In this document: positions 1 through 64,000 of the stretch, one piece after another
Layout: each line of letters opens with the position of its first letter
How positions within the stretch are numbered: the first letter of the stretch is position 1
Made by a program: the position numbers and the translations under genes
NCBI RefSeq assembly: GCF_002750975.1
Contig: NZ_PEJS01000001.1
Coordinates: 620,001 to 684,000 of the forward strand
Origin: Stenotrophomonas indicatrix
GTDB taxonomy: Bacteria > Pseudomonadota > Gammaproteobacteria > Xanthomonadales > Xanthomonadaceae
Reading direction: 5' to 3'
Length of the DNA stretch: 64,000 nucleotides
The notes under the pieces: model-generated
Seen by the model: only the letters and a program-made list of their open reading frames with translations
Databases searched by the model: none
What the model was told of the DNA's origin: nothing

Positions 1-1829
1 GGGTCGGGGCGCTGTGCGTGGATCCGGCGGGCCCAGTGCAGGGCCGGTTCGTGCGGTTCGCGGCCCAGACCCAGCCGCGCATAGCGCTGCCCCAGCCGGT
101 GCCAGGCGCGCAGCAGCGGGTCACGCTCGCGTTCGCCACGGGCCAGCAGCCACGCCATCCACGCCAGCGCCAGCAACGCGGCCGTCACGAAGCCGGCCAG
201 CAGCTGTCCAGGGCCGAGGTCGTCCAGCCCGAACGGTTGCAGCAACTGCTGCTGGCGGCGCGCGTCGAAGGACAGCACCAGTTCGTTCCAGCCCCTGCGC
301 ATCCAGTCGCCGACCTGGCCCAGCTGCAGCCAGCGGTGCTGCAGGCCGGTATCGGCCCCGGCCTGCAGGCGGTCGTCGAGCGTGTCCAGGATGCGCTCGG
401 GTGCTACTGCCGCTGTCGGATCGATGCGTACCCAGCCGCGTTGCGGCAGCCATACCTCAGCCCAGGCGTGGGCGTCCATCCGCCGCAGCACCCAGTAGTC
501 GCCGATCCGGTTGCGCGTGCCGCCGGCGAACCCGGTGACCACCCGCGCGGGAATGCCGGCATTGCGCATCAGCACCACGAAGGCAGAGCTGAAATGCTGG
601 CAGTAGCCGGCCTTGTAGTCGAACAGGAATGCATCGACCGGATCACGCCCGGCGGCCGGTGTTTCAAGCGTGTACGAGAAGTCCGCGGTGATCCACGCCA
701 GGGCGCGACGGACCACGGCGTCGTCATCGTTTCCCGCTTCCTGCCGCCACTGTCGGGCCAGGTTTGCCGTGCGTGGGTTGAAGCCTTCGGGCAACTGCAG
801 CGCAGCGCGACGCTGGTACGACGACAGCGTGGCATCGAAGCGCTGCGGCGGAGCCGAGTGCAGGCGCCACCGGCTCAGTGCGGACAATGCGCGGTCGCTG
901 CTCAGGCTCAGGGCTGCATCCAGCCGGCTGCCCTCTGGTGCGGCAGTAGGGAGATCCAGCGCGACCAGCTGGCGACGGTCGGTGGGTTCGTAATCGATCT
1001 GATAGTCCCAGCCCTCCGTGCCGTGTTCCACGATGGCTGGCGGCAGACCTTCGGTACGGCGGTCGCGTCGCCAGACATGCCCATCGAACTGGGTCAGTAC
1101 CGGCCCGCGCCAGTAGCGCTGTGCCGGCGCTGGAACCGCGCCGAAGAACTGCGCCCGCAGGGCCGGGGTGTCGTCGGCCATCAGGTCCAGCCACTTGTCC
1201 GGCTCCATCGTGTCCGACAGCCCCGGTGTGCCGACGGCGCGTTCGGGAATGCCCCACAGCGGCGTGGCCAACCGCGGGAACAGCCAGAAGCAGGCCAGCG
1301 CCAGCGGCAGGCCGATCAGCAGTAGGCGACCGACACCACGCAGCTGCGTGGTCAGCGGCGGCGGCGCACTGCGGCCTTCACCCTGCGCCAAGCGCTGCAG
1401 CGCAATCAGGGCGCTGACGCCGGCCAGCACGGCGAGCACGGTGGTCAGCGGCCCCTGGTCGAGCAGGAAGGCAGCAAACGGTGAAAACAGGGCAAAGCCG
1501 AGCAGGCTGCGTGCATCGCGCAGCGTGCGCAGCTCGCTTGACTTGATGGCCAGCATCGCCGCCAGCAGCGCGCAACCGGTATCCCGGCCGGGGCGCACTG
1601 CCCCCATCTGCCAGACGATGGCAGCAAGCATGCCCAGCACCAACAGTACCCGCACCGGCATCGGCAGCACGCCGCGCTGTGACAGTGCTGCGGTGACGAG
1701 CGCCGCCACGGCGATCAACGCGGCCAATGCGGTGGGCAGCTGCAGCAGCAGCGGCAACAAGGCCAGTGCGGCGCTGGCCAGCGTCCACGTGCGGGTGTTG
1801 CGGTCCAGCAGCAGGGTAGGCTCAGTCAT
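1..1829 (-). CDS. TgpA-like transmembrane transglutaminase (DUF3488), 3' end outside window
   Basis: The gene starts at the ATG complement of 1827-1829 and runs off the left edge after about 609 codons. The N-terminal third is a series of hydrophobic segments rich in Leu and Ala (DUF3488-type membrane part). The periplasmic part carries a transglutaminase-like core whose triad is visible: Cys in GYCQHFSSAF (about 585-615), His in DAHAWAEVW (about 450-475) and Asp in RIDPT (about 420-430). A further hydrophobic stretch follows near 190-120. The start overlaps the stop of the DUF58 gene by 8 bases, so MoxR, DUF58 and this gene look like one operon. In related bacteria this trio is thought to process or cross-link envelope proteins; the substrate is unknown. 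High confidence in family, low in physiological role. Confidence 0.88.
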   Translation of the reverse strand, partial: MTEPTLLLDRNTRTWTLASAALALLPLLLQLPTALAALIAVAALVTAALSQRGVLPMPVRVLLVLGMLAAIVWQMGAVRPGRDTGCALLAAMLAIKSSELRTLRDARSLLGFALFSPFAAFLLDQGPLTTVLAVLAGVSALIALQRLAQGEGRSAPPPLTTQLRGVGRLLLIGLPLALACFWLFPRLATPLWGIPERAVGTPGLSDTMEPDKWLDLMADDTPALRAQFFGAVPAPAQRYWRGPVLTQFDGHVWRRDRRTEGLPPAIVEHGTEGWDYQIDYEPTDRRQLVALDLPTAAPEGSRLDAALSLSSDRALSALSRWRLHSAPPQRFDATLSSYQRRAALQLPEGFNPRTANLARQWRQEAGNDDDAVVRRALAWITADFSYTLETPAAGRDPVDAFLFDYKAGYCQHFSSAFVVLMRNAGIPARVVTGFAGGTRNRIGDYWVLRRMDAHAWAEVWLPQRGWVRIDPTAAVAPERILDTLDDRLQAGADTGLQHRWLQLGQVGDWMRRGWNELVLSFDARRQQQLLQPFGLDDLGPGQLLAGFVTAALLALAWMAWLLARGERERDPLLRAWHRLGQRYARLGLGREPHEPALHWARRIHAQRPD

Positions 1830-2772
1830 GGGGAAGCAATGCCAGCGCGCGCAGGCACAGATGGTGGTGGCCGGCGCCCTGGCCGGGGCCAAGCGGTGGC
1901 TGCATCGGCAGCAGCAGCGTGTAGCGACGGCCTTCGCGCTCGGCGCTGTCCACCCAGCGTGCCAGCCGCGCGATGCGGGCCTCCTGGCCCAAGGGGGCCA
2001 GCGCGCGCCAGTCCAGCACGACCTCGATGCCTATCGGTTTTTCATACTCGCGTACCAGCAGCGTGTCGCGGCGCGCCGAGTGTTTCCAGGCAATGCTGCG
2101 GGGTGGATCCCCGGCACGATACGGGCGCAGCTGATGCAGTTCCTCGCCGTTGGCATGGGCGCGGGTGTGCAGAGGATCGCTGCCCTGCTGTGGCAACGGC
2201 GGTGCCTTCGCTTCGGCCAGCGGGTAGACCAGCAGGGGTTCTTCAGGCCACACCCATGACCACGCCCTGACCAGGCCAAGCGGCTGGGTGCTGGACAGGC
2301 GGATGCGTGGCAGTTCCAGCCAGCCACGGCGTTCGCTGGGTACTTCCAGCGCGGCTTCGCCGCGGCCGTGCGCGGGCAGGTCGAGCCACACCTCGCTGTC
2401 GCCCAGTTGCAGGTGCAGGCCATGGCGCGCTCGCGGGTCGCGCAGCGACAGGTCCACGCGCAGGCGCAGCGGTTGCCCGGCCGGCACCGGCTCGGCGGAG
2501 ATCGCATCGATCTGTACGCCCGACAGCTGCAGGTGTGCGGCGATGGTGCTGGCGATCGCGGCTGCGGCCAGCAGCAGCGCCAGCAACAGGGCCGGATTGT
2601 TGTTGTAATTCAGCGCGCCCAGCAGCATCGCGACCAGCAGGCAGGCCACAAACAGGCCGAAGCGGGTGGGCAGCACATAGATGCGCCGGCGGTCCAGCCG
2701 CTGCGGTAACGACTCGGGCGTACGCGGGCGTGCCATCTGCAGCAGTCGCCGGGCATGCGATGCCATCTTCAA
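1822..2772 (-). CDS. DUF58 domain protein
   Basis: The 316-residue product has two adjacent hydrophobic segments (about residues 35-52 and 58-82), then a soluble part with the DUF58 signature around YRAGDPPRSIAWKHSARR (about 222-240), as in DUF58 proteins of MoxR operons. Its start overlaps the moxR stop by 4 bases and its stop overlaps the transglutaminase start by 8, so the three genes are probably translationally coupled. DUF58 proteins are related to von Willebrand A-type folds and usually partner a MoxR ATPase; the molecular role is not established. Confidence 0.85.
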   Translation of the reverse strand: MKMASHARRLLQMARPRTPESLPQRLDRRRIYVLPTRFGLFVACLLVAMLLGALNYNNNPALLLALLLAAAAIASTIAAHLQLSGVQIDAISAEPVPAGQPLRLRVDLSLRDPRARHGLHLQLGDSEVWLDLPAHGRGEAALEVPSERRGWLELPRIRLSSTQPLGLVRAWSWVWPEEPLLVYPLAEAKAPPLPQQGSDPLHTRAHANGEELHQLRPYRAGDPPRSIAWKHSARRDTLLVREYEKPIGIEVVLDWRALAPLGQEARIARLARWVDSAEREGRRYTLLLPMQPPLGPGQGAGHHHLCLRALALLPHD

Positions 2773-3722
2773 TCGACCGCGACGGTCTGCAGGATCGCCC
2801 GTGCCAGCGCCGGCCCTGTGCTGGACTCGGCTTCGCCCACCAGGCGATGGCCCGCCACCGCCACGAACAGGGTCTGCACGTCTTCGGGCACGACGTGGCC
2901 ACGGCCGAGCAGCAGCGCATGTGCCCTGGCGGCACGCAGCAGGGCCAGGCCGGCGCGCGGCGACAATCCCACGCGTACGCCGGCGTGCTGGCGGCTGCGG
3001 GTCAGCAGAGCCTGCACGTAGTCCACCAGCGCATCGCTGACATGCACCTGGCCGACCGCTTCGCGCAGCGTGCGGACCTGGTTGTCGTCCAGCTGCGGCA
3101 GCGCGCGGGCGATCAGGTCGCGACGATCGCTGCCACGCAGCAGTTCACGCTCGGCCTGCGCGCTGGGATAGCCCATCGCCAGCCGCAGCAGGAACCGATC
3201 CAGTTGCGAGTCGGGCAACGGGAAGGTGCCCGACAGATCCACCGGGTTCTGCGTAGCGATCACGAAGAACGGATCGGGCAGGGCATGTGTCTGACCGTCG
3301 AGGGTGACCTGCTGCTCGGCCATCGCTTCCAGCAGGGCGCTCTGCGTGCGCGGCGGCGCCCGGTTGATCTCGTCGGCCAGCAGCACGTGGGTGAACACCG
3401 GCCCGGGATGGAACTGGAACTGGCGGCTGCCGGCGTCATACACCGATACGCCGAGCACGTCGGCAGGCAGCAGGTCGGAGGTGAACTGCACGCGCTGGAA
3501 GCTCAGCCCCAGGCTGCTGGCCAAGGCATGGGCCAAAGTGGTCTTGCCGAGACCAGGCAGGTCTTCGATCAGCAGATGGCCGCCAGAGAGCAGGGCCACG
3601 AAGGCCAACCGCACCTCATGCACCTTGCCCAGCACCAGCGCGTTGACCTGGTCCTGCGCATTGCGCAGGGACTGACGCAGTTGATCGGTTAGCATGCTGG
3701 GCATGGGGGACGAAGCTGTCAT
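2769..3722 (-). CDS. MoxR-family AAA+ ATPase
   Basis: A 317-residue protein with Walker A GLGKTTLA (about residues 57-64), Walker B LLADEIN (about 114-120) and an NPVD sensor-1 region, as in the MoxR/RavA branch of AAA+ ATPases. These act as chaperone-like ATPases that remodel or activate partner proteins, often with DUF58 and VWA proteins. It is first in the minus-strand operon. An internal Met (codon 10) gives a slightly shorter alternative start. The gene upstream, at 3767, is divergent, so the 44-bp gap must hold promoters for both. Confidence 0.9.
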   Translation of the reverse strand: MTASSPMPSMLTDQLRQSLRNAQDQVNALVLGKVHEVRLAFVALLSGGHLLIEDLPGLGKTTLAHALASSLGLSFQRVQFTSDLLPADVLGVSVYDAGSRQFQFHPGPVFTHVLLADEINRAPPRTQSALLEAMAEQQVTLDGQTHALPDPFFVIATQNPVDLSGTFPLPDSQLDRFLLRLAMGYPSAQAERELLRGSDRRDLIARALPQLDDNQVRTLREAVGQVHVSDALVDYVQALLTRSRQHAGVRVGLSPRAGLALLRAARAHALLLGRGHVVPEDVQTLFVAVAGHRLVGEAESSTGPALARAILQTVAVD

Positions 3723-3766
3723 GGTCGTCTCAAGTTCGGTAACCGGTCGATTCTATCCATACATCA

Positions 3767-5608
3767 ATGCAGGGCGAACAGCGCGCACGTACGATTTTTC
3801 TCTGGTTATGGACGCTCGTCACAGCGGCCAAGCTGGTCGTGGCCGCACGCCTGCCGTTGTTCGTCGATGAGGCGTTCTACTGGCAGGAAGGCCAGCATCT
3901 GGCTGCGGCCTATTCGGATCTGCCGGGGCTGACGGCCTGGTTGACCCGGTTGGGTGTGGAGCTTGGCGGCCAGCATGTGCTTGCGCTGCGCCTGCCGTTC
4001 CTGGCCATCGGCGCACTGCTGCCGCTGCTGGTATCGCGCATCGCAGCGCGCTGGTTCGGCAATGTTGCCGGTTGGCAGGCTGGCAGCTTGACGCTGCTGA
4101 TGCCCTTGTCGGCCACGCTGGGCCTGCTGGCTGTGCCCGATGTGCCGATGGCGCTGGCGGCCGTGCTGTGCCTGGACGCCGGCGCACGCCTGCTGCGCAA
4201 CGTCGACGCTTCCTCGGCAGTGAAGCTGGCGCTGGGCCTGCTGATCGGTGCGCTCAGCCACTATCGCTTCATCGGTGTGATCGGCGTCGGCTTCATTGCC
4301 CTGCTGGCGCTGCCGCAGGGCCGGCGCATGCTGGCCGATCCGCGCGTCTGGGTGGCCCTGGCCGTTGGCGTAGTGGCATGGCTGCCGCTGTTGGCCTGGA
4401 ATGCCGACAATCACGATGCCGGACTGAAGTTCCAGGTGGTCGAGCGTCATCCGTGGGCGTTCGAGTGGCGCGGCCTGTGGTTCCTGGTGATCCAGCCGAT
4501 GCTGGTGACGCCCATCCTCTGCATCGCGATGTGGAAAGCTGCACTGGCCGGCACCCGCAGCGGCGGCGGCGCGCGCGTGCAGTGGCGCTATTTCGGCCTG
4601 GTCGGCGGCGTATCGACACTGGGTATCTTCGCGCTGGGCTTCTTCACCGACGTCGAGCGCATCAGCTTCCATTGGCCGCTGCCGGGCTACCTGGCCCTGC
4701 TGGTGGCGGTGCCGGTGATCCTCAACGGCTGGCCCCGCTGGTTGCGGCGTACCGGCTGGTGGCTGGCCGGTCTGGGCATGGTACTGGCCTTCGGCTATTA
4801 CCTGATGGCGTCCTCGTCATCGCTGCGCGAGCAGTTGGCCGGCGACAAGTACTACCCGCGCAACTTTGCCGGCTGGCAGCCGCTGGCTGCTGCGGTCCGC
4901 GAAGAACTGCAGCAGATGCCGGAAGGCAGCCGCGTGCTGGCCGGCAACTTCAAGGTGGGCGCCGAACTGGGCTTCCAGTTGGGCCGTGGTGACATCGACG
5001 TGCTGCCGCATCCGCTCAATGACAAGCACGGCCGTACCGCGCAGTTGGCGCAATGGAACCAGTTGCATGAAGGCGAGCGCGACGTGCCGATGCTGCTGGT
5101 GCTGTCGCCCAGCGATCAGCGTTTCCGCGATCTGCTCGCCCGCTATCACGCCATCTGTGAACAGGTAGGGCCGCTGCCGCCGCCACGCGTGGTCAGCAAC
5201 GATCACGGATTCCAGCGCTTTCTGCTGTTCCGCCTGCCGGTGCAGCGCGCGCAGGGCGCGTGCGTGACACCTGCGCTGGCCTACCTGGACTCGCCGGCCA
5301 ATGCTGAGAAGGTGTCGGGCACGTTGGCGGTGAAGGGCTGGGCGTTCAAGGAAGGCGTCGGTCTGCTGCGTGTCGAAGTGTTGGTGGATGGGCGTTCGAT
5401 CGGTGATGCACGCTATGGCCGCGAGCACGATATCCGCTCATTCTGGTCCGATTCCAATGACCCGCAGCATCCACGGGTCGGCTTTGATGCCGAAGTGGAT
5501 ACCACCACGCTGACGCCTGGCCGACATTGGCTGGGCCTGCGCCTGCACGGTCGCGATGGCAGCGTGGAGCAGTGGCAGGAGCAGCCCTTCGTGGTTGAAA
5601 AGCGCTGA
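3767..5608 (+). CDS. ArnT/PMT-like membrane glycosyltransferase
   Basis: The 613-residue product starts with a hydrophobic segment followed by an Asp-Glu pair in LFVDEAFYW (about residues 31-39), the usual position of the catalytic acidic motif in GT-C glycosyltransferases of the PMT_2/ArnT type. About ten more membrane segments follow to roughly residue 350, then a soluble periplasmic-type C-terminal part of about 260 residues. Such enzymes transfer sugars from lipid-linked donors to lipid A, protein or other acceptors; donor and acceptor cannot be read here. It is divergent from moxR and stands alone. Confidence 0.75.
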   Translation: MQGEQRARTIFLWLWTLVTAAKLVVAARLPLFVDEAFYWQEGQHLAAAYSDLPGLTAWLTRLGVELGGQHVLALRLPFLAIGALLPLLVSRIAARWFGNVAGWQAGSLTLLMPLSATLGLLAVPDVPMALAAVLCLDAGARLLRNVDASSAVKLALGLLIGALSHYRFIGVIGVGFIALLALPQGRRMLADPRVWVALAVGVVAWLPLLAWNADNHDAGLKFQVVERHPWAFEWRGLWFLVIQPMLVTPILCIAMWKAALAGTRSGGGARVQWRYFGLVGGVSTLGIFALGFFTDVERISFHWPLPGYLALLVAVPVILNGWPRWLRRTGWWLAGLGMVLAFGYYLMASSSSLREQLAGDKYYPRNFAGWQPLAAAVREELQQMPEGSRVLAGNFKVGAELGFQLGRGDIDVLPHPLNDKHGRTAQLAQWNQLHEGERDVPMLLVLSPSDQRFRDLLARYHAICEQVGPLPPPRVVSNDHGFQRFLLFRLPVQRAQGACVTPALAYLDSPANAEKVSGTLAVKGWAFKEGVGLLRVEVLVDGRSIGDARYGREHDIRSFWSDSNDPQHPRVGFDAEVDTTTLTPGRHWLGLRLHGRDGSVEQWQEQPFVVEKR

Positions 5609-5683
5609 GGCCTCGTGCCCCCTGTGAGGGGCCTGCACTCGGCTCGACGCATGGCTTGGCCCTGTACTTGCGGGCGGGCAACT

Positions 5684-6256
5684 TTACGGCACCGCGAATC
5701 CGGCCCTGCGCAGCAATCCGCACAGTGCGATCAGCGGCAGCCCGATCAGCGCCGTGGGGTCTCGGTTGTCGATGGCCTCGAACAGGCTGATGCCCAGGCC
5801 TTCGCACTTGAAGCTGCCGGCGCAGTCCAGTGGCTGCTCGATGGCCACGTAGCGGGCGATCTCCGGCGCCTGCAGCGCGCGGAAGCGCACCTGGGTCGTA
5901 TCCATTGCCGAAAGTGATTCTCCGTATCGGATGAGACTGATGGCCGTGTGGAAGCGCACCGTCTGCCCGGACATTGCCGCCAGCTGCGCGCAGGCCGCCT
6001 CGACCGTGCCCGGCTTGCCCAGCGGCTGACCGTTCAGGTCCGCCACCTGGTCCGAGCCGATCACCCAGCTGCCGGGGTGGCGGGCGGCCACCTCGGCCGC
6101 CTTCGCGCTGGCCAGGCGTGCCGCCAGCGCCAGCGGCGCCTCGTCGGCCTCCGCAGTCTCATCCACCTGCGGGCGTGCGCAGTCGAAGGGCAACCCCAGC
6201 CGTTCCAGCAGGTCGCGGCGGTAGCGGGAGGTGGAGGCCAGGACCAAGGCAGGCAT
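5684..6256 (-). CDS. yceF: Maf-family nucleotide pyrophosphatase, YceF type
   Basis: Translated from the ATG at 6256 this is a 190-residue protein beginning MPALVLASTSRYRRDLLERL, the Maf signature with S-x-R-R. It has the VDET, GSDQV and KP motifs and ends LIGLPLIALCGLLRRAGF, closely matching YceF, which hydrolyses 7-methyl-GTP and is distinct from the dTTP/UTP-type Maf proteins. The frame stays open to 6337, but the upstream residues are not Maf-like, so the 6256 start is preferred. It is divergent from yceD, the same neighbourhood as yceF-yceD-rpmF in Escherichia coli. Confidence 0.92.
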   Translation of the reverse strand: MPALVLASTSRYRRDLLERLGLPFDCARPQVDETAEADEAPLALAARLASAKAAEVAARHPGSWVIGSDQVADLNGQPLGKPGTVEAACAQLAAMSGQTVRFHTAISLIRYGESLSAMDTTQVRFRALQAPEIARYVAIEQPLDCAGSFKCEGLGISLFEAIDNRDPTALIGLPLIALCGLLRRAGFAVP

Positions 6257-6369
6257 GCAGGAATTCCGGGGGCGGGGCGCGGCAGTCTGGCCCGCTACCG
6301 CCAGCCACAGCAAGCCTTCATGGCAGTCATTTGACACGCGACCTGCCGATCCTTAATATTCGGCGGCTT

Positions 6370-6879
6370 ATGTCCGCGAACGTACCCGAAACGCTGGATG
6401 CCTGGCGGATGGTCGTAGCGCGAAGGCGCTTCGACGGTCAGGTTCCCCTGGCTGAATTGACTCGCCTGCAGGGGCTTGTCGCAGATACCGAAGGTGAGTG
6501 TAATTACTCGCTCGAATTCGGTCGCGACGAGATCTTGCGGGTATCCTATGTGGAACTGACCATCGATACCGCGTTGCCGCTGACCTGTCAGCGCAGCATG
6601 CAGCGTTTCCTGCTGCCGGTGAAGATGACCCAGAGGCTTGGCCTGATCCGCGAGGAAGACGAGGAATCGTCTTTGCCGGAGGAGTACGAGCCGTTGCTGG
6701 TGCCGGAAGATGGCCAGCTGCGTCCGTTGGACCTGGTCGAGGACGAGTTGGTGCTGGCGGTGCCGGTGGTACCCCTGTCGCCGTACGGTGAGGCAGTCGA
6801 CAAGGACTGGGCGCCGACCGAAGAAGAAATTGAAAAGGCCAATCCGTTCGCGGCGTTGGCTGCATTGAAGAAACAATAG
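6370..6879 (+). CDS. yceD: YceD family protein (DUF177), 23S rRNA accumulation protein
   Basis: A 169-residue protein from ATG 6370. The frame is open further upstream into the yceF region, but family similarity begins at [12 protein letters not shown]. It has the DUF177 features: an acidic central stretch ([14 protein letters not shown]), the [18 protein letters not shown] motif and a C-terminal [11 protein letters not shown]. Position directly upstream of rpmF is conserved widely and in plants and bacteria the family is linked to 23S rRNA accumulation or processing. Confidence 0.92.
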
Positions 6880-6986
6880 CAGCCGGTTGTCGTCGGCGGC
6901 TGCGGCGAAAGCGAAAAGTGTGCTGGACGCTGGCGTCCTGTGCGACGAAACGACGAAGCAAAACGAACCGAGTTTGGAGCAATCCC

Positions 6987-7181
6987 ATGGCTGTCCAGAA
7001 ATCCCGTGTTACCCCGTCCCGTCGCGGCCAGCGTCGTTCGCATGACGCCCTGAGCGCCAAGCAGCTGTCGACCGACCCGACCACCGGCGAAGTGCATCTG
7101 CGTCACCACATCACTGCTGACGGTTTCTACCGCGGCAAGAAGGTCATCCAGACCAAGTCTTCGGCTGTCCAGGAAGACTGA
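6987..7181 (+). CDS. rpmF: 50S ribosomal protein L32
   Basis: The 64-residue basic protein [20 protein letters not shown]... is bacterial L32 and lacks the zinc-binding cysteines found in some paralogues. TTTGGAGC sits 8 to 15 bases upstream of the ATG at 6987, which makes this start better than the open frame from 6918. It lies between yceD and fabH as in most proteobacteria. Confidence 0.96.
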
Positions 7182-7190
7182 TGTGCCGGA

Positions 7191-7220
7191 AGGTCGCTGC
7201 CCGCTGGGCAGCGGCCTTCG
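7191..7220 (+). terminator. Hairpin between rpmF and fabH, possible terminator or attenuator
   Basis: GCTGCCC (7196-7202), loop GCT, GGGCAGC (7206-7212) forms a perfect 7-bp stem, followed by a pyrimidine-rich tail with TTCTTT. It may reduce read-through from rpmF into fabH. The T-run is interrupted, so efficiency is uncertain. Confidence 0.45.
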
Positions 7221-7272
7221 CCTTCTTTCCCGGGCACGCCGGTGAACGGCGGCTCGTGCAACAGGAAACATG

Positions 7273-8250
7273 ATGAGCAAGCGGATCTATTCGAGGATCG
7301 CGGGCACCGGCAGCTATTTGCCGGAAAAAGTCCTGACCAACGCCGACCTGGAAAAAATGGTCGAGACCTCGGACGAGTGGATCCAGACGCGCACCGGTAT
7401 CCGTGAACGGCACATCGCTGCCGAAGGCGAAACCACCAGCGATCTCGGCTACCAGGCCGCGCTGCGTGCGATCGAAGCCGCTGGTATCGACGCTTCGCAG
7501 CTCGACATGATCGTGGTCGGTACGACCACTCCTGATCTGATCTTTCCCTCCACCGCGTGCCTGATCCAGGCCAAGCTCGGTGTGAGCGGCTGTCCCGCTT
7601 TCGACGTCAACGCGGCCTGTTCGGGCTTCGTGTTCGCGCTCAGCGTGGCTGACAAATTCATCCGCTCCGGTGATGCCCGCCATGTGCTGGTGATCGGCAC
7701 GGAAACCCTGACCCGCATTGTCGATTGGGAAGACCGCACCACCTGCGTGCTGTTCGGTGATGGCGCGGGCGCCGTCGTGCTCAAGGCCGACGAAGAAACC
7801 GGCATCCTCAGCACCCACCTGCATTCGGATGGCAGCAAGAAAGAGCTGCTGTGGAATCCGGTCGGCGTCTCGGTCGGTTTCGGTGAAGGCAACAACGGTG
7901 GCGGCACCATCAACATGAAGGGCAACGACGTGTTCAAGTACGCCGTCAAGGCGCTGGACTCGGTCGTGGACGAAACCCTGGATGCCAACGGCCTGACCAA
8001 GTCCGACCTGGACTGGCTGATCCCGCACCAGGCCAACCTGCGCATCATCGAAGCCACTGCCAAGCGGCTGGAGATGTCGATGGACCAGGTCGTGGTCACT
8101 GTCGACAAGCATGGCAACACCTCGTCGGCCTCGGTGCCGCTGGCCCTGGATGCTGCTGTTCGTTCCGGCAGGGTCGAGCGCGGCCAGCTGTTGCTGCTGG
8201 AAGCGTTCGGCGGTGGCTTCACGTGGGGTTCGGCACTGCTGCGCTATTGA
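7273..8250 (+). CDS. fabH: 3-oxoacyl-ACP synthase III (KAS III)
   Basis: FabH condenses acetyl-CoA with malonyl-ACP to start type II fatty acid synthesis in the cytosol. The active-site Cys is in [10 protein letters not shown] (residue 116 from this start), with His in PHQANLRI and Asn in HGNTSSAS completing the Cys-His-Asn triad. Two in-frame ATGs occur at 7270 and 7273; AGGA at 7263-7266 is better spaced for 7273, giving 325 residues. First of the fab cluster fabH-fabD-fabG-acpP-fabF, with a kinase-like gene inserted after it. Confidence 0.96.
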
Positions 8251-8281
8251 TAGTGCCAGTTACGACAACGTGAAACCGTCG

Positions 8282-8304
8282 TTACGGCCCCTCTGGGGCC
8301 GTAA
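8282..8304 (+). terminator. Strong intercistronic hairpin after fabH
   Basis: TTACGGCCCC (8282-8291), loop TCT and GGGGCCGTAA (8295-8304) form a perfect 10-bp stem 31 bases after the fabH stop and just before the next ribosome-binding site. There is no T-run on this strand, so it is more likely an mRNA-stabilising or attenuating hairpin than a full intrinsic terminator. Confidence 0.5.
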
Positions 8305-8323
8305 TGCGTTAAAGGAGACTGTC

Positions 8324-9106
8324 ATGGTTGAGCCCATCGTCATCGAAGGGCAGCGCGCCTGGCTGAAGCAGTACGGCGAAGGAAGCCGAGCGGTGGCCCT
8401 GGGCCTGCTCAATTTTGTTGCCCGCCGGTTCCATCTCGATGCCCTGCGCCCGCCGCCGCACCGCGGTGGCGACGCCGCGCGCGAAACCGAGGCCCGCCGG
8501 CTGGCGGAACTGCAGGCGCAGGGCGTGAACGTGCCCGCGGTGATCGGCAGCGGCCATGCCGCGCTGGTGATCGGCGACAACGGCAGCTCGTTCAATACCT
8601 GCCTGCGCGAAGCCGACGATGCAGGCCGCGATCGCCTCGTGGCCGCGGCAATGCAGGCCATCGCCGAAGCACACGCACGTGGCGCCTATTTCGGCCAGCC
8701 GTTGCCGCGCAACCTCACCTGGGATGGCCAGAACGTCGGTTTCATCGACTTCGAAGAAGATCCGCTGGAAGTCATGGATCTGGCCGAAGCGCAGGCGCGT
8801 GACTGGCTGATGTTCGGCTACGGCGTGGCCAAGTACTACGCTGACCGCCCCGAAAGCCTGCAGGCGATGATGGCCGAGGCGATGAACGGGGTGCAGGCAC
8901 CGGTACGCGCGCATGTGCACGCCGTCAGCGGCCGTCTGCAGCGCTTGGCGCGGGTGTGCATGAAGCTGGGGCGCTCGGCGCGTGCGCTGGCCCACTCCAT
9001 CTTCATCACCCATGGCGCCACCACGCTGGGCCTGCTGATGGTGGTCGGCCTGTGCATGGACTGGTTTGCCGACGGCGAGCTGGACATCCTGCAGCTGCTC
9101 TGCTGA
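8324..9106 (+). CDS. Predicted kinase-fold protein with C-terminal membrane segment
   Basis: From the ATG at 8324, preceded by AGGAG (8313-8317), the product is 260 residues. It shows protein-kinase-like features reminiscent of RIO/Bud32 or LPS-core kinases: EAHARGAYFGQPLPRNLTWD (about residues 110-129) resembles a catalytic loop, and GFIDFEED (about 133-140) resembles the metal-binding DFG position. A hydrophobic stretch near residues 224-245 suggests membrane attachment at the C terminus. It lies between fabH and fabD, so co-expression with fatty acid synthesis is likely. Substrate unknown; the kinase assignment is an inference from motifs. Confidence 0.6.
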   Translation: MVEPIVIEGQRAWLKQYGEGSRAVALGLLNFVARRFHLDALRPPPHRGGDAARETEARRLAELQAQGVNVPAVIGSGHAALVIGDNGSSFNTCLREADDAGRDRLVAAAMQAIAEAHARGAYFGQPLPRNLTWDGQNVGFIDFEEDPLEVMDLAEAQARDWLMFGYGVAKYYADRPESLQAMMAEAMNGVQAPVRAHVHAVSGRLQRLARVCMKLGRSARALAHSIFITHGATTLGLLMVVGLCMDWFADGELDILQLLC

Positions 9107-9198
9107 TCGCGGTCCGCCGTGCATACGCGCACGTACAGACGACACGGCATGTTCCCCCTTATCATGGCCCGCTTCGATTGCAACAAGCGGATGACCGC

Positions 9199-10143
9199 GT
9201 GACCGTATCCACCCTCGCTTTTGTCTTCCCCGGTCAGGGCTCGCAGTCTGTGGGCATGCTGGCCGAGCTGGCCGAACTGCACCCGCAGGTGCGTGAGGCC
9301 TTCACCGAGGCATCCGATGGTGCCGGCGTTGACCTGTGGGCGTTGTCCCAGGGCGGCCCGGAGGAAATGCTCAACCGTACCGAATACACCCAGCCGGCCC
9401 TGCTGGCCGCCAGCATCGGCGCGTGGCGCGCCTGGAACGCCGTGGGCGGTCCGCGTCCGTCGGTTCTGGCGGGCCACAGCCTGGGTGAGTACACCGCCCT
9501 GGTCGCCGCTGGCGCCCTCAGCCTGCACGACGGTGCGCACCTGGTGCGCCTGCGCGGCCAGCTGATGCAGGACGCCGCACCGGCGGGTGTCGGCGCGATG
9601 GCCGCCGTGCTCGGCGCTGAAGATCAGCTGGTGCTGGACGTCTGCGCGGAAGCTGCCGGCAGCCAGGTGGTCGTTCCGGCCAACTTCAACTCGCCGGGCC
9701 AGATCGTGATCGGCGGCGACGCTGCCGCGGTCGACCGCGCGCTGGCGCTGCTGGCCGAGAAGGGCGTGCGCAAGGCGGTCAAGCTGGCCGTCAGCGTGCC
9801 CTCGCACACCCCGCTGATGCGCGAAGCCGCCAACCGTCTGGCCGAAGTGATGGCCGGCCTGTCCTGGCAGCTGCCGCAGCTGCCGGTGGTGCAGAACGTC
9901 GACGCCAAGGTGCACGACGGTGTGGACGCGATCCGCGCCGCGCTGGTGCAGCAGCTGTACCAGCCCGTGCAGTGGACCGGCTGCGTGCAGGCGCTGGCCG
10001 CCCGTGGCGTCACCCGGATCGCCGAATGCGGCCCGGGCAAGGTGCTGACCGGTCTGGTCAAGCGCATCGACAAGGCCATCGACGGCCGTTCCCTGGCCAC
10101 CCCGGGCGACTTCGAAACCGCCCGCGAGACGTGGTCGGCCTGA
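9199..10143 (+). CDS. fabD: Malonyl-CoA:ACP transacylase
   Basis: FabD loads malonate from CoA onto ACP. The protein starts VTVSTLAFVFPGQGSQS from a GTG at 9199 (314 residues, usual length); the upstream open frame is not family-like. The nucleophile Ser is in GHSLGEYTAL (residue 94) and the catalytic His region is SVPSHTPLM. The 82-bp gap to fabG contains GAGGAAA before the fabG start. Confidence 0.95.
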   Translation: MTVSTLAFVFPGQGSQSVGMLAELAELHPQVREAFTEASDGAGVDLWALSQGGPEEMLNRTEYTQPALLAASIGAWRAWNAVGGPRPSVLAGHSLGEYTALVAAGALSLHDGAHLVRLRGQLMQDAAPAGVGAMAAVLGAEDQLVLDVCAEAAGSQVVVPANFNSPGQIVIGGDAAAVDRALALLAEKGVRKAVKLAVSVPSHTPLMREAANRLAEVMAGLSWQLPQLPVVQNVDAKVHDGVDAIRAALVQQLYQPVQWTGCVQALAARGVTRIAECGPGKVLTGLVKRIDKAIDGRSLATPGDFETARETWSA

Positions 10144-10225
10144 TTGCCCCTGTTCCTGCCGACCGTGCCGGTGGCCGCTGCAAGCGGCGCGGGTGCGGCG
10201 GCCGCCCCAGCCTGAGGAAAACATC

Positions 10226-10969
10226 ATGAGCAAGCCCCTGCAGGGTGAAATCGCACTGGTTACCGGTGCCAGCCGTGGCATTGGTGCCGCCATCGCCGAT
10301 CTGCTGGCCGCCCAGGGCGCCACCGTCATCGGCACCGCCACCACCGATTCCGGCGCCGCCGCGATCGGCGAGCGCCTGGCTGCCCACGGCGGTCACGGCC
10401 GCGCGCTGAACGTCACCGACGCCGCTGCGCTCGATGCCGTGCTTGACGGTATCGCCAAGGAATTCGGCCCGATCTCGATCCTGGTCAACAACGCCGGCAT
10501 CACCCGCGACAACCTGCTGATGCGCATGAAGGAAGACGATTGGGCGTCGATCATCGACACCAACCTGACCAGCGTGTTCCGTACCAGCAAGGCCGTCATG
10601 CGCGGCATGATGAAGGCGCGCAAGGGCCGCATCATCAACATCGCCTCGGTGGTGGGCGTGACCGGCAACGCCGGCCAGGCCAACTATGCCGCCGCCAAGG
10701 CCGGCATCATCGGTTTCTCCAAGTCGCTGGCCAAGGAAATCGGCTCGCGCGGGGTCACCGTCAACGTGGTCGCGCCGGGCTTCATCGACACCGACATGAC
10801 CAAGGCGCTGCCGGAAGAAGCGCGTACAGCGCTGATCGGCGACATCGCCCTCGAACGCCTGGGTTCGCCGGAGGACATCGCCCATGCGGTGGCCTTCCTG
10901 GCCAGCCCGGCTGCCGGCTACATCACCGGCGAAACTCTCCATGTGAACGGCGGCATGTACATGCCGTAA
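10226..10969 (+). CDS. fabG: 3-oxoacyl-ACP reductase
   Basis: A 247-residue short-chain dehydrogenase with the NADPH motif TGASRGIG (13-20), NNAG (88-91) and the catalytic Ser141, Tyr154 and Lys158 in YAAAK. FabG reduces 3-oxoacyl-ACP to 3-hydroxyacyl-ACP. GAGGAAA precedes the ATG at a good distance. Length, motifs and position between fabD and acpP make the assignment firm. Confidence 0.96.
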   Translation: MSKPLQGEIALVTGASRGIGAAIADLLAAQGATVIGTATTDSGAAAIGERLAAHGGHGRALNVTDAAALDAVLDGIAKEFGPISILVNNAGITRDNLLMRMKEDDWASIIDTNLTSVFRTSKAVMRGMMKARKGRIINIASVVGVTGNAGQANYAAAKAGIIGFSKSLAKEIGSRGVTVNVVAPGFIDTDMTKALPEEARTALIGDIALERLGSPEDIAHAVAFLASPAAGYITGETLHVNGGMYMP

Positions 10970-11121
10970 GCAAGGGGCGCAGGGATCGCGCCGCAAGTGG
11001 TTGATCTGCGAGGATTTTTGCTGCAATGCAAGGTCGCGCCGGTTTCCACTACACTATCCCACGGCCATCGCCTTTGATGGCGACCACTTTTGAACCACTA
11101 CTCCATCTGGAGCGATATCCC

Positions 11122-11361
11122 ATGAGCACCATCGAAGAACGCGTCAAGAAAATCGTCATCGAACAGCTTGGCGTCAAGGAAGAAGAAGTCACCAACAGCG
11201 CATCGTTCGTCGATGACCTGGGCGCTGACTCGCTGGACACCGTCGAGCTGGTGATGGCGCTGGAAGAAGAATTCGAGTGCGAGATCCCGGACGAAGAAGC
11301 CGAGAAGATCGGCACCGTGCAGGCTGCGATCACCTACATCACGGCCCACGTCAAGGCCTGA
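11122..11361 (+). CDS. acpP: Acyl carrier protein
   Basis: A 79-residue acidic helical protein with the phosphopantetheine attachment Ser37 in GADSLDT. The ATG at 11122 follows TCTGGAGCGATATCCC, so the longer open frame from 11026 is not used. The gap from fabG (152 bp) and hairpins on the 3' side suggest acpP may also be transcribed on its own, as is common for this abundant protein. Confidence 0.97.
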
Positions 11362-11415
11362 TGCAGGACGTCAGTGCGCGTGCGGGCGTTGAGTCCGGCG
11401 CGCACGACACCCCAT

Positions 11416-11436
11416 GGGGCCGCTGTTTGCGGCCCC
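11416..11436 (+). terminator. Hairpin after acpP
   Basis: GGGGCCGC (11416-11423), loop TGTTT and GCGGCCCC (11429-11436) form a perfect 8-bp GC-rich stem followed by GTGTGTTTG. It lies 54 bases after acpP and 70 before fabF. The tail is only partly T-rich, so partial termination or transcript protection is the cautious reading. Confidence 0.5.
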
Positions 11437-11506
11437 GTGTGTTTGCGCACCACACCGAAGTAAACCGCGTTACCCGCAAAGAACGTTCGGGTCAGGAGAA
11501 TCAGCA

Positions 11507-12769
<1,263 letters not shown>

Positions 12770-12777
12770 TCGCACCG

Positions 12778-12800
12778 GTAGGGTCGAGCCATGCTCGGCT
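12778..12800. repeat. SMAG-type palindromic repeat after fabF
   Basis: GTAGGGTCGAGCCATGCTCGGCTC begins with GTAG and folds through GAGC-CAT-GCTC. GTAG-ended short palindromes are the hallmark of SMAG elements in Stenotrophomonas maltophilia. It lies 9 bases after the fabF stop. Confidence 0.7.
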
Positions 12801-12812
12801 CCGCCAACCACG

Positions 12813-12834
12813 AGGCCGCCGCAAGGCGGCTTCC
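12813..12834 (+). terminator. Possible fabF terminator
   Basis: GCCGCC (12815-12820), tetraloop GCAA and GGCGGC (12825-12830) followed by TTCCGT, between the SMAG repeat and pabB. The stem is short and the T-tract weak. Confidence 0.4.
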
Positions 12835-12861
12835 GTGTATCCGTCTCCCGAACTGGCTGCC

Positions 12862-14226
12862 ATGACCCACGCCCCGCTGATCCACCCGCTGCCGCACCCG
12901 ATCGACCTGCTGGCCCTGCAGCAGCGCGACCCGGCGCGTTTCCCGCTGCTGATGGAGTCCACCGCCTCGGGCACTGCGCAGGGCCGCTGGAGCCTGCTGC
13001 TGGCCGCGCAGGGCGATACGCTGCAGCTGGACGCCGATGGCCAGGTGCGCGACCAGCACGGCGCGGTGCAGCCCGGCAGCTTCCTGCAGGCGCTGGACCA
13101 CGCATGGCAGGCACAGCGATTGCCGCACGGCGGCGGCCACGCGCTGCCGTTCCGCGGTGGCTGGGCGCTGATGCTCGATTACGAAGTGGCCAGCCAGGTC
13201 GAGCCGGTGCTGCCGGCGCGCGCGCGCGATGACGGCCGGCCGACCGCACTTGCCCTGCGCTGCCCGGCCGCCGTGCTGCATGACCACCAGGCCGACGCCA
13301 GCTTCCTCATTGCCGAAGCGGGCGAGCAAGCACTGCTGGACTCGCTGGTCACGCTGGTAGCGGGTGAACTGCCGCCGGCCGGGCAGGGCTGGCAGCCGCC
13401 GCAGTCGGTCAGCGAAGACGAGCCACAGCGCTTCACCGAGGGTGTGCGCCGGGTGATCGACTACCTGCGCGCCGGCGACGTGTTCCAGGTGAACTTGTCG
13501 CGGCGCTGGAGCGCGCACTTCGCAGCACCGGTCAGCCCGCAGGCGCTGTACGCGCAGCTGCGGCGGGCCAATCCGGCGCCGTTTGCCGGCTTGTTCAGTG
13601 CGCACGGCCGGCATGTGGTCAGCTCGTCGCCGGAACGGCTGGTGTCGGTGCATGGCGGCCACGCGCAGACCCGCCCGATCGCCGGCACCCGTCCGCGCTT
13701 CGAGGGCGACGACGATGCCGCGCGCATCCAGGAACTGGTCGGCCATCCCAAGGAGCGCGCCGAGCACGTGATGCTGATCGACCTGGAGCGCAACGATCTG
13801 GGCCGCATCTGCCTGCCCGGCACGGTCGTGGTGGACGAGCTGATGACCGTGGAAAGCTACGCCCACGTGCACCACATCGTCAGCAACGTCAGCGGCCAGC
13901 TGCGCGCGGACGTCACCCCGGGCGAGGTGATCGCCGCGACCTTCCCCGGCGGCACCATCACCGGCTGCCCGAAGGTGCGCTGCATGCAGATCATCAGCGA
14001 ACTGGAGCAGGTGCCACGCGGCGCGTACACCGGTGCGTTCGGCTGGCTGAACCGCGATGGCGACCTGGACCTGAACATCCTGATCCGCACCGCCGAGGTG
14101 GACGGCAACGAGGTCAGCTTCCGCACCGGAGCCGGCATCGTGGTCGATTCGGACCCGGACAAGGAACTGGACGAAACCCGGGCCAAGGCCCGCGGCCTGC
14201 TGCGGGCGCTGGGGCAGCAGGGTTGA
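12862..14226 (+). CDS. pabB: Aminodeoxychorismate synthase component I
   Basis: The 454-residue chorismate-binding enzyme has the family motifs SSSPERLVSVHGG, PIAGTRPR, ERAEHVMLIDLERNDLGR, ESYAHVHHIVSNVSG, FPGGTITGCPK and the C-terminal GAGIVVDSDPDKELDET. It makes 4-amino-4-deoxychorismate for folate with a glutamine amidotransferase partner that is not in this window. It occupies the place where E. coli has pabC, between fabF and mltG. The motif reads PIAGT where E. coli PabB has PIKGT, so TrpE-like activity cannot be excluded from sequence; the context favours folate. The start at 12862 is preferred over the in-frame 12835. Confidence 0.8.
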   Translation: MTHAPLIHPLPHPIDLLALQQRDPARFPLLMESTASGTAQGRWSLLLAAQGDTLQLDADGQVRDQHGAVQPGSFLQALDHAWQAQRLPHGGGHALPFRGGWALMLDYEVASQVEPVLPARARDDGRPTALALRCPAAVLHDHQADASFLIAEAGEQALLDSLVTLVAGELPPAGQGWQPPQSVSEDEPQRFTEGVRRVIDYLRAGDVFQVNLSRRWSAHFAAPVSPQALYAQLRRANPAPFAGLFSAHGRHVVSSSPERLVSVHGGHAQTRPIAGTRPRFEGDDDAARIQELVGHPKERAEHVMLIDLERNDLGRICLPGTVVVDELMTVESYAHVHHIVSNVSGQLRADVTPGEVIAATFPGGTITGCPKVRCMQIISELEQVPRGAYTGAFGWLNRDGDLDLNILIRTAEVDGNEVSFRTGAGIVVDSDPDKELDETRAKARGLLRALGQQG

Positions 14227-14256
14227 TCGATTGCCGCCGCCGGGCATGGCTTGTGG

Positions 14257-14277
14257 GTGCCGACCGTTGGTCGGCAC
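14257..14277. repeat. Palindromic repeat, copy 1 (GTGCCGACC type)
   Basis: GTGCCGACC, loop GTT and GGTCGGCAC form a perfect 9-bp stem 30 bases after pabB. A near-identical copy lies at 14337-14357 in the same orientation, so the two flank the SMAG palindrome at 14297-14320. REP-like hairpins of this kind often stabilise mRNA ends. Confidence 0.7.
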
Positions 14278-14296
14278 GGATGCCCCCATGGCCGTT

Positions 14297-14320
14297 CATC
14301 CACGCATGGCGTGGATCTAC
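14297..14320. repeat. SMAG palindromic repeat between pabB and mltG
   Basis: CATCCACGCATGGCGTGGATCTAC; the reverse strand reads GTAGATCCACGCCATGCGTG and on. The same palindrome recurs at 19106-19129 and 19159-19180. It matches the GTAG-ended SMAG repeats known from Stenotrophomonas maltophilia. Confidence 0.85.
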
Positions 14321-14336
14321 TGGAGATGGCGGGTGG

Positions 14337-14357
14337 GTGCCGACCGTTGCTCGGCAC
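14337..14357. repeat. Palindromic repeat, copy 2 (GTGCCGACC type)
   Basis: GTGCCGACCGTTGCTCGGCAC differs from the copy at 14257-14277 by one base in the right arm, which shortens the perfect stem to 7 bp. Same orientation as copy 1, 80 bases apart. Confidence 0.65.
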
Positions 14358-14435
14358 GGACGCGTGCCCCCGGTCATGACCCCGCCCCACCGGGCACGGT
14401 ATCCTGCACGACGGAATCGAGTTCAGAGGTAGTCC

Positions 14436-15497
14436 ATGGCGGGAGCCAAGCGCGGGTGTCTGTTGGTGGTAACGCTGCTGCTGGTGCTGGCCGCCATCGT
14501 GGCCGGCGCGGGCGCGTGGTTCTTCTACAAGCAGAGCCAGTTTGCCGACGTGCCGTTGACCCCCAGTGCGGACAGCGTGGTCATCGCCAGCGGCGATGGC
14601 ATGAACAGCGTGCTGCGCAAGCTGCGCGAGGCCGGCGTGGACGAGGGCCAGGACACCCAATGGCAGCTGCTGGCCCGCCAGCTGGACGCCGCCGGCAAGC
14701 TGAAGGTGGGCGAGTACGCGCTGAGCAAGGACCTGACCCCGCGCGAGCTGCTGCTGCGCATGCGCGCGGGCAAGGTGCTGCAGCACCGCGTCACCATCAT
14801 CGAAGGCTGGAACATCCGCCAGCTGCGCGCCGCGCTCAAACGCGCCGATCCGCTGCTGCACACTACCGACACCCTCGATGACGCAGCGCTGATGGATCGC
14901 CTCGGTTTCGCCGGCCAGCATCCGGAAGGCCGGTTCCTGCCGGAAACCTACGTCTACCAGCGCGGCGACAGCGACCTGGACGTGCTCAAGCGTGCCCACG
15001 GCGCGATGGAGAAGGCGCTGGACGAAGCCTGGGAAAGCCGTGCGCCGGACCTGCCGATCAACACGCCCTACGAGCTGCTGACGCTGGCGTCGATCATCGA
15101 AAAGGAAACCGCGCTGGCCAGCGAGCGACCGCAGATTGCCGGCGTGTTCATGCGCCGCCTGAAGATCGGCATGCGCCTGCAGACCGATCCGACCGTGATC
15201 TACGGCATCGGCGCGGCGTACGACGGCAACATCCGCCGCCGCGACCTGACCACCGATACGCCCTACAACACCTACACCCGCTCTGGCCTGACCCCGACCC
15301 CGATCGCCATGCCCAGCCGCGATGCGCTGATGGCCGCTGCACAACCGGCACCGGGCGATGCGCTGTACTTCGTCGCGGTGGGCGATGGCAGTGGCGCACA
15401 CGTGTTCTCGCCCAGCCTGGACAAACACAACGCCGCCGTAGCCCGCTACCTGCAGCAGCTGCGCCAGCAACGCACCCAGGAGACTCCGGCGCAATGA
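14436..15497 (+). CDS. mltG: Endolytic murein transglycosylase MltG
   Basis: The 353-residue protein has one N-terminal membrane anchor (about residues 7-30) and a YceG/MltG domain. The catalytic Glu is in LASIIEKETALASERP and the substrate-groove motifs RLKIGMRLQTDPTVIYG and YNTYTRSGLTPTPI are present. MltG cuts nascent glycan strands in the periplasm. Its stop overlaps the tmk start by 4 bases, giving a coupled mltG-tmk-holB-pilZ run. Confidence 0.94.
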   Translation: MAGAKRGCLLVVTLLLVLAAIVAGAGAWFFYKQSQFADVPLTPSADSVVIASGDGMNSVLRKLREAGVDEGQDTQWQLLARQLDAAGKLKVGEYALSKDLTPRELLLRMRAGKVLQHRVTIIEGWNIRQLRAALKRADPLLHTTDTLDDAALMDRLGFAGQHPEGRFLPETYVYQRGDSDLDVLKRAHGAMEKALDEAWESRAPDLPINTPYELLTLASIIEKETALASERPQIAGVFMRRLKIGMRLQTDPTVIYGIGAAYDGNIRRRDLTTDTPYNTYTRSGLTPTPIAMPSRDALMAAAQPAPGDALYFVAVGDGSGAHVFSPSLDKHNAAVARYLQQLRQQRTQETPAQ

Positions 15498-16159
15498 GTT
15501 CCGCGCTGCTTCGCCATCCCCGTTTCGTCAGCCTGGAAGGCGGCGAGGGCGCGGGCAAGACCACCGCCATCAACGCCATCCGCGAGTGCCTGCGCCGCCA
15601 CGGCCATGAGGTCGTGTTGACCCGCGAGCCCGGTGGCACGCCGCTGGCCGAGCGCATCCGCGGCCTGGTGCTGAAGCCCGATGCCGAGATTGCTGCCGAG
15701 CCGCTCAGTGCCGAGGCTGAGCTGCTGCTGGTGTTCGCCGCGCGCGCGCAGCATGTGCGCCAGGTGATCCAGCCGGCGCTGCAGCGCGGCGCCTACGTGC
15801 TCAGCGATCGTTTCACCGATTCCAGCTATGCCTACCAGGGCGGCGGTCGCGGCCTCGACCCGCAGTGGATCGCCGACCTGGAGCGCCGCGCCGTGGGCCT
15901 GCTGCCCGGTTTGACCCTGTTGTTGGACGTGGACGTGGCCGTCGGCCGCGCGCGTGCCAACGGCCGCGACCTGTGGCCGGACCGCATCGAAAGCGAGCAG
16001 GACGATTTTTTCCAGCGCGTGCGCGAAGTGTTCCGCAGCCGTGCGCAGCAGGACCCGCAGCGTTTCGCGCTGGTTGATGCAGGCCAGGTGCAGGAGCGCG
16101 TGGCCGCCGATGTGGTTGCACGTGTCGAGCGCTGGCTGCAGCAAGGGGAGGGCGCATGA
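15494..16159 (+). CDS. tmk: Thymidylate kinase
   Basis: A 221-residue kinase with P-loop EGGEGAGKTTAI, the DR-x motif in LSDRFTDSSYAYQGGGRG, and the LID-type region. It phosphorylates dTMP to dTDP. It overlaps mltG and holB by 4 bases each, a conserved operon. Confidence 0.95.
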   Translation: MSSALLRHPRFVSLEGGEGAGKTTAINAIRECLRRHGHEVVLTREPGGTPLAERIRGLVLKPDAEIAAEPLSAEAELLLVFAARAQHVRQVIQPALQRGAYVLSDRFTDSSYAYQGGGRGLDPQWIADLERRAVGLLPGLTLLLDVDVAVGRARANGRDLWPDRIESEQDDFFQRVREVFRSRAQQDPQRFALVDAGQVQERVAADVVARVERWLQQGEGA

Positions 16160-17112
16160 GTACGTTCTCGCCCTGGCAGCAGCGCGCGTTCGACCAGACC
16201 GTGGCCGCACTGGATGCAGATCGGCTGGGCCATGGCCTGCTGATCTGTGGCCCGGCCGGGCTGGGCAAGCGCGAAGTGGCCCTGGCGCTGGCCGACCACG
16301 TGCTGGCACGCGGGGATGCCTCGCATGCCACCCGCACCCGGCAGCTGATTGCCGCCGGCACGCATCCCGACCTGCAGCTGATCAGCTTCATTCCGAACAA
16401 GAGTGGCGACAAGCTGCGCACCGAGATCGTGATCGAGCAGGTGCGCGAGATCAGCAACAAGCTGGCGCTGACCCCGCAGTACGGCGTGGCGCAGGTGGTG
16501 ATCGTCGACCCGGCCGATGCCATCAACCGTTCGGCCGCCAATGCGCTGCTGAAGACCCTGGAAGAACCGCAACCCGGGCGTTACCTGTGGTTGATCAGCA
16601 GTGACCCGGCGCGCCTGCCGCAGACCGTGCGCAGCCGCTGCCAGCGCCTGGAATTCAAGCTGCCGCCGCACGAGGAAGCGCTGGCCTGGCTGCAGCAGCA
16701 GGGCCACAGCGAAGCGGCCGCGCATGAGGCACTGGATGCAGCACGCGGCCATCCCGGGCAGGCCGACAACTGGCTGCGCGAAGATGGCCTGAGCCTGCGT
16801 CGCGAGGTCGGCCGCGAGCTGGAACAGCTGGCCGCCGGCAAGACCGGCGCAGTGGAGCTGGCGCAGAAGTGGTGCGCCGATGACAACGCGGCGCTGCGCC
16901 TGCGCTTCGCCGCCGACCTGGCGCTGGCCCAGGCCAGCACCGATGCCTTGACCACGCCGGAGCGATTGCACAAGCTTGCAGCCTGGTTCGATGCGGCCAA
17001 CCGCACCCGCGACCTGCTGCGCACCACCGTGCGCGCAGACCTTGCGGTGGTCGAGTTGCTGCTGGCCTGGAACAAGGTGAACGAGCGGCCTGCCGCAAGG
17101 GGAAATCGATGA
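16156..17112 (+). CDS. holB: DNA polymerase III subunit delta prime
   Basis: A 318-residue clamp-loader subunit, AAA+-like. The nucleotide-binding region reads GPAGLGKREVAL, and the stretch NALLKTLEEP with SSDPARLPQTVRSRCQRLEF contains the typical SRC motif. It acts with delta, gamma/tau in loading the beta clamp. Overlaps tmk and pilZ by 4 bases. Confidence 0.93.
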   Translation: MSTFSPWQQRAFDQTVAALDADRLGHGLLICGPAGLGKREVALALADHVLARGDASHATRTRQLIAAGTHPDLQLISFIPNKSGDKLRTEIVIEQVREISNKLALTPQYGVAQVVIVDPADAINRSAANALLKTLEEPQPGRYLWLISSDPARLPQTVRSRCQRLEFKLPPHEEALAWLQQQGHSEAAAHEALDAARGHPGQADNWLREDGLSLRREVGRELEQLAAGKTGAVELAQKWCADDNAALRLRFAADLALAQASTDALTTPERLHKLAAWFDAANRTRDLLRTTVRADLAVVELLLAWNKVNERPAARGNR

Positions 17113-17462
17113 GTGCCAGCAACGCCCGCCAGGGCATCCTGTCCCTGGCAGTGAAGGACAAGGCCGCGCTGTACAGCGCGTACATGCCGTTCGTGAAGAA
17201 TGGCGGCATCTTCGTGCCCACGCCCAAGCGTTATTTCCTGGGCGATGAGGTATTCCTGCTGCTGACCCTGCCCGATTCCAGCGAGCGCCTGCCGGTGGCC
17301 GGCAAGGTGATCTGGGTGACTCCGGCCGGTGCGCAGGGCAACCGCACCGCCGGCATCGGCGTGCAGCTGGCCGATGGCCAGGAAGGCGAGACGGTGCGCC
17401 ACAAGATCGAAACGATCCTGGCCGGCCTGACCGGTTCGGACAAGCCGACGCATACGATGTGA
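17109..17462 (+). CDS. pilZ: PilZ domain protein, type IV pilus assembly
   Basis: A 117-residue PilZ-fold protein at the conserved holB-pilZ position. It lacks the RxxxR cyclic-di-GMP binding motif at the N terminus, as in the founding PilZ of Pseudomonas and Xanthomonas, which acts in pilus biogenesis by protein contacts (PilB/FimX) instead of binding the nucleotide. The start overlaps holB by 4 bases. Confidence 0.9.
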   Translation: MSASNARQGILSLAVKDKAALYSAYMPFVKNGGIFVPTPKRYFLGDEVFLLLTLPDSSERLPVAGKVIWVTPAGAQGNRTAGIGVQLADGQEGETVRHKIETILAGLTGSDKPTHTM

Positions 17463-17540
17463 GGTTGCGGATTGGCCTGCCCGGTGGGGCCGGGCCATGC
17501 CCGGTTGATCGGGGAATTGGGCCGGGAAAACAGGATGTGA

Positions 17541-17575
17541 AAAGGTGTTGACGCCCTGAAAAACCGCCCTATAAT
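17541..17575 (+). promoter_or_regulatory. tRNA-Val promoter
   Basis: A -35 box TTGACG (17548-17553), a 16-bp spacer and a perfect -10 box TATAAT (17570-17575) end 20 bases before the tRNA. The 12 bases AAAGGTGTTGAC at 17541-17552 also occur in the tailocin promoter elements, so part of that motif may be a general strong -35 context in this organism. Confidence 0.85.
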
Positions 17576-17595
17576 GAGCGGCTCAGCAACACACC

Positions 17596-17670
17596 GGGCG
17601 GTTAGCTCAGCGGTAGAGCATTGCCTTCACACGGCAAGGGTCACAGGTTCGATCCCTGTACCGCCCACCA
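17596..17670 (+). tRNA. tRNA-Val (anticodon CAC)
   Basis: A 75-nt cloverleaf: acceptor GGGCGGT pairs with ACCGCCC, D-arm GCTC/GAGC, anticodon stem TTGCC/GGCAA with loop TTCACAC (anticodon CAC, reads GUG), T-arm ACAGG/CCTGT with TTCGATC loop, discriminator A and an encoded CCA at 17668-17670. It has its own promoter and terminator. Confidence 0.97.
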
Positions 17671-17682
17671 TGTTGCAGAACG

Positions 17683-17712
17683 AAAAAAGCCTCCAGCGAT
17701 GGGGGCTTTTTT
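17683..17712 (+). terminator. Bidirectional intrinsic terminator after tRNA-Val
   Basis: AAAAAAGCC-TCC, loop AGCGAT, then GGGGGCTTTTTT gives a stem with A-tract and T-tract. It can terminate the tRNA on the plus strand and the minus-strand gene that ends at 17725. Confidence 0.88.
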
Positions 17713-17724
17713 GTTGCCCGTGAT

Positions 17725-18153
17725 TTACCCGGGCTTGTTTGCCACCGCTGTGATCGCATCGCCGAGACCTGTCTGCGCGGCATGCGCGATCTGGCGCGCG
17801 GCCAGCAGCAGACCATTTCGATGGAAGTCGCCGATCTGCCCGTCGGTACTTCCGTCCACGCGTGCGCGCTCTGCCGCGTGCAGAAGATCGAGCACGGCGG
17901 TCAGTGCGGACAGTGAACGGCCGAGGGAGGCGAGGGTCTGTGCGTTGAGCATCTGCGTGGTGCACGGCTGGCCGTCTTCGCCCTCTCCCCTGCGGATCGC
18001 ATCCAGGAAGGTGAAGAACATCGGCTGCGCGGGAGGGAACTGCTGCTCCTTCAGTGCGCACTCGATCTCGCGTGCGAGGTCTTCGGGAACATTGCTGGCG
18101 ATGTCGCCGATCAGAGCGTGCAGGCGCGGAATGAGGACGGTGTTGTTGGTCAT
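17725..18153 (-). CDS. Hypothetical protein behind a structured leader
   Basis: From the ATG at 18153 (GAGGG 12 to 16 bases upstream) the product is 142 residues, soluble, mostly helical, without a family I can name. The frame stays open upstream to 18279 and that segment reads GTPTRT...ASEGSTM just before the ATG. Similar leader-encoded text precedes small DUF3077-like genes in pseudomonads as I remember them; the resemblance is from memory. The 5' region is the structured RNA at 18154-18349. It converges on the tRNA-Val gene and shares its terminator. Confidence 0.65.
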   Translation of the reverse strand: MTNNTVLIPRLHALIGDIASNVPEDLAREIECALKEQQFPPAQPMFFTFLDAIRRGEGEDGQPCTTQMLNAQTLASLGRSLSALTAVLDLLHAAERARVDGSTDGQIGDFHRNGLLLAARQIAHAAQTGLGDAITAVANKPG

Positions 18154-18349
18154 GGTGGAACCCTCACTGGCATAGGGCCACCTTCCAAAGAGAAGGTGGC
18201 GGACGGTGCGGGTTGGCGTGCCAAGGCAGAAAAGCTCACTGGGAGAAAAGGCCTGGCGGATCTTGCGATCCCCACACACCGCCCGCCATTGAAGGCAGTC
18301 GGTGCATTCTCATTGCTGCGATAGAAATCGCAGCATCCAGTGAGCCTGT
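18154..18349 (-). ncRNA. Structured leader RNA, copy A
   Basis: In transcript order: hairpin I (18335-18314, TGCTGCGAT/ATCGCAGCA), arm 1 of a long-range stem (18287-18277, GGCGGGCGGTG), hairpin II GGATC-GCAA-GATCC (18271-18258), a conserved block CGCCAACCCGCA (18218-18207), arm 2 CACCGTCCGCC (18208-18198) and hairpin III GCCACCTTC/GAAGGTGGC (18200-18177; shares three bases with arm 2), then the ribosome-binding site and the ATG at 18153. A related copy lies at 54311-54503 with the same layout, an identical 12-base block and a compensatory change in the long-range stem. Function unknown; riboregulator, attenuator or processed small RNA are all possible. Confidence 0.65.
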
Positions 18350-18355
18350 TCGTTT

Positions 18356-18384
18356 ATTCGAGACGCCAATCCCGGCCAAGGCAA
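18356..18384 (-). promoter_or_regulatory. Predicted promoter of leader copy A
   Basis: On the minus strand TTGCCT (18384-18379), 17 bases and TCGAAT (18361-18356) form a plausible sigma-70 promoter with a start near 18349. The segment GGGATTGGCGTC just before the -10 box is also present before copy B at 54287-54298, so upstream sequence is conserved too. Confidence 0.55.
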
Positions 18385-18713
18385 CCTGCCTCGGCCCGGC
18401 GATCATCGAGTCGAACAATCACACTGGTCTGTAAGGAAATTTCGCAACTGCACCCGGGCGTACCGCGAGTTCCCCGATCTGTGCGGGACAGCACCCGCAC
18501 GCCGTGCAGCGCATCACTGATGGCGTCATTCACCGACCGCGCTGACCCTGCGCCTGGCGTCACCCTGCATGCACGAACGTGGCGATCACGTCACTCCGCG
18601 CGGCGCATGCCATCGATGGAAGCAGAGGGTTCCATCCATGCGCTGTCCCGCCGCCCTCGGCGGGCGTAATCTCGGCCCATTGCCGCGTCCCCTCCCATCC
18701 CTGGAGTGCCACC
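18385..18713. other. Intergenic region before the tautomerase gene
   Basis: No supported gene. It contains two hairpins, GATGGAA/TTCCATC (18615-18636) and CCCGCCG-CCCT-CGGCGGG (18647-18664), just upstream of the tautomerase gene. Its promoter presumably lies here but no clear -35/-10 pair stands out. Confidence 0.5.
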
Positions 18714-19094
18714 ATGCCGCTCGCCCGTATCGATCTTCGCAAAGGTAAATCCGTCGAGTATCGCCAGCGTGTCGGCGAAGCAATCTACCAGGCCATGCGC
18801 GCCGTCGGCGTGCCGGAAGACGATCGCTTCCAGATCTTCCAGGAGCACGACGCCGGCACGCTCGTGTTCGACCCGGGTTATCTCGGCATCGCCCGCACCG
18901 ATGATTTCATCTGCATCCAGATCACCTGGAACGAAGGGCGCACGCTGGAGCAGAAGAAGGCGCTGTATGCCGGTATTGCCGATGGACTGCACGCGGCGGT
19001 GGGGATCCGCCGCGAGGATGTGTTCATCAATCTGGTGGAAGTGAAGAAGGAGAACTGGTCGTTCGGTAATGGCCAAGCGCAGTACGTGAGCTGA
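18714..19094 (+). CDS. Tautomerase superfamily protein
   Basis: A 126-residue protein beginning MPLARIDL; Pro at position 2 becomes the N-terminal catalytic Pro-1 after Met removal, the hallmark of the 4-oxalocrotonate tautomerase/MIF superfamily. The C-terminal half (VGIRREDVFINLVEVKKENW) fits the larger Tautomerase_2 type. CTGGAG lies 8 bases before the ATG at 18714, so the longer upstream open frame is not used. Substrate unknown. Confidence 0.85.
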   Translation: MPLARIDLRKGKSVEYRQRVGEAIYQAMRAVGVPEDDRFQIFQEHDAGTLVFDPGYLGIARTDDFICIQITWNEGRTLEQKKALYAGIADGLHAAVGIRREDVFINLVEVKKENWSFGNGQAQYVS

Positions 19095-19105
19095 TGCGCG
19101 AAGAG

Positions 19106-19129
19106 CATCCACGCATGGCGTGGATCTAC
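19106..19129. repeat. SMAG palindromic repeat, first of a pair
   Basis: CATCCACGCATGGCGTGGATCTAC, identical to the copy at 14297-14320. It lies 11 bases after the tautomerase stop. Confidence 0.85.
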
Positions 19130-19158
19130 TGCGGGCAGCGCAGGGGCTAGGAGGCCAG

Positions 19159-19180
19159 TCCACGCATGGCGTGGATCTAC
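19159..19180. repeat. SMAG palindromic repeat overlapping the gpD stop codon
   Basis: TCCACGCATGGCGTGGATCTAC in the same orientation as the copy 53 bases upstream. On the minus strand its GTAG end supplies the TAG stop of the tailocin gpD gene (TAG at 19179-19177). The pair marks the left edge of the tailocin locus. Confidence 0.85.
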
Positions 19181-20250
19181 ACTTCGCTGCCCACCTGCGG
19201 GGTCTGCTTGACCGCTGCGCTGCTGGCCGCCTTCACCGATTCGGCGCTGTTGGGTTGCTCGCATTCGATGCTGGTGCGATAGCCGTCGCTGCCGATGCTG
19301 TGTTCGGCGCGCTTGACCAGCCACTCGCCATCCACGCCATCGCGAAAGCCCTGCATGATCACCGTGGCCTCGGCCATCAGCGTCTCGCGGCCTGGAAGGC
19401 TGTAGCTCAGCGTACGCGTCTGCCGCGCCTGCTCGCGGTGCTTGGCGCGCGCTGCGGCTTCGGCGGTTTCGCGGTCGGCATAGGCCATGCGCAGGCGCAC
19501 GATCGGTTCGCCGCTGCCCACCTTCACCTCCTGGCGCTGCGCGCCACGCACATCGCGGTAGTAGGCGATGGTGGTGCCGGCATCGTCGCGGGCGGCGATG
19601 GTGACGCGGTAGCTGCTGCCATCGGCCGGCGTGAGGGTCACCTCCGGAATGCGCTCGCCACTGGCGGTGGTCGATTCGCCACGTTTGACCAGCATCAGCC
19701 GGCCGCCGCCCGGTTTGGCGATGGCGTCGTGCTGTTTGGCCAAGCGCAGCAGCAGGTTCATGTCCGACTCCTGCGATTGCACCGTCAGCGGCAGCACGAT
19801 GGATGCCAGCGACGCACTTACCGCAGCGATCAGGCCGTGTTCGGCGGCCATCCGCTTGACCATGTCGCCAATCGTCGTGCCTTTTTTCCACGTGCGCGTT
19901 TTCTGCGTCTGCAGATCGTTCTTGCCGCCTTTGCTGGTTTCAAACGGCGCGGCACGTGCGCGCAGAGTCATGCTGCCGGGGTAGCCTGAAATCTCCACCT
20001 CGTCGCAGACGTACAGGCCCATGCGCCGCACTTCGCCGTCGTAGCCGATGAAGGCCTCCAGCTCCGCGCCCACCGGTGGCAGCTGGATCGGATCGTTCGG
20101 ATCGTGGTCGGCCAACTGCAGCTCCAACGTGTCCGAGCTGTTGCCGGTCTCGTCGGTGATGCGCAGTGACTTGAAGCGCGACATGATCTTGTCGGTGATG
20201 TCCTGGCTGTTGGCCACCACGCGGAACGCAGGTGCGATGTTCAATCCCAT
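19177..20250 (-). CDS. Phage late control protein D (baseplate hub, gpD)
   Basis: A 357-residue P2 gpD-like protein, homologous in fold to VgrG/gp27 hubs. The DITDKIMSRFKSLRITDETG start, the 80-110 region with YDGEVRRMGLYVCDEVEISG, and the C-terminal ending are typical. It forms the central hub under the spike gpV. Last gene of the tail operon; its start overlaps gpX by 10 bases. The TAG stop lies inside a SMAG repeat, so the natural C terminus may have been altered by that repeat. Confidence 0.9.
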   Translation of the reverse strand: MGLNIAPAFRVVANSQDITDKIMSRFKSLRITDETGNSSDTLELQLADHDPNDPIQLPPVGAELEAFIGYDGEVRRMGLYVCDEVEISGYPGSMTLRARAAPFETSKGGKNDLQTQKTRTWKKGTTIGDMVKRMAAEHGLIAAVSASLASIVLPLTVQSQESDMNLLLRLAKQHDAIAKPGGGRLMLVKRGESTTASGERIPEVTLTPADGSSYRVTIAARDDAGTTIAYYRDVRGAQRQEVKVGSGEPIVRLRMAYADRETAEAAARAKHREQARQTRTLSYSLPGRETLMAEATVIMQGFRDGVDGEWLVKRAEHSIGSDGYRTSIECEQPNSAESVKAASSAAVKQTPQVGSEV

Positions 20251-20456
20251 AGCGATACTCCCTTGCGTTCCTTGGCGGGGCGCTGCACGTCCGGCAGGAC
20301 AATCGCCACGCCGGCAGTGAGCACCGGGCCGCGCGCGGCCAGGCCGGGGTTGGCATCGAACACCGCGCGCAGGATCGCCGGCGATTGCTCGCCATAGTGC
20401 GCGTAGGCAACGCGGTCGACGACATCGCCATCGCGGGTGTTATACGTTCGTGCCAT
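20241..20456 (-). CDS. Tail protein X (LysM-like, gpX)
   Basis: A 71-residue protein MARTYNTRDGDVVDRVAYAHYG..., the P2 gpX family with a LysM-like fold (YNTRDGDVVDRVA and VLTAGVAIVLPD). It attaches tail completion parts to the tube/hub. It overlaps gpU by 17 bases and gpD by 10. Confidence 0.9.
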   Translation of the reverse strand: MARTYNTRDGDVVDRVAYAHYGEQSPAILRAVFDANPGLAARGPVLTAGVAIVLPDVQRPAKERKGVSLWD

Positions 20457-20907
20457 CGCTGTGCTTCCGGAGAGTGAGTGTGAAGTCCTGCTTCTGGATC
20501 TGGCTGTCGACGGTGAATTCGCTGGAGGTGACGTCGATTTTCTCGATGACCCACAGACCCAGGTTGCCGCCCTTGCCGGTCAGCAGACGCTGCGGTTTTC
20601 CCTGGCTGGCCAGCTTGCGCAGTTGCGACATCTCGTTGCCGGCGCCACGGAACAGCGGGTAGACAACGCCTGGCAGTGTCATTGTGGCCGAGCCCGGGCC
20701 GGTGTACTGCAGTGCAGGCATCTGCCCGACGCGATCCTGGGCCTGCCAGCGGAAATCGTTGGACTGCTGGATCTGCTGGAACACGGCCGTGTTGAAGCTG
20801 AACTTGAAGCCGCCCAGCATCAGCAGCACCGGCGCGTTGCCGGAATCATTGCCCTTGAATTGCGACAGCAGCTTGTCCACTGCGCCGGTTACGAACTCGC
20901 GCTTCAT
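20440..20907 (-). CDS. Phage tail protein U (gpU)
   Basis: A 155-residue gpU-family protein with the family-typical stretch VLLMLGGFKFSFNTAVFQQI and the RLLTGKGGNLGLWVIEKID segment. In P2 gpU is a tail tube terminator that stops sheath/tube growth. Located between the tape measure and gpX as in P2. Confidence 0.9.
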   Translation of the reverse strand: MKREFVTGAVDKLLSQFKGNDSGNAPVLLMLGGFKFSFNTAVFQQIQQSNDFRWQAQDRVGQMPALQYTGPGSATMTLPGVVYPLFRGAGNEMSQLRKLASQGKPQRLLTGKGGNLGLWVIEKIDVTSSEFTVDSQIQKQDFTLTLRKHSDGTNV

Positions 20908-20909
20908 GC

Positions 20910-23351
20910 TTAGTTCCTGTCTCCCAGGGTGGCGCGGGCCTGCACGGCCTGCTGGTGCTGCAGGGCGTTGGCGGTACGCCGTGCCAGCGCCTCGCTGGAT
21001 TCACCCGGTTGCTGGTGGATGGTGATGTTGTTGGTCTGTTGCTGCTGCACCGTGGTGGGGGTGCGTGCGGTGGCAGACGAGGGCATCGGCGGTGCGGCGC
21101 GGCCTTGGGACGGCGCAGGCAATCCAGGTGCGCGGCGGTCCACGACGGCGCTGTGCAATCCGCCCACGGCAAGACGCACGGGTGGCATCGCGACCTTGCC
21201 ATCCCTCACGGCGGCGTAGCCGGCGGCTGCGCCGTCGGCCATACCCACTGCCATACGCGCACCATCCACTGCTTTATCTTTGGCCATGCCCAGGGCGCTA
21301 CCGACCTTGTCCATCACCCCGCCGACGAAGTTCATCAGCGGAGCCAGCTCGGCCATGATGTAGCCGATCGCCGCCGTTGCCTTTTCGGAGATCCAATCCC
21401 ATACGCCGCCCAACGTGACGGAGATGAATCCAGCGACCGTGCCGATGACATCACCGAGGAGGGAGATGGCTTCAACCACAACCCCGACCACCTGGATGAC
21501 CAGACGGAAGTTGGCCAGCAACGCCGTGCCCACCAGCGAGCCGATCTCCGCTACGCGCGAGAGTTCGTTGCCGGTGTACTGCGCGGGAGCCAGCATCTTG
21601 GAAAGCCAGTCCCATGCCTGGCCCAGCAGCCCGCCGACTGCTTCCCATGCCGGGCGCAGCGGCTCGACGGCGCGCATCAGTTCGCCCATGGCGGCGGTTC
21701 CTGCGCCGCTGAGGCCATCCCAGACGCCGCCGAGGAAGGCCTTGATCGGCTCCCAGTACTTGCGCACCAGCAGGGCGCCAGCGGTGATGGCGGCGATGGC
21801 GATGGCGATCGGACCGCCGCCGATGGCACCAACGGCGGTGGCGACCACGCGGAACCCCGATGCCAGGCGCATTGCCGTCGGACCGAACTGCCCCATCTGC
21901 GCCAGCAGGCTGCCGCCGCGGAACAGCTCGAAGGCCTTCTGCACCGCCAGGATCGGGCCCTGCAGGAACGTCCACGCATAGCGCACGCCGAGTACTGCAG
22001 TGCGCATGCCCATCAGGCCGACCACGACCTGGGTGGTATTGGCGATCAGCTTCGGGTTTTCCTGCACGAACGACGCAACCCCGTTCAGCAGTTCGGTCAG
22101 CTTCACCGCCGCCTCACCCACGGCCGGCAGCAGCGCGGCACCGAAGGCCTTGGACAGGTTGTCGACGGCGATCTTCGCGCCTTCGATCTTTTCCGGGTCG
22201 GTCTGCAGCTTGGCCGCAAAGCCGCTGTCGGTGGTGCCCGCCGAGCTGTTGAGCGCCTTGTCGCGGATGCGGATGTACTCATCCCAGTTCTGGATCATCG
22301 GACGCACGAAGTTCTGCGCCTGTGCATCGCCGAACAGCTTGCCGATCTTCGCCTGGTCACCGGCAGTGGCCTGGATGATCGCCTGCATCGCCGCGTCGAA
22401 CGGGTTGCCACCGCTGCTCTGCGCTTCGCTGATGATCCTGCGCAGGTCCAGCTTGAAGCCCTTCTTGGCGCGTGCCTGCAGGTCGGGCGAGAGGATGCTG
22501 GCCATGAAGCGCTGCATGTTGCCGGCCGCTTCGTCGGCTCCACCGGCGCCTTGCCGGGCGACATCCAGCGCAGCGCCCATGGTGGCGGCGGCGGCGTTGC
22601 CGTGCATCTGCAGCGACTGGAATGCGTTGCCGAGCACCGGCAGTGCACCGGCCATGTCCTTCAGGCCCAGGCCACCGTTCCTGCCTGCCACCACCAGCAC
22701 ATCAAGCGCCGATTGCAGGCCGGCCGGATTGATCTTCAGTGCCTGCTGCAGTCCCGATGCGGCCAACGTGACATCGTCGATGCTCTCGCCGGTAGCGGTG
22801 GTGGTGCGGCCGATTGCACCCAGGCTGGACTGCGCGGTCTGCGCATCCAGGCCTGCGGCGACCAGCTGGCTGACTGCGCGCTGCAGCTCGCCCGCGCCCT
22901 GGTGGGTGCGGCTGGATTCGGCAAGGATGGTCTGGCCCAGCGCAGCGACCTGGGCGCGGGTCAGGTTGGCGGCGTTGCCGATGGCCTGATTCTCGCGCGC
23001 GAAGCCGGCGGCATTCTCCACCGGTTTGGCCAGCGTGGTGATGGCGCTGCCGAGCATGCCGCGCGCATCGCCAAACGCCGAGCCCAGCTTTTCGCGCTTC
23101 TCAAGATTCGCCGTGCGCTTGTCTTCGATCCGCTGCAACGCTTCCTGGGAAGCGCGCAACGCATCGGCCTCGGCACGCATGCGGGCGAACTGGTTGCTCG
23201 ATCTGCCCATGACATTGAGCTTGCGCTCGAGCTTGTCGGCTTCATCGCCGAGGCGCTTCAGGCCATCGTTGCTGAAGGACAGTGCGTCCTGCAACGATCG
23301 GGAAACCGAGCCACCAATCGTGATCGTTGTCGTTTGAACGTTACTCGCCAT
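20910..23351 (-). CDS. Tail tape measure protein (gpT)
   Basis: An 813-residue protein with an N-terminal coiled-coil region (about residues 25-85, EADKLERKLNVMGRSSNQFA and following), a phage-related minor tail domain, three or more hydrophobic Gly/Ala-rich stretches (about 465-545 and 640-690) and a Gln-rich C terminus (TVQQQQTNNITIHQQ). Its length sets tail length. It follows E/E' with an 11-base overlap, the P2 arrangement. Confidence 0.92.
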   Translation of the reverse strand: MASNVQTTTITIGGSVSRSLQDALSFSNDGLKRLGDEADKLERKLNVMGRSSNQFARMRAEADALRASQEALQRIEDKRTANLEKREKLGSAFGDARGMLGSAITTLAKPVENAAGFARENQAIGNAANLTRAQVAALGQTILAESSRTHQGAGELQRAVSQLVAAGLDAQTAQSSLGAIGRTTTATGESIDDVTLAASGLQQALKINPAGLQSALDVLVVAGRNGGLGLKDMAGALPVLGNAFQSLQMHGNAAAATMGAALDVARQGAGGADEAAGNMQRFMASILSPDLQARAKKGFKLDLRRIISEAQSSGGNPFDAAMQAIIQATAGDQAKIGKLFGDAQAQNFVRPMIQNWDEYIRIRDKALNSSAGTTDSGFAAKLQTDPEKIEGAKIAVDNLSKAFGAALLPAVGEAAVKLTELLNGVASFVQENPKLIANTTQVVVGLMGMRTAVLGVRYAWTFLQGPILAVQKAFELFRGGSLLAQMGQFGPTAMRLASGFRVVATAVGAIGGGPIAIAIAAITAGALLVRKYWEPIKAFLGGVWDGLSGAGTAAMGELMRAVEPLRPAWEAVGGLLGQAWDWLSKMLAPAQYTGNELSRVAEIGSLVGTALLANFRLVIQVVGVVVEAISLLGDVIGTVAGFISVTLGGVWDWISEKATAAIGYIMAELAPLMNFVGGVMDKVGSALGMAKDKAVDGARMAVGMADGAAAGYAAVRDGKVAMPPVRLAVGGLHSAVVDRRAPGLPAPSQGRAAPPMPSSATARTPTTVQQQQTNNITIHQQPGESSEALARRTANALQHQQAVQARATLGDRN

Positions 23352-23762
23352 GTACCGGCAATCCCTGTATCCACCAGATGAATTTCGACACCCGCAGCGT
23401 CATGATCTCGCGCAGGCCCCAGCCGGTATGGCCGGCCAGGGCGAGCGCTCCCTGCCTGATCTGCGGCAGGGTCAGGTGGTAAAAAGCGCGACGCCGGCCT
23501 GCAGGCGGGCGTAGTCGCGCAGCGGCATCCTGCGCACGTCATCCGGTGCGATCTCGCACAGGTTGGCGATCATGCGCACCTCGCGCTGGGCGTCGGTGCC
23601 CTTGTCGTCCTGGTAGCGCTCCATGTCTTCCACGGTCGGTTCGCGCATGCGCAGCACGGCGGTGTCCACGCCATTGACCTGGCGCGGGCGGGAGAGGGTG
23701 ATTTCGGCATAGCCGTCGCGTTCGATGACGGTGTCGGTGGTGGTCTTGGTCTTGCTGGACAT
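23341..23762 (-). CDS. Tail assembly chaperone E and -1 frameshift product E+E'
   Basis: Frame 0 from ATG 23762 gives E, 96 residues, stop at 23474-23472. A run of five T on the minus strand (23485-23481) lies just before the stop. A -1 slip there reads TTT TAC CAC CTG and continues FYHLTLPQIRQGAL...WWIQGLPVHGE to a TAA at 23343-23341, giving about 140 residues. Phage P2 makes its E and E+E' assembly chaperones by the same -1 shift with nearly the same lengths (91 and 142). The extension overlaps the tape-measure start by 11 bases. The slip is inferred from the open -1 frame and T-run. Confidence 0.85.
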
Positions 23763-23801
23763 GGATGTGTTCCCGGATGTCGATGGAGTTGCGGTGGATC
23801 C

Positions 23802-23820
23802 GGGGGCGCTGTGCGCCCCC
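23802..23820 (-). promoter_or_regulatory. Intercistronic hairpin between tube and E genes
   Basis: GGGGGCGC, loop TGT, GCGCCCCC form a perfect 8-bp stem in the 83-bp gap between the tube gene and E. There is no T-run on the minus strand, so it probably protects the abundant tube/sheath mRNA end or dampens read-through to E. Confidence 0.5.
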
Positions 23821-23845
23821 GTGTACGTCGAAGTGGTGCCGGGAA

Positions 23846-24349
23846 TCAGATGCCCAGGGCGCCGCGGATGCCGGCCAGTGCGTCCACGCCGCCCTGGCGG
23901 GCGATCATGTTGGTCACGTCGATCTCCTGCACGACCTGCACGCCATGGGTCAGCTTGTAGTAGCTCAGCGCCAGGGAGACCTTGACCGTGCCCTTCTCGC
24001 CGACCTTGGTTTCGCCGCGGTCGAGGGTCTTCACCTTGCCGCGCATGTTGTGCACGACCGAAGTGACCGCGCCATCGTCGGCTTCCAGCGCCTCGCGGGC
24101 GGTGAAGCCATACTCCTTGCTCTCGATGACGTGGAACTTGGACATGATTTCCGCGTCATCGGAGGCGAAGGTGACCTCGGCGGTCAGCTTGTCGTGGCCG
24201 AGCACGATCTCCGTCGGGGCGAGCATGCCGCCGGCCTGGAAGTCCTCGGTCTTCAGCGACAGCTTGGGGGCAGTGAAGGACATTACGCTGCCGGCAAAAC
24301 CCTTGCCGTCGACGTAAAAGTTGAAGTTCTTGCGGATCTTGCGCGCCAT
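23846..24349 (-). CDS. Major tail tube protein (gpFII)
   Basis: A 167-residue P2 FII-family protein: start MARKIRKNFNFYVDGKGFAG, core KLSLKTEDFQAGGMLAPTEI and a C-terminal ALSYYKLTHGVQVVQEIDV. It forms the inner tube of the contractile tail. It sits 2 bases after the sheath gene. Confidence 0.93.
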   Translation of the reverse strand: MARKIRKNFNFYVDGKGFAGSVMSFTAPKLSLKTEDFQAGGMLAPTEIVLGHDKLTAEVTFASDDAEIMSKFHVIESKEYGFTAREALEADDGAVTSVVHNMRGKVKTLDRGETKVGEKGTVKVSLALSYYKLTHGVQVVQEIDVTNMIARQGGVDALAGIRGALGI

Positions 24350-24351
24350 GC

Positions 24352-25554
24352 TTAGAAGATCTCCGAGACGTAATTGTTGTTCATGTGCATGCGGAAGGTC
24401 AGCTGCTCACCCGGGTAGGTCGGGGTGAAGTCGAAGTCCCAGTAGAAGCGGCCATCGGCCACGCTGTCGGCTGCGTTCAGTTCCGGGTCGATCCAGCAGT
24501 TGCCGCCCAGGATCGCGCCCTGCGTCTTCAGGCCGCGCAGGAAGGCGTTGACACCCTCGCGCACGTCATCGACGTAGGTCTTGCTGATGCCGCGGTCGAC
24601 GGCCCACAGGTGGGCAGCCTCCAGGCTGTCGGCGATGATGTCGGCGGTGCGCACCACGCACAGGAACTGCCACTTCGGATCGATGCTGGCGGTGCGGTTA
24701 CCCCACAGGCGGAAGCCACCTTCGCGGATGATGGTCGCCACGTTGGCCTGGTTCAGCAGGTTGGCGCGGCTGGTCGCATCGGACAGGCCGAAGTCGATCG
24801 CACGCGCAGTGCCGACGATGCCGTACAGCTCCTGGTTGGACGGCGATGCCCACCAGCCGCGTTCGTTGTCGCTGCGGGCGATGGCACCGGCCACCGCACC
24901 GGAGGCGTAACGGCTGACGATCGCTTCACCCTGCTGCACCAGCACGGCCGGATCGACCACGTAGACACGCTTGGAACCGGTCAGTGCGGTGGTGGTCTTG
25001 GCTGCATCGTCGTTGCTGTTCGGGCCATCCTTGATGATGATCGCGCGCAGCTTGTCGGCGATGCCGAGCAGCTCGGCCACGACCGGGTTGGCCAGAACAG
25101 TGTCCGGACTGGCTGGATCAGCCGGGTGCAGGTGGGTGAAGCCCGGGGCGACCAGGATGCGCGGCTTCACGCCGACGATGGACTTGGCAGCCAGCAGTGC
25201 ATGCACGCCGGAGTACGCGCCGGTCTGTGCGTTCACGCCGCCGAGCACGTTGGCCAGGGTAGCGCTTTCGTTGGCGCCGTTCTCGACGCGGATCACCACC
25301 ACGACCGCCGACGACTGGTCGAAGATTGCGTCCAGCGCGCCGGGCAGGGTGCCGGCTTCGGTGCCGGTCTTGGCCGACAGTTTGGCGGCCTGCGAGGGCG
25401 AGGTCACCAGGACAGGCGTGTTGATGGGGAAAGCGTCGGCGTCGGCCAGCGGCGCAGTGCCGACGATGCCGATGACGCTGGTGGATGCAACAGCGATCGA
25501 GCGCGCACCGGTGTCGATGTTGACGACCTGTACGCCGTGGAGAAATTCGGTCAT
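24352..25554 (-). CDS. Tail sheath protein (gpFI)
   Basis: A 400-residue sheath protein from the ATG at 25554 (MTEFLHGVQVVNIDTG). The open frame continues upstream to 25788, but that part is not family-like. It has the sheath signatures DQSSAVVVVIRV, SVIGIVGTAP, NRTASIDPKWQFLCVVRTAD and the C-terminal FTPTYPGEQLTFRM. Contraction drives the tube through the target envelope. Confidence 0.94.
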   Translation of the reverse strand: MTEFLHGVQVVNIDTGARSIAVASTSVIGIVGTAPLADADAFPINTPVLVTSPSQAAKLSAKTGTEAGTLPGALDAIFDQSSAVVVVIRVENGANESATLANVLGGVNAQTGAYSGVHALLAAKSIVGVKPRILVAPGFTHLHPADPASPDTVLANPVVAELLGIADKLRAIIIKDGPNSNDDAAKTTTALTGSKRVYVVDPAVLVQQGEAIVSRYASGAVAGAIARSDNERGWWASPSNQELYGIVGTARAIDFGLSDATSRANLLNQANVATIIREGGFRLWGNRTASIDPKWQFLCVVRTADIIADSLEAAHLWAVDRGISKTYVDDVREGVNAFLRGLKTQGAILGGNCWIDPELNAADSVADGRFYWDFDFTPTYPGEQLTFRMHMNNNYVSEIF

Positions 25555-25660
25555 TCGGAGAGGTTCCTCGGTGTGGTGGTGTGCCTGCAGATGCAGGCGA
25601 CGTGTATATCTTCGGAAAAGGCGACGACGGCGATAATTGCAGCGGTGGCCCAGTGATCGA

Positions 25661-26320
25661 TCAGACCCAGCCGGAGGCGCTGACGCTGGCGCTGAAGCTG
25701 GAGACCTGCGGGTTGCCGCCGGCACGACGCAGGTGAACGTTGATGCTGGTAGAGGCACTTTCAAAGCTGGTGGACCTGGCGGGCACACTGACGGATACGC
25801 CTGCCGATTGCGTCGATGCCAGCGAGGCGAACGACGGTGCGCTGTTGCTGAAGTACGCCGCGCCCTGGTTGCTCACGCTGAACTGCACGTCGTACTCGGA
25901 CACACTGGCGCCGGCCGGAAGCCAGCGGCCGGAGGCAACCACGGTGTTGCTGTTGTTTCCGCCGCCGGTAACACTTCGACGGATGCTGTAGTTGCCATCG
26001 GACAGCATGTCGATCGAGACCGATGCCGACGCTGATCCGGTCGAGTTGGTCTTGGCGCTGTTGCCTGCCGAATAACCCTGGCCATGGAATGGCAGGCGAT
26101 AGCTGGCGCTGCCACGCGCCGCCCACAGGTTCGATACGTCCATGCCGCCAATGCGATAACCCACGTCACCACGTTTGCTGCCGTACTGCATGTGGGCGTA
26201 GCGACGGCTGAGGTCGGTGCCGCCCACGCGCAGGCCGGAGTCCTGTGCAACGGGGCCTTCCACGTAAGGATCGAACAGGTCGTCGAAATCAACGCCTGCC
26301 GAGCGATATCCGCTGGCCAT
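25661..26320 (-). CDS. Tail-associated protein at the chaperone position, function unknown
   Basis: A 219-residue protein located between the fibre and the sheath gene, where P2 and R-pyocins encode the fibre chaperone. It does not resemble gpG chaperones. The N terminus repeats a short pattern (YRSAGVDFDDLFDPY, LRVGGTDLSRRYA, YRIGGMDVSNLWAA), and the C-terminal two thirds are Ser/Ala-rich beta-type sequence. Could be a fibre tip, receptor or accessory part of the particle. Its stop is 1 base before the fibre gene. Confidence 0.6.
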   Translation of the reverse strand: MASGYRSAGVDFDDLFDPYVEGPVAQDSGLRVGGTDLSRRYAHMQYGSKRGDVGYRIGGMDVSNLWAARGSASYRLPFHGQGYSAGNSAKTNSTGSASASVSIDMLSDGNYSIRRSVTGGGNNSNTVVASGRWLPAGASVSEYDVQFSVSNQGAAYFSNSAPSFASLASTQSAGVSVSVPARSTSFESASTSINVHLRRAGGNPQVSSFSASVSASGWV

Positions 26321-26321
26321 G

Positions 26322-28520
26322 TCAGCGCTCCGCCTTCAGTGCGCGCACTTCTGCGGCCAGTTCCTGGATGGCTTTGGCCATGACCGGCAGAAGCTGGTCG
26401 AGCTTGACCGTGGCGACGCGTTCACCGTTGAACTCGATGCCTTCCAGGTCCACAGCTTCGGGTACCAGTTCGGCGAGCTGCTCAGCGACGAAGAACAGGC
26501 GTCGGCGGCCGTCGGAGTTGTACTCCGGTTTGTAATGGCCCGTAGCCAGTTCCATGTGCTCGACGGCGGCCAAGCCATAGGGCACGGAGCCGTCGATAGC
26601 CTTCAGTTTGCGCGAGGAGCCGACATCAAAGCCGCCACCAGCGGTGCAGCTGCCCTTGATCGTGGTGTTGCCCCAGGTCTTATTGATCTGGAACAACCAT
26701 TGGTTGAGACCTTCCTGCCACCAGCCAATGTTGCCGGATGACTGATTGACCACCAGTCGAATCGTCTCTGTGCCCGGCCACTCGTAGCGAATCTGGTTGT
26801 CGATGCCTTGCAGGATCAAGCCGCCGGGAAGTTCCAGGAAAGCGTCATCCCGCAAACGCATCGTCCGCCGATGGTTCGTGCCTGCGCTGGAGTAGAAGAC
26901 GTGGCCGCCAGTTCCGCCACCTTTGAAATTGTAGTACTCCGAGCAGCCGTAGCCGTTCTCGCCGCCATTCTGGTTCCAGGCAATGCGAGTGCCATCCGCG
27001 TTGTGCGGAATATGCAGGCTGGTCGGACGGAACTCGCCAGAGCCGTTCATGGCTGCGCAGATGGAGCCGGTCTTGTTGGCCCATGTGAACGCATCAGCCC
27101 GCATACGCATATGCGCGTCCGGGTTCTGCGAGTTGTTCAGGCGCGCATCCATGTAGACCACATCCGGTCCCGTGCCGATCCAGCCGTTGGCATTGCTGCC
27201 GTTCTTCAACCACAGTTCGGTAGTCGTCAGAGAGCCGGACATCACGTCGCCACCCTTGCTCACCTTCGCCGCCGGGTCGAAGTTGCCGCTCGTCCAGATC
27301 GATCCGCCTGCATTCAACGTGGTGGTATAGCCACCCGCCGAGTTGGCGAAGGTGAAGTTCGGGCCGTTCTTGAAAAGGTACGAACTGGCGTCGCCCAGGA
27401 CCAACACGCCATCATTGGCGACACCACCCCAGCCATACGAGCGCAGCGAGTTTCCGTTTACTGCGACGTGGCCGGTGAACGTACCCCCGGTCTTGTCCAC
27501 TTTGGTGTCCGGCGCAAAGTTGCCGGCATGCCACATTGCAGAGCCATTCCAGCGCGGGGTATCGCCGTGCTTGATGGTCAACTCACCGTTCGCAGTGCGG
27601 TCGGTGTTGTAGACGCGCCAGATGCCAGAGTTGGCCCAGCCACCGATAAACGACTGTTCCGCGCCGGCCGAGCCGAAGCCAACCAGGGGGGCGCTACCGC
27701 CGACAAACTGCTGATCGGTGAAACTATTGGTTCCCTTGACCGCCTTGGCATCCAACACTCCCTGCAGCCCGGTCACATCCGCGATGACATGCTTGTGGCC
27801 GACAGTAGCGAAGTCACCCGCCAGGGCGAACGCGGATGCGTGCTTGCCATCCAGGGTATCGGCATCCAAGCCGTTGCCATGGCCAGTGTCCTTCAGTGCG
27901 GCGCCCTTCAGCTCCAACGCGGTGCGTGCGGCGGCCGTGGTTGCGGCAGACAGCAGGGTCCTGGCCAGTGCAGTGGGCGCGGCCGCGCCAAAGCGCTTGT
28001 CGGTGAATGCACGCAGGCCGCGCGGAGTCACCGCGCGCTGGGTGTCAGCCGCGTCTTCCGCTTCGGTGTTGGTGGCCAGCTCGACCACACCCAGAACCTC
28101 GGTCGTTGCCGGCGGGTAGATGAACTCGGCGTTGCCGAACTGGATCTGCGTGATGTCCACGTCAGTGAAACGCGCATCGGTGGCCAGCAGCAGCATCGAC
28201 GCAGCCGATTTTTCCATGATCGGATCGGTCTGGCCGTAAGTGGCGAACAGCGTGCCGTCAGCCAGGTACAGGCCGAATCCGCGCAGCGAATAGGCGGTGG
28301 CACTGTCGTCGCGGATGGTCACGTGCAGCGTGTCATCGCCCACGGCCTGGCCGCCGAAGGTCGCGACCCGCTTGATCTCGCCTGGCAGCGCAGTCAGGTC
28401 GCCCGAAGGTGCGAATGCCGTGGACGTCAGGCCGATCTGGGTGATCAGAACGGCATTGGTGCCGGTGTTCGGCGGATTGACCAGCTTGGCGAAGCCGGCG
28501 TCGGTGATTTTCAAGCGCAT
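26322..28520 (-). CDS. Tail fibre protein with C-terminal S74 chaperone domain
   Basis: A 732-residue fibre. The N terminus (about 1-170) is the P2-type phage-tail-collar attachment region starting MRLKITDAGFAKLVNPPN. The middle has repeated shaft segments (GNGLDADTLDGKHASAFA, SGNFDPAAKVSKGGD, WHAGNFAPDTKVDKTGG). The end, about 630-732, has GGGFDVGSSRKLKAIDG and a coiled coil MAKAIQELAAEVRALKAE, typical of the peptidase S74 intramolecular chaperone, which in other fibres self-cleaves at a Ser. It probably determines target range. No separate gpG-type chaperone gene is seen. Confidence 0.82.
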   Translation of the reverse strand: MRLKITDAGFAKLVNPPNTGTNAVLITQIGLTSTAFAPSGDLTALPGEIKRVATFGGQAVGDDTLHVTIRDDSATAYSLRGFGLYLADGTLFATYGQTDPIMEKSAASMLLLATDARFTDVDITQIQFGNAEFIYPPATTEVLGVVELATNTEAEDAADTQRAVTPRGLRAFTDKRFGAAAPTALARTLLSAATTAAARTALELKGAALKDTGHGNGLDADTLDGKHASAFALAGDFATVGHKHVIADVTGLQGVLDAKAVKGTNSFTDQQFVGGSAPLVGFGSAGAEQSFIGGWANSGIWRVYNTDRTANGELTIKHGDTPRWNGSAMWHAGNFAPDTKVDKTGGTFTGHVAVNGNSLRSYGWGGVANDGVLVLGDASSYLFKNGPNFTFANSAGGYTTTLNAGGSIWTSGNFDPAAKVSKGGDVMSGSLTTTELWLKNGSNANGWIGTGPDVVYMDARLNNSQNPDAHMRMRADAFTWANKTGSICAAMNGSGEFRPTSLHIPHNADGTRIAWNQNGGENGYGCSEYYNFKGGGTGGHVFYSSAGTNHRRTMRLRDDAFLELPGGLILQGIDNQIRYEWPGTETIRLVVNQSSGNIGWWQEGLNQWLFQINKTWGNTTIKGSCTAGGGFDVGSSRKLKAIDGSVPYGLAAVEHMELATGHYKPEYNSDGRRRLFFVAEQLAELVPEAVDLEGIEFNGERVATVKLDQLLPVMAKAIQELAAEVRALKAER

Positions 28521-28527
28521 GCGGGGT

Positions 28528-29307
28528 TTACTCTCCGATCAGTTGGATGCGGCGGAAGGCCGTGGCGTGTGCGGCTGCAAGCGCGCCGATTGCTGCGTCG
28601 GCCTGCATGCCCTGGGTGAAGGTGAAGTGCGATCGCACCGGCTTGGTGCGGGTGATCTCGCCGATGACGTCGTCGACTAAGATGGCGGTGGCCGACGTGC
28701 CGCCCTGGTTGGCGATGGTCATCACCGCTTCGAAGGTGTGCGGTGGTCCCTTCGGTTGCAGCTGCCACCACTCGCGGATCAGTACAGAACCACCGAACGC
28801 AGCAACCACATCGCGGACGCTGCCCGCCGTGCCCTTGCGGCGCTGGATGGCGATCGCCGCACGCACGCGGGCGCGTTTGACCGGTTCGGGCCAGTACGCC
28901 TTCCATTCGTCCACCGAGAGCGCCCATGCCAGCCAGGGCAGCAATGCGGCCGGACAGCGATCGGCATCCCACAGCGCGGTGATGTCCACCGGCAGCGGGC
29001 GGGCAATGATCGCCTGCGACAATGCACGCTCGGCCTGGGTGGCATTGGGCGGCAGCAGGTTGGCTGAGGCCGGCACCCGGACCTGTGCGTCGCCGTCGAT
29101 GATCACGCCAGGGGCAGGCGCGGTTGCGAGCGTAATCACGCCACCGCTGATGGAAACATCGTCCACGCGCAGGCGCCCCTGCGCATCCGTGCGATATACC
29201 GCCTGCACCGTTGCCAGCATACCGCCGGGATGGCGGAATACCTGGTTCTTCCCATCAACCGCGCCACGCAGACGCGCATTGACCAGGCGCGTGGTGACCT
29301 CACTCAT
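28528..29307 (-). CDS. Baseplate protein I (gpI)
   Basis: A 259-residue gpI-family protein: LPWLAWALSVDEWKAYWPE and the KGTAGSVRDVVAAFGG motifs are typical. An N-terminal extension of about 80 residues precedes the gpI core. In-frame ATGs at 29319 and 29307; GGTGGC upstream favours 29307. It overlaps the end of gpJ. Confidence 0.88.
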   Translation of the reverse strand: MSEVTTRLVNARLRGAVDGKNQVFRHPGGMLATVQAVYRTDAQGRLRVDDVSISGGVITLATAPAPGVIIDGDAQVRVPASANLLPPNATQAERALSQAIIARPLPVDITALWDADRCPAALLPWLAWALSVDEWKAYWPEPVKRARVRAAIAIQRRKGTAGSVRDVVAAFGGSVLIREWWQLQPKGPPHTFEAVMTIANQGGTSATAILVDDVIGEITRTKPVRSHFTFTQGMQADAAIGALAAAHATAFRRIQLIGE

Positions 29308-30196
29308 CGTTGCCACCATGCGCCAGCGTGACGGCGGTGCAGTACGTGGCCTGGGTGCGGTCCACCACCACGTCCGCGGCGGGACTGTCGATCACCACGC
29401 GTTGTACGCCTTCGGCATGCAGTGCTGCGAACAACCCGGAGCGGGTCACGTCCCGGCCGAGCCGATGCGATTCGACGATGTAGCGGTCCAGGCGCGTGCG
29501 CGCTTCGGCCAGCACGACCTGCGAGTCGGGTCCAGCGAAGGTGTACAGCGTAGCGGCGACGGCGTACTTGATGACTGTCGCCGGTTTTACCAGCACGTGA
29601 TCGGTCAACGGGCGCACGTCATCCGCGCTCAGCTTCGCCTCCACCACATCGAGCAGGCCCTGGGTGGCGGTGCCGTCGGCTTCACGCGACAGCACCGACA
29701 CCACCACTTCGCCAGGCGTGCTGCTGGTGGCGCTGGCGTCCAGCACGCGCGGATCCGCGCTCAGCGCATGGAACACATAGGCACCTTCCGGTCCTGCCAC
29801 GCTGAAGCCTTCCGGCCCGAGCTGGATGCGGCGACGGAAGTCCTCGTCGTTCTCGTAGCGGGGAAGGATGCCTTCCTGTGGCTTGCCCGGATCGAGCACC
29901 AGGCGTGTGATGCCGAAGATTGCCGCCAGCTGATCCAGGTCGCTGCCCACCGCATAGGCGAGCATGACACCGCGCGCGGCATCGTTGACGCGCTGGCGGT
30001 CGAGCAGGCGCAGGTAAGTGCAGACTTCGAGGATCTTGAAGGCGGGGTCCGACGGCAGCAGCGCGTCGAACGTGGGGTCCAGGGCCTGCAATGCCGTCAG
30101 CGACTCATCGAACATGGCTTCGAAATCGAGCACTTCGATGACCGCCGGGGCCGGCAGCTGGGAGAGATTGACACTGGTGAACGAGCCGGATGCCAC
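29300..30196 (-). CDS. Baseplate wedge protein J (gpJ)
   Basis: A 298-residue gpJ-family protein (DUF/Baseplate_J) with LDQLAAIFGITRLVL, LPRYENDEDFRRRIQLGPEGFSVAGPEGAY and a repeated EARTRLDRYIVESHRLGRDV region. I chose the GTG at 30196 (VASGSFTSVNLSQLPAP) because it starts 2 bases after gpW and has GAGG upstream; the in-frame ORF starts earlier, inside gpW. Confidence 0.9.
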   Translation of the reverse strand: MASGSFTSVNLSQLPAPAVIEVLDFEAMFDESLTALQALDPTFDALLPSDPAFKILEVCTYLRLLDRQRVNDAARGVMLAYAVGSDLDQLAAIFGITRLVLDPGKPQEGILPRYENDEDFRRRIQLGPEGFSVAGPEGAYVFHALSADPRVLDASATSSTPGEVVVSVLSREADGTATQGLLDVVEAKLSADDVRPLTDHVLVKPATVIKYAVAATLYTFAGPDSQVVLAEARTRLDRYIVESHRLGRDVTRSGLFAALHAEGVQRVVIDSPAADVVVDRTQATYCTAVTLAHGGNDE

Positions 30197-30198
30197 GG

Positions 30199-30537
30199 TT
30201 AGCGAACCTCGATTCCTTCGATGGTGATGGCCTCGCCATCGGGCAGGTGGATCCCGGTTACTGCCAGGATCATCACGCCGGGGGCGGGGAGGGAGACGTC
30301 GACGTTCTCGACGTGAAGCCGCGGTTCCCATCGCGCGAGTGCGTCGACGGTGGCCGCGATCAGGTCCATGCGCAGCGAGCGGTTGGTCGGCGCATCGATC
30401 AGTTCGAAGATGCGCGAGCCGTACTCGCGACGCAGGACGCGGGAGCCAAGGGGTGTGGTGAGAACGTCACGCACGGACTGGTGCAGATGGGCCAGCCCAT
30501 CTAGGGATTTGCCGGTGTTGGCGTCGATTCCTCGCAT
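30199..30537 (-). CDS. Baseplate wedge protein W (gpW/gp25)
   Basis: A 112-residue gp25-like protein with RVLRREYGSRIFELIDAP and the C-terminal VTGIHLPDGEAITIEGIEV. It forms the first ring of the baseplate wedge with gpJ. Confidence 0.92.
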   Translation of the reverse strand: MRGIDANTGKSLDGLAHLHQSVRDVLTTPLGSRVLRREYGSRIFELIDAPTNRSLRMDLIAATVDALARWEPRLHVENVDVSLPAPGVMILAVTGIHLPDGEAITIEGIEVR

Positions 30538-30589
30538 GGTCTCTATCGTCGTGGAGTACGGGTTTTCAGGGCATTGCAGCGATGGCCCA

Positions 30590-31180
30590 TCACGGCTGTG
30601 CAGGCGTGGTGGGTGCGGTCGGGCCCTGGGCGGTGTGTTTGTGCGACTTCAGGCTGATGGCGCCGGCTTTGACGTCGGCCGATGTGCTGATGTCCTTGCC
30701 CGCTGTGATCGCACCGGTGACGTCCAGATCGCCGGTGGCCTTGACCGCCGGCGTGTCGAGCAACACCGATTCGCTGGCATGCACTTCTGCGTTTGCGCAG
30801 TTGACGATGACCTTGCCGCTGCCGACGGTGATGGTCAGCGTGGTGGTTTGGCGGTCGTACTCGACGAGGCTGCCGTCGGCGTACTGCGTGCGCTGCAGCT
30901 GGCGTGTATCGGCCGGTGCGGGAAAGCGATCCTGGTACAGGCTGCCGAGCACCAGGGCCTGGCCGGGGTCGCCATACGGGCATGCCAGCACCACCTGTTC
31001 ACCGGGCTCCGGCGCGCACCAGCTGCGCACGCCGGGTCCCGCGCGGCGTTCCAGCCAGGGAATCCAATCGGTGAGCATGCCGTCAGCATCGACGCGCACG
31101 CGGCCGCCGGCTTCATCAAGTTCGCGCACGACGCCGATCATCAACAGGTTGCCGATCAGCCGGGCGTGTTCGGCGCTCAT
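30590..31180 (-). CDS. Baseplate spike protein V (gpV)
   Basis: A 196-residue gpV protein with an N-terminal OB-fold region (about 1-90), a beta-helix segment rich in TITVGSGK and NCANAEVHASE, and a C-terminal SHKHTAQG. The HxH motif is the metal-binding apex signature of contractile-tail spikes, suggesting an iron-tipped piercing needle. It overlaps the previous gene by 4 bases. Confidence 0.92.
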   Translation of the reverse strand: MSAEHARLIGNLLMIGVVRELDEAGGRVRVDADGMLTDWIPWLERRAGPGVRSWCAPEPGEQVVLACPYGDPGQALVLGSLYQDRFPAPADTRQLQRTQYADGSLVEYDRQTTTLTITVGSGKVIVNCANAEVHASESVLLDTPAVKATGDLDVTGAITAGKDISTSADVKAGAISLKSHKHTAQGPTAPTTPAQP

Positions 31181-31731
31181 GGCGTGTCCTCCGCGAGCGG
31201 CTGGTAGCGCCGCTCATGGGCCCGGCCGATCTCCGGTGCGAAGCTGTAGGACGCGTGCGGTACCACGCCATCGCCGTCCTCCCAGGCATTGCCGCCCAGC
31301 ACGATGGGCACTGACCATTCCACGATCCACGTGCGCAGGTCGGGCTGCGCCGCTGCGGCATCCTCTGGAAGCGCTGCGATTACCTCGATCGCGCCACTGG
31401 GCGCACCGGGAAAGCGGCCGAGCTGATGCAGCCAGGTGGCGAGGTTTACAGCGATCCGGCGCAGCTGCAGGGCAGAATCGGCTGCCGCGGACTGCACGGA
31501 GATGCGTGCTTCAAAGCGCAGCACGGCCTGCAGTTGGCCGCTGCCATCATCGCTGTCCTTGCCGCGATCACAGCGGGTCATCGCCAGCAGGCAGGCGGGC
31601 GTGGGTGGCGCACCACTGTTGGCGTCGCGATAGAACTCGACGGTGGCGAAGTCCGCAAAGCGTGTTCGGATCGCCGCTTCGATGGCGGCGTGCAGCGCGT
31701 CGAAGGTGGAGGAAGGGGTATCGGTTGCCAT
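31177..31731 (-). CDS. Tail-associated hypothetical protein upstream of gpV
   Basis: A 184-residue protein at the position that in P2 holds tail completion genes R/S. Its beta-rich pattern (ARISVQSAAADSALQLRRIAVN, TWIVEWSVPIVLGG) suits a structural tail part, but I cannot name its family. R-type pyocin clusters have a gene of unknown role at a comparable place. 4-base overlap with gpV. Confidence 0.65.
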   Translation of the reverse strand: MATDTPSSTFDALHAAIEAAIRTRFADFATVEFYRDANSGAPPTPACLLAMTRCDRGKDSDDGSGQLQAVLRFEARISVQSAAADSALQLRRIAVNLATWLHQLGRFPGAPSGAIEVIAALPEDAAAAQPDLRTWIVEWSVPIVLGGNAWEDGDGVVPHASYSFAPEIGRAHERRYQPLAEDTP

Positions 31732-31850
31732 GTCAGCTCATGCGATGAATGGAAGGAAGAACGCGACTGGCCGCAGCACGCGCTTTCTGCAAGCAGTGTT
31801 GCCATTGCCCGGGGCGCGGGACATTGCACGCGTGGCCGTGACTGGCCCGC

Positions 31851-32198
31851 TCAGTGCTCGTGTGGGCCGCGATGTCTGGTGTTGCCCGCGGGGATGCAAC
31901 CGGCAGGCGTCAGCGGTGCTGCACCATTGATGGTGAAGCCGTGCTGGCTGCCGAGGCTGCACAGCAGGGCGCGCATCTGGTCGGCCAGTTCGTGGTATTG
32001 GCGCGCCACGGCAACGTGGTTGCGCAGCAGCGCGTCGTCGTCGGCAGCCTGCAGATCGGGCAGTTCCTGCGGCGCGCGCAGTTGTGCCGGTGCAATGCTG
32101 AGGTCAGGGATGAAGAGGGCGGCCGGCATTGGCTTCGCGCCAGATGCGCACGAACTCAGCATCAGCATCGCCGCGGTCGCGGCCAGGGTTCTTGGCAT
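31851..32198 (-). CDS. Outer-membrane spanin lipoprotein (Rz1-like)
   Basis: From the ATG at 32198, within the Rz gene and in another frame, the 115-residue product begins MPRTLAATAAMLMLSSCAS, a lipoprotein signal with lipobox LSSC. The overlapped Rz/Rz1 arrangement is typical of two-component spanins. It is longer than many Rz1 proteins and lacks the usual Pro-rich middle, so the assignment rests on position and lipobox. Confidence 0.7.
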   Translation of the reverse strand: MPRTLAATAAMLMLSSCASGAKPMPAALFIPDLSIAPAQLRAPQELPDLQAADDDALLRNHVAVARQYHELADQMRALLCSLGSQHGFTINGAAPLTPAGCIPAGNTRHRGPHEH

Positions 32199-32478
32199 GG
32201 GTGTCGATGTCCTGTTGCAGGGTGATGAACTGCTGGGTCCGCCCGGACTGCATGGCCAGGCGCTGTGATTCAGCCTGTGCACCGGCCTGTGCGTTGGTGT
32301 GGTCCTGCTGGCGCGCGACGAGCGCGGTGTCGGCACGACCGGTCTCCTGCGCGGCCTGTAAGCGCATGGCGGCGAGATCCGCGTTGCGGTCGCGCAACTC
32401 CCAGCCCAGCCAGGTGCAACAGGCGTGGCTGGCAACCAGGCCCAGCAGGGCGATGCGCAACCTCAGCGGTATCGGCAT
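32104..32478 (-). CDS. Inner-membrane spanin (Rz-like)
   Basis: A 124-residue protein from ATG 32478, with one N-terminal membrane segment (RIALLGLVASHACCTWLGW) followed by a charged, Gln-rich predicted coiled coil (QAAQETGRADTALVARQQD). It pairs with the outer lipoprotein gene nested in its 3' part. It starts at the last base of the endolysin gene. Confidence 0.78.
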   Translation of the reverse strand: MPIPLRLRIALLGLVASHACCTWLGWELRDRNADLAAMRLQAAQETGRADTALVARQQDHTNAQAGAQAESQRLAMQSGRTQQFITLQQDIDTHAKNPGRDRGDADAEFVRIWREANAGRPLHP

Positions 32479-32963
32479 CACTGCAGGAGCCCGCCAGCGG
32501 CGCGATAGGCGGCGCGCAGCGTTTCCAGCGCATGTTCCTTCTGCCCGTAGCCGGCGCCCGGCAGCGACGCCCAGATGCGCCGGGCGGCGGCGACAGCAGC
32601 ATCGAATCGGCCCAGGCGGATCAGATCGTAGGCGCCGCATTGCCTGAGCAGCGCCACCGCCGCGCGGTCCTGCGAGACCGGGCCGAAGTCCGGCAGGTCC
32701 AGGCGTGCACGCAGGTCGTCCCAGGTGCTGCGCAGGAACTGGTAGCGGCCGGCGGCGCTGGACTTGATGCCGTAGCGCGGCAGCGACACCAGAACGCGTG
32801 GATGGTCGCGATGGTCATTGAACAGCTGGCCGCCGACGATCACGTCGTAACCACGATTGCGGGAGCGCTGGGTGGGAATGTCGGTGCCTTCGGATACGGC
32901 CAGCATGTCCAGGAACGCGGCCACGTTGGCGCCGCCGAGGGCGCTCGCTGCGGCGGCGGTCAT
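32478..32963 (-). CDS. Endolysin, lambda R-type lytic transglycosylase
   Basis: A 161-residue enzyme closely resembling lambda R: FLDMLAVSEGTD with the catalytic Glu, NRGYDVIVGGQLF, DHPR, KSSAAGRYQFL and IWASLPGAGYGQKEHA. It cleaves peptidoglycan for release of particles. No signal sequence, so it needs the holin. It overlaps the holin by 4 bases. Confidence 0.93.
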   Translation of the reverse strand: MTAAAASALGGANVAAFLDMLAVSEGTDIPTQRSRNRGYDVIVGGQLFNDHRDHPRVLVSLPRYGIKSSAAGRYQFLRSTWDDLRARLDLPDFGPVSQDRAAVALLRQCGAYDLIRLGRFDAAVAAARRIWASLPGAGYGQKEHALETLRAAYRAAGGLLQ

Positions 32964-33310
32964 GCGGCTGCTCCCGACCGTTTACGCACCAGGTCCAGCA
33001 GCGCATCGATCTGCACGCTCTGCTGGGCGATCTGTGCGCGCAGGGCGCTGACTTCACCACGCAGCTGGCCGATCTCCTGGGCCATGGCCTCGCGTTCGTG
33101 CATCAGCCCATCGGCGCGTGTGCGTTCGGCAGACAGCTGTTCCTGCAGGGTGCGCAGGGTGTTGCTGGTGGCTTCATCGGCGGTGCGGTCGACCTTGGCC
33201 GATGACAGCCATTGCCGCAGCCACAACGAAACTGCGATCAATACCCCGGAGGTGCCGCCGAGGTACTTGGCCCAGTCCGGTACGCCGGCCAGCAGGTCGG
33301 TCTCGTTCAT
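32960..33310 (-). CDS. Holin-like membrane protein
   Basis: A 116-residue protein with a single membrane segment (YLGGTSGVLIAVSLWLRQWL, about 16-35) and a long coiled-coil tail (LQEQLSAERTRADGLMHERE and following). Position before the endolysin makes it the likely holin; one-membrane-span phage lysis proteins of this shape are known. Confidence 0.65.
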   Translation of the reverse strand: MNETDLLAGVPDWAKYLGGTSGVLIAVSLWLRQWLSSAKVDRTADEATSNTLRTLQEQLSAERTRADGLMHEREAMAQEIGQLRGEVSALRAQIAQQSVQIDALLDLVRKRSGAAA

Positions 33311-33756
33311 GCGCGCGCGTATCCCTTCAGCAGGGCCGGATGGACGGCCGGGGCCGGCGTGGAGCGGGCACCGCGCACGGCGCGCTTGATGGTGGTCTGC
33401 GATACACCGAACTCCTGCGCGACGTGTTCGCGGGGCATGCCGCTGGCTACCGCCCGGGCAATCTGCTCGCGGCGCTCATGTGCACTGGCGGCGAAGCAGG
33501 ACGCCAGGAACAGCAACTCACCGCCGAAGTGCGCGACCAGGCGCTGGGCCGTCTCCACGCCAAGAATGTCGATCAGTCGATGCTGATCGGGCAGGGTGGA
33601 GGGTACGTAGACGATGACGCGGTGGCGTCCGGTGGTGCTGGAGGTGGTCGGCGGCCATGCACGCACCAGCGTGAGGGCTGCGGATTCGCCGATGACCTCG
33701 GCAAGGGTCTGGATGCTGTCGGGCAGGGCGTTCATGGCAAGGTTGGTCAGTGGCAT
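33307..33756 (-). CDS. Mor-family transcription activator
   Basis: A 149-residue protein matching the Mor/C-family of phage Mu activators: LPDSIQTLAEVIGESAALTL, VYVPSTLP, ILGVETAQRLVAHFGGELLF and a C-terminal helix-turn-helix (GMPREHVAQEFGVSQTTIKRAV). It is the first gene of the late run (holin to gpD), overlaps the holin by 4 bases and sits behind Box 1, so it is the best candidate activator of the tailocin late genes. An internal Met at 33735 is an alternative start; if the -10 box near 33764-33769 is used, the first start would be almost leaderless. Confidence 0.78.
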   Translation of the reverse strand: MPLTNLAMNALPDSIQTLAEVIGESAALTLVRAWPPTTSSTTGRHRVIVYVPSTLPDQHRLIDILGVETAQRLVAHFGGELLFLASCFAASAHERREQIARAVASGMPREHVAQEFGVSQTTIKRAVRGARSTPAPAVHPALLKGYARA

Positions 33757-33784
33757 TGGTATCCACTGTTGCCATCCCGTCGAT

Positions 33785-33812
33785 CACGTCAACACCTTTC
33801 ATCTACTTTCAG
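33785..33812 (-). promoter_or_regulatory. Tailocin promoter element, Box 1 (late operon)
   Basis: On the minus strand TGAAAG-TAGA-TGAAAG-GTGTTGAC: two TGAAAG half-sites 10 bp apart run into a -35-like TTGACG (33792-33787). It shares 23 of 24 bases with Box 2. The -10 region is weak, which fits an activator-dependent late promoter. It precedes the Mor-family gene. Confidence 0.6.
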
Positions 33813-34045
33813 AGCTTGCGACTGAAGACATTCAGATGCGTGCGCGAGGACCGGCGAGTACCTGCATGCGCAGGTCTGCGATGCGGCCCTGTCATGCCAT
33901 CCGGCCTTGCCTGTGGTTTCGCTGGTTCTCCCGTACTCCTTGTCCTCACCTGCTGGAAACGGAGACAGGGCAATAGGGGACGGCAGGTACAAGGTGAGGA
34001 CGGCCACGGTGTTGATGCTCTTGCCGGGCGCTTGGGTGCCTGAAA
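33813..34045. other. Gap between Box 1 and the early-unit terminator
   Basis: No supported gene. The stretch separates the late operon promoter element from the intrinsic terminator at 34046-34075. It may hold upstream regulatory sequence but no clear repeat or promoter is seen. Confidence 0.45.
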
Positions 34046-34075
34046 CGAAAAAGCCCCGGACGGTGCCGGGGCTTC
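34046..34075 (-). terminator. Intrinsic terminator of the early tailocin unit
   Basis: On the minus strand AAGCCCCGG, loop, CCGGGGCTT followed by TTTC; the plus strand shows GAAAAAGCCCCGGACGGTGCCGGGGCTTC. It lies 22 bases after the gene ending at 34097 and cuts the early genes off from the late operon. Confidence 0.85.
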
Positions 34076-34096
34076 AGGACTGCAGGTGGTGCTGGG

Positions 34097-34480
34097 TCAA
34101 AGGTCGAACACCAGGTTGCCGCCGGTCTTGCGCGGAATGTAGCCGGCATCACGCAGCCAGCGGGCTGCATTGACCTGGTCCATGCGCTTGACCGGGAAAC
34201 GGTTGGCGAACATCAGGAAGCGCGCCACGGTGATCGACTCGCCCTTGCCCTTGAGCGCGGCCAGCGTCTCGATGAACCACGGAGCGGGGGGCTGCTGGTT
34301 GCCGGGGCGGGCGGTGGTACGTGCCTGCTTGGCGGCAGTAGCCTCGGACTGGGCGCTGGCCAGCGAGCACAGCGAAATGAAGATCGCATCCAGACTCACG
34401 ATGTCCTTGCCACCCTTGGGCTGCGACTTGAACAACGCGATGGCCTTCTGGCGTGTCGACGTGAACTGTTCGACCTCCAT
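34097..34480 (-). CDS. Hypothetical protein of the tailocin early unit
   Basis: From ATG 34480 a 127-residue protein (MEVEQFTSTRQKAIALFKSQ). The C-terminal part (RFLMFANRFPVKRMDQVNAARWLRDAGYIP) looks helical, perhaps nucleic-acid binding, but no family is recognised. It ends before the intrinsic terminator and has its own gap of 167 bp upstream. Confidence 0.6.
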   Translation of the reverse strand: MEVEQFTSTRQKAIALFKSQPKGGKDIVSLDAIFISLCSLASAQSEATAAKQARTTARPGNQQPPAPWFIETLAALKGKGESITVARFLMFANRFPVKRMDQVNAARWLRDAGYIPRKTGGNLVFDL

Positions 34481-34647
34481 GACATTTCCTCTTTGCGAAA
34501 GCGGTTGGGGATGCAGGGTGACGGCAGGTGCCGTCATTGATGGGGGACGACCTTACATCATTTTCGCCGATGATGGGCCGGAACCTGCGTTATGGATGAA
34601 GAAGCAACGGTCCGGCCCGTCGCACGGCGGCGGCTCCGGCAGGCCGT

Positions 34648-35184
34648 TCAGATCACGCCACGGCACATCAACTGGTCCAGTGCCATGCGCACCAGATCGG
34701 CCGCGCTGCGGTCGTTGTGCAGCTCGAAATCGATCAGCGCGGCGGGCAGCGGCTGGCCGCCGGCATGCAGGTCCACGCTGTCGTGGCCGGGGCGGGTGAT
34801 GCGGATCACAGCGCCACCCTGACGGCGGATGGCGCGGGCCTCGTCAGCGGAATGGACATCGGGAACCAGGCCACCTTCGGGCAGGCGCGAGAACAACGAG
34901 CGTACCCAGAGCTCCGGATGGACATGCTCGCGACGACATTCGGCGCTGGCACGTGGCCGCACCGGGGCCGCGAAGGTGTCGCAGCGCAGGGCCAGCGCCG
35001 AGGCCAGGCCGTTGGCGAGGGTGTCCTTGCCCACGCCCTTGGCACCGGTGATGCCGATGTACAGCGGCGGCCGCGTCAACGGGGCGGATCGCAGCGGCAC
35101 GCTGCCAAAGGCGGAACCGCAGCGGAATGCGGCCAGTGTGTCGGCGATCATGCGCTGGCTGCTGTCGAGCGAGGCGGGGATCAT
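34648..35184 (-). CDS. P-loop kinase, dNMP kinase-like
   Basis: A 178-residue protein from ATG 35184 with AGGAG 9 bases upstream. The P-loop GITGAKGVGKDTLANGLA (about 45-62) resembles phage deoxynucleoside monophosphate kinases and AAA-type nucleotide kinases, with ITRPGHDSVDLHAG later. Substrate not established. Such a gene is unusual beside a tail-only element. Confidence 0.6.
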   Translation of the reverse strand: MIPASLDSSQRMIADTLAAFRCGSAFGSVPLRSAPLTRPPLYIGITGAKGVGKDTLANGLASALALRCDTFAAPVRPRASAECRREHVHPELWVRSLFSRLPEGGLVPDVHSADEARAIRRQGGAVIRITRPGHDSVDLHAGGQPLPAALIDFELHNDRSAADLVRMALDQLMCRGVI

Positions 35185-35225
35185 GCGGTAAGTACTCCTG
35201 GGGGAAGGCGCAGGCGCGGCGGCAG

Positions 35226-35453
35226 TCAGCACTCGCTGCCGGTGATACTGCGGGCGCGGAGGATGCGCTGGGTGATGCGGCCACCGCGTGCTGCGGCGGC
35301 GATCGGGTCGAAGCACAGCATGGCCGTGGACGTGCGGCGGCCGGCGGCGAGGTGGTCGCGGATGGTTCGCTGCGATAGAACCGGTACGCGTTGATGGATC
35401 TGCTGCACGGTCAGCTGTTCGCCTTCGAAGGCGTGCAGGCGGGCGCGAGGCAT
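35226..35453 (-). CDS. Small helix-turn-helix-like DNA-binding protein
   Basis: A 75-residue basic protein from ATG 35453 (AGGAG 8 bases upstream) with LTVQQIHQRVPVLSQRTIRD, which fits a helix-turn-helix. It lies directly behind Box 2 and before the kinase gene. Likely a regulator of the element, either repressor or excision-type; sequence alone does not decide. Confidence 0.6.
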   Translation of the reverse strand: MPRARLHAFEGEQLTVQQIHQRVPVLSQRTIRDHLAAGRRTSTAMLCFDPIAAAARGGRITQRILRARSITGSEC

Positions 35454-35489
35454 GGCTGGGCTCCTGGAAGGTGGCGTGGCCGTTACCCA

Positions 35490-35538
35490 TATCTTGCCTT
35501 TGCAGCCTCTTCTAGTCAACACCTTTCATCTACTGTCA
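35490..35538 (-). promoter_or_regulatory. Tailocin promoter element, Box 2 (small regulator/kinase unit)
   Basis: On the minus strand TGACAG-TAGA-TGAAAG-GTGTTGAC (35538-35515) ends in a -35-like TTGACT (35519-35514), followed after 17-18 bases by CAAGATA, a plausible -10. It shares 23 of 24 bases with Box 1. Its first triplet TGA is the stop of the upstream gene that ends at 35536. Confidence 0.65.
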
Positions 35539-35799
35539 TCCATTGCCAGGGCGCGAGGCTGCTGCGTCCCATATCCGCAGCGCAGCCGCTGCCAGCCGAT
35601 CGCGCTCGGCAAGGCCACGTGCTGCCTGCACGCGCTGAAGGTACTGCTGGCGGTGCCGGCGAGGCCCGATCTTCATCCTGCGTCCGCGCGCATCGATGCA
35701 GTGGTAGCCGTCCAGCCCCAGCAGGTGTCGTGCCTCGCAGTCCAGGCGCCAGTCGGCGCTGCCGCTGCCGACATCACGTCCGTCGTGGGTCCGGGGCAT
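35536..35799 (-). CDS. Small hypothetical phage-type protein
   Basis: An 87-residue Arg-rich protein from ATG 35799 (MPRTHDGRDVGSGSADWRLD). It starts inside the stop region of the primase gene (4-base-type overlap) and ends in Box 2. No function recognised. Confidence 0.6.
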   Translation of the reverse strand: MPRTHDGRDVGSGSADWRLDCEARHLLGLDGYHCIDARGRRMKIGPRRHRQQYLQRVQAARGLAERDRLAAAALRIWDAAASRPGNG

Positions 35800-38135
35800 C
35801 AGAACGGTCCGGCGGTGTGCTCGGCAACGCTGCGGCTGCGCGGTGGCATCAGCCACACTTTCGCCCGTTCCTTGCCGATCAGCCTGGTGCGTACGTCATG
35901 GCGCTTGACCACGTAGGCTGCCGCCTCGTTGACGTCACGGCGGTTGGGCTTTTCGATGCCCACTGCAATGGCGATCTCGGTGGCGCGATAGGGCACGCTC
36001 CGCTGCTCGACAGGCAGCGACCAGTCGAAGTGACGGTCGATCAGTTCGGCAATCGGCGAGATCGGCTCGTGTTCGCTGTTGGTGGCGTTCAGCGCGTCCA
36101 GCTCATCGCTCGCCAGATGCCAGGTTTCGCCGTTGCAATAGAGCGCGTGCGCTTCGGCCCAGACCTGCTGCATGTCGATCCGGGCAGGCTCGCCCAGCGC
36201 CACAGCGTGCACGGTCCACCAGCGCGTATTGCCGGTGGCATCGCGCAGGAAGCGTTCGTCGTTGACACTGGCAAACAGGATCGTGCGCCGCGCATAGCGC
36301 GATTCGGTGCGCGCATAGGGCCGCCGGATTTCATCATGGCTGCGGGAGATGAATGACTTCAAGGCGGCGATATCGGTGCGGCGGAATGTGGCATCTACCT
36401 CGCCCAGCTCGACGATCCACTTGGAAATGACCTGCTTGACGCTGTCCTTGTTGGCGGGGTCGAGCACCACGCCGTCGGCGATCAGCTGCAGCTCGGCCGG
36501 TGCCAGCTGCCGCGCCCAGCGCGTCTTGCCCAGGTTCTGCTTCGACACGAAGGTCAGTACGCCGCGGGCGACCACGCCATCAGGCTCGAATGCGGCGGCA
36601 ACGCCGGAGATCAACCAGCGTCGCATCAGGATCTCCTTCAGTACGCGGCCGTCGGCCATGCGTGTGGGCTGGGCTTCCTGCACTGTGTCGAAGAACGCCT
36701 GCAGGCGTGATTGCCCATCCCATGGCCGTGAGGTGATCCAGCTGGCGACCGGGTTGTACGGATTGGCCTCGGCCACCTGGCACAGGTTGGTCTCGAAGCT
36801 GGCGACGGCCATGCCGGCGCGGTGCATGCAGTCCATCACTTCGCCGGCGGCGACCTCCTTGGCGTTGTCCACGGTGGTCTGCAGGCCGGGAACGAGGATT
36901 TCCAGATCCTTGCGGATGACGTTGTAGCGCACGATCACGCCGGTGCGCCGGCACAGTTCGGCCAGGTTGCGCGCGGTCGGCAACGGCCGGCCACGCGCGC
37001 TGCAGTCGGGGAACGGGGTGAAGGTGTCGAAGGCGGAGAGGTTGCCAGGCACCAGATAGCGCGCGGCGGCCACTGCCGGCGCCTCATATTCCGTGGCCGC
37101 TTCATCGGCGGTGGCGGCAGGGGCCGGCATCAGCTGCGCACGCAGTGCCTCCAGGCCTTCGCGCAGATGCAGGTCGTTGAAGTCGGTGGGGCGGTCATCC
37201 TCGTCATGCAGAACGGCGAACTCCGGCCATACCACGCGTGCGTCGATGTCCGCAGCGGCATGCGTTGCCTGGGCGACGCCGGGGTTGTCCAGCGGTTGCC
37301 GGGTCCATTGGTCATTGTCGGCGCAGATCACCAGGCTTGCGTCCGGCATGGCGGTGCGCCATGCGCGTGCGACCGCGGCCAGGTTGCCGGCGTCCCAGGC
37401 CACCACCACGCACCAGCCGGTCGCCTGATGGATGGAATCCGCCGTGGCGTAGCCCTCGGCGATGGCGATGGGCTGGCCGGACAGCGGCTTGCCGATGACA
37501 TGGAAGCAGCCTTGTTTGCGGCCGCCCGCCAGGAAGTCCTTGTCGCGACCGAGCGCCAGGTCCATGCGTGGAAAGATCGCCTGCAGCGAGACGATTCGGC
37601 CCGCAGTATTGGTCACCGGGACCAGCAGTGCGTTGTCGATGTGCCGGAACACCAGACCATCGCTGTTGCGCACCGGCCACGCCACTACGCGCAGCCCGTG
37701 CGCCTGGATGCCCTTGCGCACAAGATACGGGTGGCTGGCATCGGCAGGCACTGCACGGTTCCACAGGACATTGGCCGCCTTGGCCGCCGCGTCCTCGCGT
37801 TCGCGCTGCTGTCTTTCCCGCTCCGCGCGGGCGGCATCCTGGCGCTGCCGGATCGCGCGTTGTTCGGCGGCGGTCAGGGAGGTCGGCGACTTCGCGCACC
37901 AGCCCTGGCGCAGGCCGGTACGCCAACTGCCGAACTCGCCGGCGGGCACGTCGTCGCCGAACAGCACGGCCCAGCCATTGCGGGTGCCGCGGCGATCCCC
38001 TTCGACGTGGAAGCGTACCAGCGTGCCGTCCGCATTGAGTGCATCTCGGCCACGCGCATCAGGCACGATGCCGTGTGCGTGCATGGCCTGCAGGAATGCG
38101 GGAACGATGTCCTGCACTGGGTGCGGTGTATGCAT
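35799..38135 (-). CDS. Primase-helicase with Toprim and VapE-like domains
   Basis: From ATG 38135 a 778-residue protein. The N-terminal half has a Toprim-type region: AIAEGYATADSIHQATG and LVICADNDQW (acidic DxD), a primase-like signature with an upstream zinc/linker part. The C-terminal half resembles virulence-associated E (VapE) helicases: a degenerate P-loop NLGKTRWAR, VELGEVDATFRRTDIAALKSF and SRYARRTILFASVN. This is a replication protein of phages and satellites. In a tail-only locus it has no obvious use. The longer open frame to 38222 is not needed. Confidence 0.8.
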   Translation of the reverse strand: MHTPHPVQDIVPAFLQAMHAHGIVPDARGRDALNADGTLVRFHVEGDRRGTRNGWAVLFGDDVPAGEFGSWRTGLRQGWCAKSPTSLTAAEQRAIRQRQDAARAERERQQREREDAAAKAANVLWNRAVPADASHPYLVRKGIQAHGLRVVAWPVRNSDGLVFRHIDNALLVPVTNTAGRIVSLQAIFPRMDLALGRDKDFLAGGRKQGCFHVIGKPLSGQPIAIAEGYATADSIHQATGWCVVVAWDAGNLAAVARAWRTAMPDASLVICADNDQWTRQPLDNPGVAQATHAAADIDARVVWPEFAVLHDEDDRPTDFNDLHLREGLEALRAQLMPAPAATADEAATEYEAPAVAAARYLVPGNLSAFDTFTPFPDCSARGRPLPTARNLAELCRRTGVIVRYNVIRKDLEILVPGLQTTVDNAKEVAAGEVMDCMHRAGMAVASFETNLCQVAEANPYNPVASWITSRPWDGQSRLQAFFDTVQEAQPTRMADGRVLKEILMRRWLISGVAAAFEPDGVVARGVLTFVSKQNLGKTRWARQLAPAELQLIADGVVLDPANKDSVKQVISKWIVELGEVDATFRRTDIAALKSFISRSHDEIRRPYARTESRYARRTILFASVNDERFLRDATGNTRWWTVHAVALGEPARIDMQQVWAEAHALYCNGETWHLASDELDALNATNSEHEPISPIAELIDRHFDWSLPVEQRSVPYRATEIAIAVGIEKPNRRDVNEAAAYVVKRHDVRTRLIGKERAKVWLMPPRSRSVAEHTAGPF

Positions 38136-38508
38136 TCGGCGGGGTCCCCTTGAAGCGTGGTTCGGTTCACAGCGGCCGGTTGCGGCCAGGGTGCTGTGTG
38201 CTGCCCGTTGAACGCGGGACATGCGGCGGCTGCCCGGCGCAAGGTGGCCAGTGGGTGATGGAAGGTGGTGACGTCATCATGGTGTCGGAGCGGGCTTGTT
38301 TTTGCAACACCTTTTGACACCTTGCATCCCCGGCCTCGCATGGCGTCCTTGTCAGCGAGGGATCTGGGATGACAGTCGCAGATCGTCCTCATCGCGACGA
38401 TGCGTCGCAGCCGGCGAGAACGCATTTTCCGATGATGCCGTTGCCGTTCGATACGGCTCTTCGCCCTCTCTCAACGCCCAACCCGGGCGCCATGCACAAG
38501 GAGTCCGC
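38136..38508. promoter_or_regulatory. Regulatory region with Box 3 and a TGACGTCA palindrome
   Basis: No supported gene. At 38304-38328 the minus strand reads GCAAGGTGTCAAAAGGTGTTGC: two AAGGTGT half-sites 10 bp apart, sharing CAACACCTTT with Boxes 1 and 2 and overlapping a -35-like TTGCAA. TGACGTCA (38269-38276) lies between Box 3 and the primase gene. On the plus strand TTGACA (38314-38319) also occurs but lacks a good -10. Both the primase unit and the plus-strand small genes may be controlled from here. Confidence 0.5.
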
Positions 38509-38610
38509 ATGTCTGAAAACGAACCCGATGAAGCAGGCCTGTCCGATGCCGTGCTGATGCCGCGCACGACGGTCGCGACGTTCTCAATCGGTGCGACCAC
38601 CTCCCGATAA
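38509..38610 (+). CDS. Possible 33-residue peptide
   Basis: ATG at 38509 with AAGGAG (38498-38503) at an ideal distance, ending at 38610: MSENEPDEAGLSDAVLMPR and on. Short and without a known family; support is only the strong ribosome-binding site and position before other plus-strand small genes. Confidence 0.4.
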   Translation: MSENEPDEAGLSDAVLMPRTTVATFSIGATTSR

Positions 38611-38622
38611 AATACGACTGGC

Positions 38623-38847
38623 ATGACGGACACCATCGACGAAGCGCAGGAACTGGAAGCGCGCCACCTGCAACGCGCCTTGGCCCAGCACGCAGTGCGG
38701 GCCGGCAACGTTGTTTCTCTCATACCTACTGGGGAATGTCACAACCCGGACTGCAGCGAAGACTTCGAAAACGATCCGGCCAGACTGTTCTGTGGGCCTG
38801 CCTGTGCCGAGCGTTTTGAAGCCATCCATCAACACCGCAACGCATAG
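38623..38847 (+). CDS. Small zinc-finger protein, TraR/DksA-like
   Basis: A 74-residue protein with four Cys in GECHNPDCSEDF and LFCGPACAERFE (C-x4-C and C-x3-C) and an N-terminal helix DEAQELEARHLQRAL. This layout recalls small phage TraR/DksA-like zinc proteins that modify RNA polymerase. It may regulate the tailocin; the family call is tentative. Confidence 0.6.
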   Translation: MTDTIDEAQELEARHLQRALAQHAVRAGNVVSLIPTGECHNPDCSEDFENDPARLFCGPACAERFEAIHQHRNA

Positions 38848-38858
38848 GAACAGGGGAC

Positions 38859-39113
38859 ATGTCTCTGAACAGCAACGACGCTGGCTTCACCGAACGCATC
38901 GCCGGGGTATCGGCCGAGCTCGCCGTATTGATGAGCCTGGTGGAGCACCATATCCATCTGCAGTTGGCCGACCTGGCTGACTCCGGGGATGTGGATGCAC
39001 AGGAGCGGTTCGCGGTAGCCGATCCGGAGCGCTGGTTGGAGAACGCCCGCAACAGCCTGCAGGCGGGCGTCATGTTCCTGGAACGCGCTGTGCAGCAACC
39101 GGCGCGGTTCTAG
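38859..39113 (+). CDS. Hypothetical helical protein, right end of tailocin locus
   Basis: An 84-residue helical protein (FTERIAGVSAELAVLMSLVE). The ATG at 38859 follows ACAGGGGAC and lies 11 bases after the zinc-finger gene. No function recognised. It marks the right end of the element-like genes. Confidence 0.55.
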   Translation: MSLNSNDAGFTERIAGVSAELAVLMSLVEHHIHLQLADLADSGDVDAQERFAVADPERWLENARNSLQAGVMFLERAVQQPARF

Positions 39114-39245
39114 CGTTGCCGCCAGGGGAGGGAAGGGGGCGCTCACACCAGGCGCCCTTCCGTCCCCTGCGACACGATGTCGCAGGACCGGGGTGGCAAC
39201 CCTGATCGTGGTCCAAGGTTGGCCCCGGGCTCGTAGAATGGCTGG

Positions 39246-39686
39246 GTGCGCCGCTCCGTTTTCCACCGCCGGTTCCAGACCCTGGCATGGCTTGCCATGC
39301 TGTTGGTGCTGTTCGCGCCTCTGGTGAGCCGCTGGCTGGTACATGGGCACGTTGTTGCGTCTGCCGCACCGGTGGCGGCCATGGACCACGCCGCACACAC
39401 CCAGCACGCGATGGAAGGGCATCACGACCACCACGCGATGGCAATGCAGCATGGCGAAGCGACACCGAAGCCGCCGGCCGATCCACACGCCGACCACGAG
39501 ATGGGCGTGGACTGTGATTACTGCCTGATTGCCGCACGACTGATCACCCTGCTGGTGGCGGCGCTGCTGTTGATGATTCTGCTGGCACCGGTGTGCCGCG
39601 CGCTGCGCGGTTCGGTGCAGACGTTGCCGCAGCGGATCTGCGGCACGTTGGGTGCGCGCGGGCCACCGGTGCTGCTGGCCGTCTGA
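39246..39686 (+). CDS. DUF2946 family membrane protein, His-rich
   Basis: A 146-residue protein, GTG start at 39246. It has an N-terminal membrane segment (MLLVLFAPLVSRWLV), a His-rich loop (HHDHHAMAMQHGEA) with CDYC and a second membrane segment. DUF2946 proteins usually sit next to metal-related TonB receptors and are linked to copper or iron homeostasis. It is followed by such a receptor. Confidence 0.75.
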   Translation: MRRSVFHRRFQTLAWLAMLLVLFAPLVSRWLVHGHVVASAAPVAAMDHAAHTQHAMEGHHDHHAMAMQHGEATPKPPADPHADHEMGVDCDYCLIAARLITLLVAALLLMILLAPVCRALRGSVQTLPQRICGTLGARGPPVLLAV

Positions 39687-39804
39687 GCGCTTTGCGCACG
39701 CGCTGATTGATTTTCCCGGGTTGCCAGGCGTGGCCCGGCACTACCGCGTGCGCCTTTCTTTCTGCTGCCTCGCAGTGCGGGGCGGTCTTGCATGCCGTGA
39801 ACAC

Positions 39805-41943
39805 ATGAAAACCACCCCCAACTTCGCCCCGCTGCGCTGGGCGACGCTGCCCGCGTTGTGCGCATCCTTCCTTCAGGCGACGCCTGCGCTTGCTGCAGAT
39901 GCCGTGCTGCCGACAACCCTGGATACCGTCCGCGTGGTCGATACCCGCAGCGGTTCGCTGTCCTCCACCGCCAATACCGGTTCGGCGCTCGGGCTGAGCG
40001 TGCTGCAGACGCCGGCCAGCCTGACGGTGATTTCACGCGGGCAGCTGGAACAGCGCGGCGATTCCAATCTCAACGACGCGATCACCCGCGCCGGCGCGAT
40101 CAGTGCCATGCCCCATCCCGGCAACGGCCTGAGTGCGCTGTCCAGCCGTGGCTTCACCAATGGCGCCTCGGTGATGCGCCTGTACGACGGCCTGCGCCAG
40201 TACGGTGGTGTGGGCATCACCTTTCCGTTCGATACCTGGTCGATCGAGCGCATCGAGGTGTTGCGCGGGCCGGCCTCGGTCATCCACGGCGATGGCGCCA
40301 TCGGCGGCGTGGTCAACATCGTGCCGAAGAAGCCTTCGCGCGGTGCCATCGAGAATGAGGTCAGCGTGACCCTGGGCAGTGAGGACACTGCGCGCCTGGG
40401 CTTCGGCAGTGGTGGCGCACTTACGCCCGAGTTGGCCTACCGCGTGGATGTCAGCGGCAACTACAGCAGCGGGTGGGTCGATCGCGGCCAGAACGGCGAT
40501 GCCACGTTCTCTGCTGCGCTGCTATGGCAGCCACGGACGGACCTGCAGTTCACGCTGACCCATGCGCAGGGCTACCAGAAGCCGATGCACTACTTCGGTA
40601 CGCCATTGATCGATGGGCGGCAGCTGGACGCGCTGCGCCACGAGAACTACAACGTGGCCGACAGCGTGATCCGTTTCCGCGACCGCTGGACCCAGCTCGA
40701 TGCGGCCTGGACGCCGAACGACAACGTGGAATGGCGCACGCGCGTCTACCAGATCGACAGCCAGCGTGACTGGCGCAACGCCGAGGCCTATGTCTACAAC
40801 GGGCGCACGGGCCTGATCGACCGCTCCGGCAACACCCAGATCACCCACAACCAGGACCAGACCGGACTGACCTCCACGCTGCGCCTGCTGGGCAATGCAG
40901 GTGGGCTGCCGAACAGCTTCGCTGTCGGCTTCGATGCCAACCGTGCGCATTTCAAGCACACCAACAACACCTATGCGGGCAGCTCGGGGCCGGTGGATCC
41001 CTTCAACCCGGTGCCCGGTGGGTTCAGCAGCGATGCTCCCAACCTGCCGCGCTACCGCAACAGCGCCGAACAGGTCGCGTTGTTCGTGGAAGACCGGCTG
41101 GAACTGAGCGAGCGCTGGTCGGTGCTCGCTGGCTTGCGCCACGATCGCGCCACGATCGACCGCAACGACCTGATCAGTGGCGAGCGTGCGTTCTCCAGGA
41201 CCTACAACAGCACCGGCTGGCGCGCGGGCACGGTCTTCGCGGTGCAACCAACATTGACCCTCTATGCGCAGTACTCGCAGGCGGCCGACCCGGTCAGTGG
41301 CCTGTTGATGATCAGCCCGGCCAATGGCGTGTTTGATCTGGCCACGGGCAAGCAGGTCGAGGTTGGCATGAAGCAGGCCTTTGACGGAGGCGAGTGGACG
41401 CTGGCGGCCTATCGCATCCGCAAGACCGGCCTGCTCAGCCGTGACCCGTTGCAGCCCGACCGTCGGGTGCAGGTGGGGGCACAGACCTCAAAGGGAATCG
41501 AAGCTTCGTTGAACTGGAACTTCGCCCCGCAGTGGTCGCTGGATGCCAACGCGACCGTGCTCAAGGCCGGGTTCGAGGACTTCCTGGAAGCCACCGGCAC
41601 GCCGGCGGTGATCGTCTCGCGGGATGGCAACGTGCCGCCGAACGTGGCCGAGCGCCTGGCCAACGTCTGGTTGAGCTGGCAGTTCCAGCCCGACTGGAGT
41701 GTGGCCAGTGGCGTGCGTTACGTGGGTAAGCGCTATGCCGACAACGCCAACACGCTGCAGCTTCCGGGTTACGCCACCACCGACCTGGCCCTGACCTGGC
41801 AGGCCGCGCCGCGCACACGGCTGACCGCGCGCGTGTTCAACGTGTTCGACAAGGCGTACTACGCCACGGCGTACTACACCAGCACGCAGTGGCTGCTGGG
41901 CGCAGACCGGCGCGTCGAGTTCAGCCTCGACCATCGCTTCTGA
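39805..41943 (+). CDS. TonB-dependent siderophore-type receptor
   Basis: A 712-residue outer-membrane receptor with a signal peptide ending ATPALAAD, a plug domain (TPASLTVISRGQLEQRG, VLRGPASVIHGDGAIGGVVN) and a beta-barrel ending in aromatic FSLDHRF. The start at 39805 gives the signal peptide; the open frame from 39652 does not. It transports a ferric siderophore or similar ligand; which is unknown. Followed after 11 bases by a PepSY protein, presumably coexpressed. Confidence 0.88.
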   Translation: MKTTPNFAPLRWATLPALCASFLQATPALAADAVLPTTLDTVRVVDTRSGSLSSTANTGSALGLSVLQTPASLTVISRGQLEQRGDSNLNDAITRAGAISAMPHPGNGLSALSSRGFTNGASVMRLYDGLRQYGGVGITFPFDTWSIERIEVLRGPASVIHGDGAIGGVVNIVPKKPSRGAIENEVSVTLGSEDTARLGFGSGGALTPELAYRVDVSGNYSSGWVDRGQNGDATFSAALLWQPRTDLQFTLTHAQGYQKPMHYFGTPLIDGRQLDALRHENYNVADSVIRFRDRWTQLDAAWTPNDNVEWRTRVYQIDSQRDWRNAEAYVYNGRTGLIDRSGNTQITHNQDQTGLTSTLRLLGNAGGLPNSFAVGFDANRAHFKHTNNTYAGSSGPVDPFNPVPGGFSSDAPNLPRYRNSAEQVALFVEDRLELSERWSVLAGLRHDRATIDRNDLISGERAFSRTYNSTGWRAGTVFAVQPTLTLYAQYSQAADPVSGLLMISPANGVFDLATGKQVEVGMKQAFDGGEWTLAAYRIRKTGLLSRDPLQPDRRVQVGAQTSKGIEASLNWNFAPQWSLDANATVLKAGFEDFLEATGTPAVIVSRDGNVPPNVAERLANVWLSWQFQPDWSVASGVRYVGKRYADNANTLQLPGYATTDLALTWQAAPRTRLTARVFNVFDKAYYATAYYTSTQWLLGADRRVEFSLDHRF

Positions 41944-41954
41944 GGACGCAGGCC

Positions 41955-43460
41955 ATGTCGTTGCGATCCACCGCCAAACGCTGGACCTACCTGACGCATC
42001 GCTGGCTGGGCATCGGCGGGTGCCTGCTGATGCTGCTGTGGTTCGTCAGCGGCATGGTGATGCTGTTCGTCGGCTACCCGAAGCTGACGCCAGCGGAGCG
42101 GTTGGCCGCGCTGCCCGCATTGGCCGACGCGCGCGGTTGGCAGGCACTTTCCGTGTTGCCGGAAGCCGTTCGACAGGCGCCTGAGCGGGTCGTGTTGACG
42201 ACGCTGCGTGGCGAGCCCGCCTACGTGGTGCGCTCCGGCGCGAACGTGGGCGCGTGGTCGGTTCCTACCGGACAGCCATTGCCGCCGGTATCGGCGCAGT
42301 TGGCCGAGGTTTCCGCCTCGCAGTTCGCCGGCGGCCCTGCCTTCGTTGGCGCCATGCCGCTGGACGAAGACCGCTGGACGCATTCGCGCGCGCTGGATCC
42401 GCATCGACCGCTGTATCGCGTCGGCGTCGGCGGCGCACAGCCGGGTGATGTCTATGTGTCCTCGCGTACCGGCGAAGTCGTGCTGGATGCGCCGCGTCTG
42501 CAGCAGCGCTGGAACTATGTGGGTGCGTGGTTGCACTGGCTGTACTTCCTGCGCATGCAGTCGGTGGACCCGGTATGGACCTGGACGGTGATCGTGCTGT
42601 CGGCGCTGTGCACCGTGGCCGCGATCAGCGGGGTGGTGGTCGGCATCTGGCGCTGGCGGTTTCGCGGACAGTACCGGTCAAGGTCGAAGACGCCGTACCA
42701 GGAGCCGTGGATGCGCTGGCATCACCTGATCGGCTTGATGGCGAGTGCATTCGTGTTCACCTGGATCTTCAGTGGATTGATGTCGATGAACCCGCTTGGG
42801 GTGTTCAGCAGCTCTCGTGCCTCGCTTGACGTTGCGCGCTATCAGGGCGTGGTGCCGGTGGATACAGGTGTCATTGCGCAGCCGGCTGCGCTATTGGCTG
42901 CAGTGCACACGCCGCTGTTCGTGCCGGTCGAGATCCAGTGGCGACGCATCGGGGGTGAACTTTTCGCGGTGGTGCTCGATGGCAATGCCGATTCGCGCGT
43001 GGTCAGGGAGCGGGGCGACGCACTGCAGGTGTCCACTGCGTTCGGTGCAGAATGGTTGCGGGGCAGGGTCGCGGCGATGTCCGACGCGCGGCTGCGCGGA
43101 TTCACCATTCTGCAGGCGCCCGATGCCTACTTCTACCCACGCGCTGCAGAGGCGATGAACGGCGCCGCGGTACGTCGCTTTCCGGTGGCGATGGCTGATT
43201 TCGGTGACGCTGAGGCAACCCGCGTCTATGTCGACCTGGCTACCGGCGATCCGCTGTTGACGCTGGGCACGCGCGAGCGCGCAGGTCGCTGGCTGTTCTC
43301 CTTCCTGCACAGCTGGGATCTACCCGCGCTGCTGCGGCAGCAGAACAGCCGCCTGATGGTGCTGCTGTTGCTCAGTCTGGCGAGCACCGCTCTGTGCGCG
43401 ACGGCCACGGTGATCGGCTGCCGGCGTCTTCGGATGAGGTTCTCGCGCCGGAAACGGTAA
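41955..43460 (+). CDS. PepSY-associated transmembrane protein
   Basis: A 501-residue protein with four or more membrane segments (GIGGCLLMLLWFVSGMVMLF, WTVIVLSALCTVAAISGVVV, LIGLMASAFVFTWIFSGLMS and a C-terminal one) and PepSY-like periplasmic loops. Members of this family often accompany TonB receptors and are thought to act as ferric-siderophore reductases or uptake helpers. Begins 12 bases after the receptor. Confidence 0.82.
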   Translation: MSLRSTAKRWTYLTHRWLGIGGCLLMLLWFVSGMVMLFVGYPKLTPAERLAALPALADARGWQALSVLPEAVRQAPERVVLTTLRGEPAYVVRSGANVGAWSVPTGQPLPPVSAQLAEVSASQFAGGPAFVGAMPLDEDRWTHSRALDPHRPLYRVGVGGAQPGDVYVSSRTGEVVLDAPRLQQRWNYVGAWLHWLYFLRMQSVDPVWTWTVIVLSALCTVAAISGVVVGIWRWRFRGQYRSRSKTPYQEPWMRWHHLIGLMASAFVFTWIFSGLMSMNPLGVFSSSRASLDVARYQGVVPVDTGVIAQPAALLAAVHTPLFVPVEIQWRRIGGELFAVVLDGNADSRVVRERGDALQVSTAFGAEWLRGRVAAMSDARLRGFTILQAPDAYFYPRAAEAMNGAAVRRFPVAMADFGDAEATRVYVDLATGDPLLTLGTRERAGRWLFSFLHSWDLPALLRQQNSRLMVLLLLSLASTALCATATVIGCRRLRMRFSRRKR

Positions 43461-43630
43461 CGCCAATACCTCTGCGCCGAAGGCTGTGAGACTATCCGGA
43501 GTTCCTGGGCAACGAGAGGCTGCGGTCCGTAGCCGATGTCTGCGGCCAGGAAAGTGCAGGGGCTCAATGCTTGTAGTGCTTCGATGGTAGTCCCTGGATA
43601 GGATTTCCACACAACGTAAATGGAGCAAGG
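43461..43630. other. Intergenic region before the lectin gene
   Basis: No gene. It should contain the lectin promoter; GGAGCAAGG just before the ATG at 43631 is a good ribosome-binding site. Below 300 bases, nothing further seen. Confidence 0.4.
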
Positions 43631-44911
43631 ATGAATTACGTTTCGATGGGTGTTCTCGCAATTGGAATTGCAGCGGCGTCTTCAAGCGCACAGGCCAAAT
43701 CGTTGCCGCGCCTGTACAGCTTTCCAACCACAACAACCGCGTCTGTTTCCAACGCGCTGCCGGCACCGGGGCAGGTGATCCAGTTGTCTGCGCAGGTCGA
43801 TGGCCAGGCACTCGGGCTGTATCACATTCCAGGCAATGAGCAGATCGGCGGCTTCGTCGAATTCAAGGTCAATGGCCAGGCGGTGGGCAAGGTGCAGGTC
43901 AGTACCGTCAACACGCCGTTCCTCGGTACGGTTTCCGACCTGGACAAGGGTTGCTGGGCTGCCATCCGTGACGTCCAAGCCTGTACGCACAAGTACGCCT
44001 ACGGCCGTCCGGCCAAGGTGGCGATCAACTACACAGTGCCGGCAGGCTTCACTACAGCGTCGATCACGGCGACGTTCAGTGGCGATGGTCAGTTCACGCA
44101 AGGGTCGGTGTCGGCGCCGGTCAACCTGCGCAACATTCCCACCTTTGGTGAGATCCGCGGCATGGGCAACAAGTGCCTGGATGCCGAGGGCGCCAACACC
44201 GCGCCAGGTACCGCCATCCAGGTGTGGGATTGCACGCCGGGCACCGCACAACAGCTTTGGACGGTGAAGCCCAATACCTCGACCATCACGGGAGTGCCCA
44301 GCAATCGCGTGCTTGACATCGTGGGCTATGGCACAAGCAACGGAAGCCGGATCCAGCTCTACGACGCCCATGGTGACTGGAATCAGTCGTGGAAGTTCAC
44401 CAACACATCCATCGTCGGCGTGGCCAACAAGGTGCTGGATGCCATTGGTGCGTCCAGCGCCAACGGCACCAAGATCCAGCTGTACAGCAATGCGCTGACC
44501 AGCAACCAGAAGTGGGAGTTCAACCCCGCCAACGGCTCGATTGTCGGTGTCGGTGGCAAGTGCCTGGATGTTGAAGGTGCAAATCCTGCAGATGGCACCC
44601 GCGTGCAGTTGTGGGATTGCACGGGCGTGCCGCAGCAGCGCTTCGAGCTGGGCGCGGACGGGTCGATCCGTGGGTTGGGCGGGAAGTGCCTGGAAGCAGC
44701 GGATGGTGCGAGCCATGATGGAAATCCGATCCGCATGTGGTCGTGCAATGGTGGCGCACACCAGTCCTGGCGACTGGTAGGCGAGATCCGCAACCCGCAG
44801 ACCAACATGTGCCTGGATGACCCGGGCATGGGCAATACCAACGGCTCGAAGGTGCACATGTGGATGTGCCAGGGCACAGAGAACCAGCGCTGGGAATTCT
44901 CCTCCTACTGA
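43631..44911 (+). CDS. Secreted ricin-B-type lectin
   Basis: A 426-residue protein with a signal peptide (MNYVSMGVLAIGIAAASSSA, then QAKS). After a beta domain of about 150 residues there are six repeats starting IRGMGNKCLD, ITGVPSNRVLD, IVGVANKVLD, IVGVGGKCLD, IRGLGGKCLE and IRNPQTNMCLD, each ending in a Q-x-W-type signature (QQLW, QSWKF, QKWEF, QQRFEL, QSWRL, QRWEF). Six repeats fit two beta-trefoil domains of the ricin B type, a carbohydrate-binding fold. No catalytic domain is seen; the N-terminal domain is unassigned. Could be a secreted adhesin or lectin of a toxin or glycan-scavenging system. Confidence 0.8.
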   Translation: MNYVSMGVLAIGIAAASSSAQAKSLPRLYSFPTTTTASVSNALPAPGQVIQLSAQVDGQALGLYHIPGNEQIGGFVEFKVNGQAVGKVQVSTVNTPFLGTVSDLDKGCWAAIRDVQACTHKYAYGRPAKVAINYTVPAGFTTASITATFSGDGQFTQGSVSAPVNLRNIPTFGEIRGMGNKCLDAEGANTAPGTAIQVWDCTPGTAQQLWTVKPNTSTITGVPSNRVLDIVGYGTSNGSRIQLYDAHGDWNQSWKFTNTSIVGVANKVLDAIGASSANGTKIQLYSNALTSNQKWEFNPANGSIVGVGGKCLDVEGANPADGTRVQLWDCTGVPQQRFELGADGSIRGLGGKCLEAADGASHDGNPIRMWSCNGGAHQSWRLVGEIRNPQTNMCLDDPGMGNTNGSKVHMWMCQGTENQRWEFSSY

Positions 44912-44936
44912 GTTTTCGGCCTGATGCAGTGTTGTG

Positions 44937-44967
44937 GAACCGTGCGCCTTCGCGCGCACGGTTCTTT
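44937..44967 (+). terminator. Intrinsic terminator after the lectin gene
   Basis: GAACCGTGCGC (44937-44947), loop CTTCGC and GCGCACGGTTC (44954-44964) form an 11-bp stem followed by TTT. The minus-strand MFS gene ends at 45000, so it can work in both directions. Confidence 0.8.
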
Positions 44968-44999
44968 GCAGGGACAGGTCAAGGGCCTGCCATGCAGAT

Positions 45000-46133
45000 C
45001 TACATCCGCAGCCAGCGCGTCGACACTGCCACCAGCAACAGCGCCATCGCCACACCGACAAAGGCGGCGATGAGACCGAAATGATTGGCGGCGAAACCGA
45101 TCAGCGCCGGGCCGGCAAGAATGCCGGCAAAGCCGAGGGTGGACACGGCGGTGATGGCGATCGCCTGCGGCATCCGGTGCTGGCTGCCAGCCAGCGAGAA
45201 CAGCGCCGGTGCGATGTTGGCGCAGCCCAGGCCGACCAGCACGTAGCCGACCAACGACACCTGCCATGGCGTGACCAGGGTGAGCACCAGCACGCCGGCG
45301 CAGGCCAGCAGCGCACCGGCCACGATCGCCTTCTGCCGGCCGATGCGCTCTACCAGGCTGTCGCCGAACAGGCGCGCAACGGTCATGGTCAGGGTGAAGG
45401 TCACGTAGCCGATGCCGGCATGGCTGGCATCGACCTGGCGTATGTCGGTGAGGAACACCGCGCTCCAGTCCAGCATCGCGCCCTCGGCCAGGAACGCGAT
45501 GAAGGCAAGCACGCCGATGAACATGACGATGCCACGTGGCCAGGCCAGCAACGGCGTGTCGTGCGCGATGCGCTCGCTGCGCCAGTGGCGTGCCGACAGC
45601 AGCGCGACCACCGCCATCATCAACACGCCCGGCAGCACCGCGGCAACCGGCGCCATGCGTGCGCTCAGCAACAGGGTCATGGTCGCCGCGCCGAGGAATC
45701 CCCCGATGCTGAAGAACGCGTGGAAGCCGGACATCATTACCCGCTGCGCTTCGCGTTCCACCACCACGGCCTGTACGTTCATCGTGCAATCCATCGCGCC
45801 TACGCCGGCACCGAAGACGAACAGCACCAGGCCCAGCAACCACGCCGAGTCGGCCAGTGCCAGGCCGGGCACCGTCGCGCAGATGATCAGCGTGGTAGCC
45901 AGCATTACCCGGCGGCAGCCCAGCCGTGCGGCCAGCACGCCCGACAGCGGCATGGCCAGCAGCGAGCCCGCGCCCAGGCACAGCAGCACCAGCCCGAGTG
46001 TTGCATCGTTGATGTCGGTGCGCGTCTTGGCGAAGGGCACCAGCGTGGCCCACAGCGCGGTAGCGAAGCCGGGAATGAAGAATGCAGCGCGGGTCGCGTG
46101 CTGTTGGGCACGCGGTCGGTTGACGAGGGACAT
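45000..46133 (-). CDS. MFS transporter (SmtcrA-like)
   Basis: A 377-residue protein with about 12 membrane segments and an MFS pattern (GAGSLLAMPLSGVLAARLG). It lies directly behind a DeoR-type regulator next to qnr. In S. maltophilia the DeoR regulator SmQnrR is reported to repress both Smqnr and the MFS-type SmtcrA; the arrangement suggests this is that transporter. Substrate not shown here. Confidence 0.75.
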   Translation of the reverse strand: MSLVNRPRAQQHATRAAFFIPGFATALWATLVPFAKTRTDINDATLGLVLLCLGAGSLLAMPLSGVLAARLGCRRVMLATTLIICATVPGLALADSAWLLGLVLFVFGAGVGAMDCTMNVQAVVVEREAQRVMMSGFHAFFSIGGFLGAATMTLLLSARMAPVAAVLPGVLMMAVVALLSARHWRSERIAHDTPLLAWPRGIVMFIGVLAFIAFLAEGAMLDWSAVFLTDIRQVDASHAGIGYVTFTLTMTVARLFGDSLVERIGRQKAIVAGALLACAGVLVLTLVTPWQVSLVGYVLVGLGCANIAPALFSLAGSQHRMPQAIAITAVSTLGFAGILAGPALIGFAANHFGLIAAFVGVAMALLLVAVSTRWLRM

Positions 46134-46144
46134 GGGCGATTCGG

Positions 46145-46918
46145 TCAGGGATGTGTTGGATGCACGGTGATGCCGGCGGCGCGGAAGCGGGCGGCCTGGG
46201 CAGGCGGTGCAGACGTGGTTAGTACCAGGTCGTCGATGTCATCCAGGCTGGCGATCTGCCAGTTGCCCCGCGCGCCCAGTTTTTCGCTGGTGGCAGCGAC
46301 GATGATGCGGCTGCTGCAGGCGACCATCGCGCGCTTGAGCGTGGCCTCCTCGGCATCCATCGCCCACACGCCGGTGTCCACGTCCACGGCGCAGGGGCCG
46401 GGCAGATAGACATCCGCGCGCAGGCGCTGCACCTGGGCCAGCGCCTCGGCGCCAACCGCGCCGCCGCCGGCAGCCAGTCGCCCACCGATCAGCTGTACGG
46501 TGGTGCCCTCCCGCCACGCTGCGGCGGTGGCGATCTGCGGCGCGTTGGTGATCACCGTCAGCCCCAGCGCGCCCGGCAATTGCTGGGCAATGGCCAAGTT
46601 GGTCGAGCCGGCATCGATCAGCAGGACCTGGCCGGGCTGCAGCAGCGTACAGACACGGGCGGCCAGCTCGTCCTTGCCGGTGCGGTCCTGGGTCATCCGT
46701 TCGCGCAGTGGCACGGCTTTCGGGGCTGGCAGCACCGCACCCCCATAGACGCGCTGGCACAGGCCCTGGGCAGCCAGTTCACGCAGATCCCGGCGGATCG
46801 AATCTTCGGAAACCGCGTAACGGCGGGCCAGTTCGGCGGCGACCACGCGTCCTTGCTGGCGCAGCTCCTGCAGGATCAACTGGGTACGTTCGGCGGGGAG
46901 TGTCGGGTCGGAGGTCAT
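46145..46918 (-). CDS. DeoR-type repressor (SmQnrR-like)
   Basis: A 257-residue DeoR-family regulator: N-terminal winged helix (ELARRYAVSEDSIRRDLREL) and a sugar-phosphate-type sensor domain with LIDAGSTNLAIAQQLPG and LKRAMVACSSRIIVAATSEKLG. The start ATG is at 46918, as the upstream frame is not family-like. Divergent from qnr, with a TGCA-repeat operator in the gap. Matches SmQnrR, described as negative regulator of Smqnr. Confidence 0.85.
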   Translation of the reverse strand: MTSDPTLPAERTQLILQELRQQGRVVAAELARRYAVSEDSIRRDLRELAAQGLCQRVYGGAVLPAPKAVPLRERMTQDRTGKDELAARVCTLLQPGQVLLIDAGSTNLAIAQQLPGALGLTVITNAPQIATAAAWREGTTVQLIGGRLAAGGGAVGAEALAQVQRLRADVYLPGPCAVDVDTGVWAMDAEEATLKRAMVACSSRIIVAATSEKLGARGNWQIASLDDIDDLVLTTSAPPAQAARFRAAGITVHPTHP

Positions 46919-46926
46919 GTCTGAAG

Positions 46927-46952
46927 TGTGCACAATCATGCATAAACGTGCA
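46927..46952. promoter_or_regulatory. Predicted DeoR operator between regulator and qnr
   Basis: On the minus strand three hexamers TGCACG, TGCATG and TGCACA follow one another at exact 10-bp spacing (46952-46927), one per helical turn. It lies 9 bases before the DeoR start codon and about 140 before qnr. A repressor of the DeoR type could block both directions. Confidence 0.55.
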
Positions 46953-47091
46953 AGATCGGGTATTGGCGGTGGCGCGTACGGGTGGGATGTACACACTCCG
47001 GCTGCAGCGCTGGTGAATCCCACGCGAGCGCGTCCTGTCCATCGCCTTTCCAGCGCGGCATCATGGCAAGGCACCCGGCACGGAACCCTGC

Positions 47092-47739
47092 ATGTCCTCC
47101 ACTGTTCACCACAAGCTGCGCATCGGCGCCGATCAGTTCACCGGCCAGAAGGTGGTCGACCAGCAGTTCCTCGAATGCGATTTCTCCGGCGCTGACCTCA
47201 CCGCCACCGAGTTCGTGAACTGCGTTTTCTACGATGCCGACACGCGCACCGGGTGCCGTTTCAGTGGTGCCACGTTGAAGGAAGCCAGCTTCCGCCAGTG
47301 CGACATCAGCATGTGCAACTTCAACTTCATCAAGGCGTTGGGGCTGGAAATCAGCGAATGCCGCGCACAAGGTGCCGATTTCAGCAACGCCAGTTTCATG
47401 AACCAGATCACCACGCGCAGCTGGTTCTGCAGTGCCTTCATCAAGAAGAGCAACCTGCGCTATGCCAACTTTTCGCGGGTGACGCTGGAGAAGTGCGAGC
47501 TGTGGGAGAACCGCTGGGACGGTGCCAACGTGAGCGGCGCCAGTTTTGCAGGGTCGGACCTGTCCGGCGGCCAGTTCGATGGCGTCGACTGGAATTCCGC
47601 CAACTTCACCGATTGCGACCTGACCAACTCCGAACTGGGCGAATTGGACCTGCGCAGCACCAACCTGCGTGGCGCCACGCTCGATGTGCAGCAGGTCGCG
47701 CTGCTGATGCAGCGGATCGGCATCACCGTGGTGCCATGA
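47092..47739 (+). CDS. Smqnr: Qnr pentapeptide-repeat protein (SmQnr)
   Basis: A 215-residue right-handed quadrilateral beta-helix protein. It carries the Qnr-specific segments SECRAQGADFSNASFMNQIT, WFCSAFIKK, LEKCELWENRWDG and SGSDLSGG-like SGSDLSGGQFDGVDW, and a C-terminal dimerisation helix (VALLMQRIGITV). Qnr proteins protect DNA gyrase and topoisomerase IV from quinolones. Chromosomal qnr is typical of the S. maltophilia complex. Divergent from a DeoR-type repressor. Confidence 0.9.
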   Translation: MSSTVHHKLRIGADQFTGQKVVDQQFLECDFSGADLTATEFVNCVFYDADTRTGCRFSGATLKEASFRQCDISMCNFNFIKALGLEISECRAQGADFSNASFMNQITTRSWFCSAFIKKSNLRYANFSRVTLEKCELWENRWDGANVSGASFAGSDLSGGQFDGVDWNSANFTDCDLTNSELGELDLRSTNLRGATLDVQQVALLMQRIGITVVP

Positions 47740-47754
47740 GCGTGCGTCGCGGCG

Positions 47755-48438
47755 CTATACCGGTGTGGCCGGCGCATGTGCCACCCAGCCCCTGAAGCTG
47801 AAGCCGGCGTAGAACAGTTCCACGCTCTCGAAGCCGGCCTCCTGCAGCAGCGCCACTTCCTGTTCGGGTGAGAGCAGCGGCAGGCGCTCGGCGATCGCCT
47901 CGATCGCGCGCTGTGTATCGGCACGTGGAATGCCGGAAGCCTCGGCGAACGCGGCGTAGCGCTGGAGCCAGCGATGCTTGCCGGCCGCGTCCTGCGGCAC
48001 GCTGTGGTGCGCCACCACCAACGGCGCACCTGCGCGCAGCCGTTGCCGCAGTTCGCGCAGGGTGTGCAGGCGCTGTTCAACGGTGAGGAAGTGCAGGGTC
48101 AGCAGGCAGGTGGCGCCGTCGAAGACGGTGCGCGGGGCATCGTCGATGTAGCCTTCCAGCAGCGTCACCTGGGCCATCAACGGCCCCAGGGTCTGTTCGG
48201 CCAGCGCGAGCATTGGCGCGGCAGGATCGACGCCGAGCATCCGCCATTGCGGGTGCGCTTCTGCGAAGGCCTTGAGCTCCAGGCCGCCGCCTGCGCCGAG
48301 CACCAGCACCTGGCCATCATCGGGTACGTGTTCGGCCAGCAGCAGGTGGCTCATCTGCTGCAGTCCGAGGAAACCGGGTACCTGCCGCAGCGGGCCCTCC
48401 GCGTAGCGGGCCACGGCATGGGGATCGGAGAAGGACAT
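47755..48438 (-). CDS. Class I SAM-dependent methyltransferase
   Basis: A 227-residue protein with the SAM motif VLVLGAGGGLELKAF (about 43-57), VDPAAP and a downstream LLTLHFLTVEQ. The preferred start at 48438 (MSFSDPHAVARYAEG) has AGGA upstream; the open frame goes much further up but is not family-like. It converges on qnr with a 16-bp gap. Substrate unknown. Confidence 0.75.
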   Translation of the reverse strand: MSFSDPHAVARYAEGPLRQVPGFLGLQQMSHLLLAEHVPDDGQVLVLGAGGGLELKAFAEAHPQWRMLGVDPAAPMLALAEQTLGPLMAQVTLLEGYIDDAPRTVFDGATCLLTLHFLTVEQRLHTLRELRQRLRAGAPLVVAHHSVPQDAAGKHRWLQRYAAFAEASGIPRADTQRAIEAIAERLPLLSPEQEVALLQEAGFESVELFYAGFSFRGWVAHAPATPV

Positions 48439-48555
48439 CGGAAGGATTCCTGCGGCAATGGCGAACATCCACTTTACCGTGCTCGGCAAGTGTCGATTGC
48501 ACAGTGGCTCGCCTTTGCTTAAGGTCTGCGCCTGCATGCATTCAAGAGATCGGGA

Positions 48556-49029
48556 ATGGACCCTCGCAGCCCCGCGATGCCATCGGCGGAAGCCTTTGAA
48601 CTGGCGCTGACAATGCTGGGACGGGAGGGCATGGATGAGGAGCAGGCCGAGCGGGCGCTGCTCGCGCTCGGCAGCGAACACTGGCAGATGCGCCGCCTGC
48701 TGGTGTGGTTGCCTGAAGCCTTCGCCATGGCCCTGATCGGTCATATGGAACTGGGCGTGCAGCTGCCCGGTACCTTCACCGCCTCCGACGCACAGGGCGA
48801 CCTGCATGAACTGCCGCTCGACCGTGAGCCTGTATTCGCTGCCGGTCTCCAGCGCGCCCTCGTCATGTACCACGAAGGGCCACGCGCCGCGTTCCGGGCG
48901 ATCTGCCAGCGCAGTTCGTCGCTCAATGCGATCGACAACGCCTTGAATACCGGCGCCGATCTGCGGGGCGCCGCGCTTTCGGGTCCGGAGCTTCTGGACA
49001 TCCCGGCAGAGACCTACCTCGCCCATTGA
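48556..49029 (+). CDS. Hypothetical protein
   Basis: A 157-residue soluble helical protein (AFELALTMLGREGMDEEQAE). Not recognised. It stands alone, divergent from the methyltransferase and convergent with the lipoprotein gene. Confidence 0.6.
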   Translation: MDPRSPAMPSAEAFELALTMLGREGMDEEQAERALLALGSEHWQMRRLLVWLPEAFAMALIGHMELGVQLPGTFTASDAQGDLHELPLDREPVFAAGLQRALVMYHEGPRAAFRAICQRSSSLNAIDNALNTGADLRGAALSGPELLDIPAETYLAH

Positions 49030-49040
49030 GCCCGGGGTTT

Positions 49041-49766
49041 TCAGAGCGCGGGCTTCATCCCGTCTGCTTCCAGGCGATACAGGCCGGTCAATCGCCAGTC
49101 ATCGTGTACGCGCTGCAGCCGGTACTCATGGATGCGGACGCTTGAGCGGCGCTGTTGCGCGGTACGTATGGACGCTGCGTCGCCGAGGATATGCACGGCC
49201 AGGACCTGTTCCATTTCCGGATCATGCGCTGACTCGACGCTGGGCCGGCGCATGACAGTGCGAGAGGTGCCCGGCAGGGCATAGTGCTCCACCAGCTTCG
49301 CGTACGACGCATCGGCCAATGCCTGGCCGCGCGATGGGCCATGCTCTGCCAGCCGTGCAAGCGAGGCCTTGTTCCATTCCAGGAAGTCGGACTGGAAGGC
49401 GCGCATGCGTACGACCGGCGTGCTGCCGCCCAGATCCAGCGCGCTGCGTTCGAAAACAAGAAGCGGCAGAACCTCGCCGAACCCCACGTCGCGGCCATAG
49501 CGGAAGCTGCGTTCGGCCTGCAGCCTGCCATTGCAAAGCAGGACGACGCGACCGGGCCTGCTGGAATGAACCATCAAGTGCCGTTGAAAATAGCCCTGTA
49601 CCGGCTCGGCATCCGTGTTGGACGCCCCCGGCGCGGTGATCTGCAGTTGGCAGTTGCCATCCGTGGGCGCATAGCCAGCGATCTGCAGCGAGCCGTCGGG
49701 TGGCCCGAACGTGACGCAACCACTGGCCAGCCCGCAGACCAAGGTGATGCCAATCCATCGACGCAT
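49041..49766 (-). CDS. Hypothetical lipoprotein
   Basis: A 241-residue protein from ATG 49766 with an N-terminal lipoprotein signal (MRRWIGITLVCGLASGCVTF, lipobox ASGC). No catalytic domain recognised. The open frame reaches 49928, but the lipobox shows the real start. Confidence 0.7.
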   Translation of the reverse strand: MRRWIGITLVCGLASGCVTFGPPDGSLQIAGYAPTDGNCQLQITAPGASNTDAEPVQGYFQRHLMVHSSRPGRVVLLCNGRLQAERSFRYGRDVGFGEVLPLLVFERSALDLGGSTPVVRMRAFQSDFLEWNKASLARLAEHGPSRGQALADASYAKLVEHYALPGTSRTVMRRPSVESAHDPEMEQVLAVHILGDAASIRTAQQRRSSVRIHEYRLQRVHDDWRLTGLYRLEADGMKPAL

Positions 49767-49815
49767 GCGGGCGCTCCTTGCCTGGATGGCTGGCAGGATA
49801 ACGCACTCGGATGCT

Positions 49816-51204
49816 TCAGCTGTGCTGCTGCAACGCCTTCCCAAGCACCTGCCAGATCTTCGGGTCCTGGCACTGCGACACATTGAAGCGCACGTAGTCG
49901 GCAGCCCGCTGCGACTGGCTGAAGGCATTGCCCGGCGCTACCACCACGCCTTCGCGCAGGCACTGCCTGGCCACCGCCGATGCATCGCGGCCATCGGGCA
50001 GCTGGCACCACAGAAACAGCCCTGCATCGGGTTGCAGCCATGGCGTAATGCCCAGCTTCTGCACCTGCCGCAGCGTGTGCTTGCGCACATCGGCCAGGCG
50101 CGTGCGCACCGCCTGCATGTGGCGGCGGTAGCCACTGTCGGTCAGTGCGATCTGCATCAGGTGCGCGGCCAAGTGCCCACCGCCGAAGCTGGTGGCCAGC
50201 TTCAGATCGGTCAGTGCCTCGATCCAGTCCGGGCGCGCGGCGATGTAGCCGCAGCGCGATGCCGCGGAAATGGTCTTTGAGAAACTGCCGACATGGATCA
50301 CCCGCGACAATCCATCCAGCGCCGCCAGCCGCGGCGCCGGGCGCAGCTCGAAGTCGGCGAAGATGTCATCTTCGATGATGATCAGTTCGCTGTGTTCGGC
50401 CAGGCCCAGCAGGCGGTGTGCCGTGGTCGCCGACAGCACCGCGCCGGTCGGGTTGTGCAGTCCGGCGTTGGTGATGTACAGGCGTGGCGCGTGTTCCTGC
50501 AGCGCGCTGGCAAACACCTGCAGGTCCGGCCCGGTGTGCGTGTACGGTATGCCGATGGCCTGCACCTGATGGGCCTTCAACATCGCGTGGTAATTGAAAT
50601 AGCTCGGGTCGTCGACCAGCACGCAGTCACCGGGCTTCAGCAGGAAGCGGCAGATCAGGTCGACCGCGTGCGTCCCCGATTCGGCCAGCAGCAACTGCTC
50701 CATCGACGCGTCGATGCCCAGCGTGGCCGCGCGTCGCTGCAGTGTCTGCCGCAATGCCGGCAGGCCCAGCGGTCCTGCATAGTCCACCAGCTGCGCGGAG
50801 TCGGCGCGGGCCATGCGGCGCAGGCCGCGGCGCAGGCCATCGTGGTACAGCCAGTCGCTGGGCATCCAGCCGCAGCCAGGCTTGAGGTGTCCCGGCGGGG
50901 TTTCCAGCGATTGCCGTGATACCCACAGCGGGTCCACCGCGCGATCCAGCCGCGGTTCCATTTCCGCCAGCGCCAGTGGTGCCGCCGGGCCAGCCACGTA
51001 GAAGCCGGAGCCGGCGCGCGCGGCGATCACGCCTTCGGCGGCCAAGCGTTCGTAGGCCTCGACCACGGTGGACACGGAAACGCCCATCGCCGTGGCCTGC
51101 GCGCGCACCGAGGGCAGGCGGCTGCCCGGGCCATCCAGGCGCGAACTGATGCGGGAGCGGACGGCGTGGATGACGCTGTCGATGCGGCTGGGCGGTCGGG
51201 ACAT
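49816..51204 (-). CDS. MocR/PdxR-type GntR regulator with aminotransferase domain
   Basis: A 462-residue protein: N-terminal GntR winged helix (SRLPSVRAQATAMGVSVSTV) and a class I aminotransferase-like domain with NPTGAV, IIEDDIFADF and the PLP Lys in GSFSKTIS. The start at 51204 has the wHTH at its beginning. Divergent from an EamA-type transporter, the usual arrangement. It presumably senses PLP or an amine and controls the transporter. Confidence 0.85.
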   Translation of the reverse strand: MSRPPSRIDSVIHAVRSRISSRLDGPGSRLPSVRAQATAMGVSVSTVVEAYERLAAEGVIAARAGSGFYVAGPAAPLALAEMEPRLDRAVDPLWVSRQSLETPPGHLKPGCGWMPSDWLYHDGLRRGLRRMARADSAQLVDYAGPLGLPALRQTLQRRAATLGIDASMEQLLLAESGTHAVDLICRFLLKPGDCVLVDDPSYFNYHAMLKAHQVQAIGIPYTHTGPDLQVFASALQEHAPRLYITNAGLHNPTGAVLSATTAHRLLGLAEHSELIIIEDDIFADFELRPAPRLAALDGLSRVIHVGSFSKTISAASRCGYIAARPDWIEALTDLKLATSFGGGHLAAHLMQIALTDSGYRRHMQAVRTRLADVRKHTLRQVQKLGITPWLQPDAGLFLWCQLPDGRDASAVARQCLREGVVVAPGNAFSQSQRAADYVRFNVSQCQDPKIWQVLGKALQQHS

Positions 51205-51210
51205 GCGCGT

Positions 51211-51255
51211 GACTGTAAGGGGATTGTGGGCAGTACAGTTACTTGTGACTGTACT
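51211..51255. promoter_or_regulatory. Predicted MocR operator
   Basis: AGTACAGT (51232-51239), 8 bases, ACTGTACT (51248-51255) is a perfect inverted repeat in the gap between the regulator and the transporter, with another GACTGTA half at 51211-51217. Layout is compatible with MocR operators. Confidence 0.55.
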
Positions 51256-51292
51256 GGATTGTAGCTGTGTATCGCCCGTGCCCGGTGGCCCA

Positions 51293-52201
51293 ATGACGGG
51301 CACGGCCGGCCATTGCCCGGCATTTCTGGAGCAGGGTGTGGAACGGTCGGCAAGCGGGTGGATCAATGGCTTCATCGGTGTGGTGATCTTCGCCGGCTCG
51401 TTGCCGGCCACCCGCCTGGCAGTGATGGAGCTGGACGCCAGCTTCGTCACCGCCGCACGCGCCAGCATCGCCGCGTTGCTGGGGCTGGTGCTGCTGCTGG
51501 CATTGCGCCAGCCGCGCCCGGTCAGAAGCGATCTGCCCGGTCTGGTGCTGGTCAGCCTGGGCGTGGTGGTGGGCTTCCCGTTGCTGACCGCGCTTGCCCT
51601 GCGCCACGCCTCCTCGGCACATACCATCGTGTTCCTGGGCCTGTTGCCGCTGAGCACGGCGGTATTCGGCGTCCTGCGCGGCGGTGACCGGCCACGCCCG
51701 GCATTCTGGGTGTTCTCGCTGCTGGGCAGCGCCTGTGTGGTCGGCTACGCCGCGCGCAACGGCATCGAAGCCTCACTGCAGGCCGACCTGTTGATGCTGG
51801 CAGCGATCGTGGTGTGCGGACTTGGCTATGCCGAGGGCGGCCGCCTGGCCCGGCATCTGGGTGGCTGGCAGGTAATCAGCTGGGCACTGCTGCTGGCATT
51901 GCCGGTGATGCTGCCGCTGATGGTGGCGATGCGCCCGTCCTCGTTCACGGCGGTCGCCGCGTCGGCCTGGTGGGCGCTGGGGTACGTGGCGGTGTTCAGC
52001 ATGCTGGTCGGTTTCCTGTTCTGGTATCGCGGCCTGGCCCAGGGCGGTATCGCTGCGGTCGGCCAGCTGCAGCTGCTGCAGCCGTTCTTCGGCCTGGCGC
52101 TGGCGGCGCTGCTGCTGCACGAGACCGTCAGCGCCGGCATGTTGCTGGTGACCGTGGCAGCGGTGATCTGCGTGGCCGGCGCCCGCCGCTTCAGCCGATG
52201 A
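51293..52201 (+). CDS. EamA/DMT-family transporter
   Basis: A 302-residue protein with about ten membrane segments and two EamA-like halves (GFIGVVIFAGSLPATRLAV and GQLQLLQPFFGLALAALLL). The ATG at 51293 lacks a strong ribosome-binding site; a GTG at 51338 with GGAG upstream is an alternative that starts VERSASGWINGF. Divergent from the MocR-like regulator. Confidence 0.8.
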   Translation: MTGTAGHCPAFLEQGVERSASGWINGFIGVVIFAGSLPATRLAVMELDASFVTAARASIAALLGLVLLLALRQPRPVRSDLPGLVLVSLGVVVGFPLLTALALRHASSAHTIVFLGLLPLSTAVFGVLRGGDRPRPAFWVFSLLGSACVVGYAARNGIEASLQADLLMLAAIVVCGLGYAEGGRLARHLGGWQVISWALLLALPVMLPLMVAMRPSSFTAVAASAWWALGYVAVFSMLVGFLFWYRGLAQGGIAAVGQLQLLQPFFGLALAALLLHETVSAGMLLVTVAAVICVAGARRFSR

Positions 52202-52280
52202 CGCGCGATAGCGTCGGCGTATCGTGGCGTGCCGCCAACAGTATTGGCCGGGGCCGGCGCGCCTGGTTGAAGCTGTGCCG

Positions 52281-53162
52281 ATGAAACCCAATTCCAGTAT
52301 CTCGTTCGAAGACCAGGTGGGCCTGGTAACCGGTGCCGCCGGTGGCCTCGGCCTGGCCTACAGCCGCCTGCTGGCCCAGCGTGGCGCGCACGTGGTGATG
52401 CATGACGTGGGCGCCGCGACGGACGGCACGGGTACCGATCCGCAGCGCATCGCCCAAGCGGTGGCAGCACTGCATGCCCAGGGCCTGCCGGTCGAAGCCG
52501 CCAGCGGCCCCATCAACCAGCGCAGTGGCTGCCACGCGCTCGTGCAGGACATCCTGCAGCGGCATGGTCGCCTGGACTTCATCATCCACAACGCCGGCTG
52601 GGTGGCCTACGCCGGTATTGAAGTGGTGGAAGACGATGCGCTGGAGCAGATGCTGTGCCTGGCGGCGAAGACACCGCTGTGGCTGGCACAGGCGGCATGG
52701 CCTGCGATGCGTGCTGCCGGCGGCGGCCGCATCGTGCTGACCACCTCCGATCGCGCGCTGTACCCGCAGTATGCGCAGCGCGGCCTGTGCGGCTACGCGA
52801 TGGCCAAGCTGGCTGCGCAGGGGCTGGTCAATGTGCTGGCCCTGGAAGGTGCCGAGCACGGCATCGTCGTCAACGCGGTGTCGCCGGTGGCCAAGACCCG
52901 CATGTGGGGCATCGACGGGGAACCGGATGAACTGCATCCAGAGGCGGTGGCACCCGGGGTCGCCTTCCTTGCCTCTACGCGGTGCCGTCAGGGTGGCTGG
53001 ACCCTGCGGGCCAGCAACGGCCAGTTCCATGCATTGCGATTGCAGGAAGCCGAACACGTGGCCTATCCGCGCGACCTGCGTGCGGTGGCAGCGGACAGCA
53101 TCGAATCGGTGGCCCTGCAGTGGCCGGTCATTGCACGGCCGAGTGTCGACGCGCGCGGTTGA
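52281..53162 (+). CDS. Short-chain dehydrogenase/reductase
   Basis: A 293-residue SDR with TGAAGGLG (NAD(P)-binding), NAG, a Ser in LTTSDRALYPQ and the YAMAK catalytic motif. The start at 52281 gives MKPNSSISFEDQVGLVTGA. Longer than classical SDRs by about 40 residues at the C terminus. Probably acts on an unknown alcohol or ketone; followed by a LysR regulator. Confidence 0.82.
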   Translation: MKPNSSISFEDQVGLVTGAAGGLGLAYSRLLAQRGAHVVMHDVGAATDGTGTDPQRIAQAVAALHAQGLPVEAASGPINQRSGCHALVQDILQRHGRLDFIIHNAGWVAYAGIEVVEDDALEQMLCLAAKTPLWLAQAAWPAMRAAGGGRIVLTTSDRALYPQYAQRGLCGYAMAKLAAQGLVNVLALEGAEHGIVVNAVSPVAKTRMWGIDGEPDELHPEAVAPGVAFLASTRCRQGGWTLRASNGQFHALRLQEAEHVAYPRDLRAVAADSIESVALQWPVIARPSVDARG

Positions 53163-53201
53163 ACGCGTACCCTAGGCAGGTCTCCCCCTGCCTGCGATGA
53201 A

Positions 53202-54086
53202 ATGATCGATCTGCGCCTGCTCCGCCAGTTCGTGGCGGTGGCCGAAGAACTGCACTTCCATCGCGCTGCTGCACGCCTGCACATGTCGCAGCCACCATTG
53301 ACGGCGGCGATGCGGCGCCTGGAAGACGAGGTGGGTACCGGGCTGATCGTACGCGGCAACCGCACGCTGGGCCTGACCGCAGCGGGGCAGACGCTGCTGG
53401 TGGAGGCGCGTGCAACCCTGCAGCACGCCGAACAGGCGCTGCAGCGCACGCGGGAAGCGGCGGCAGGGCAGACCGGCAGCCTGCGTGTCGGCTACGTCGG
53501 CAGCGCACTCTATGGGCGACTGCCGGCACTGATCCGCCAGTTCCGCCATGCGTTTGCGCAGGTGCAGCTGCATCTGCACGAAGCCACCTCGCGGCAGCAG
53601 CAACAGTGGCTGCGCGAGGGACGCATCGACCTGGGCATCCTGATTCCGCCGATCATTTCCGCAGAGCTGCATCTGCAGGCGTTCGACCATGATCGACTGG
53701 CCATTGCCCTGCCGCGCGCGCATCGGCTGGCCGCACGGCCACGGCTGGATGTCGCCGCGCTGGTGGACGAGCCGTTCGTTTCATGGCCGTCGGCCGAAGG
53801 CATCGGCTTCCACGCGCAGGTGCTGGGCCTGTGTACCGCTGCCGGCTTCACGCCGCGGGTCGTGCAGGAAGCACAGGGCATGCACGCAGTGCTGTCGCTG
53901 GTGGCCGTGGAAGCGGGCGTGGCGATCGTGCCGGCCAGCATGGCCGGGTTCCGTCCCGAAGAAATCGTCTATCGACCACTGGATGGCGGCAACGCTGCGT
54001 TCGAGTTGCAGTTCTGCATGCGCCCGGAATCGCCTGCGCCGGTGCTGCAGAATTTCCTGGCGATGGCAGCGCAACCGGTGTCGTGA
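53202..54086 (+). CDS. LysR-family regulator
   Basis: A 294-residue regulator with the LysR helix-turn-helix (FHRAAARLHMSQPPLTAAMR) at residues about 25-44 and a type 2 periplasmic-binding-like effector domain. On the same strand as the SDR, 39 bases downstream, so possibly co-transcribed. Confidence 0.85.
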   Translation: MIDLRLLRQFVAVAEELHFHRAAARLHMSQPPLTAAMRRLEDEVGTGLIVRGNRTLGLTAAGQTLLVEARATLQHAEQALQRTREAAAGQTGSLRVGYVGSALYGRLPALIRQFRHAFAQVQLHLHEATSRQQQQWLREGRIDLGILIPPIISAELHLQAFDHDRLAIALPRAHRLAARPRLDVAALVDEPFVSWPSAEGIGFHAQVLGLCTAAGFTPRVVQEAQGMHAVLSLVAVEAGVAIVPASMAGFRPEEIVYRPLDGGNAAFELQFCMRPESPAPVLQNFLAMAAQPVS

Positions 54087-54627
54087 TTGCCAGCTGAGCA
54101 TCTGTGCTGCGTGCAGTGGTGCGACGCTGATCGGCGTCGTGCATGCCTGCGGAGTGTGACTCGTCCTGCAGTTCTGCCCTTGGAAATCGCACCTGCGGCA
54201 AGCCTGAGGCGCGGGCGCGGACAACCCCTACATACCGCCTCGGCGACAGCACTCAGCATGCCCCCGTCGGCCATCATCGGCCGGCTGGGATTGGCGTCCC
54301 ATAATCAACTCTGGCACGTGATCGGCAGGCGCACGGATGGCGCCTGCGGATCTCGTGACCTGCTGTCCGTGGTGGGCGATGTGTGGGGATCACAATGATC
54401 CGCCGGTCAGTCCCAGAGTTGTCCTGTACGCCAACCCGCATCGCCCGCCGCCTGTTCGTGGTCAGCCACGAATGCGCTGATGGCGCTTGCCTCGGGGGTG
54501 GCAATGCGCGTCGTGCATGGGGAGCGGCGGCGGGCGGTGCATCTGCGCACCTGCGTAACGTGTGGCCAGCACGCCAGCAATGGGGTGCTGGCTGTGCTGC
54601 TGCGGCGGTCGTTGGCCGTTGCCGTGC
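54087..54627. other. Intergenic region between convergent LysR and TonB genes
   Basis: 540 bases without a convincing gene on either strand. It holds leader RNA copy B (54311-54503) and its upstream block. A 46-codon ORF at 54504-54644 follows the leader but overlaps the TonB stop and has no family. Confidence 0.6.
54311..54503 (+). ncRNA. Structured leader RNA, copy B (possible orphan small RNA)
   Basis: Same order as copy A: hairpin I GCAGGCGC/GCGCCTGC (54325-54347), arm 1 GGTGGGCGATG (54371-54381), hairpin II GGATC-ACAAT-GATCC (54387-54401), block CGCCAACCCGCA (54429-54440, identical to copy A), arm 2 CATCGCCCGCC (54439-54449), hairpin III TTCGTGG/CCACGAA (54455-54472), then GGGGGTGG and ATG at 54504. 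Arm 1 and arm 2 remain fully paired with one compensatory change relative to copy A (G-C to A-T) and two wobble changes. -10-like CATAAT lies at 54299-54304. No sizeable gene follows; it may act alone or be a relic. Confidence 0.6.
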
Positions 54628-56721
54628 TCAGAACCGATAGCTGATGGTGCCGGTGACCACGCGCGGGTAGCCGGCGAAACAATCGCCGAAGGTGCGGCAC
54701 GGCGCGTAGTAACGCTTGTCGGTGAGGTTGGTGATGTTCAAGGCCCAGGTCCAGTTGGTCACCTGCACTTCCACCAGCGCATCGGCCAGGGTGTAGCTGG
54801 GGGTGATGACGCGGCCGCCGTTGCCCAGCGACACCGTGTTGCCGACATGGCGGACACCCAGGCCGAGTTTCATCCGTGCGGCGTCATCCAGCTGGAAGCC
54901 CTTGGACACCCAGGCCGAGGCCAGGTCCTGCGGGGTGTCGTTCAGGCGTTCGCCCACTTCCAGTGCGAAGTTGCTGCGGCTGACTTCGGCTTCATTGCGC
55001 GCGTAAGCCGCAGTGACCGTAAGGTCGTTGGCGAACTGGAACTGGCCCTCCAGCTCCACGCCCTTGGAACGGATCTGGCCGGTCTGGACCACGTTCAGCA
55101 CGTTGTCCGGATCGTTGGTCTGGCGGTTGGTCTCGGTGATGCGGTAGGCGGCCAGGGTCAACAGCATGTTGCGGGCCGGTTGCCACTTGATGCCACCTTC
55201 GGCCTGGCGTCCGCGCATCGGCTTGAAGGCATTGCCGAACAGATCCTGGCCGGACACCGGCAGGAACGATTCGCTGTAGCTCAGGTAAGGCGATACGCCG
55301 CCGCCGACGTCGCCGATCAGTCCGGCACGGTAGGTAGTGGCATCGTCGGTCTGGCTGGGCTGGCCTTCGGTCTTCGAACGAGCATGGTCGCGACGCGCAC
55401 CCAGCACCAGCGACACGCGATCAGCCCAGCGGATCTGGTCCTGCACATACACGCCCAGCTGGGAAGACTCCTGGTCCGGCTGGCGCTCCCAGCCACGTAC
55501 CGTCGGGGCGGTCGATACCGGTGCGTAGACGTCGATGGGCGTGCCGGCAGCATCCAGCCGCCGCAGCTGCTCCTTGTACTGGCTGTAGTCCACGCCGGCC
55601 AGCAGCAGGTGCTGGAAGGCGCCCGTGGCGAAGTCGAACTGCACCGCGTTGTCGGCGCTGATCACCTGGATGTCCGGCTGCGTGCCGTAGGCGGTGCGGT
55701 TGACCACGCGCCGGTCGGCATCGATGAAGGGGTTTTCCGGGTTGCTGTAGCTGTCCACATACAACTGCTGCAGGGTGGTCTTGCCGTCGATGTAGCGCAT
55801 CGCCGAGCGCAGGCTGACCGCATCGTTGAAGCGATGATCGAACAGGGCGGTCAGGCTGTACACGCGCGAATCGATGCGGTCGAAACCGGCATCGCCGATG
55901 AAGGTGGTCGGATCCAGGCGGCGACCGGGCGCTGCGTGCAGGGTGGCGGCCAGCGGCAGGAACTGCTGGCTGGAGCCGGTCTTGTCGTGCTGGTAGCTGG
56001 CCAGCAGGGTCAACGTACTGCGTTCACCGCGCCAGCTGATCGAGGGTGCCAGATACACGCGGTCGTCCTTGAGGACATCGGTCTGCATGTTCGATTCGCG
56101 GACCAGGCCGACCAAACGCCCGGCAATCGTGGCGTCGTCATTCAGCGCACCGCCGATGTCGCCCTGCAGCTGCCGTCGATCGAAGCTGCCCAGCTGCAGG
56201 CCGACGTCACCGCTGGCGGCGCCGAAGGTCGGACGCTTGCTCATCGCGTTGATGATGCCGCCGGTGGCACCCGCTCCGTACAGCACCGATGACGGGCCGC
56301 GCAGCACTTCCACCCGTTCCAGGCCGTATACCTCCGGGCGTGCTAGCGGGCTGAAGCCGTAGCTGCGGCGCAGGCCATCCTGGTACTGCACCGGGTCCAG
56401 GCCGCGTACCGAACTGGCGTCATTGCGGGTGTCCAGGCCCCAGGCGTCAGCGGTGACACCGGCGCTGTAGCGCAGCACTTCCTGCAGGTTGTGTGCGCCG
56501 CGATCGGTGAACAGCTGCTGGGTGACCACGCTGATCGCCTGCGGCGTCTCGGTCAGGGCGGTGTCGGTCTTGGTCGCGGTGCTGGCGCGCTCGGCCACCA
56601 CGGTCACCTTGTCCAGGGTCCGGGCCGCAGTGCCGTCCTGGGCCTGGGCGATGGCCGACGCCAGCAGGGTGGGCAGGAACAGCGTGTACAGCAGCGGGCG
56701 GCGCGACGTCAGGGCGGGCAT
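54628..56721 (-). CDS. TonB-dependent siderophore receptor
   Basis: A 697-residue receptor with signal peptide (LPTLLASAIAQAQ), TonB box region (DKVTVVAE), plug (TPQAISVVTQQLFTDRG, VLRGPSSVLYGAGATGGIIN) and barrel ending YPRVVTGTISYRF. A Fur-like element lies 50 bases upstream. Ferric-siderophore uptake is the likely role; the ligand is unknown. Confidence 0.9.
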   Translation of the reverse strand: MPALTSRRPLLYTLFLPTLLASAIAQAQDGTAARTLDKVTVVAERASTATKTDTALTETPQAISVVTQQLFTDRGAHNLQEVLRYSAGVTADAWGLDTRNDASSVRGLDPVQYQDGLRRSYGFSPLARPEVYGLERVEVLRGPSSVLYGAGATGGIINAMSKRPTFGAASGDVGLQLGSFDRRQLQGDIGGALNDDATIAGRLVGLVRESNMQTDVLKDDRVYLAPSISWRGERSTLTLLASYQHDKTGSSQQFLPLAATLHAAPGRRLDPTTFIGDAGFDRIDSRVYSLTALFDHRFNDAVSLRSAMRYIDGKTTLQQLYVDSYSNPENPFIDADRRVVNRTAYGTQPDIQVISADNAVQFDFATGAFQHLLLAGVDYSQYKEQLRRLDAAGTPIDVYAPVSTAPTVRGWERQPDQESSQLGVYVQDQIRWADRVSLVLGARRDHARSKTEGQPSQTDDATTYRAGLIGDVGGGVSPYLSYSESFLPVSGQDLFGNAFKPMRGRQAEGGIKWQPARNMLLTLAAYRITETNRQTNDPDNVLNVVQTGQIRSKGVELEGQFQFANDLTVTAAYARNEAEVSRSNFALEVGERLNDTPQDLASAWVSKGFQLDDAARMKLGLGVRHVGNTVSLGNGGRVITPSYTLADALVEVQVTNWTWALNITNLTDKRYYAPCRTFGDCFAGYPRVVTGTISYRF

Positions 56722-56773
56722 CGTGGGGAATCCGGGAAGGGCGGTGACGGCGGATTATCCGGATGCCTGCTTC

Positions 56774-56796
56774 CAAATACAAATGATTCCCAAATG
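56774..56796 (-). promoter_or_regulatory. Putative Fur box
   Basis: CAAATACAAATGATTCCCAAATG upstream of the TonB receptor; the core AATGATT-type repeats match a loose Fur consensus. Position 53-75 bases before the ATG suits iron repression. Weak match, so only suggestive. Confidence 0.45.
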
Positions 56797-56819
56797 CACT
56801 TGGCGGTGATGAGCCCGCT

Positions 56820-58205
56820 TCAGGGCAGGCCGTCTGCGGCGCCGCGGATGCTCATCCAGGCGCCGCCGCCGGGCGCGCTGCCGGCGCGGATACGGAAGCC
56901 GTGCAGCCCGGCAATGGCGGCCACGATCGACAGCCCCAGGCCAAAGCCGGGCCCTTGCCCGGCACTGCTGCTGCCGCGGAAGAAGCGCTGGTAGATCAAG
57001 GTGCGGTCCTGCGGCGGGATGCCCGGCCCGTTGTCGATCACATCGATCCGGGGCGCGCCGTGGTCCTCCACCGCGCGCAGCAGGATGCGCCCGTGCGCAG
57101 GCGTGAACTGCAGGGCGTTGGACAGCAGGTTGGCCACCGCTTCGAACAGCAGTTCGCGGTCGCCGCGCAGCATGCCGATCTGCGGCGCCACCTGCAGCTG
57201 CAGATCCTGTTGCTTCTCTTCGGCCAACGGCAGGTAAAACTGGTGCAGCTCCTGCAGCAGGTCGGCGATGTCGACCTCGTCGAAGGCCGAACGGCGCTGG
57301 TGGCTTTCCAGCTCGGACACGCGCAGCAGGGCCGCGAAGCGCGCCATCAGCATGTCGGTCTCCGCCAGCGCCTTGTCCAGCGGGTCCGCATGCGGGTCGT
57401 GTTCGTCCAGGCCCACGCGCATGCGGTAGAGGTGTGCACGCAGGCGCGTGAGCGGTGTGCGCAGGTCATGCGCGATGCTGTCGCACACGCCTTTGACCTC
57501 GGTCATCAGCTGTTCGATGCGTTCCAGCATGGCATTGACGATGCTCGACAGCCGATCGATCTCATCGCGTCGATTGGATACCGGCAGGCGTTGCCCGAGG
57601 TCGCCGGCAATGATGCGGTTGGTGGCCGCTTCGATCTGCTGGATCCGCTTCAATGGGCGCCGGCGCAGCAGATGCCAGCCCACCAGCCCGGGGATGACGG
57701 TCAGTGACACGCCCCACAGCAATGCATCGAGGATGATGCTGTTGACCGCCATCAGCTTGCCGTTCTGGCGCACGAACACCAGTGTCCGGCCATCCCGGGT
57801 CACCACGCCGAGCGCGCTGCCACCGCTCTCGTGGCGGCCATCAACCAGCGTCCAACCCGCTACCTGATGCGAGTTGCCATCCAGCGGCAGTCCTTCGGGG
57901 ATGGCCATCAGCGGGCCCGCCATCGCCACGCCGGCCTTGTCGAACAGCCCGTACGTATACACCTGGTGCAGGTCGAAGCGCTGGCTGTCGCGCAGCGCGT
58001 CATCCAGCGCCGGGCCGTCGAAACTCATGAACAGATGGGCGCGCTGCTGCAGGCCCGATTCGGTCAGATCGTTCAGGTAGTCCGAGATGCGCCAGTACAT
58101 CACGCCCAGCAGCAGGCTGGACCAGGCCACGAACAGTATGCAGTACAGGCCCAGCAGGCGGCTGCTGGATGAGCGCCAATGGTCAGGATCGCGCGTCGAA
58201 GACAT
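56820..58205 (-). CDS. Sensor histidine kinase
   Basis: A 461-residue kinase with two membrane segments (LYCILFVAWSSLLLGVMYW and ILDALLWGVSLTVIPGLVGW), a HAMP linker, the phospho-acceptor His in SIAHDLRTPLTRLRAHL and N/G boxes NLLSNALQF and DNGPGIPP and GFGLGLSI. The start at 58205 has GGA at an acceptable distance; an in-frame GTG at 58217 is the alternative. It overlaps the response regulator's 3' end. Confidence 0.85.
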   Translation of the reverse strand: MSSTRDPDHWRSSSSRLLGLYCILFVAWSSLLLGVMYWRISDYLNDLTESGLQQRAHLFMSFDGPALDDALRDSQRFDLHQVYTYGLFDKAGVAMAGPLMAIPEGLPLDGNSHQVAGWTLVDGRHESGGSALGVVTRDGRTLVFVRQNGKLMAVNSIILDALLWGVSLTVIPGLVGWHLLRRRPLKRIQQIEAATNRIIAGDLGQRLPVSNRRDEIDRLSSIVNAMLERIEQLMTEVKGVCDSIAHDLRTPLTRLRAHLYRMRVGLDEHDPHADPLDKALAETDMLMARFAALLRVSELESHQRRSAFDEVDIADLLQELHQFYLPLAEEKQQDLQLQVAPQIGMLRGDRELLFEAVANLLSNALQFTPAHGRILLRAVEDHGAPRIDVIDNGPGIPPQDRTLIYQRFFRGSSSAGQGPGFGLGLSIVAAIAGLHGFRIRAGSAPGGGAWMSIRGAADGLP

Positions 58206-58866
58206 AGCCGGTTCCACGTACGGTCAAGATCGGTTGCGGCCGGCCGGGTTGTTCGATGCGTTTGCGCACCCGGCCGATATGCACGTCGATCAGGTTGGTG
58301 CCCGGGTCGAAGTGGTAGCCCCAGACTTCCTGGAACAACATGGTGCGGGTGACCACCTGGCCTGCATTGCGGACCAGGAATTCCAACAGCTTGAACTCGG
58401 TCGGCAGCAGGTTGATCTCCTGGCCGCCACGGCGTACCGAGCGGCTCATCAGGTCCAGTTCCAGGTCGCCGGCGCGCAGCACCTTGTCGCTGGCAGCGGC
58501 CTGGCCCTGGCGCCGGATCAGCACTTCCACGCGCGCGGCCATTTCATCGGAGGCGAACGGCTTGGTCAGGTAGTCGTCGCCACCTGCACGCAGGCCACGC
58601 ACGCGTTCATCCACGTCCGACAGCGCACTGATCATCAACACCGGCGTGGCGATGCCTTCATGGCGCAGCGTGGTGACCAGGGCCAGCCCGTCGATGCCGG
58701 GCAGCATGCGGTCCAGAGTAATCACCGCGTAGTCGCCTGAACGTGCCAGCGTCAGGCCACTGCTGCCGTCGCTGGCCAGATCCACCTCGAAGCCGTGGCT
58801 GCGCAGCTCGGTGGCGATTTCCTCCGCGGTGACAAGGTCGTCCTCGATGGTGAGTACGCGCGGCAT
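58183..58866 (-). CDS. OmpR-family response regulator
   Basis: A 227-residue regulator: receiver domain with Asp52 in ITLDRMLPG and Lys in LTKPFAS, and a winged-helix DNA-binding domain (LTVRGTGYVF). Start at 58866 (MPRVLTIEDD). Divergent from the RND pump operon. The palindrome ATGAAA-AATG-TTTCAT in the gap may be its site. Confidence 0.87.
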   Translation of the reverse strand: MPRVLTIEDDLVTAEEIATELRSHGFEVDLASDGSSGLTLARSGDYAVITLDRMLPGIDGLALVTTLRHEGIATPVLMISALSDVDERVRGLRAGGDDYLTKPFASDEMAARVEVLIRRQGQAAASDKVLRAGDLELDLMSRSVRRGGQEINLLPTEFKLLEFLVRNAGQVVTRTMLFQEVWGYHFDPGTNLIDVHIGRVRKRIEQPGRPQPILTVRGTGYVFDARS

Positions 58867-58923
58867 GGGCCACTTTGCAGATTGGGACCTGCGCATCCTC
58901 GCAACCGTAGGCGTGCACTGCAA

Positions 58924-58939
58924 ATGAAAAATGTTTCAT
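58924..58939. promoter_or_regulatory. Palindrome in divergent promoter region of the RND operon
   Basis: ATGAAA-AATG-TTTCAT is a perfect inverted repeat 57 bases upstream of the response regulator start and 79 before the membrane fusion gene. Candidate binding site for the two-component system. Confidence 0.4.
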
Positions 58940-59018
58940 GCGTTTTTCGCTGGATCGCAGCGCGCTGTCTTCTATATTCGGCGCCGAACGCTCCCCCCGC
59001 GCGTGGAACCTGCTGCCG

Positions 59019-60185
59019 ATGACCCTTCCGTACTTCTCCCTGCCTGCCGCGGGCTGGCGCCGGCCGCTGCTGGTGCTTGCCCTGGCTACCCTGCTGGCCG
59101 GCTGCGGCAAGGACGCGCCCAAACCAGGCAAGGCGACGCCGGAAGTGACCGTGCTGACGCTGCAGAACCAGACGCTGGCGCTGCAGCAGGAACTGCCGGG
59201 ACGCACCATTGCCTCGCAGGAATCGGATGTACGCCCGCAGGTGGACGGGGTGCTGGTGCAGCGCCTGTTCGAGCAGGGGCAGCTGGTGAAGGCCGGGCAG
59301 CCCCTGTTCCAGATCGAGCCGGCGCTGTACCAGGCCGCCCTGAACGAGGCGCAGGCCAACCTGAAGACCGCCGAAGCGGCCGCCGTGACCGCTCGCCTGC
59401 GGGCGCAGCGGATGCAGGCGCTGGGCAAGGACCAGCTGGCCGCGCGCCAGGACGTGGACGATGCCATCGCCAGTGGCCAGCAGGCGGCTGCGGCCGTGCA
59501 GGCTGCGCAGGCAGCGCGCGATACCGCCAGTACGCGGCTGGGTTTTGCCACGGTCACCGCACCGATTGCCGGTCGCATCGGGCGTGCGCTGTTCACCCCG
59601 GGGGCGCTGGTGACATCCGCCCAGGCCGATCCGCTGGCGCGGATCCAGCAGGTCGACCCGATGAACGTGGACATCACCCAGTCCAGCAACGAGTACCTGG
59701 CGCTGCGTCGCGCCATTGCCGAGGGGGGCGTGCAGGCCAACAGCGCGCCGGTGCGGCTGCGCCTGTCCGATGGCACCGACTACCCGTTGCCGGGCACGCT
59801 GGAATTTGCCGACATCGATGTGCAGCAGGAGACCGGCAGCATCACTTTGCGCGCGCAGTTCCCCAATCCTGATGGGCAACTGCTGCCGGGCATGTACGTG
59901 CGTGCGCAGGTGGGCCAGGGTACGCAGCAGCAGGCGCTGCTGATACCGCAGTCGGCGGTGGACCGCAGTGCCAAGGGCGAGGCGCAGGCGTGGCTGGTCG
60001 ACAAGGAGGGCAAGGCGCGGCTGCGTACCTTCCGCACCGCCCGCGCGGTCGGCAACCAGTGGCTGGTGCTTGATGGCATCAGCGCTGGCGAGCAGGTGGT
60101 GGTGGCGGGGGCGCAGGGCCTTGCCGACGGCATGCTGGTGCGGATGAAGACGGCGCCCGTGGCTGCGCCGGCCGGAAAGGACTGA
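59019..60185 (+). CDS. RND efflux membrane fusion protein (SmeY-like)
   Basis: A 388-residue periplasmic adaptor. From ATG 59019 it begins with a lipoprotein signal (LALATLLAGCGKD), then coiled-coil and lipoyl domains (QLVKAGQPLFQIEP) and a beta-barrel part. It couples the inner-membrane RND pump to an outer-membrane channel. No outer-membrane gene is present, as in SmeYZ of S. maltophilia, which also has a divergent two-component system; the match is by architecture, not proven. Confidence 0.85.
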   Translation: MTLPYFSLPAAGWRRPLLVLALATLLAGCGKDAPKPGKATPEVTVLTLQNQTLALQQELPGRTIASQESDVRPQVDGVLVQRLFEQGQLVKAGQPLFQIEPALYQAALNEAQANLKTAEAAAVTARLRAQRMQALGKDQLAARQDVDDAIASGQQAAAAVQAAQAARDTASTRLGFATVTAPIAGRIGRALFTPGALVTSAQADPLARIQQVDPMNVDITQSSNEYLALRRAIAEGGVQANSAPVRLRLSDGTDYPLPGTLEFADIDVQQETGSITLRAQFPNPDGQLLPGMYVRAQVGQGTQQQALLIPQSAVDRSAKGEAQAWLVDKEGKARLRTFRTARAVGNQWLVLDGISAGEQVVVAGAQGLADGMLVRMKTAPVAAPAGKD

Positions 60186-60189
60186 GCGC

Positions 60190-63100
60190 ATGCTGCCGCG
60201 CTTCTTCATCCACCGCCCTGTATTCGCCTGGGTACTGGCGATCTGCATCATGGCGTTCGGCACGATTGCGGTGACCCAGCTGCCGGTCGAGCAGTATCCG
60301 GACATCGCACCGCCGCAGGTCAACATCACCGCCAACTACACCGGCGCGTCTGCACAGACGGTGGAAGACAGCGTCACCCAGGTGATCGAACAGCAGATCA
60401 AGGGCATCGACCACCTGCTGTATTTTTCCTCCACCAGTTCGTCTTCGGGACAGGCGCGGATCACGGTCACCTTCGACCAGAGCGCCAACCCCGATATCGC
60501 CCAGGTACAGGTGCAGAACAGCGTCAACCAGGCCATCAACCGCCTGCCGCAGGAAGTGCAGCAGCAGGGCGTGACTGTGGCCAAGTCGCAGGGCGACTCG
60601 CTGATGGTGGTTTCGCTGTACGACACCAGCCGGCGCATGGAGCGGGTGGACGTTTCCGATTTCCTGGTCAGCAACGTGCAGGACCCGATCAGCCGCATTG
60701 CCGGCGTCGGCGAGATCAATGTGTTCGGTTCGGCCTATGCGATGCGGGTGTGGCTGGATCCGCACAAGCTGCGTGCCTACGACCTGATGCCGTCGGATGT
60801 GCGCAGCGCGATCCAGGCACAGAACACCCAGGTCACTGCCGGCGAGCTGGGGGCGTTGCCGTCCAGTGCGACGCAGAGCCTCAATGCCACCGTCACCGCG
60901 CAGTCGCGCCTGCAGACTCCGGAACAGTTCCGCGCGATCATCCTGCGCACGCTGCCCAGCGGCGCGGCGGTGCACCTGGGCGACGTGGCGCGGGTCGAGA
61001 TCGGCGCGGAGAATTACCAGACCAGCAGCTTCCTCAACGGCTATCCGGCTGCGGGTTTCTCGGTGACCCTGGCCTCCGGCGCCAACGCGCTGGCCACTGC
61101 CGATGCAGTACGCGCGGAGCTTGAACGGCTGCGGCCTACGTTCCCGCCCGGGCTGCAGGTGGCCTATCCACGCGACAGCACGCCGTTCGTACGGGTCTCC
61201 ATCGAAGGGGTCATCCACACCCTGATCGAGGCGATCGTACTGGTCGTGGTGGTGATGTTCCTGTTCCTGCAGAACCTGCGCGCCACCCTGATTCCTGCGA
61301 TCACGGTGCCGGTGGTGCTGCTGGGTACCTTCGGCGTCCTCGCGGTGGCCGGTTTCACCATCAACACCCTGACGCTGTTTGCGATGGTGCTGGCCATCGG
61401 CCTGCTGGTCGATGACGCGATCGTGGTGGTGGAGAACGTGGAACGCATCATCCACGAAGAGCATCTGCCGCCACGCGAGGCAACCGAGAAGTCGATGGGC
61501 GAGATCACCGGTGCGCTGATCGGCATCACCGTGGTGCTCGGTGCGGTGTTCCTGCCGATGGCGCTGTTCGGCGGTTCCACCGGCATCATCTACCGGCAGT
61601 TCTCGATCACGATTGCATCGGCCATGGCGTTGTCGGCGCTGGTTGCGCTGACCCTGACACCGGCGCTGTGCGCGACCCTGCTCAAGCCCTCGTCGGCGCA
61701 GAAGCCACCGGGGCGCTTCTTCGCGGCGTTCAACCGTGGCGTCGAACGCAGCCAGTCGACCTACCAGGGCAAGCTCGGTGGCGTGGTGTCACGTCCGCGG
61801 CGCTGGATGGCGTTCTACCTGCTGCTGGTGATCGCCATGATTGCCTTGTACGCGCGCATGCCCACCGGCTTCCTGCCGGTGGAGGACCAGGGCCAGGTGA
61901 CCTTCCAGTTCTCCACGCCTGAAGGCACGCCGATGGCGCGCACCGAGGCGCTGGGCGAGCAGATCAGCCGTTACTTCATGGAGCACGAGAAGCAGAACCT
62001 GGACGTGGTGTTCGTGGTGGTCGGTCGCAACAACGCCGGTACCGGCCAGAATGCGGGGCAGGGCTTCCTGGCACTCAAGCCCTGGGACGAGCGCAAGGGC
62101 GACAACACCGCAGCGGCGATCATCGCGCGCGCCAATGCCTATTTCCGCAAGCTGCCCGATGCCAAGGTCAACGTGCTGGCGCCGCCGGCAGTGCGCGGCC
62201 TGGGGCAGTCCAGCGGTTTCGAGCTGTGGCTGCAGGACACCAGCGCGGCCGGACGCGTGGCGTTGCAGGCCGCGCAGGAGCAGGTGGTGCGCGCGGCCGG
62301 CGAAGACGACGGGCTGACCTCCGTGCGATTGAACGGGCTGGGCGACAAGGCCGAGCTGCGGCTGGACATCGACCACGCCCAGGCCAGCGCGCTGGGCCTG
62401 GCACAGGCCGACATCAATTCCACGCTGTCTGCCGCCTGGGGTGGCAGCTACATCAATGATTTCCTGGATCGCGGCCGGGTCAAGCGTGTCTACATGCAGG
62501 GCGACCAGCCTTACCGCAGCGTGCCCGACGACATCGGCCAGTGGTACGTGCGCGGTGGCAACGGTCAGATGGCCTCGTTCGCCAGCTTTGCCAGCAGCCA
62601 CTGGGCGCGTGGGCCGCAGCTGCAGCAGCGTTTCAACGGCCTGCCGGCGATGCAGATCCAGGGCAGCGCGGCGGAAGGGCGCAGCTCGGGTGAAGCGATG
62701 CAGCGCATGCAGGCGCTGGTGGCCGATCAACCCGGGTTCGATCTGCAATGGAGCGGGCTGTCCTATCAGGAACAACTGGCCAGCAACCAGACGCTGTACC
62801 TTTACGCCGCTTCGATTGCCTTCATCTTCCTGTGCCTGGCCGCGCTCTACGAGAGCTGGACGGTGCCGGTAGCGGTGGTGCTGGTGATTCCGCTGGGCGT
62901 GATCGGTACGGTGCTGGCGACCACGGCTGCGGGCTTCGTCAATGACATCTACTTCCAGGTGGGATTGCTGACCACGATTGGATTGTCGGCAAAGAACGCG
63001 ATCCTGATCGTGGAGTTCGCCGAAGCACGCTACCGCGCCGGCAGTTCAGCGGTGGAAGCGGCACTTCAGGGCGCGCGCCTGCGCCTGCGGCCAATCGTGA

Positions 63101-63291
63101 TGACCTCGCTGGCCTTCGTGGCAGGCGTCATCCCGCTGGCGTTGGCCACCGGCGCCGGCGCGGTCAGCCGGCGTGAAATCGGCATGAGCGTGATCGGCGG
63201 CATGCTCTCCGGAACGGTGCTGGCGGTGGTGCTGGTGCCGCTGTTCTTCGTGCTGGTACGGCGGGTGGGCAGGGCGCGGCCGGTGCACTGA
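60190..63291 (+). CDS. RND multidrug efflux transporter (HAE1 family, SmeZ-like)
   Basis: A 1033-residue RND transporter with 12 membrane segments, the proton-relay Asp pair in LLVDDAIVVVEN, and the pattern of AcrB-type proteins (FIHRPVFAWVLAI start). It overlaps the adaptor gene by 4 bases' distance (5-base gap). No outer-membrane partner gene follows. HAE1 pumps export drugs and toxic compounds. Confidence 0.92.
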   Translation: MLPRFFIHRPVFAWVLAICIMAFGTIAVTQLPVEQYPDIAPPQVNITANYTGASAQTVEDSVTQVIEQQIKGIDHLLYFSSTSSSSGQARITVTFDQSANPDIAQVQVQNSVNQAINRLPQEVQQQGVTVAKSQGDSLMVVSLYDTSRRMERVDVSDFLVSNVQDPISRIAGVGEINVFGSAYAMRVWLDPHKLRAYDLMPSDVRSAIQAQNTQVTAGELGALPSSATQSLNATVTAQSRLQTPEQFRAIILRTLPSGAAVHLGDVARVEIGAENYQTSSFLNGYPAAGFSVTLASGANALATADAVRAELERLRPTFPPGLQVAYPRDSTPFVRVSIEGVIHTLIEAIVLVVVVMFLFLQNLRATLIPAITVPVVLLGTFGVLAVAGFTINTLTLFAMVLAIGLLVDDAIVVVENVERIIHEEHLPPREATEKSMGEITGALIGITVVLGAVFLPMALFGGSTGIIYRQFSITIASAMALSALVALTLTPALCATLLKPSSAQKPPGRFFAAFNRGVERSQSTYQGKLGGVVSRPRRWMAFYLLLVIAMIALYARMPTGFLPVEDQGQVTFQFSTPEGTPMARTEALGEQISRYFMEHEKQNLDVVFVVVGRNNAGTGQNAGQGFLALKPWDERKGDNTAAAIIARANAYFRKLPDAKVNVLAPPAVRGLGQSSGFELWLQDTSAAGRVALQAAQEQVVRAAGEDDGLTSVRLNGLGDKAELRLDIDHAQASALGLAQADINSTLSAAWGGSYINDFLDRGRVKRVYMQGDQPYRSVPDDIGQWYVRGGNGQMASFASFASSHWARGPQLQQRFNGLPAMQIQGSAAEGRSSGEAMQRMQALVADQPGFDLQWSGLSYQEQLASNQTLYLYAASIAFIFLCLAALYESWTVPVAVVLVIPLGVIGTVLATTAAGFVNDIYFQVGLLTTIGLSAKNAILIVEFAEARYRAGSSAVEAALQGARLRLRPIVMTSLAFVAGVIPLALATGAGAVSRREIGMSVIGGMLSGTVLAVVLVPLFFVLVRRVGRARPVH

Positions 63292-63393
63292 GGGCAGGGG
63301 CGTCGGCTGTCACCTTCCTGCCGCAACGCCATCACCCGGTCTTGGCCCGGGCATCGGTAGGGTTGATCGTCCCCGTCCCCACGGAGACCTGCC

Positions 63394-63570
63394 ATGTGGT
63401 TGCTTGACCGACTCTGGCCCTCACGCCCTGCGCTGCCCGCCGCGACGCTGCCGCCTGCAGCGGACCTGCCCGCGCGTCGAACGCCGTTGAAGCGTCCGTT
63501 GCGCGTCGGCCGGGCCAGCATGGCCCCGTGGCAGAAGGTCGCGCCGCCGCCCCGGCGCAGCCGCCACTAA
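63394..63570 (+). CDS. Small hypothetical protein
   Basis: A 58-residue Pro/Arg-rich protein (MWLLDRLWPSRPALPAATLP), with GGAG before the ATG at 63394. Stop at 63570, overlapping the end of the GFA gene on the opposite strand. Weak support, low complexity. Confidence 0.45.
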   Translation: MWLLDRLWPSRPALPAATLPPAADLPARRTPLKRPLRVGRASMAPWQKVAPPPRRSRH

Positions 63571-63971
63571 CCGGTGCGGTCGGCGGGGTGGTTCACCCCG
63601 TCATTGACCGGAATCGTTCCCAGCGCGAACGGATCGATGCCTTCCAGGCAGGCCACGTTGTAGCCGTACTGGTCCGGGTTGGAGCGGCGGCGGTGGTGCG
63701 TGTAGATGCCACAGACGTCGCAGAAGTAGTGCTCGGCCACGTGGGTGTTGAACTGGTACAGGCGCAGATGGGCCTGGCCACGCACGATATGCAGCCCGTC
63801 TTCGGCCACGCTGGCGGCGATGGCGCCGCGGCGCCGGCACATCGAACAGTCGCAGCGGCGCGGGTCGACGATGCCCTCGGGCAGGTCCAGCAGCAGCTCG
63901 ACGGTGCCGCAATGACAGCTGGCCCGGTGCTGCGCCTGCACGGCGACGCCGGCCACGGTGGTAATGCCCAT
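63567..63971 (-). CDS. GFA family (glutathione-dependent formaldehyde-activating) protein
   Basis: A 134-residue zinc protein with the GFA/CENP-V signatures: ASCHCGTVEL, DCSMCRRRG and HYFCDVCGIYTHHRRRSNPDQYG. Its start is inside the window. Upstream is the window end. Function: thiol-related binding; a role in formaldehyde handling is only by family name. Confidence 0.82.
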   Translation of the reverse strand: MGITTVAGVAVQAQHRASCHCGTVELLLDLPEGIVDPRRCDCSMCRRRGAIAASVAEDGLHIVRGQAHLRLYQFNTHVAEHYFCDVCGIYTHHRRRSNPDQYGYNVACLEGIDPFALGTIPVNDGVNHPADRTG

Positions 63972-64000
63972 CCTCGCTCCCTGTATACCCTTGGTGGACG

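Follow-up and report, generated by a model that had tools for sequence, protein, structure and literature searches.

A 64,000-nucleotide stretch of the Stenotrophomonas indicatrix genome (hereafter the window; contig NZ_PEJS01000001.1, positions 620,001 to 684,000) contains two regions, minus 18349-18154 (copy A) and plus 54311-54503 (copy B), that a sequence-only reading had taken for two copies of one structured leader RNA. What kind of RNA do they encode, and on what does it act? The shared layout is present in both regions, as is the 12-base identical block ACGCCAACCCGCA. That reading knew of no described function, and on this point it was wrong because the leader belongs to the C4 antisense RNA family (RF01695) of phages P1 and P7, a kind of RNA that is already known and is akin to the CI RNA of phage P4.

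A C4 RNA is expected to be cut by RNase P to a stable RNA of about 77 nt. In P1 and P7, as described in the passages cited here, RNase P cuts the C4 RNA, which acts through two segments, a′ and b′, and b′ covers a ribosome-binding site (PMC5320573). In P4, the CI RNA is processed from a transcript and pairs with seqA upstream and seqC downstream, which leads to termination; the same passages describe IsrK as a structural homologue of P4 seqA, with a stable RNA following it (PMC4825925). The locus of IsrK/STnc1160, in the Salmonella prophage Gifsy-1, is described as affecting an antiterminator (PMC12197685).

At gathering score, an Rfam scan of the whole window yielded a tRNA and one C4 antisense RNA, copy A (51.0 bits for a gathering score of 45, E 7.3e-7). 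Copy B matches RF01695 over its full length at 40.5 bits, under the gathering score of 45 (E 2.3e-6, 501 bases searched). Both matches are far better than chance would give; copy A is a C4 RNA, a phage-type regulatory RNA, and copy B appears to be one. The parts described earlier map onto the model: the closing stem is P1, the small GGATC hairpin is P2, and the identical block is made up of b′ and the start of the second stem arm. The upstream identity reported with them, GGGATTGGCGTC, is there too; rather than a mere continuation of the leader, it is the antisense target, with loop b and box a (Table 1). Two related models gave scores below gathering, RF03163 (c4-a1b1; 15.1 bits for copy A and 16.2 bits for copy B, gathering 46.7) and RF01394 (isrK; 23.2 and 13.6 bits, gathering 50). 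Leader A matches isrK, which belongs to a prophage locus, weakly. The copy A target hairpin occupies the loop position of these two sub-gathering matches. Other leader classes were dropped after the C4 model had matched.

Table 1. Features of the two C4 loci, in window coordinates.
Feature	Position	Strand	Basis
Copy A, 5′ hairpin of the leader, just 5′ of the target	18374..18396	-	leader fold
Copy A, target hairpin (GGGATTGGCGTC); b box loop TTGGCG at 18369-18364	18359..18374	-	7 unbroken pairs with b′
Copy A, target a box GGCTCACTGG	18337..18346	-	contiguous a′ pairing including G-U, score 10.6
Copy A, hairpin I, between target and C4; no T run after it	18314..18335	-	leader fold
Copy A, C4 antisense RNA (RF01695), 51.0 bits	18192..18293	-	covariance model
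Copy A, P2, small GGATC hairpin	18258..18271	-	RF01695 match
Copy A, a′ segment CCAGTGAGCT	18233..18242	-	pairing with a box
Copy A, b′ segment ACGCCAA, within the identical block	18213..18219	-	RF01695 match and pairing
Copy A, hairpin III, overlapping the last C4 closing-stem bases	18177..18200	-	complementarity
Copy A, small-protein family gene, 142 aa	17725..18153	-	family profile
Copy B, target hairpin TGGGA-TTGGCG-TCCCA (b box)	54286..54301	+	pairing
Copy B, target a box CAACTCTGG	54306..54314	+	9 pairs with a′
Copy B, C4-type RNA, 40.5 bits (gathering 45)	54365..54455	+	covariance model
Copy B, a′ segment CCAGAGTTG	54413..54421	+	pairing with a box
Copy B, b′ segment ACGCCAA; no family gene behind	54428..54434	+	pairing

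Over 250 nt, leader A folds 6.9 standard deviations below shuffled sequences. In its minimum-energy fold, which is unlike the layout first described, a is bound to a′ and b to b′ inside the transcript. Promoter and terminator scans at copy A gave no match. On the minus strand, window positions 19177-38222 hold P2-like tail genes (GpD, GpU, tape measure, tube, sheath, baseplate J, tail I) with a VapE-type primase and no capsid gene among the proteins scanned; the cluster may be a tailocin or a reduced prophage. GpD was also seen upstream, within 1.5 kb, at two of the six other aligned A loci (L121 and L130, the latter with only 51 aa).

The genome holds more than the two copies first counted. 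A search of all of it with RF01695 gave 24 matches at E ≤10, of which 16 are above the cut-off and 19 were judged convincing (L001-L019). L020, a 116-nt long hairpin repeat weakly imitating the model, was judged unrelated by eye; three further matches of the same length were dropped with it by length only, and one more was dropped at E 5.1. Nine of 13 Stenotrophomonas genomes, the source included, carry 10-26 copies each at E ≤1e-5, and the other four have none; the 145 copies of these nine genomes form the set used below. Across the class, C4 was found in 24 of 369 genomes, with 1-6 copies per genome outside Stenotrophomonas, under stricter filters and with at most 11 candidates scored per genome. 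In Pseudoxanthomonas taiwanensis (L195), two copies, each accompanied by a separate isrK match, are separated by about 0.9 kb and lie some 6 kb from a tRNA gene. Viral contigs gave five relatives (L265-L269), each with the family gene described below and C4; the three contigs whose reading frames were inspected all resemble bacterial chromosome by eye and are possibly misfiled. When the L007 locus was compared with the four C4-free genomes, one flank only was matched and no clean empty site was seen.

The larger set bears on the closing stem. Its outer 12 pairs are all standard in copies A and B, and the claim that the pairs are kept, with one G-C replaced by A-T, holds; the wobble differences are three (T-A/T-G, C-G/T-G and G-T/G-C) instead of the two reported. 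A single double change in two sequences is weak evidence of covariation. Further homologues with paired changes, which had been proposed as the check, do exist: over the 145 loci, the varying pair is G-C in 89, G-T in 43 and A-T in 12. Over the 12 outer pairs, 1698 of 1740 cells are standard, vs. at most 1676 in 1000 arm shuffles, a comparison in which relatedness is uncontrolled. Covariation and conservation thus support the view that this is a functional structured leader RNA. Around the stem, a 5′ hairpin of at least five pairs precedes the target at 108 of 145 loci (26 of 145 when shuffled), and the end of C4 is complementary to the next 44 nt, that is hairpin III, at 142 of 145 (33 of 145 when shuffled). 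Since hairpin III of copy A uses the final closing-stem bases, it and the C4 stem partly exclude each other.

In both window copies, the target lies about 65-80 nt before C4 in the order hairpin loop b, then box a, with a′ preceding b′ inside C4. The pairings are TTGGCGT to ACGCCAA and GGCTCACTGG to CCAGTGAGCT for copy A, and CAACTCTGG to CCAGAGTTG for copy B. This complementarity is largely private to each locus. The mean pairing energy in the source genome is -44.8 kcal/mol with the own leader vs. -32.9 kcal/mol with other leaders (permutation p 1e-5). In the anchored comparison across all 145 loci, a/a′ scores 9.11 with the own target vs. 5.17 with others, and the own score is over the 95th percentile at 112 of them; in an unanchored test the observed sum was reached by none of 20000 shuffles. 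Within its genome, the own leader is strictly the best target at 121 loci by a plus b and at 104 by a alone, the least orthogonal genome being G003 (own leader best in 12 of 20). Eight of the 145 loci have a weak own match (score <6), and 130 of the 145 a′ sequences are distinct. In a co-fold test in the source genome, only 11 of 19 loci had their own target ranked first, with the target window misplaced for at least one locus (L018); for copy A it gave -4.4 for the own leader vs. -9.8 for the best foreign one.

The b hairpin was found from structure alone at 89 of 145 loci, with a wrong hairpin in some, and 72 of these 89 have at least five pairs with their own b′ region, vs. 13.5% for loci with a different loop sequence. 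This structure-based approach yielded 38 loop sequences, 25 of which form 6-9 unbroken pairs with their own b′ region. Selection against cross-talk is unsupported, because cross-complementarity (score ≥8) is no lower within genomes (1.9% of 2438 pairs) than between them (2.0% of 18068).

How do such private pairs evolve? Comparison of flanks placed 96 of the 145 loci in 24 syntenic groups and left 49 single. Among 187 within-group pairs, a′ is identical in 14 and different in 173. In these 173, the own pairing exceeds the swapped one 164 times, ties seven times and loses twice, a count over pairs that are not independent and that includes group 21, apparently mis-joined. The comparison indicates that, at syntenic loci of different species, a and a′ have been replaced together. 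For instance, L041 and L072 are near-identical across the locus, with both a and a′ replaced. At locus A, seven aligned genomes show four a′ versions by eye, that of L126 being one base off the L130 version. The L117 target has lost one base relative to L015, and its a′ is unchanged.

With group 21 left out (186 ortholog pairs), mean identity is 0.51 for a and 0.59 for a′, and reaches 0.81 for the DNA from a to C4, 0.88 for the first part of C4, 0.93 for b′ with the second arm and 0.79 for the downstream gene. At fourfold sites of the genes it is 0.66, over the 174 of 186 pairs kept once those of unlike length, with short proteins or below 40% identity were dropped. Since this value averages 0.66, a and a′ appear to turn over about as fast as fourfold sites or somewhat faster, with complementarity kept. 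The stronger claim that they evolve faster than neutral sites met with mixed results: 0.51 and 0.59 lie below 0.66, yet a wider definition of a′ gives an identity of 0.68, which is under the fourfold value in 83 of 174 pairs.

Most C4 copies precede a gene of one small-protein family. A family match follows C4 at 125 of 145 loci; conversely, 126 of 133 family-profile matches in the nine genomes lie at most 260 nt 3′ of a C4 on the same strand, and seven were without C4 in the 700-840 bases searched. The family profile matches nothing in the four C4-free genomes, and profile A1 matches in all nine C4-bearing ones. There is no internal stop in 131 of the 133 matches. The sequence-only reading had seen a hypothetical gene behind one copy and no clear gene behind the other, rightly, since A has a family gene and B has none. 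Copy B is L019, one of the two of 19 source-genome loci without the gene (the other is L014), and its like loci L129 and L135 also keep C4 and target with the family gene absent, in three genomes altogether. A shorter type of protein (80-82 aa) is found behind C4 at L017, L041, L072, L099, L136 and L144, those of L017 and L099 being weak family-profile matches. At L132 and L133 (G003), the gene that follows C4 differs in its C-terminal half, which may resemble an addiction-module antidote HTH domain.

The suggestion of a DUF3077-type gene was not borne out: PF11275 is absent at E ≤1 from all 17 downstream proteins of the source genome. A search for DUF3077 genes elsewhere matched in none of 369 genomes but equally in none of 14 controls, and so carries no weight either way. 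Against Pfam, the best match of these 17 proteins was an unconvincing one at E 0.046; NCBIfam gave no match, nor did a PDB search with downstream proteins. A large protein set contains 444 relatives; those named among the 120 listed are nearly all from Stenotrophomonas, with one from a Pseudomonas MAG and one from Acinetobacter. In the named genomes, a pattern scan with protein A gave 149 pattern matches and no relative, and a DNA pattern scan gave 92 stretches, of which 80 were listed. An AlphaFold2 model of the protein is weak (pLDDT 67.9, pTM 0.45); it suggests, with moderate confidence, two long C-terminal helices, and Foldseek found no fold match with it (best E 0.29).

Other lineages are arranged differently. 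A run of at least five T within 75 nt before C4 occurs at eight of 145 Stenotrophomonas loci vs. 25 of 26 loci of other lineages. Behind C4, a second target scores on average 8.90 for a and 7.43 for b at the 26 loci, vs. 5.76 and 5.70 at the 145, with a′ delimited by slightly different rules in the two sets. The downstream a′ score of the 145 loci is 5.90 with the own region vs. 5.81 with foreign ones, and strong downstream matches for both segments are found at six (L025, L026, L041, L046, L063 and L122), neither window copy among them. L025, L026, L046 and L063, four of the eight T-run loci, combine a T run with a second target and lead other genes. C4 is also carried by Xanthomonas phaseoli (L201) and X. 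cannabis (L184), where, by eye, a T run and a second target stand before a family-resembling protein. By these measures, most Stenotrophomonas loci have neither the T run nor the second target.

The interpretation towards which we lean, by a small balance of probability, is that these loci represent the P4/P1 immunity leader in a chromosomal variant that has multiplied, each being a self-limiting RNA module. A single transcript would contain, in order, the target (loop b, box a), the C4 antisense RNA and the small gene. C4 would be excised from the leader, probably by RNase P at the GG end as in P1/P7, and would accumulate; its a′ and b′ segments would then act in trans, pairing with the a and b boxes that open each later transcript of that locus. 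Such pairing would terminate these transcripts early, as happens in P4; with the T run missing at most loci, a Rho-dependent stop is the more likely one. As C4 would stop further transcripts, C4 and the downstream gene would be held at a low, self-set level, and the differences in a and a′ from locus to locus would leave each of the 10-26 copies per cell largely in control of itself only. The sequences themselves show the C4 identity, the private complementarity, the joint replacement of a and a′, the link to a single gene family and the lack of T run and second target at most loci; transcription, cutting, trans action and repression are inferred. The model also has the precedents of P4 and P1/P7 on its side, as well as the C4 stem predicted at 141 of 145 loci when the target is left out. 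Against it stand the co-fold test, the unreduced cross-complementarity within genomes, the eight weak own matches, the base lost from the L117 target, the negative promoter scan at copy A and the seven family matches without C4.

The strongest rival is a purely cis-acting switch, in which a-a′ and b-b′ pair within one transcript and no antisense RNA acts in trans. The long-range fold would open the C4 stem and free hairpin III, thereby setting the translation or stability of the gene. Predicted folds of the full leader contain the long-range intramolecular pairing at 128 of 145 loci and the C4 stem only at 15, and folds predicted without the target form the C4 closing stem at 141 of 145; the complementarity of the C4 end to hairpin III at 142 loci fits as well. 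With intramolecular pairing so frequent, trans action is not needed to account for the complementarity. However, minimum-energy folding ignores cutting and the order of folding, P1, P2 and the stem ends are near the C4 model, which in the passages cited on P1, P7 and P4 is a trans-acting RNA (PMC5320573; PMC4825925), and a simple stem ought to evolve one pair at a time, not wholesale. Such a switch seems to us unlikely, though a serious contender.

The loci might instead form a defence repertoire, whose C4 RNAs silence incoming phages or satellites with matching a and b boxes, the varied a′ segments marking past or present targets. This would agree with the great diversity of a′, with the phage-type genes that several of the 26 other-lineage loci precede by eye, and with the description of C4 and P4 CI as immunity RNAs in the passages cited (PMC5320573; PMC4825925). 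Pure defence, however, has no need of an a′ that matches the own leader at the same locus, as most do; the 96 loci that share a flanks-based group with another species speak against it as well. With the 271 bases of leader A, blastn, which misses diverged relatives, hit two of 50,697 phage and four of 72,556 plasmid records, over 22-47 bases at E 0.2 or worse, and we regard the defence reading as improbable. Least credible, and already disfavoured, are functionless remnants of prophages or satellites. Copy A does lie about 750-800 nt from the P2-like tail-gene cluster, and two source-genome loci have no family gene, but most loci retain both stem and complementarity despite the turnover of a and a′, the family gene is mostly present and free of internal stops, and copy B keeps target, C4 and pairing though the gene is missing in all three genomes in which a like locus was seen. 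A bolder version of the self-limiting module, which we hold to be rather doubtful, is that a phage immunity switch has turned into about 10-26 largely orthogonal self-silencing modules in which one mutational process repeatedly rewrites a and a′ together, in DNA segments about 100 nt apart, and in which these pairing codes, acting in trans, tell self from non-self among the loci or towards incoming elements.

The C4 RNA family and its occurrence in many copies are already known. In Acinetobacter baumannii, the passages cited describe 21 similar group 1 sRNAs in one genome, C4-like in structure in all but three, which are expressed, apparently processed and varied in a′ (PMC5320573); the targets suggested for them were other RNAs of bacterial or phage origin. 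The Stenotrophomonas loci resemble them in that one genome holds many C4 copies whose a′ varies (PMC5320573), but most of their copies match their own leader, a and a′ change together between species, and they lead one gene family. The likeness to the P4 immunity leader, as the passages cited present it, lies in a seqA-type target upstream of the antisense RNA within a same-transcript layout with genes behind (PMC4825925); unlike P4, most Stenotrophomonas loci have no seqC, the copies are 10-26 and separate on the chromosome, and they lead one protein family. With P1/P7 C4 they have in common the match to RF01695, the a′ and b′ segments, the P1-P2-P3 layout and specificity in a′, whereas at most Stenotrophomonas loci the sole clear target is far upstream and not at the ribosome-binding site behind C4. 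In searches of open-access papers, we found no report of C4 RNAs in Stenotrophomonas or of private self-targets, nor of a/a′ co-replacement or of the small-protein family.

These loci point to an uncharacterised protein family tied to a C4 RNA, and they suggest that a self target is worth seeking for the C4-like sRNAs of A. baumannii. Within single cells they offer numerous naturally occurring antisense-target pairs that share one fold, and their evolution records how pairs have switched. Hence, both the way in which specificity is kept or changed after duplication and the route from a phage immunity RNA to a host regulator become testable.
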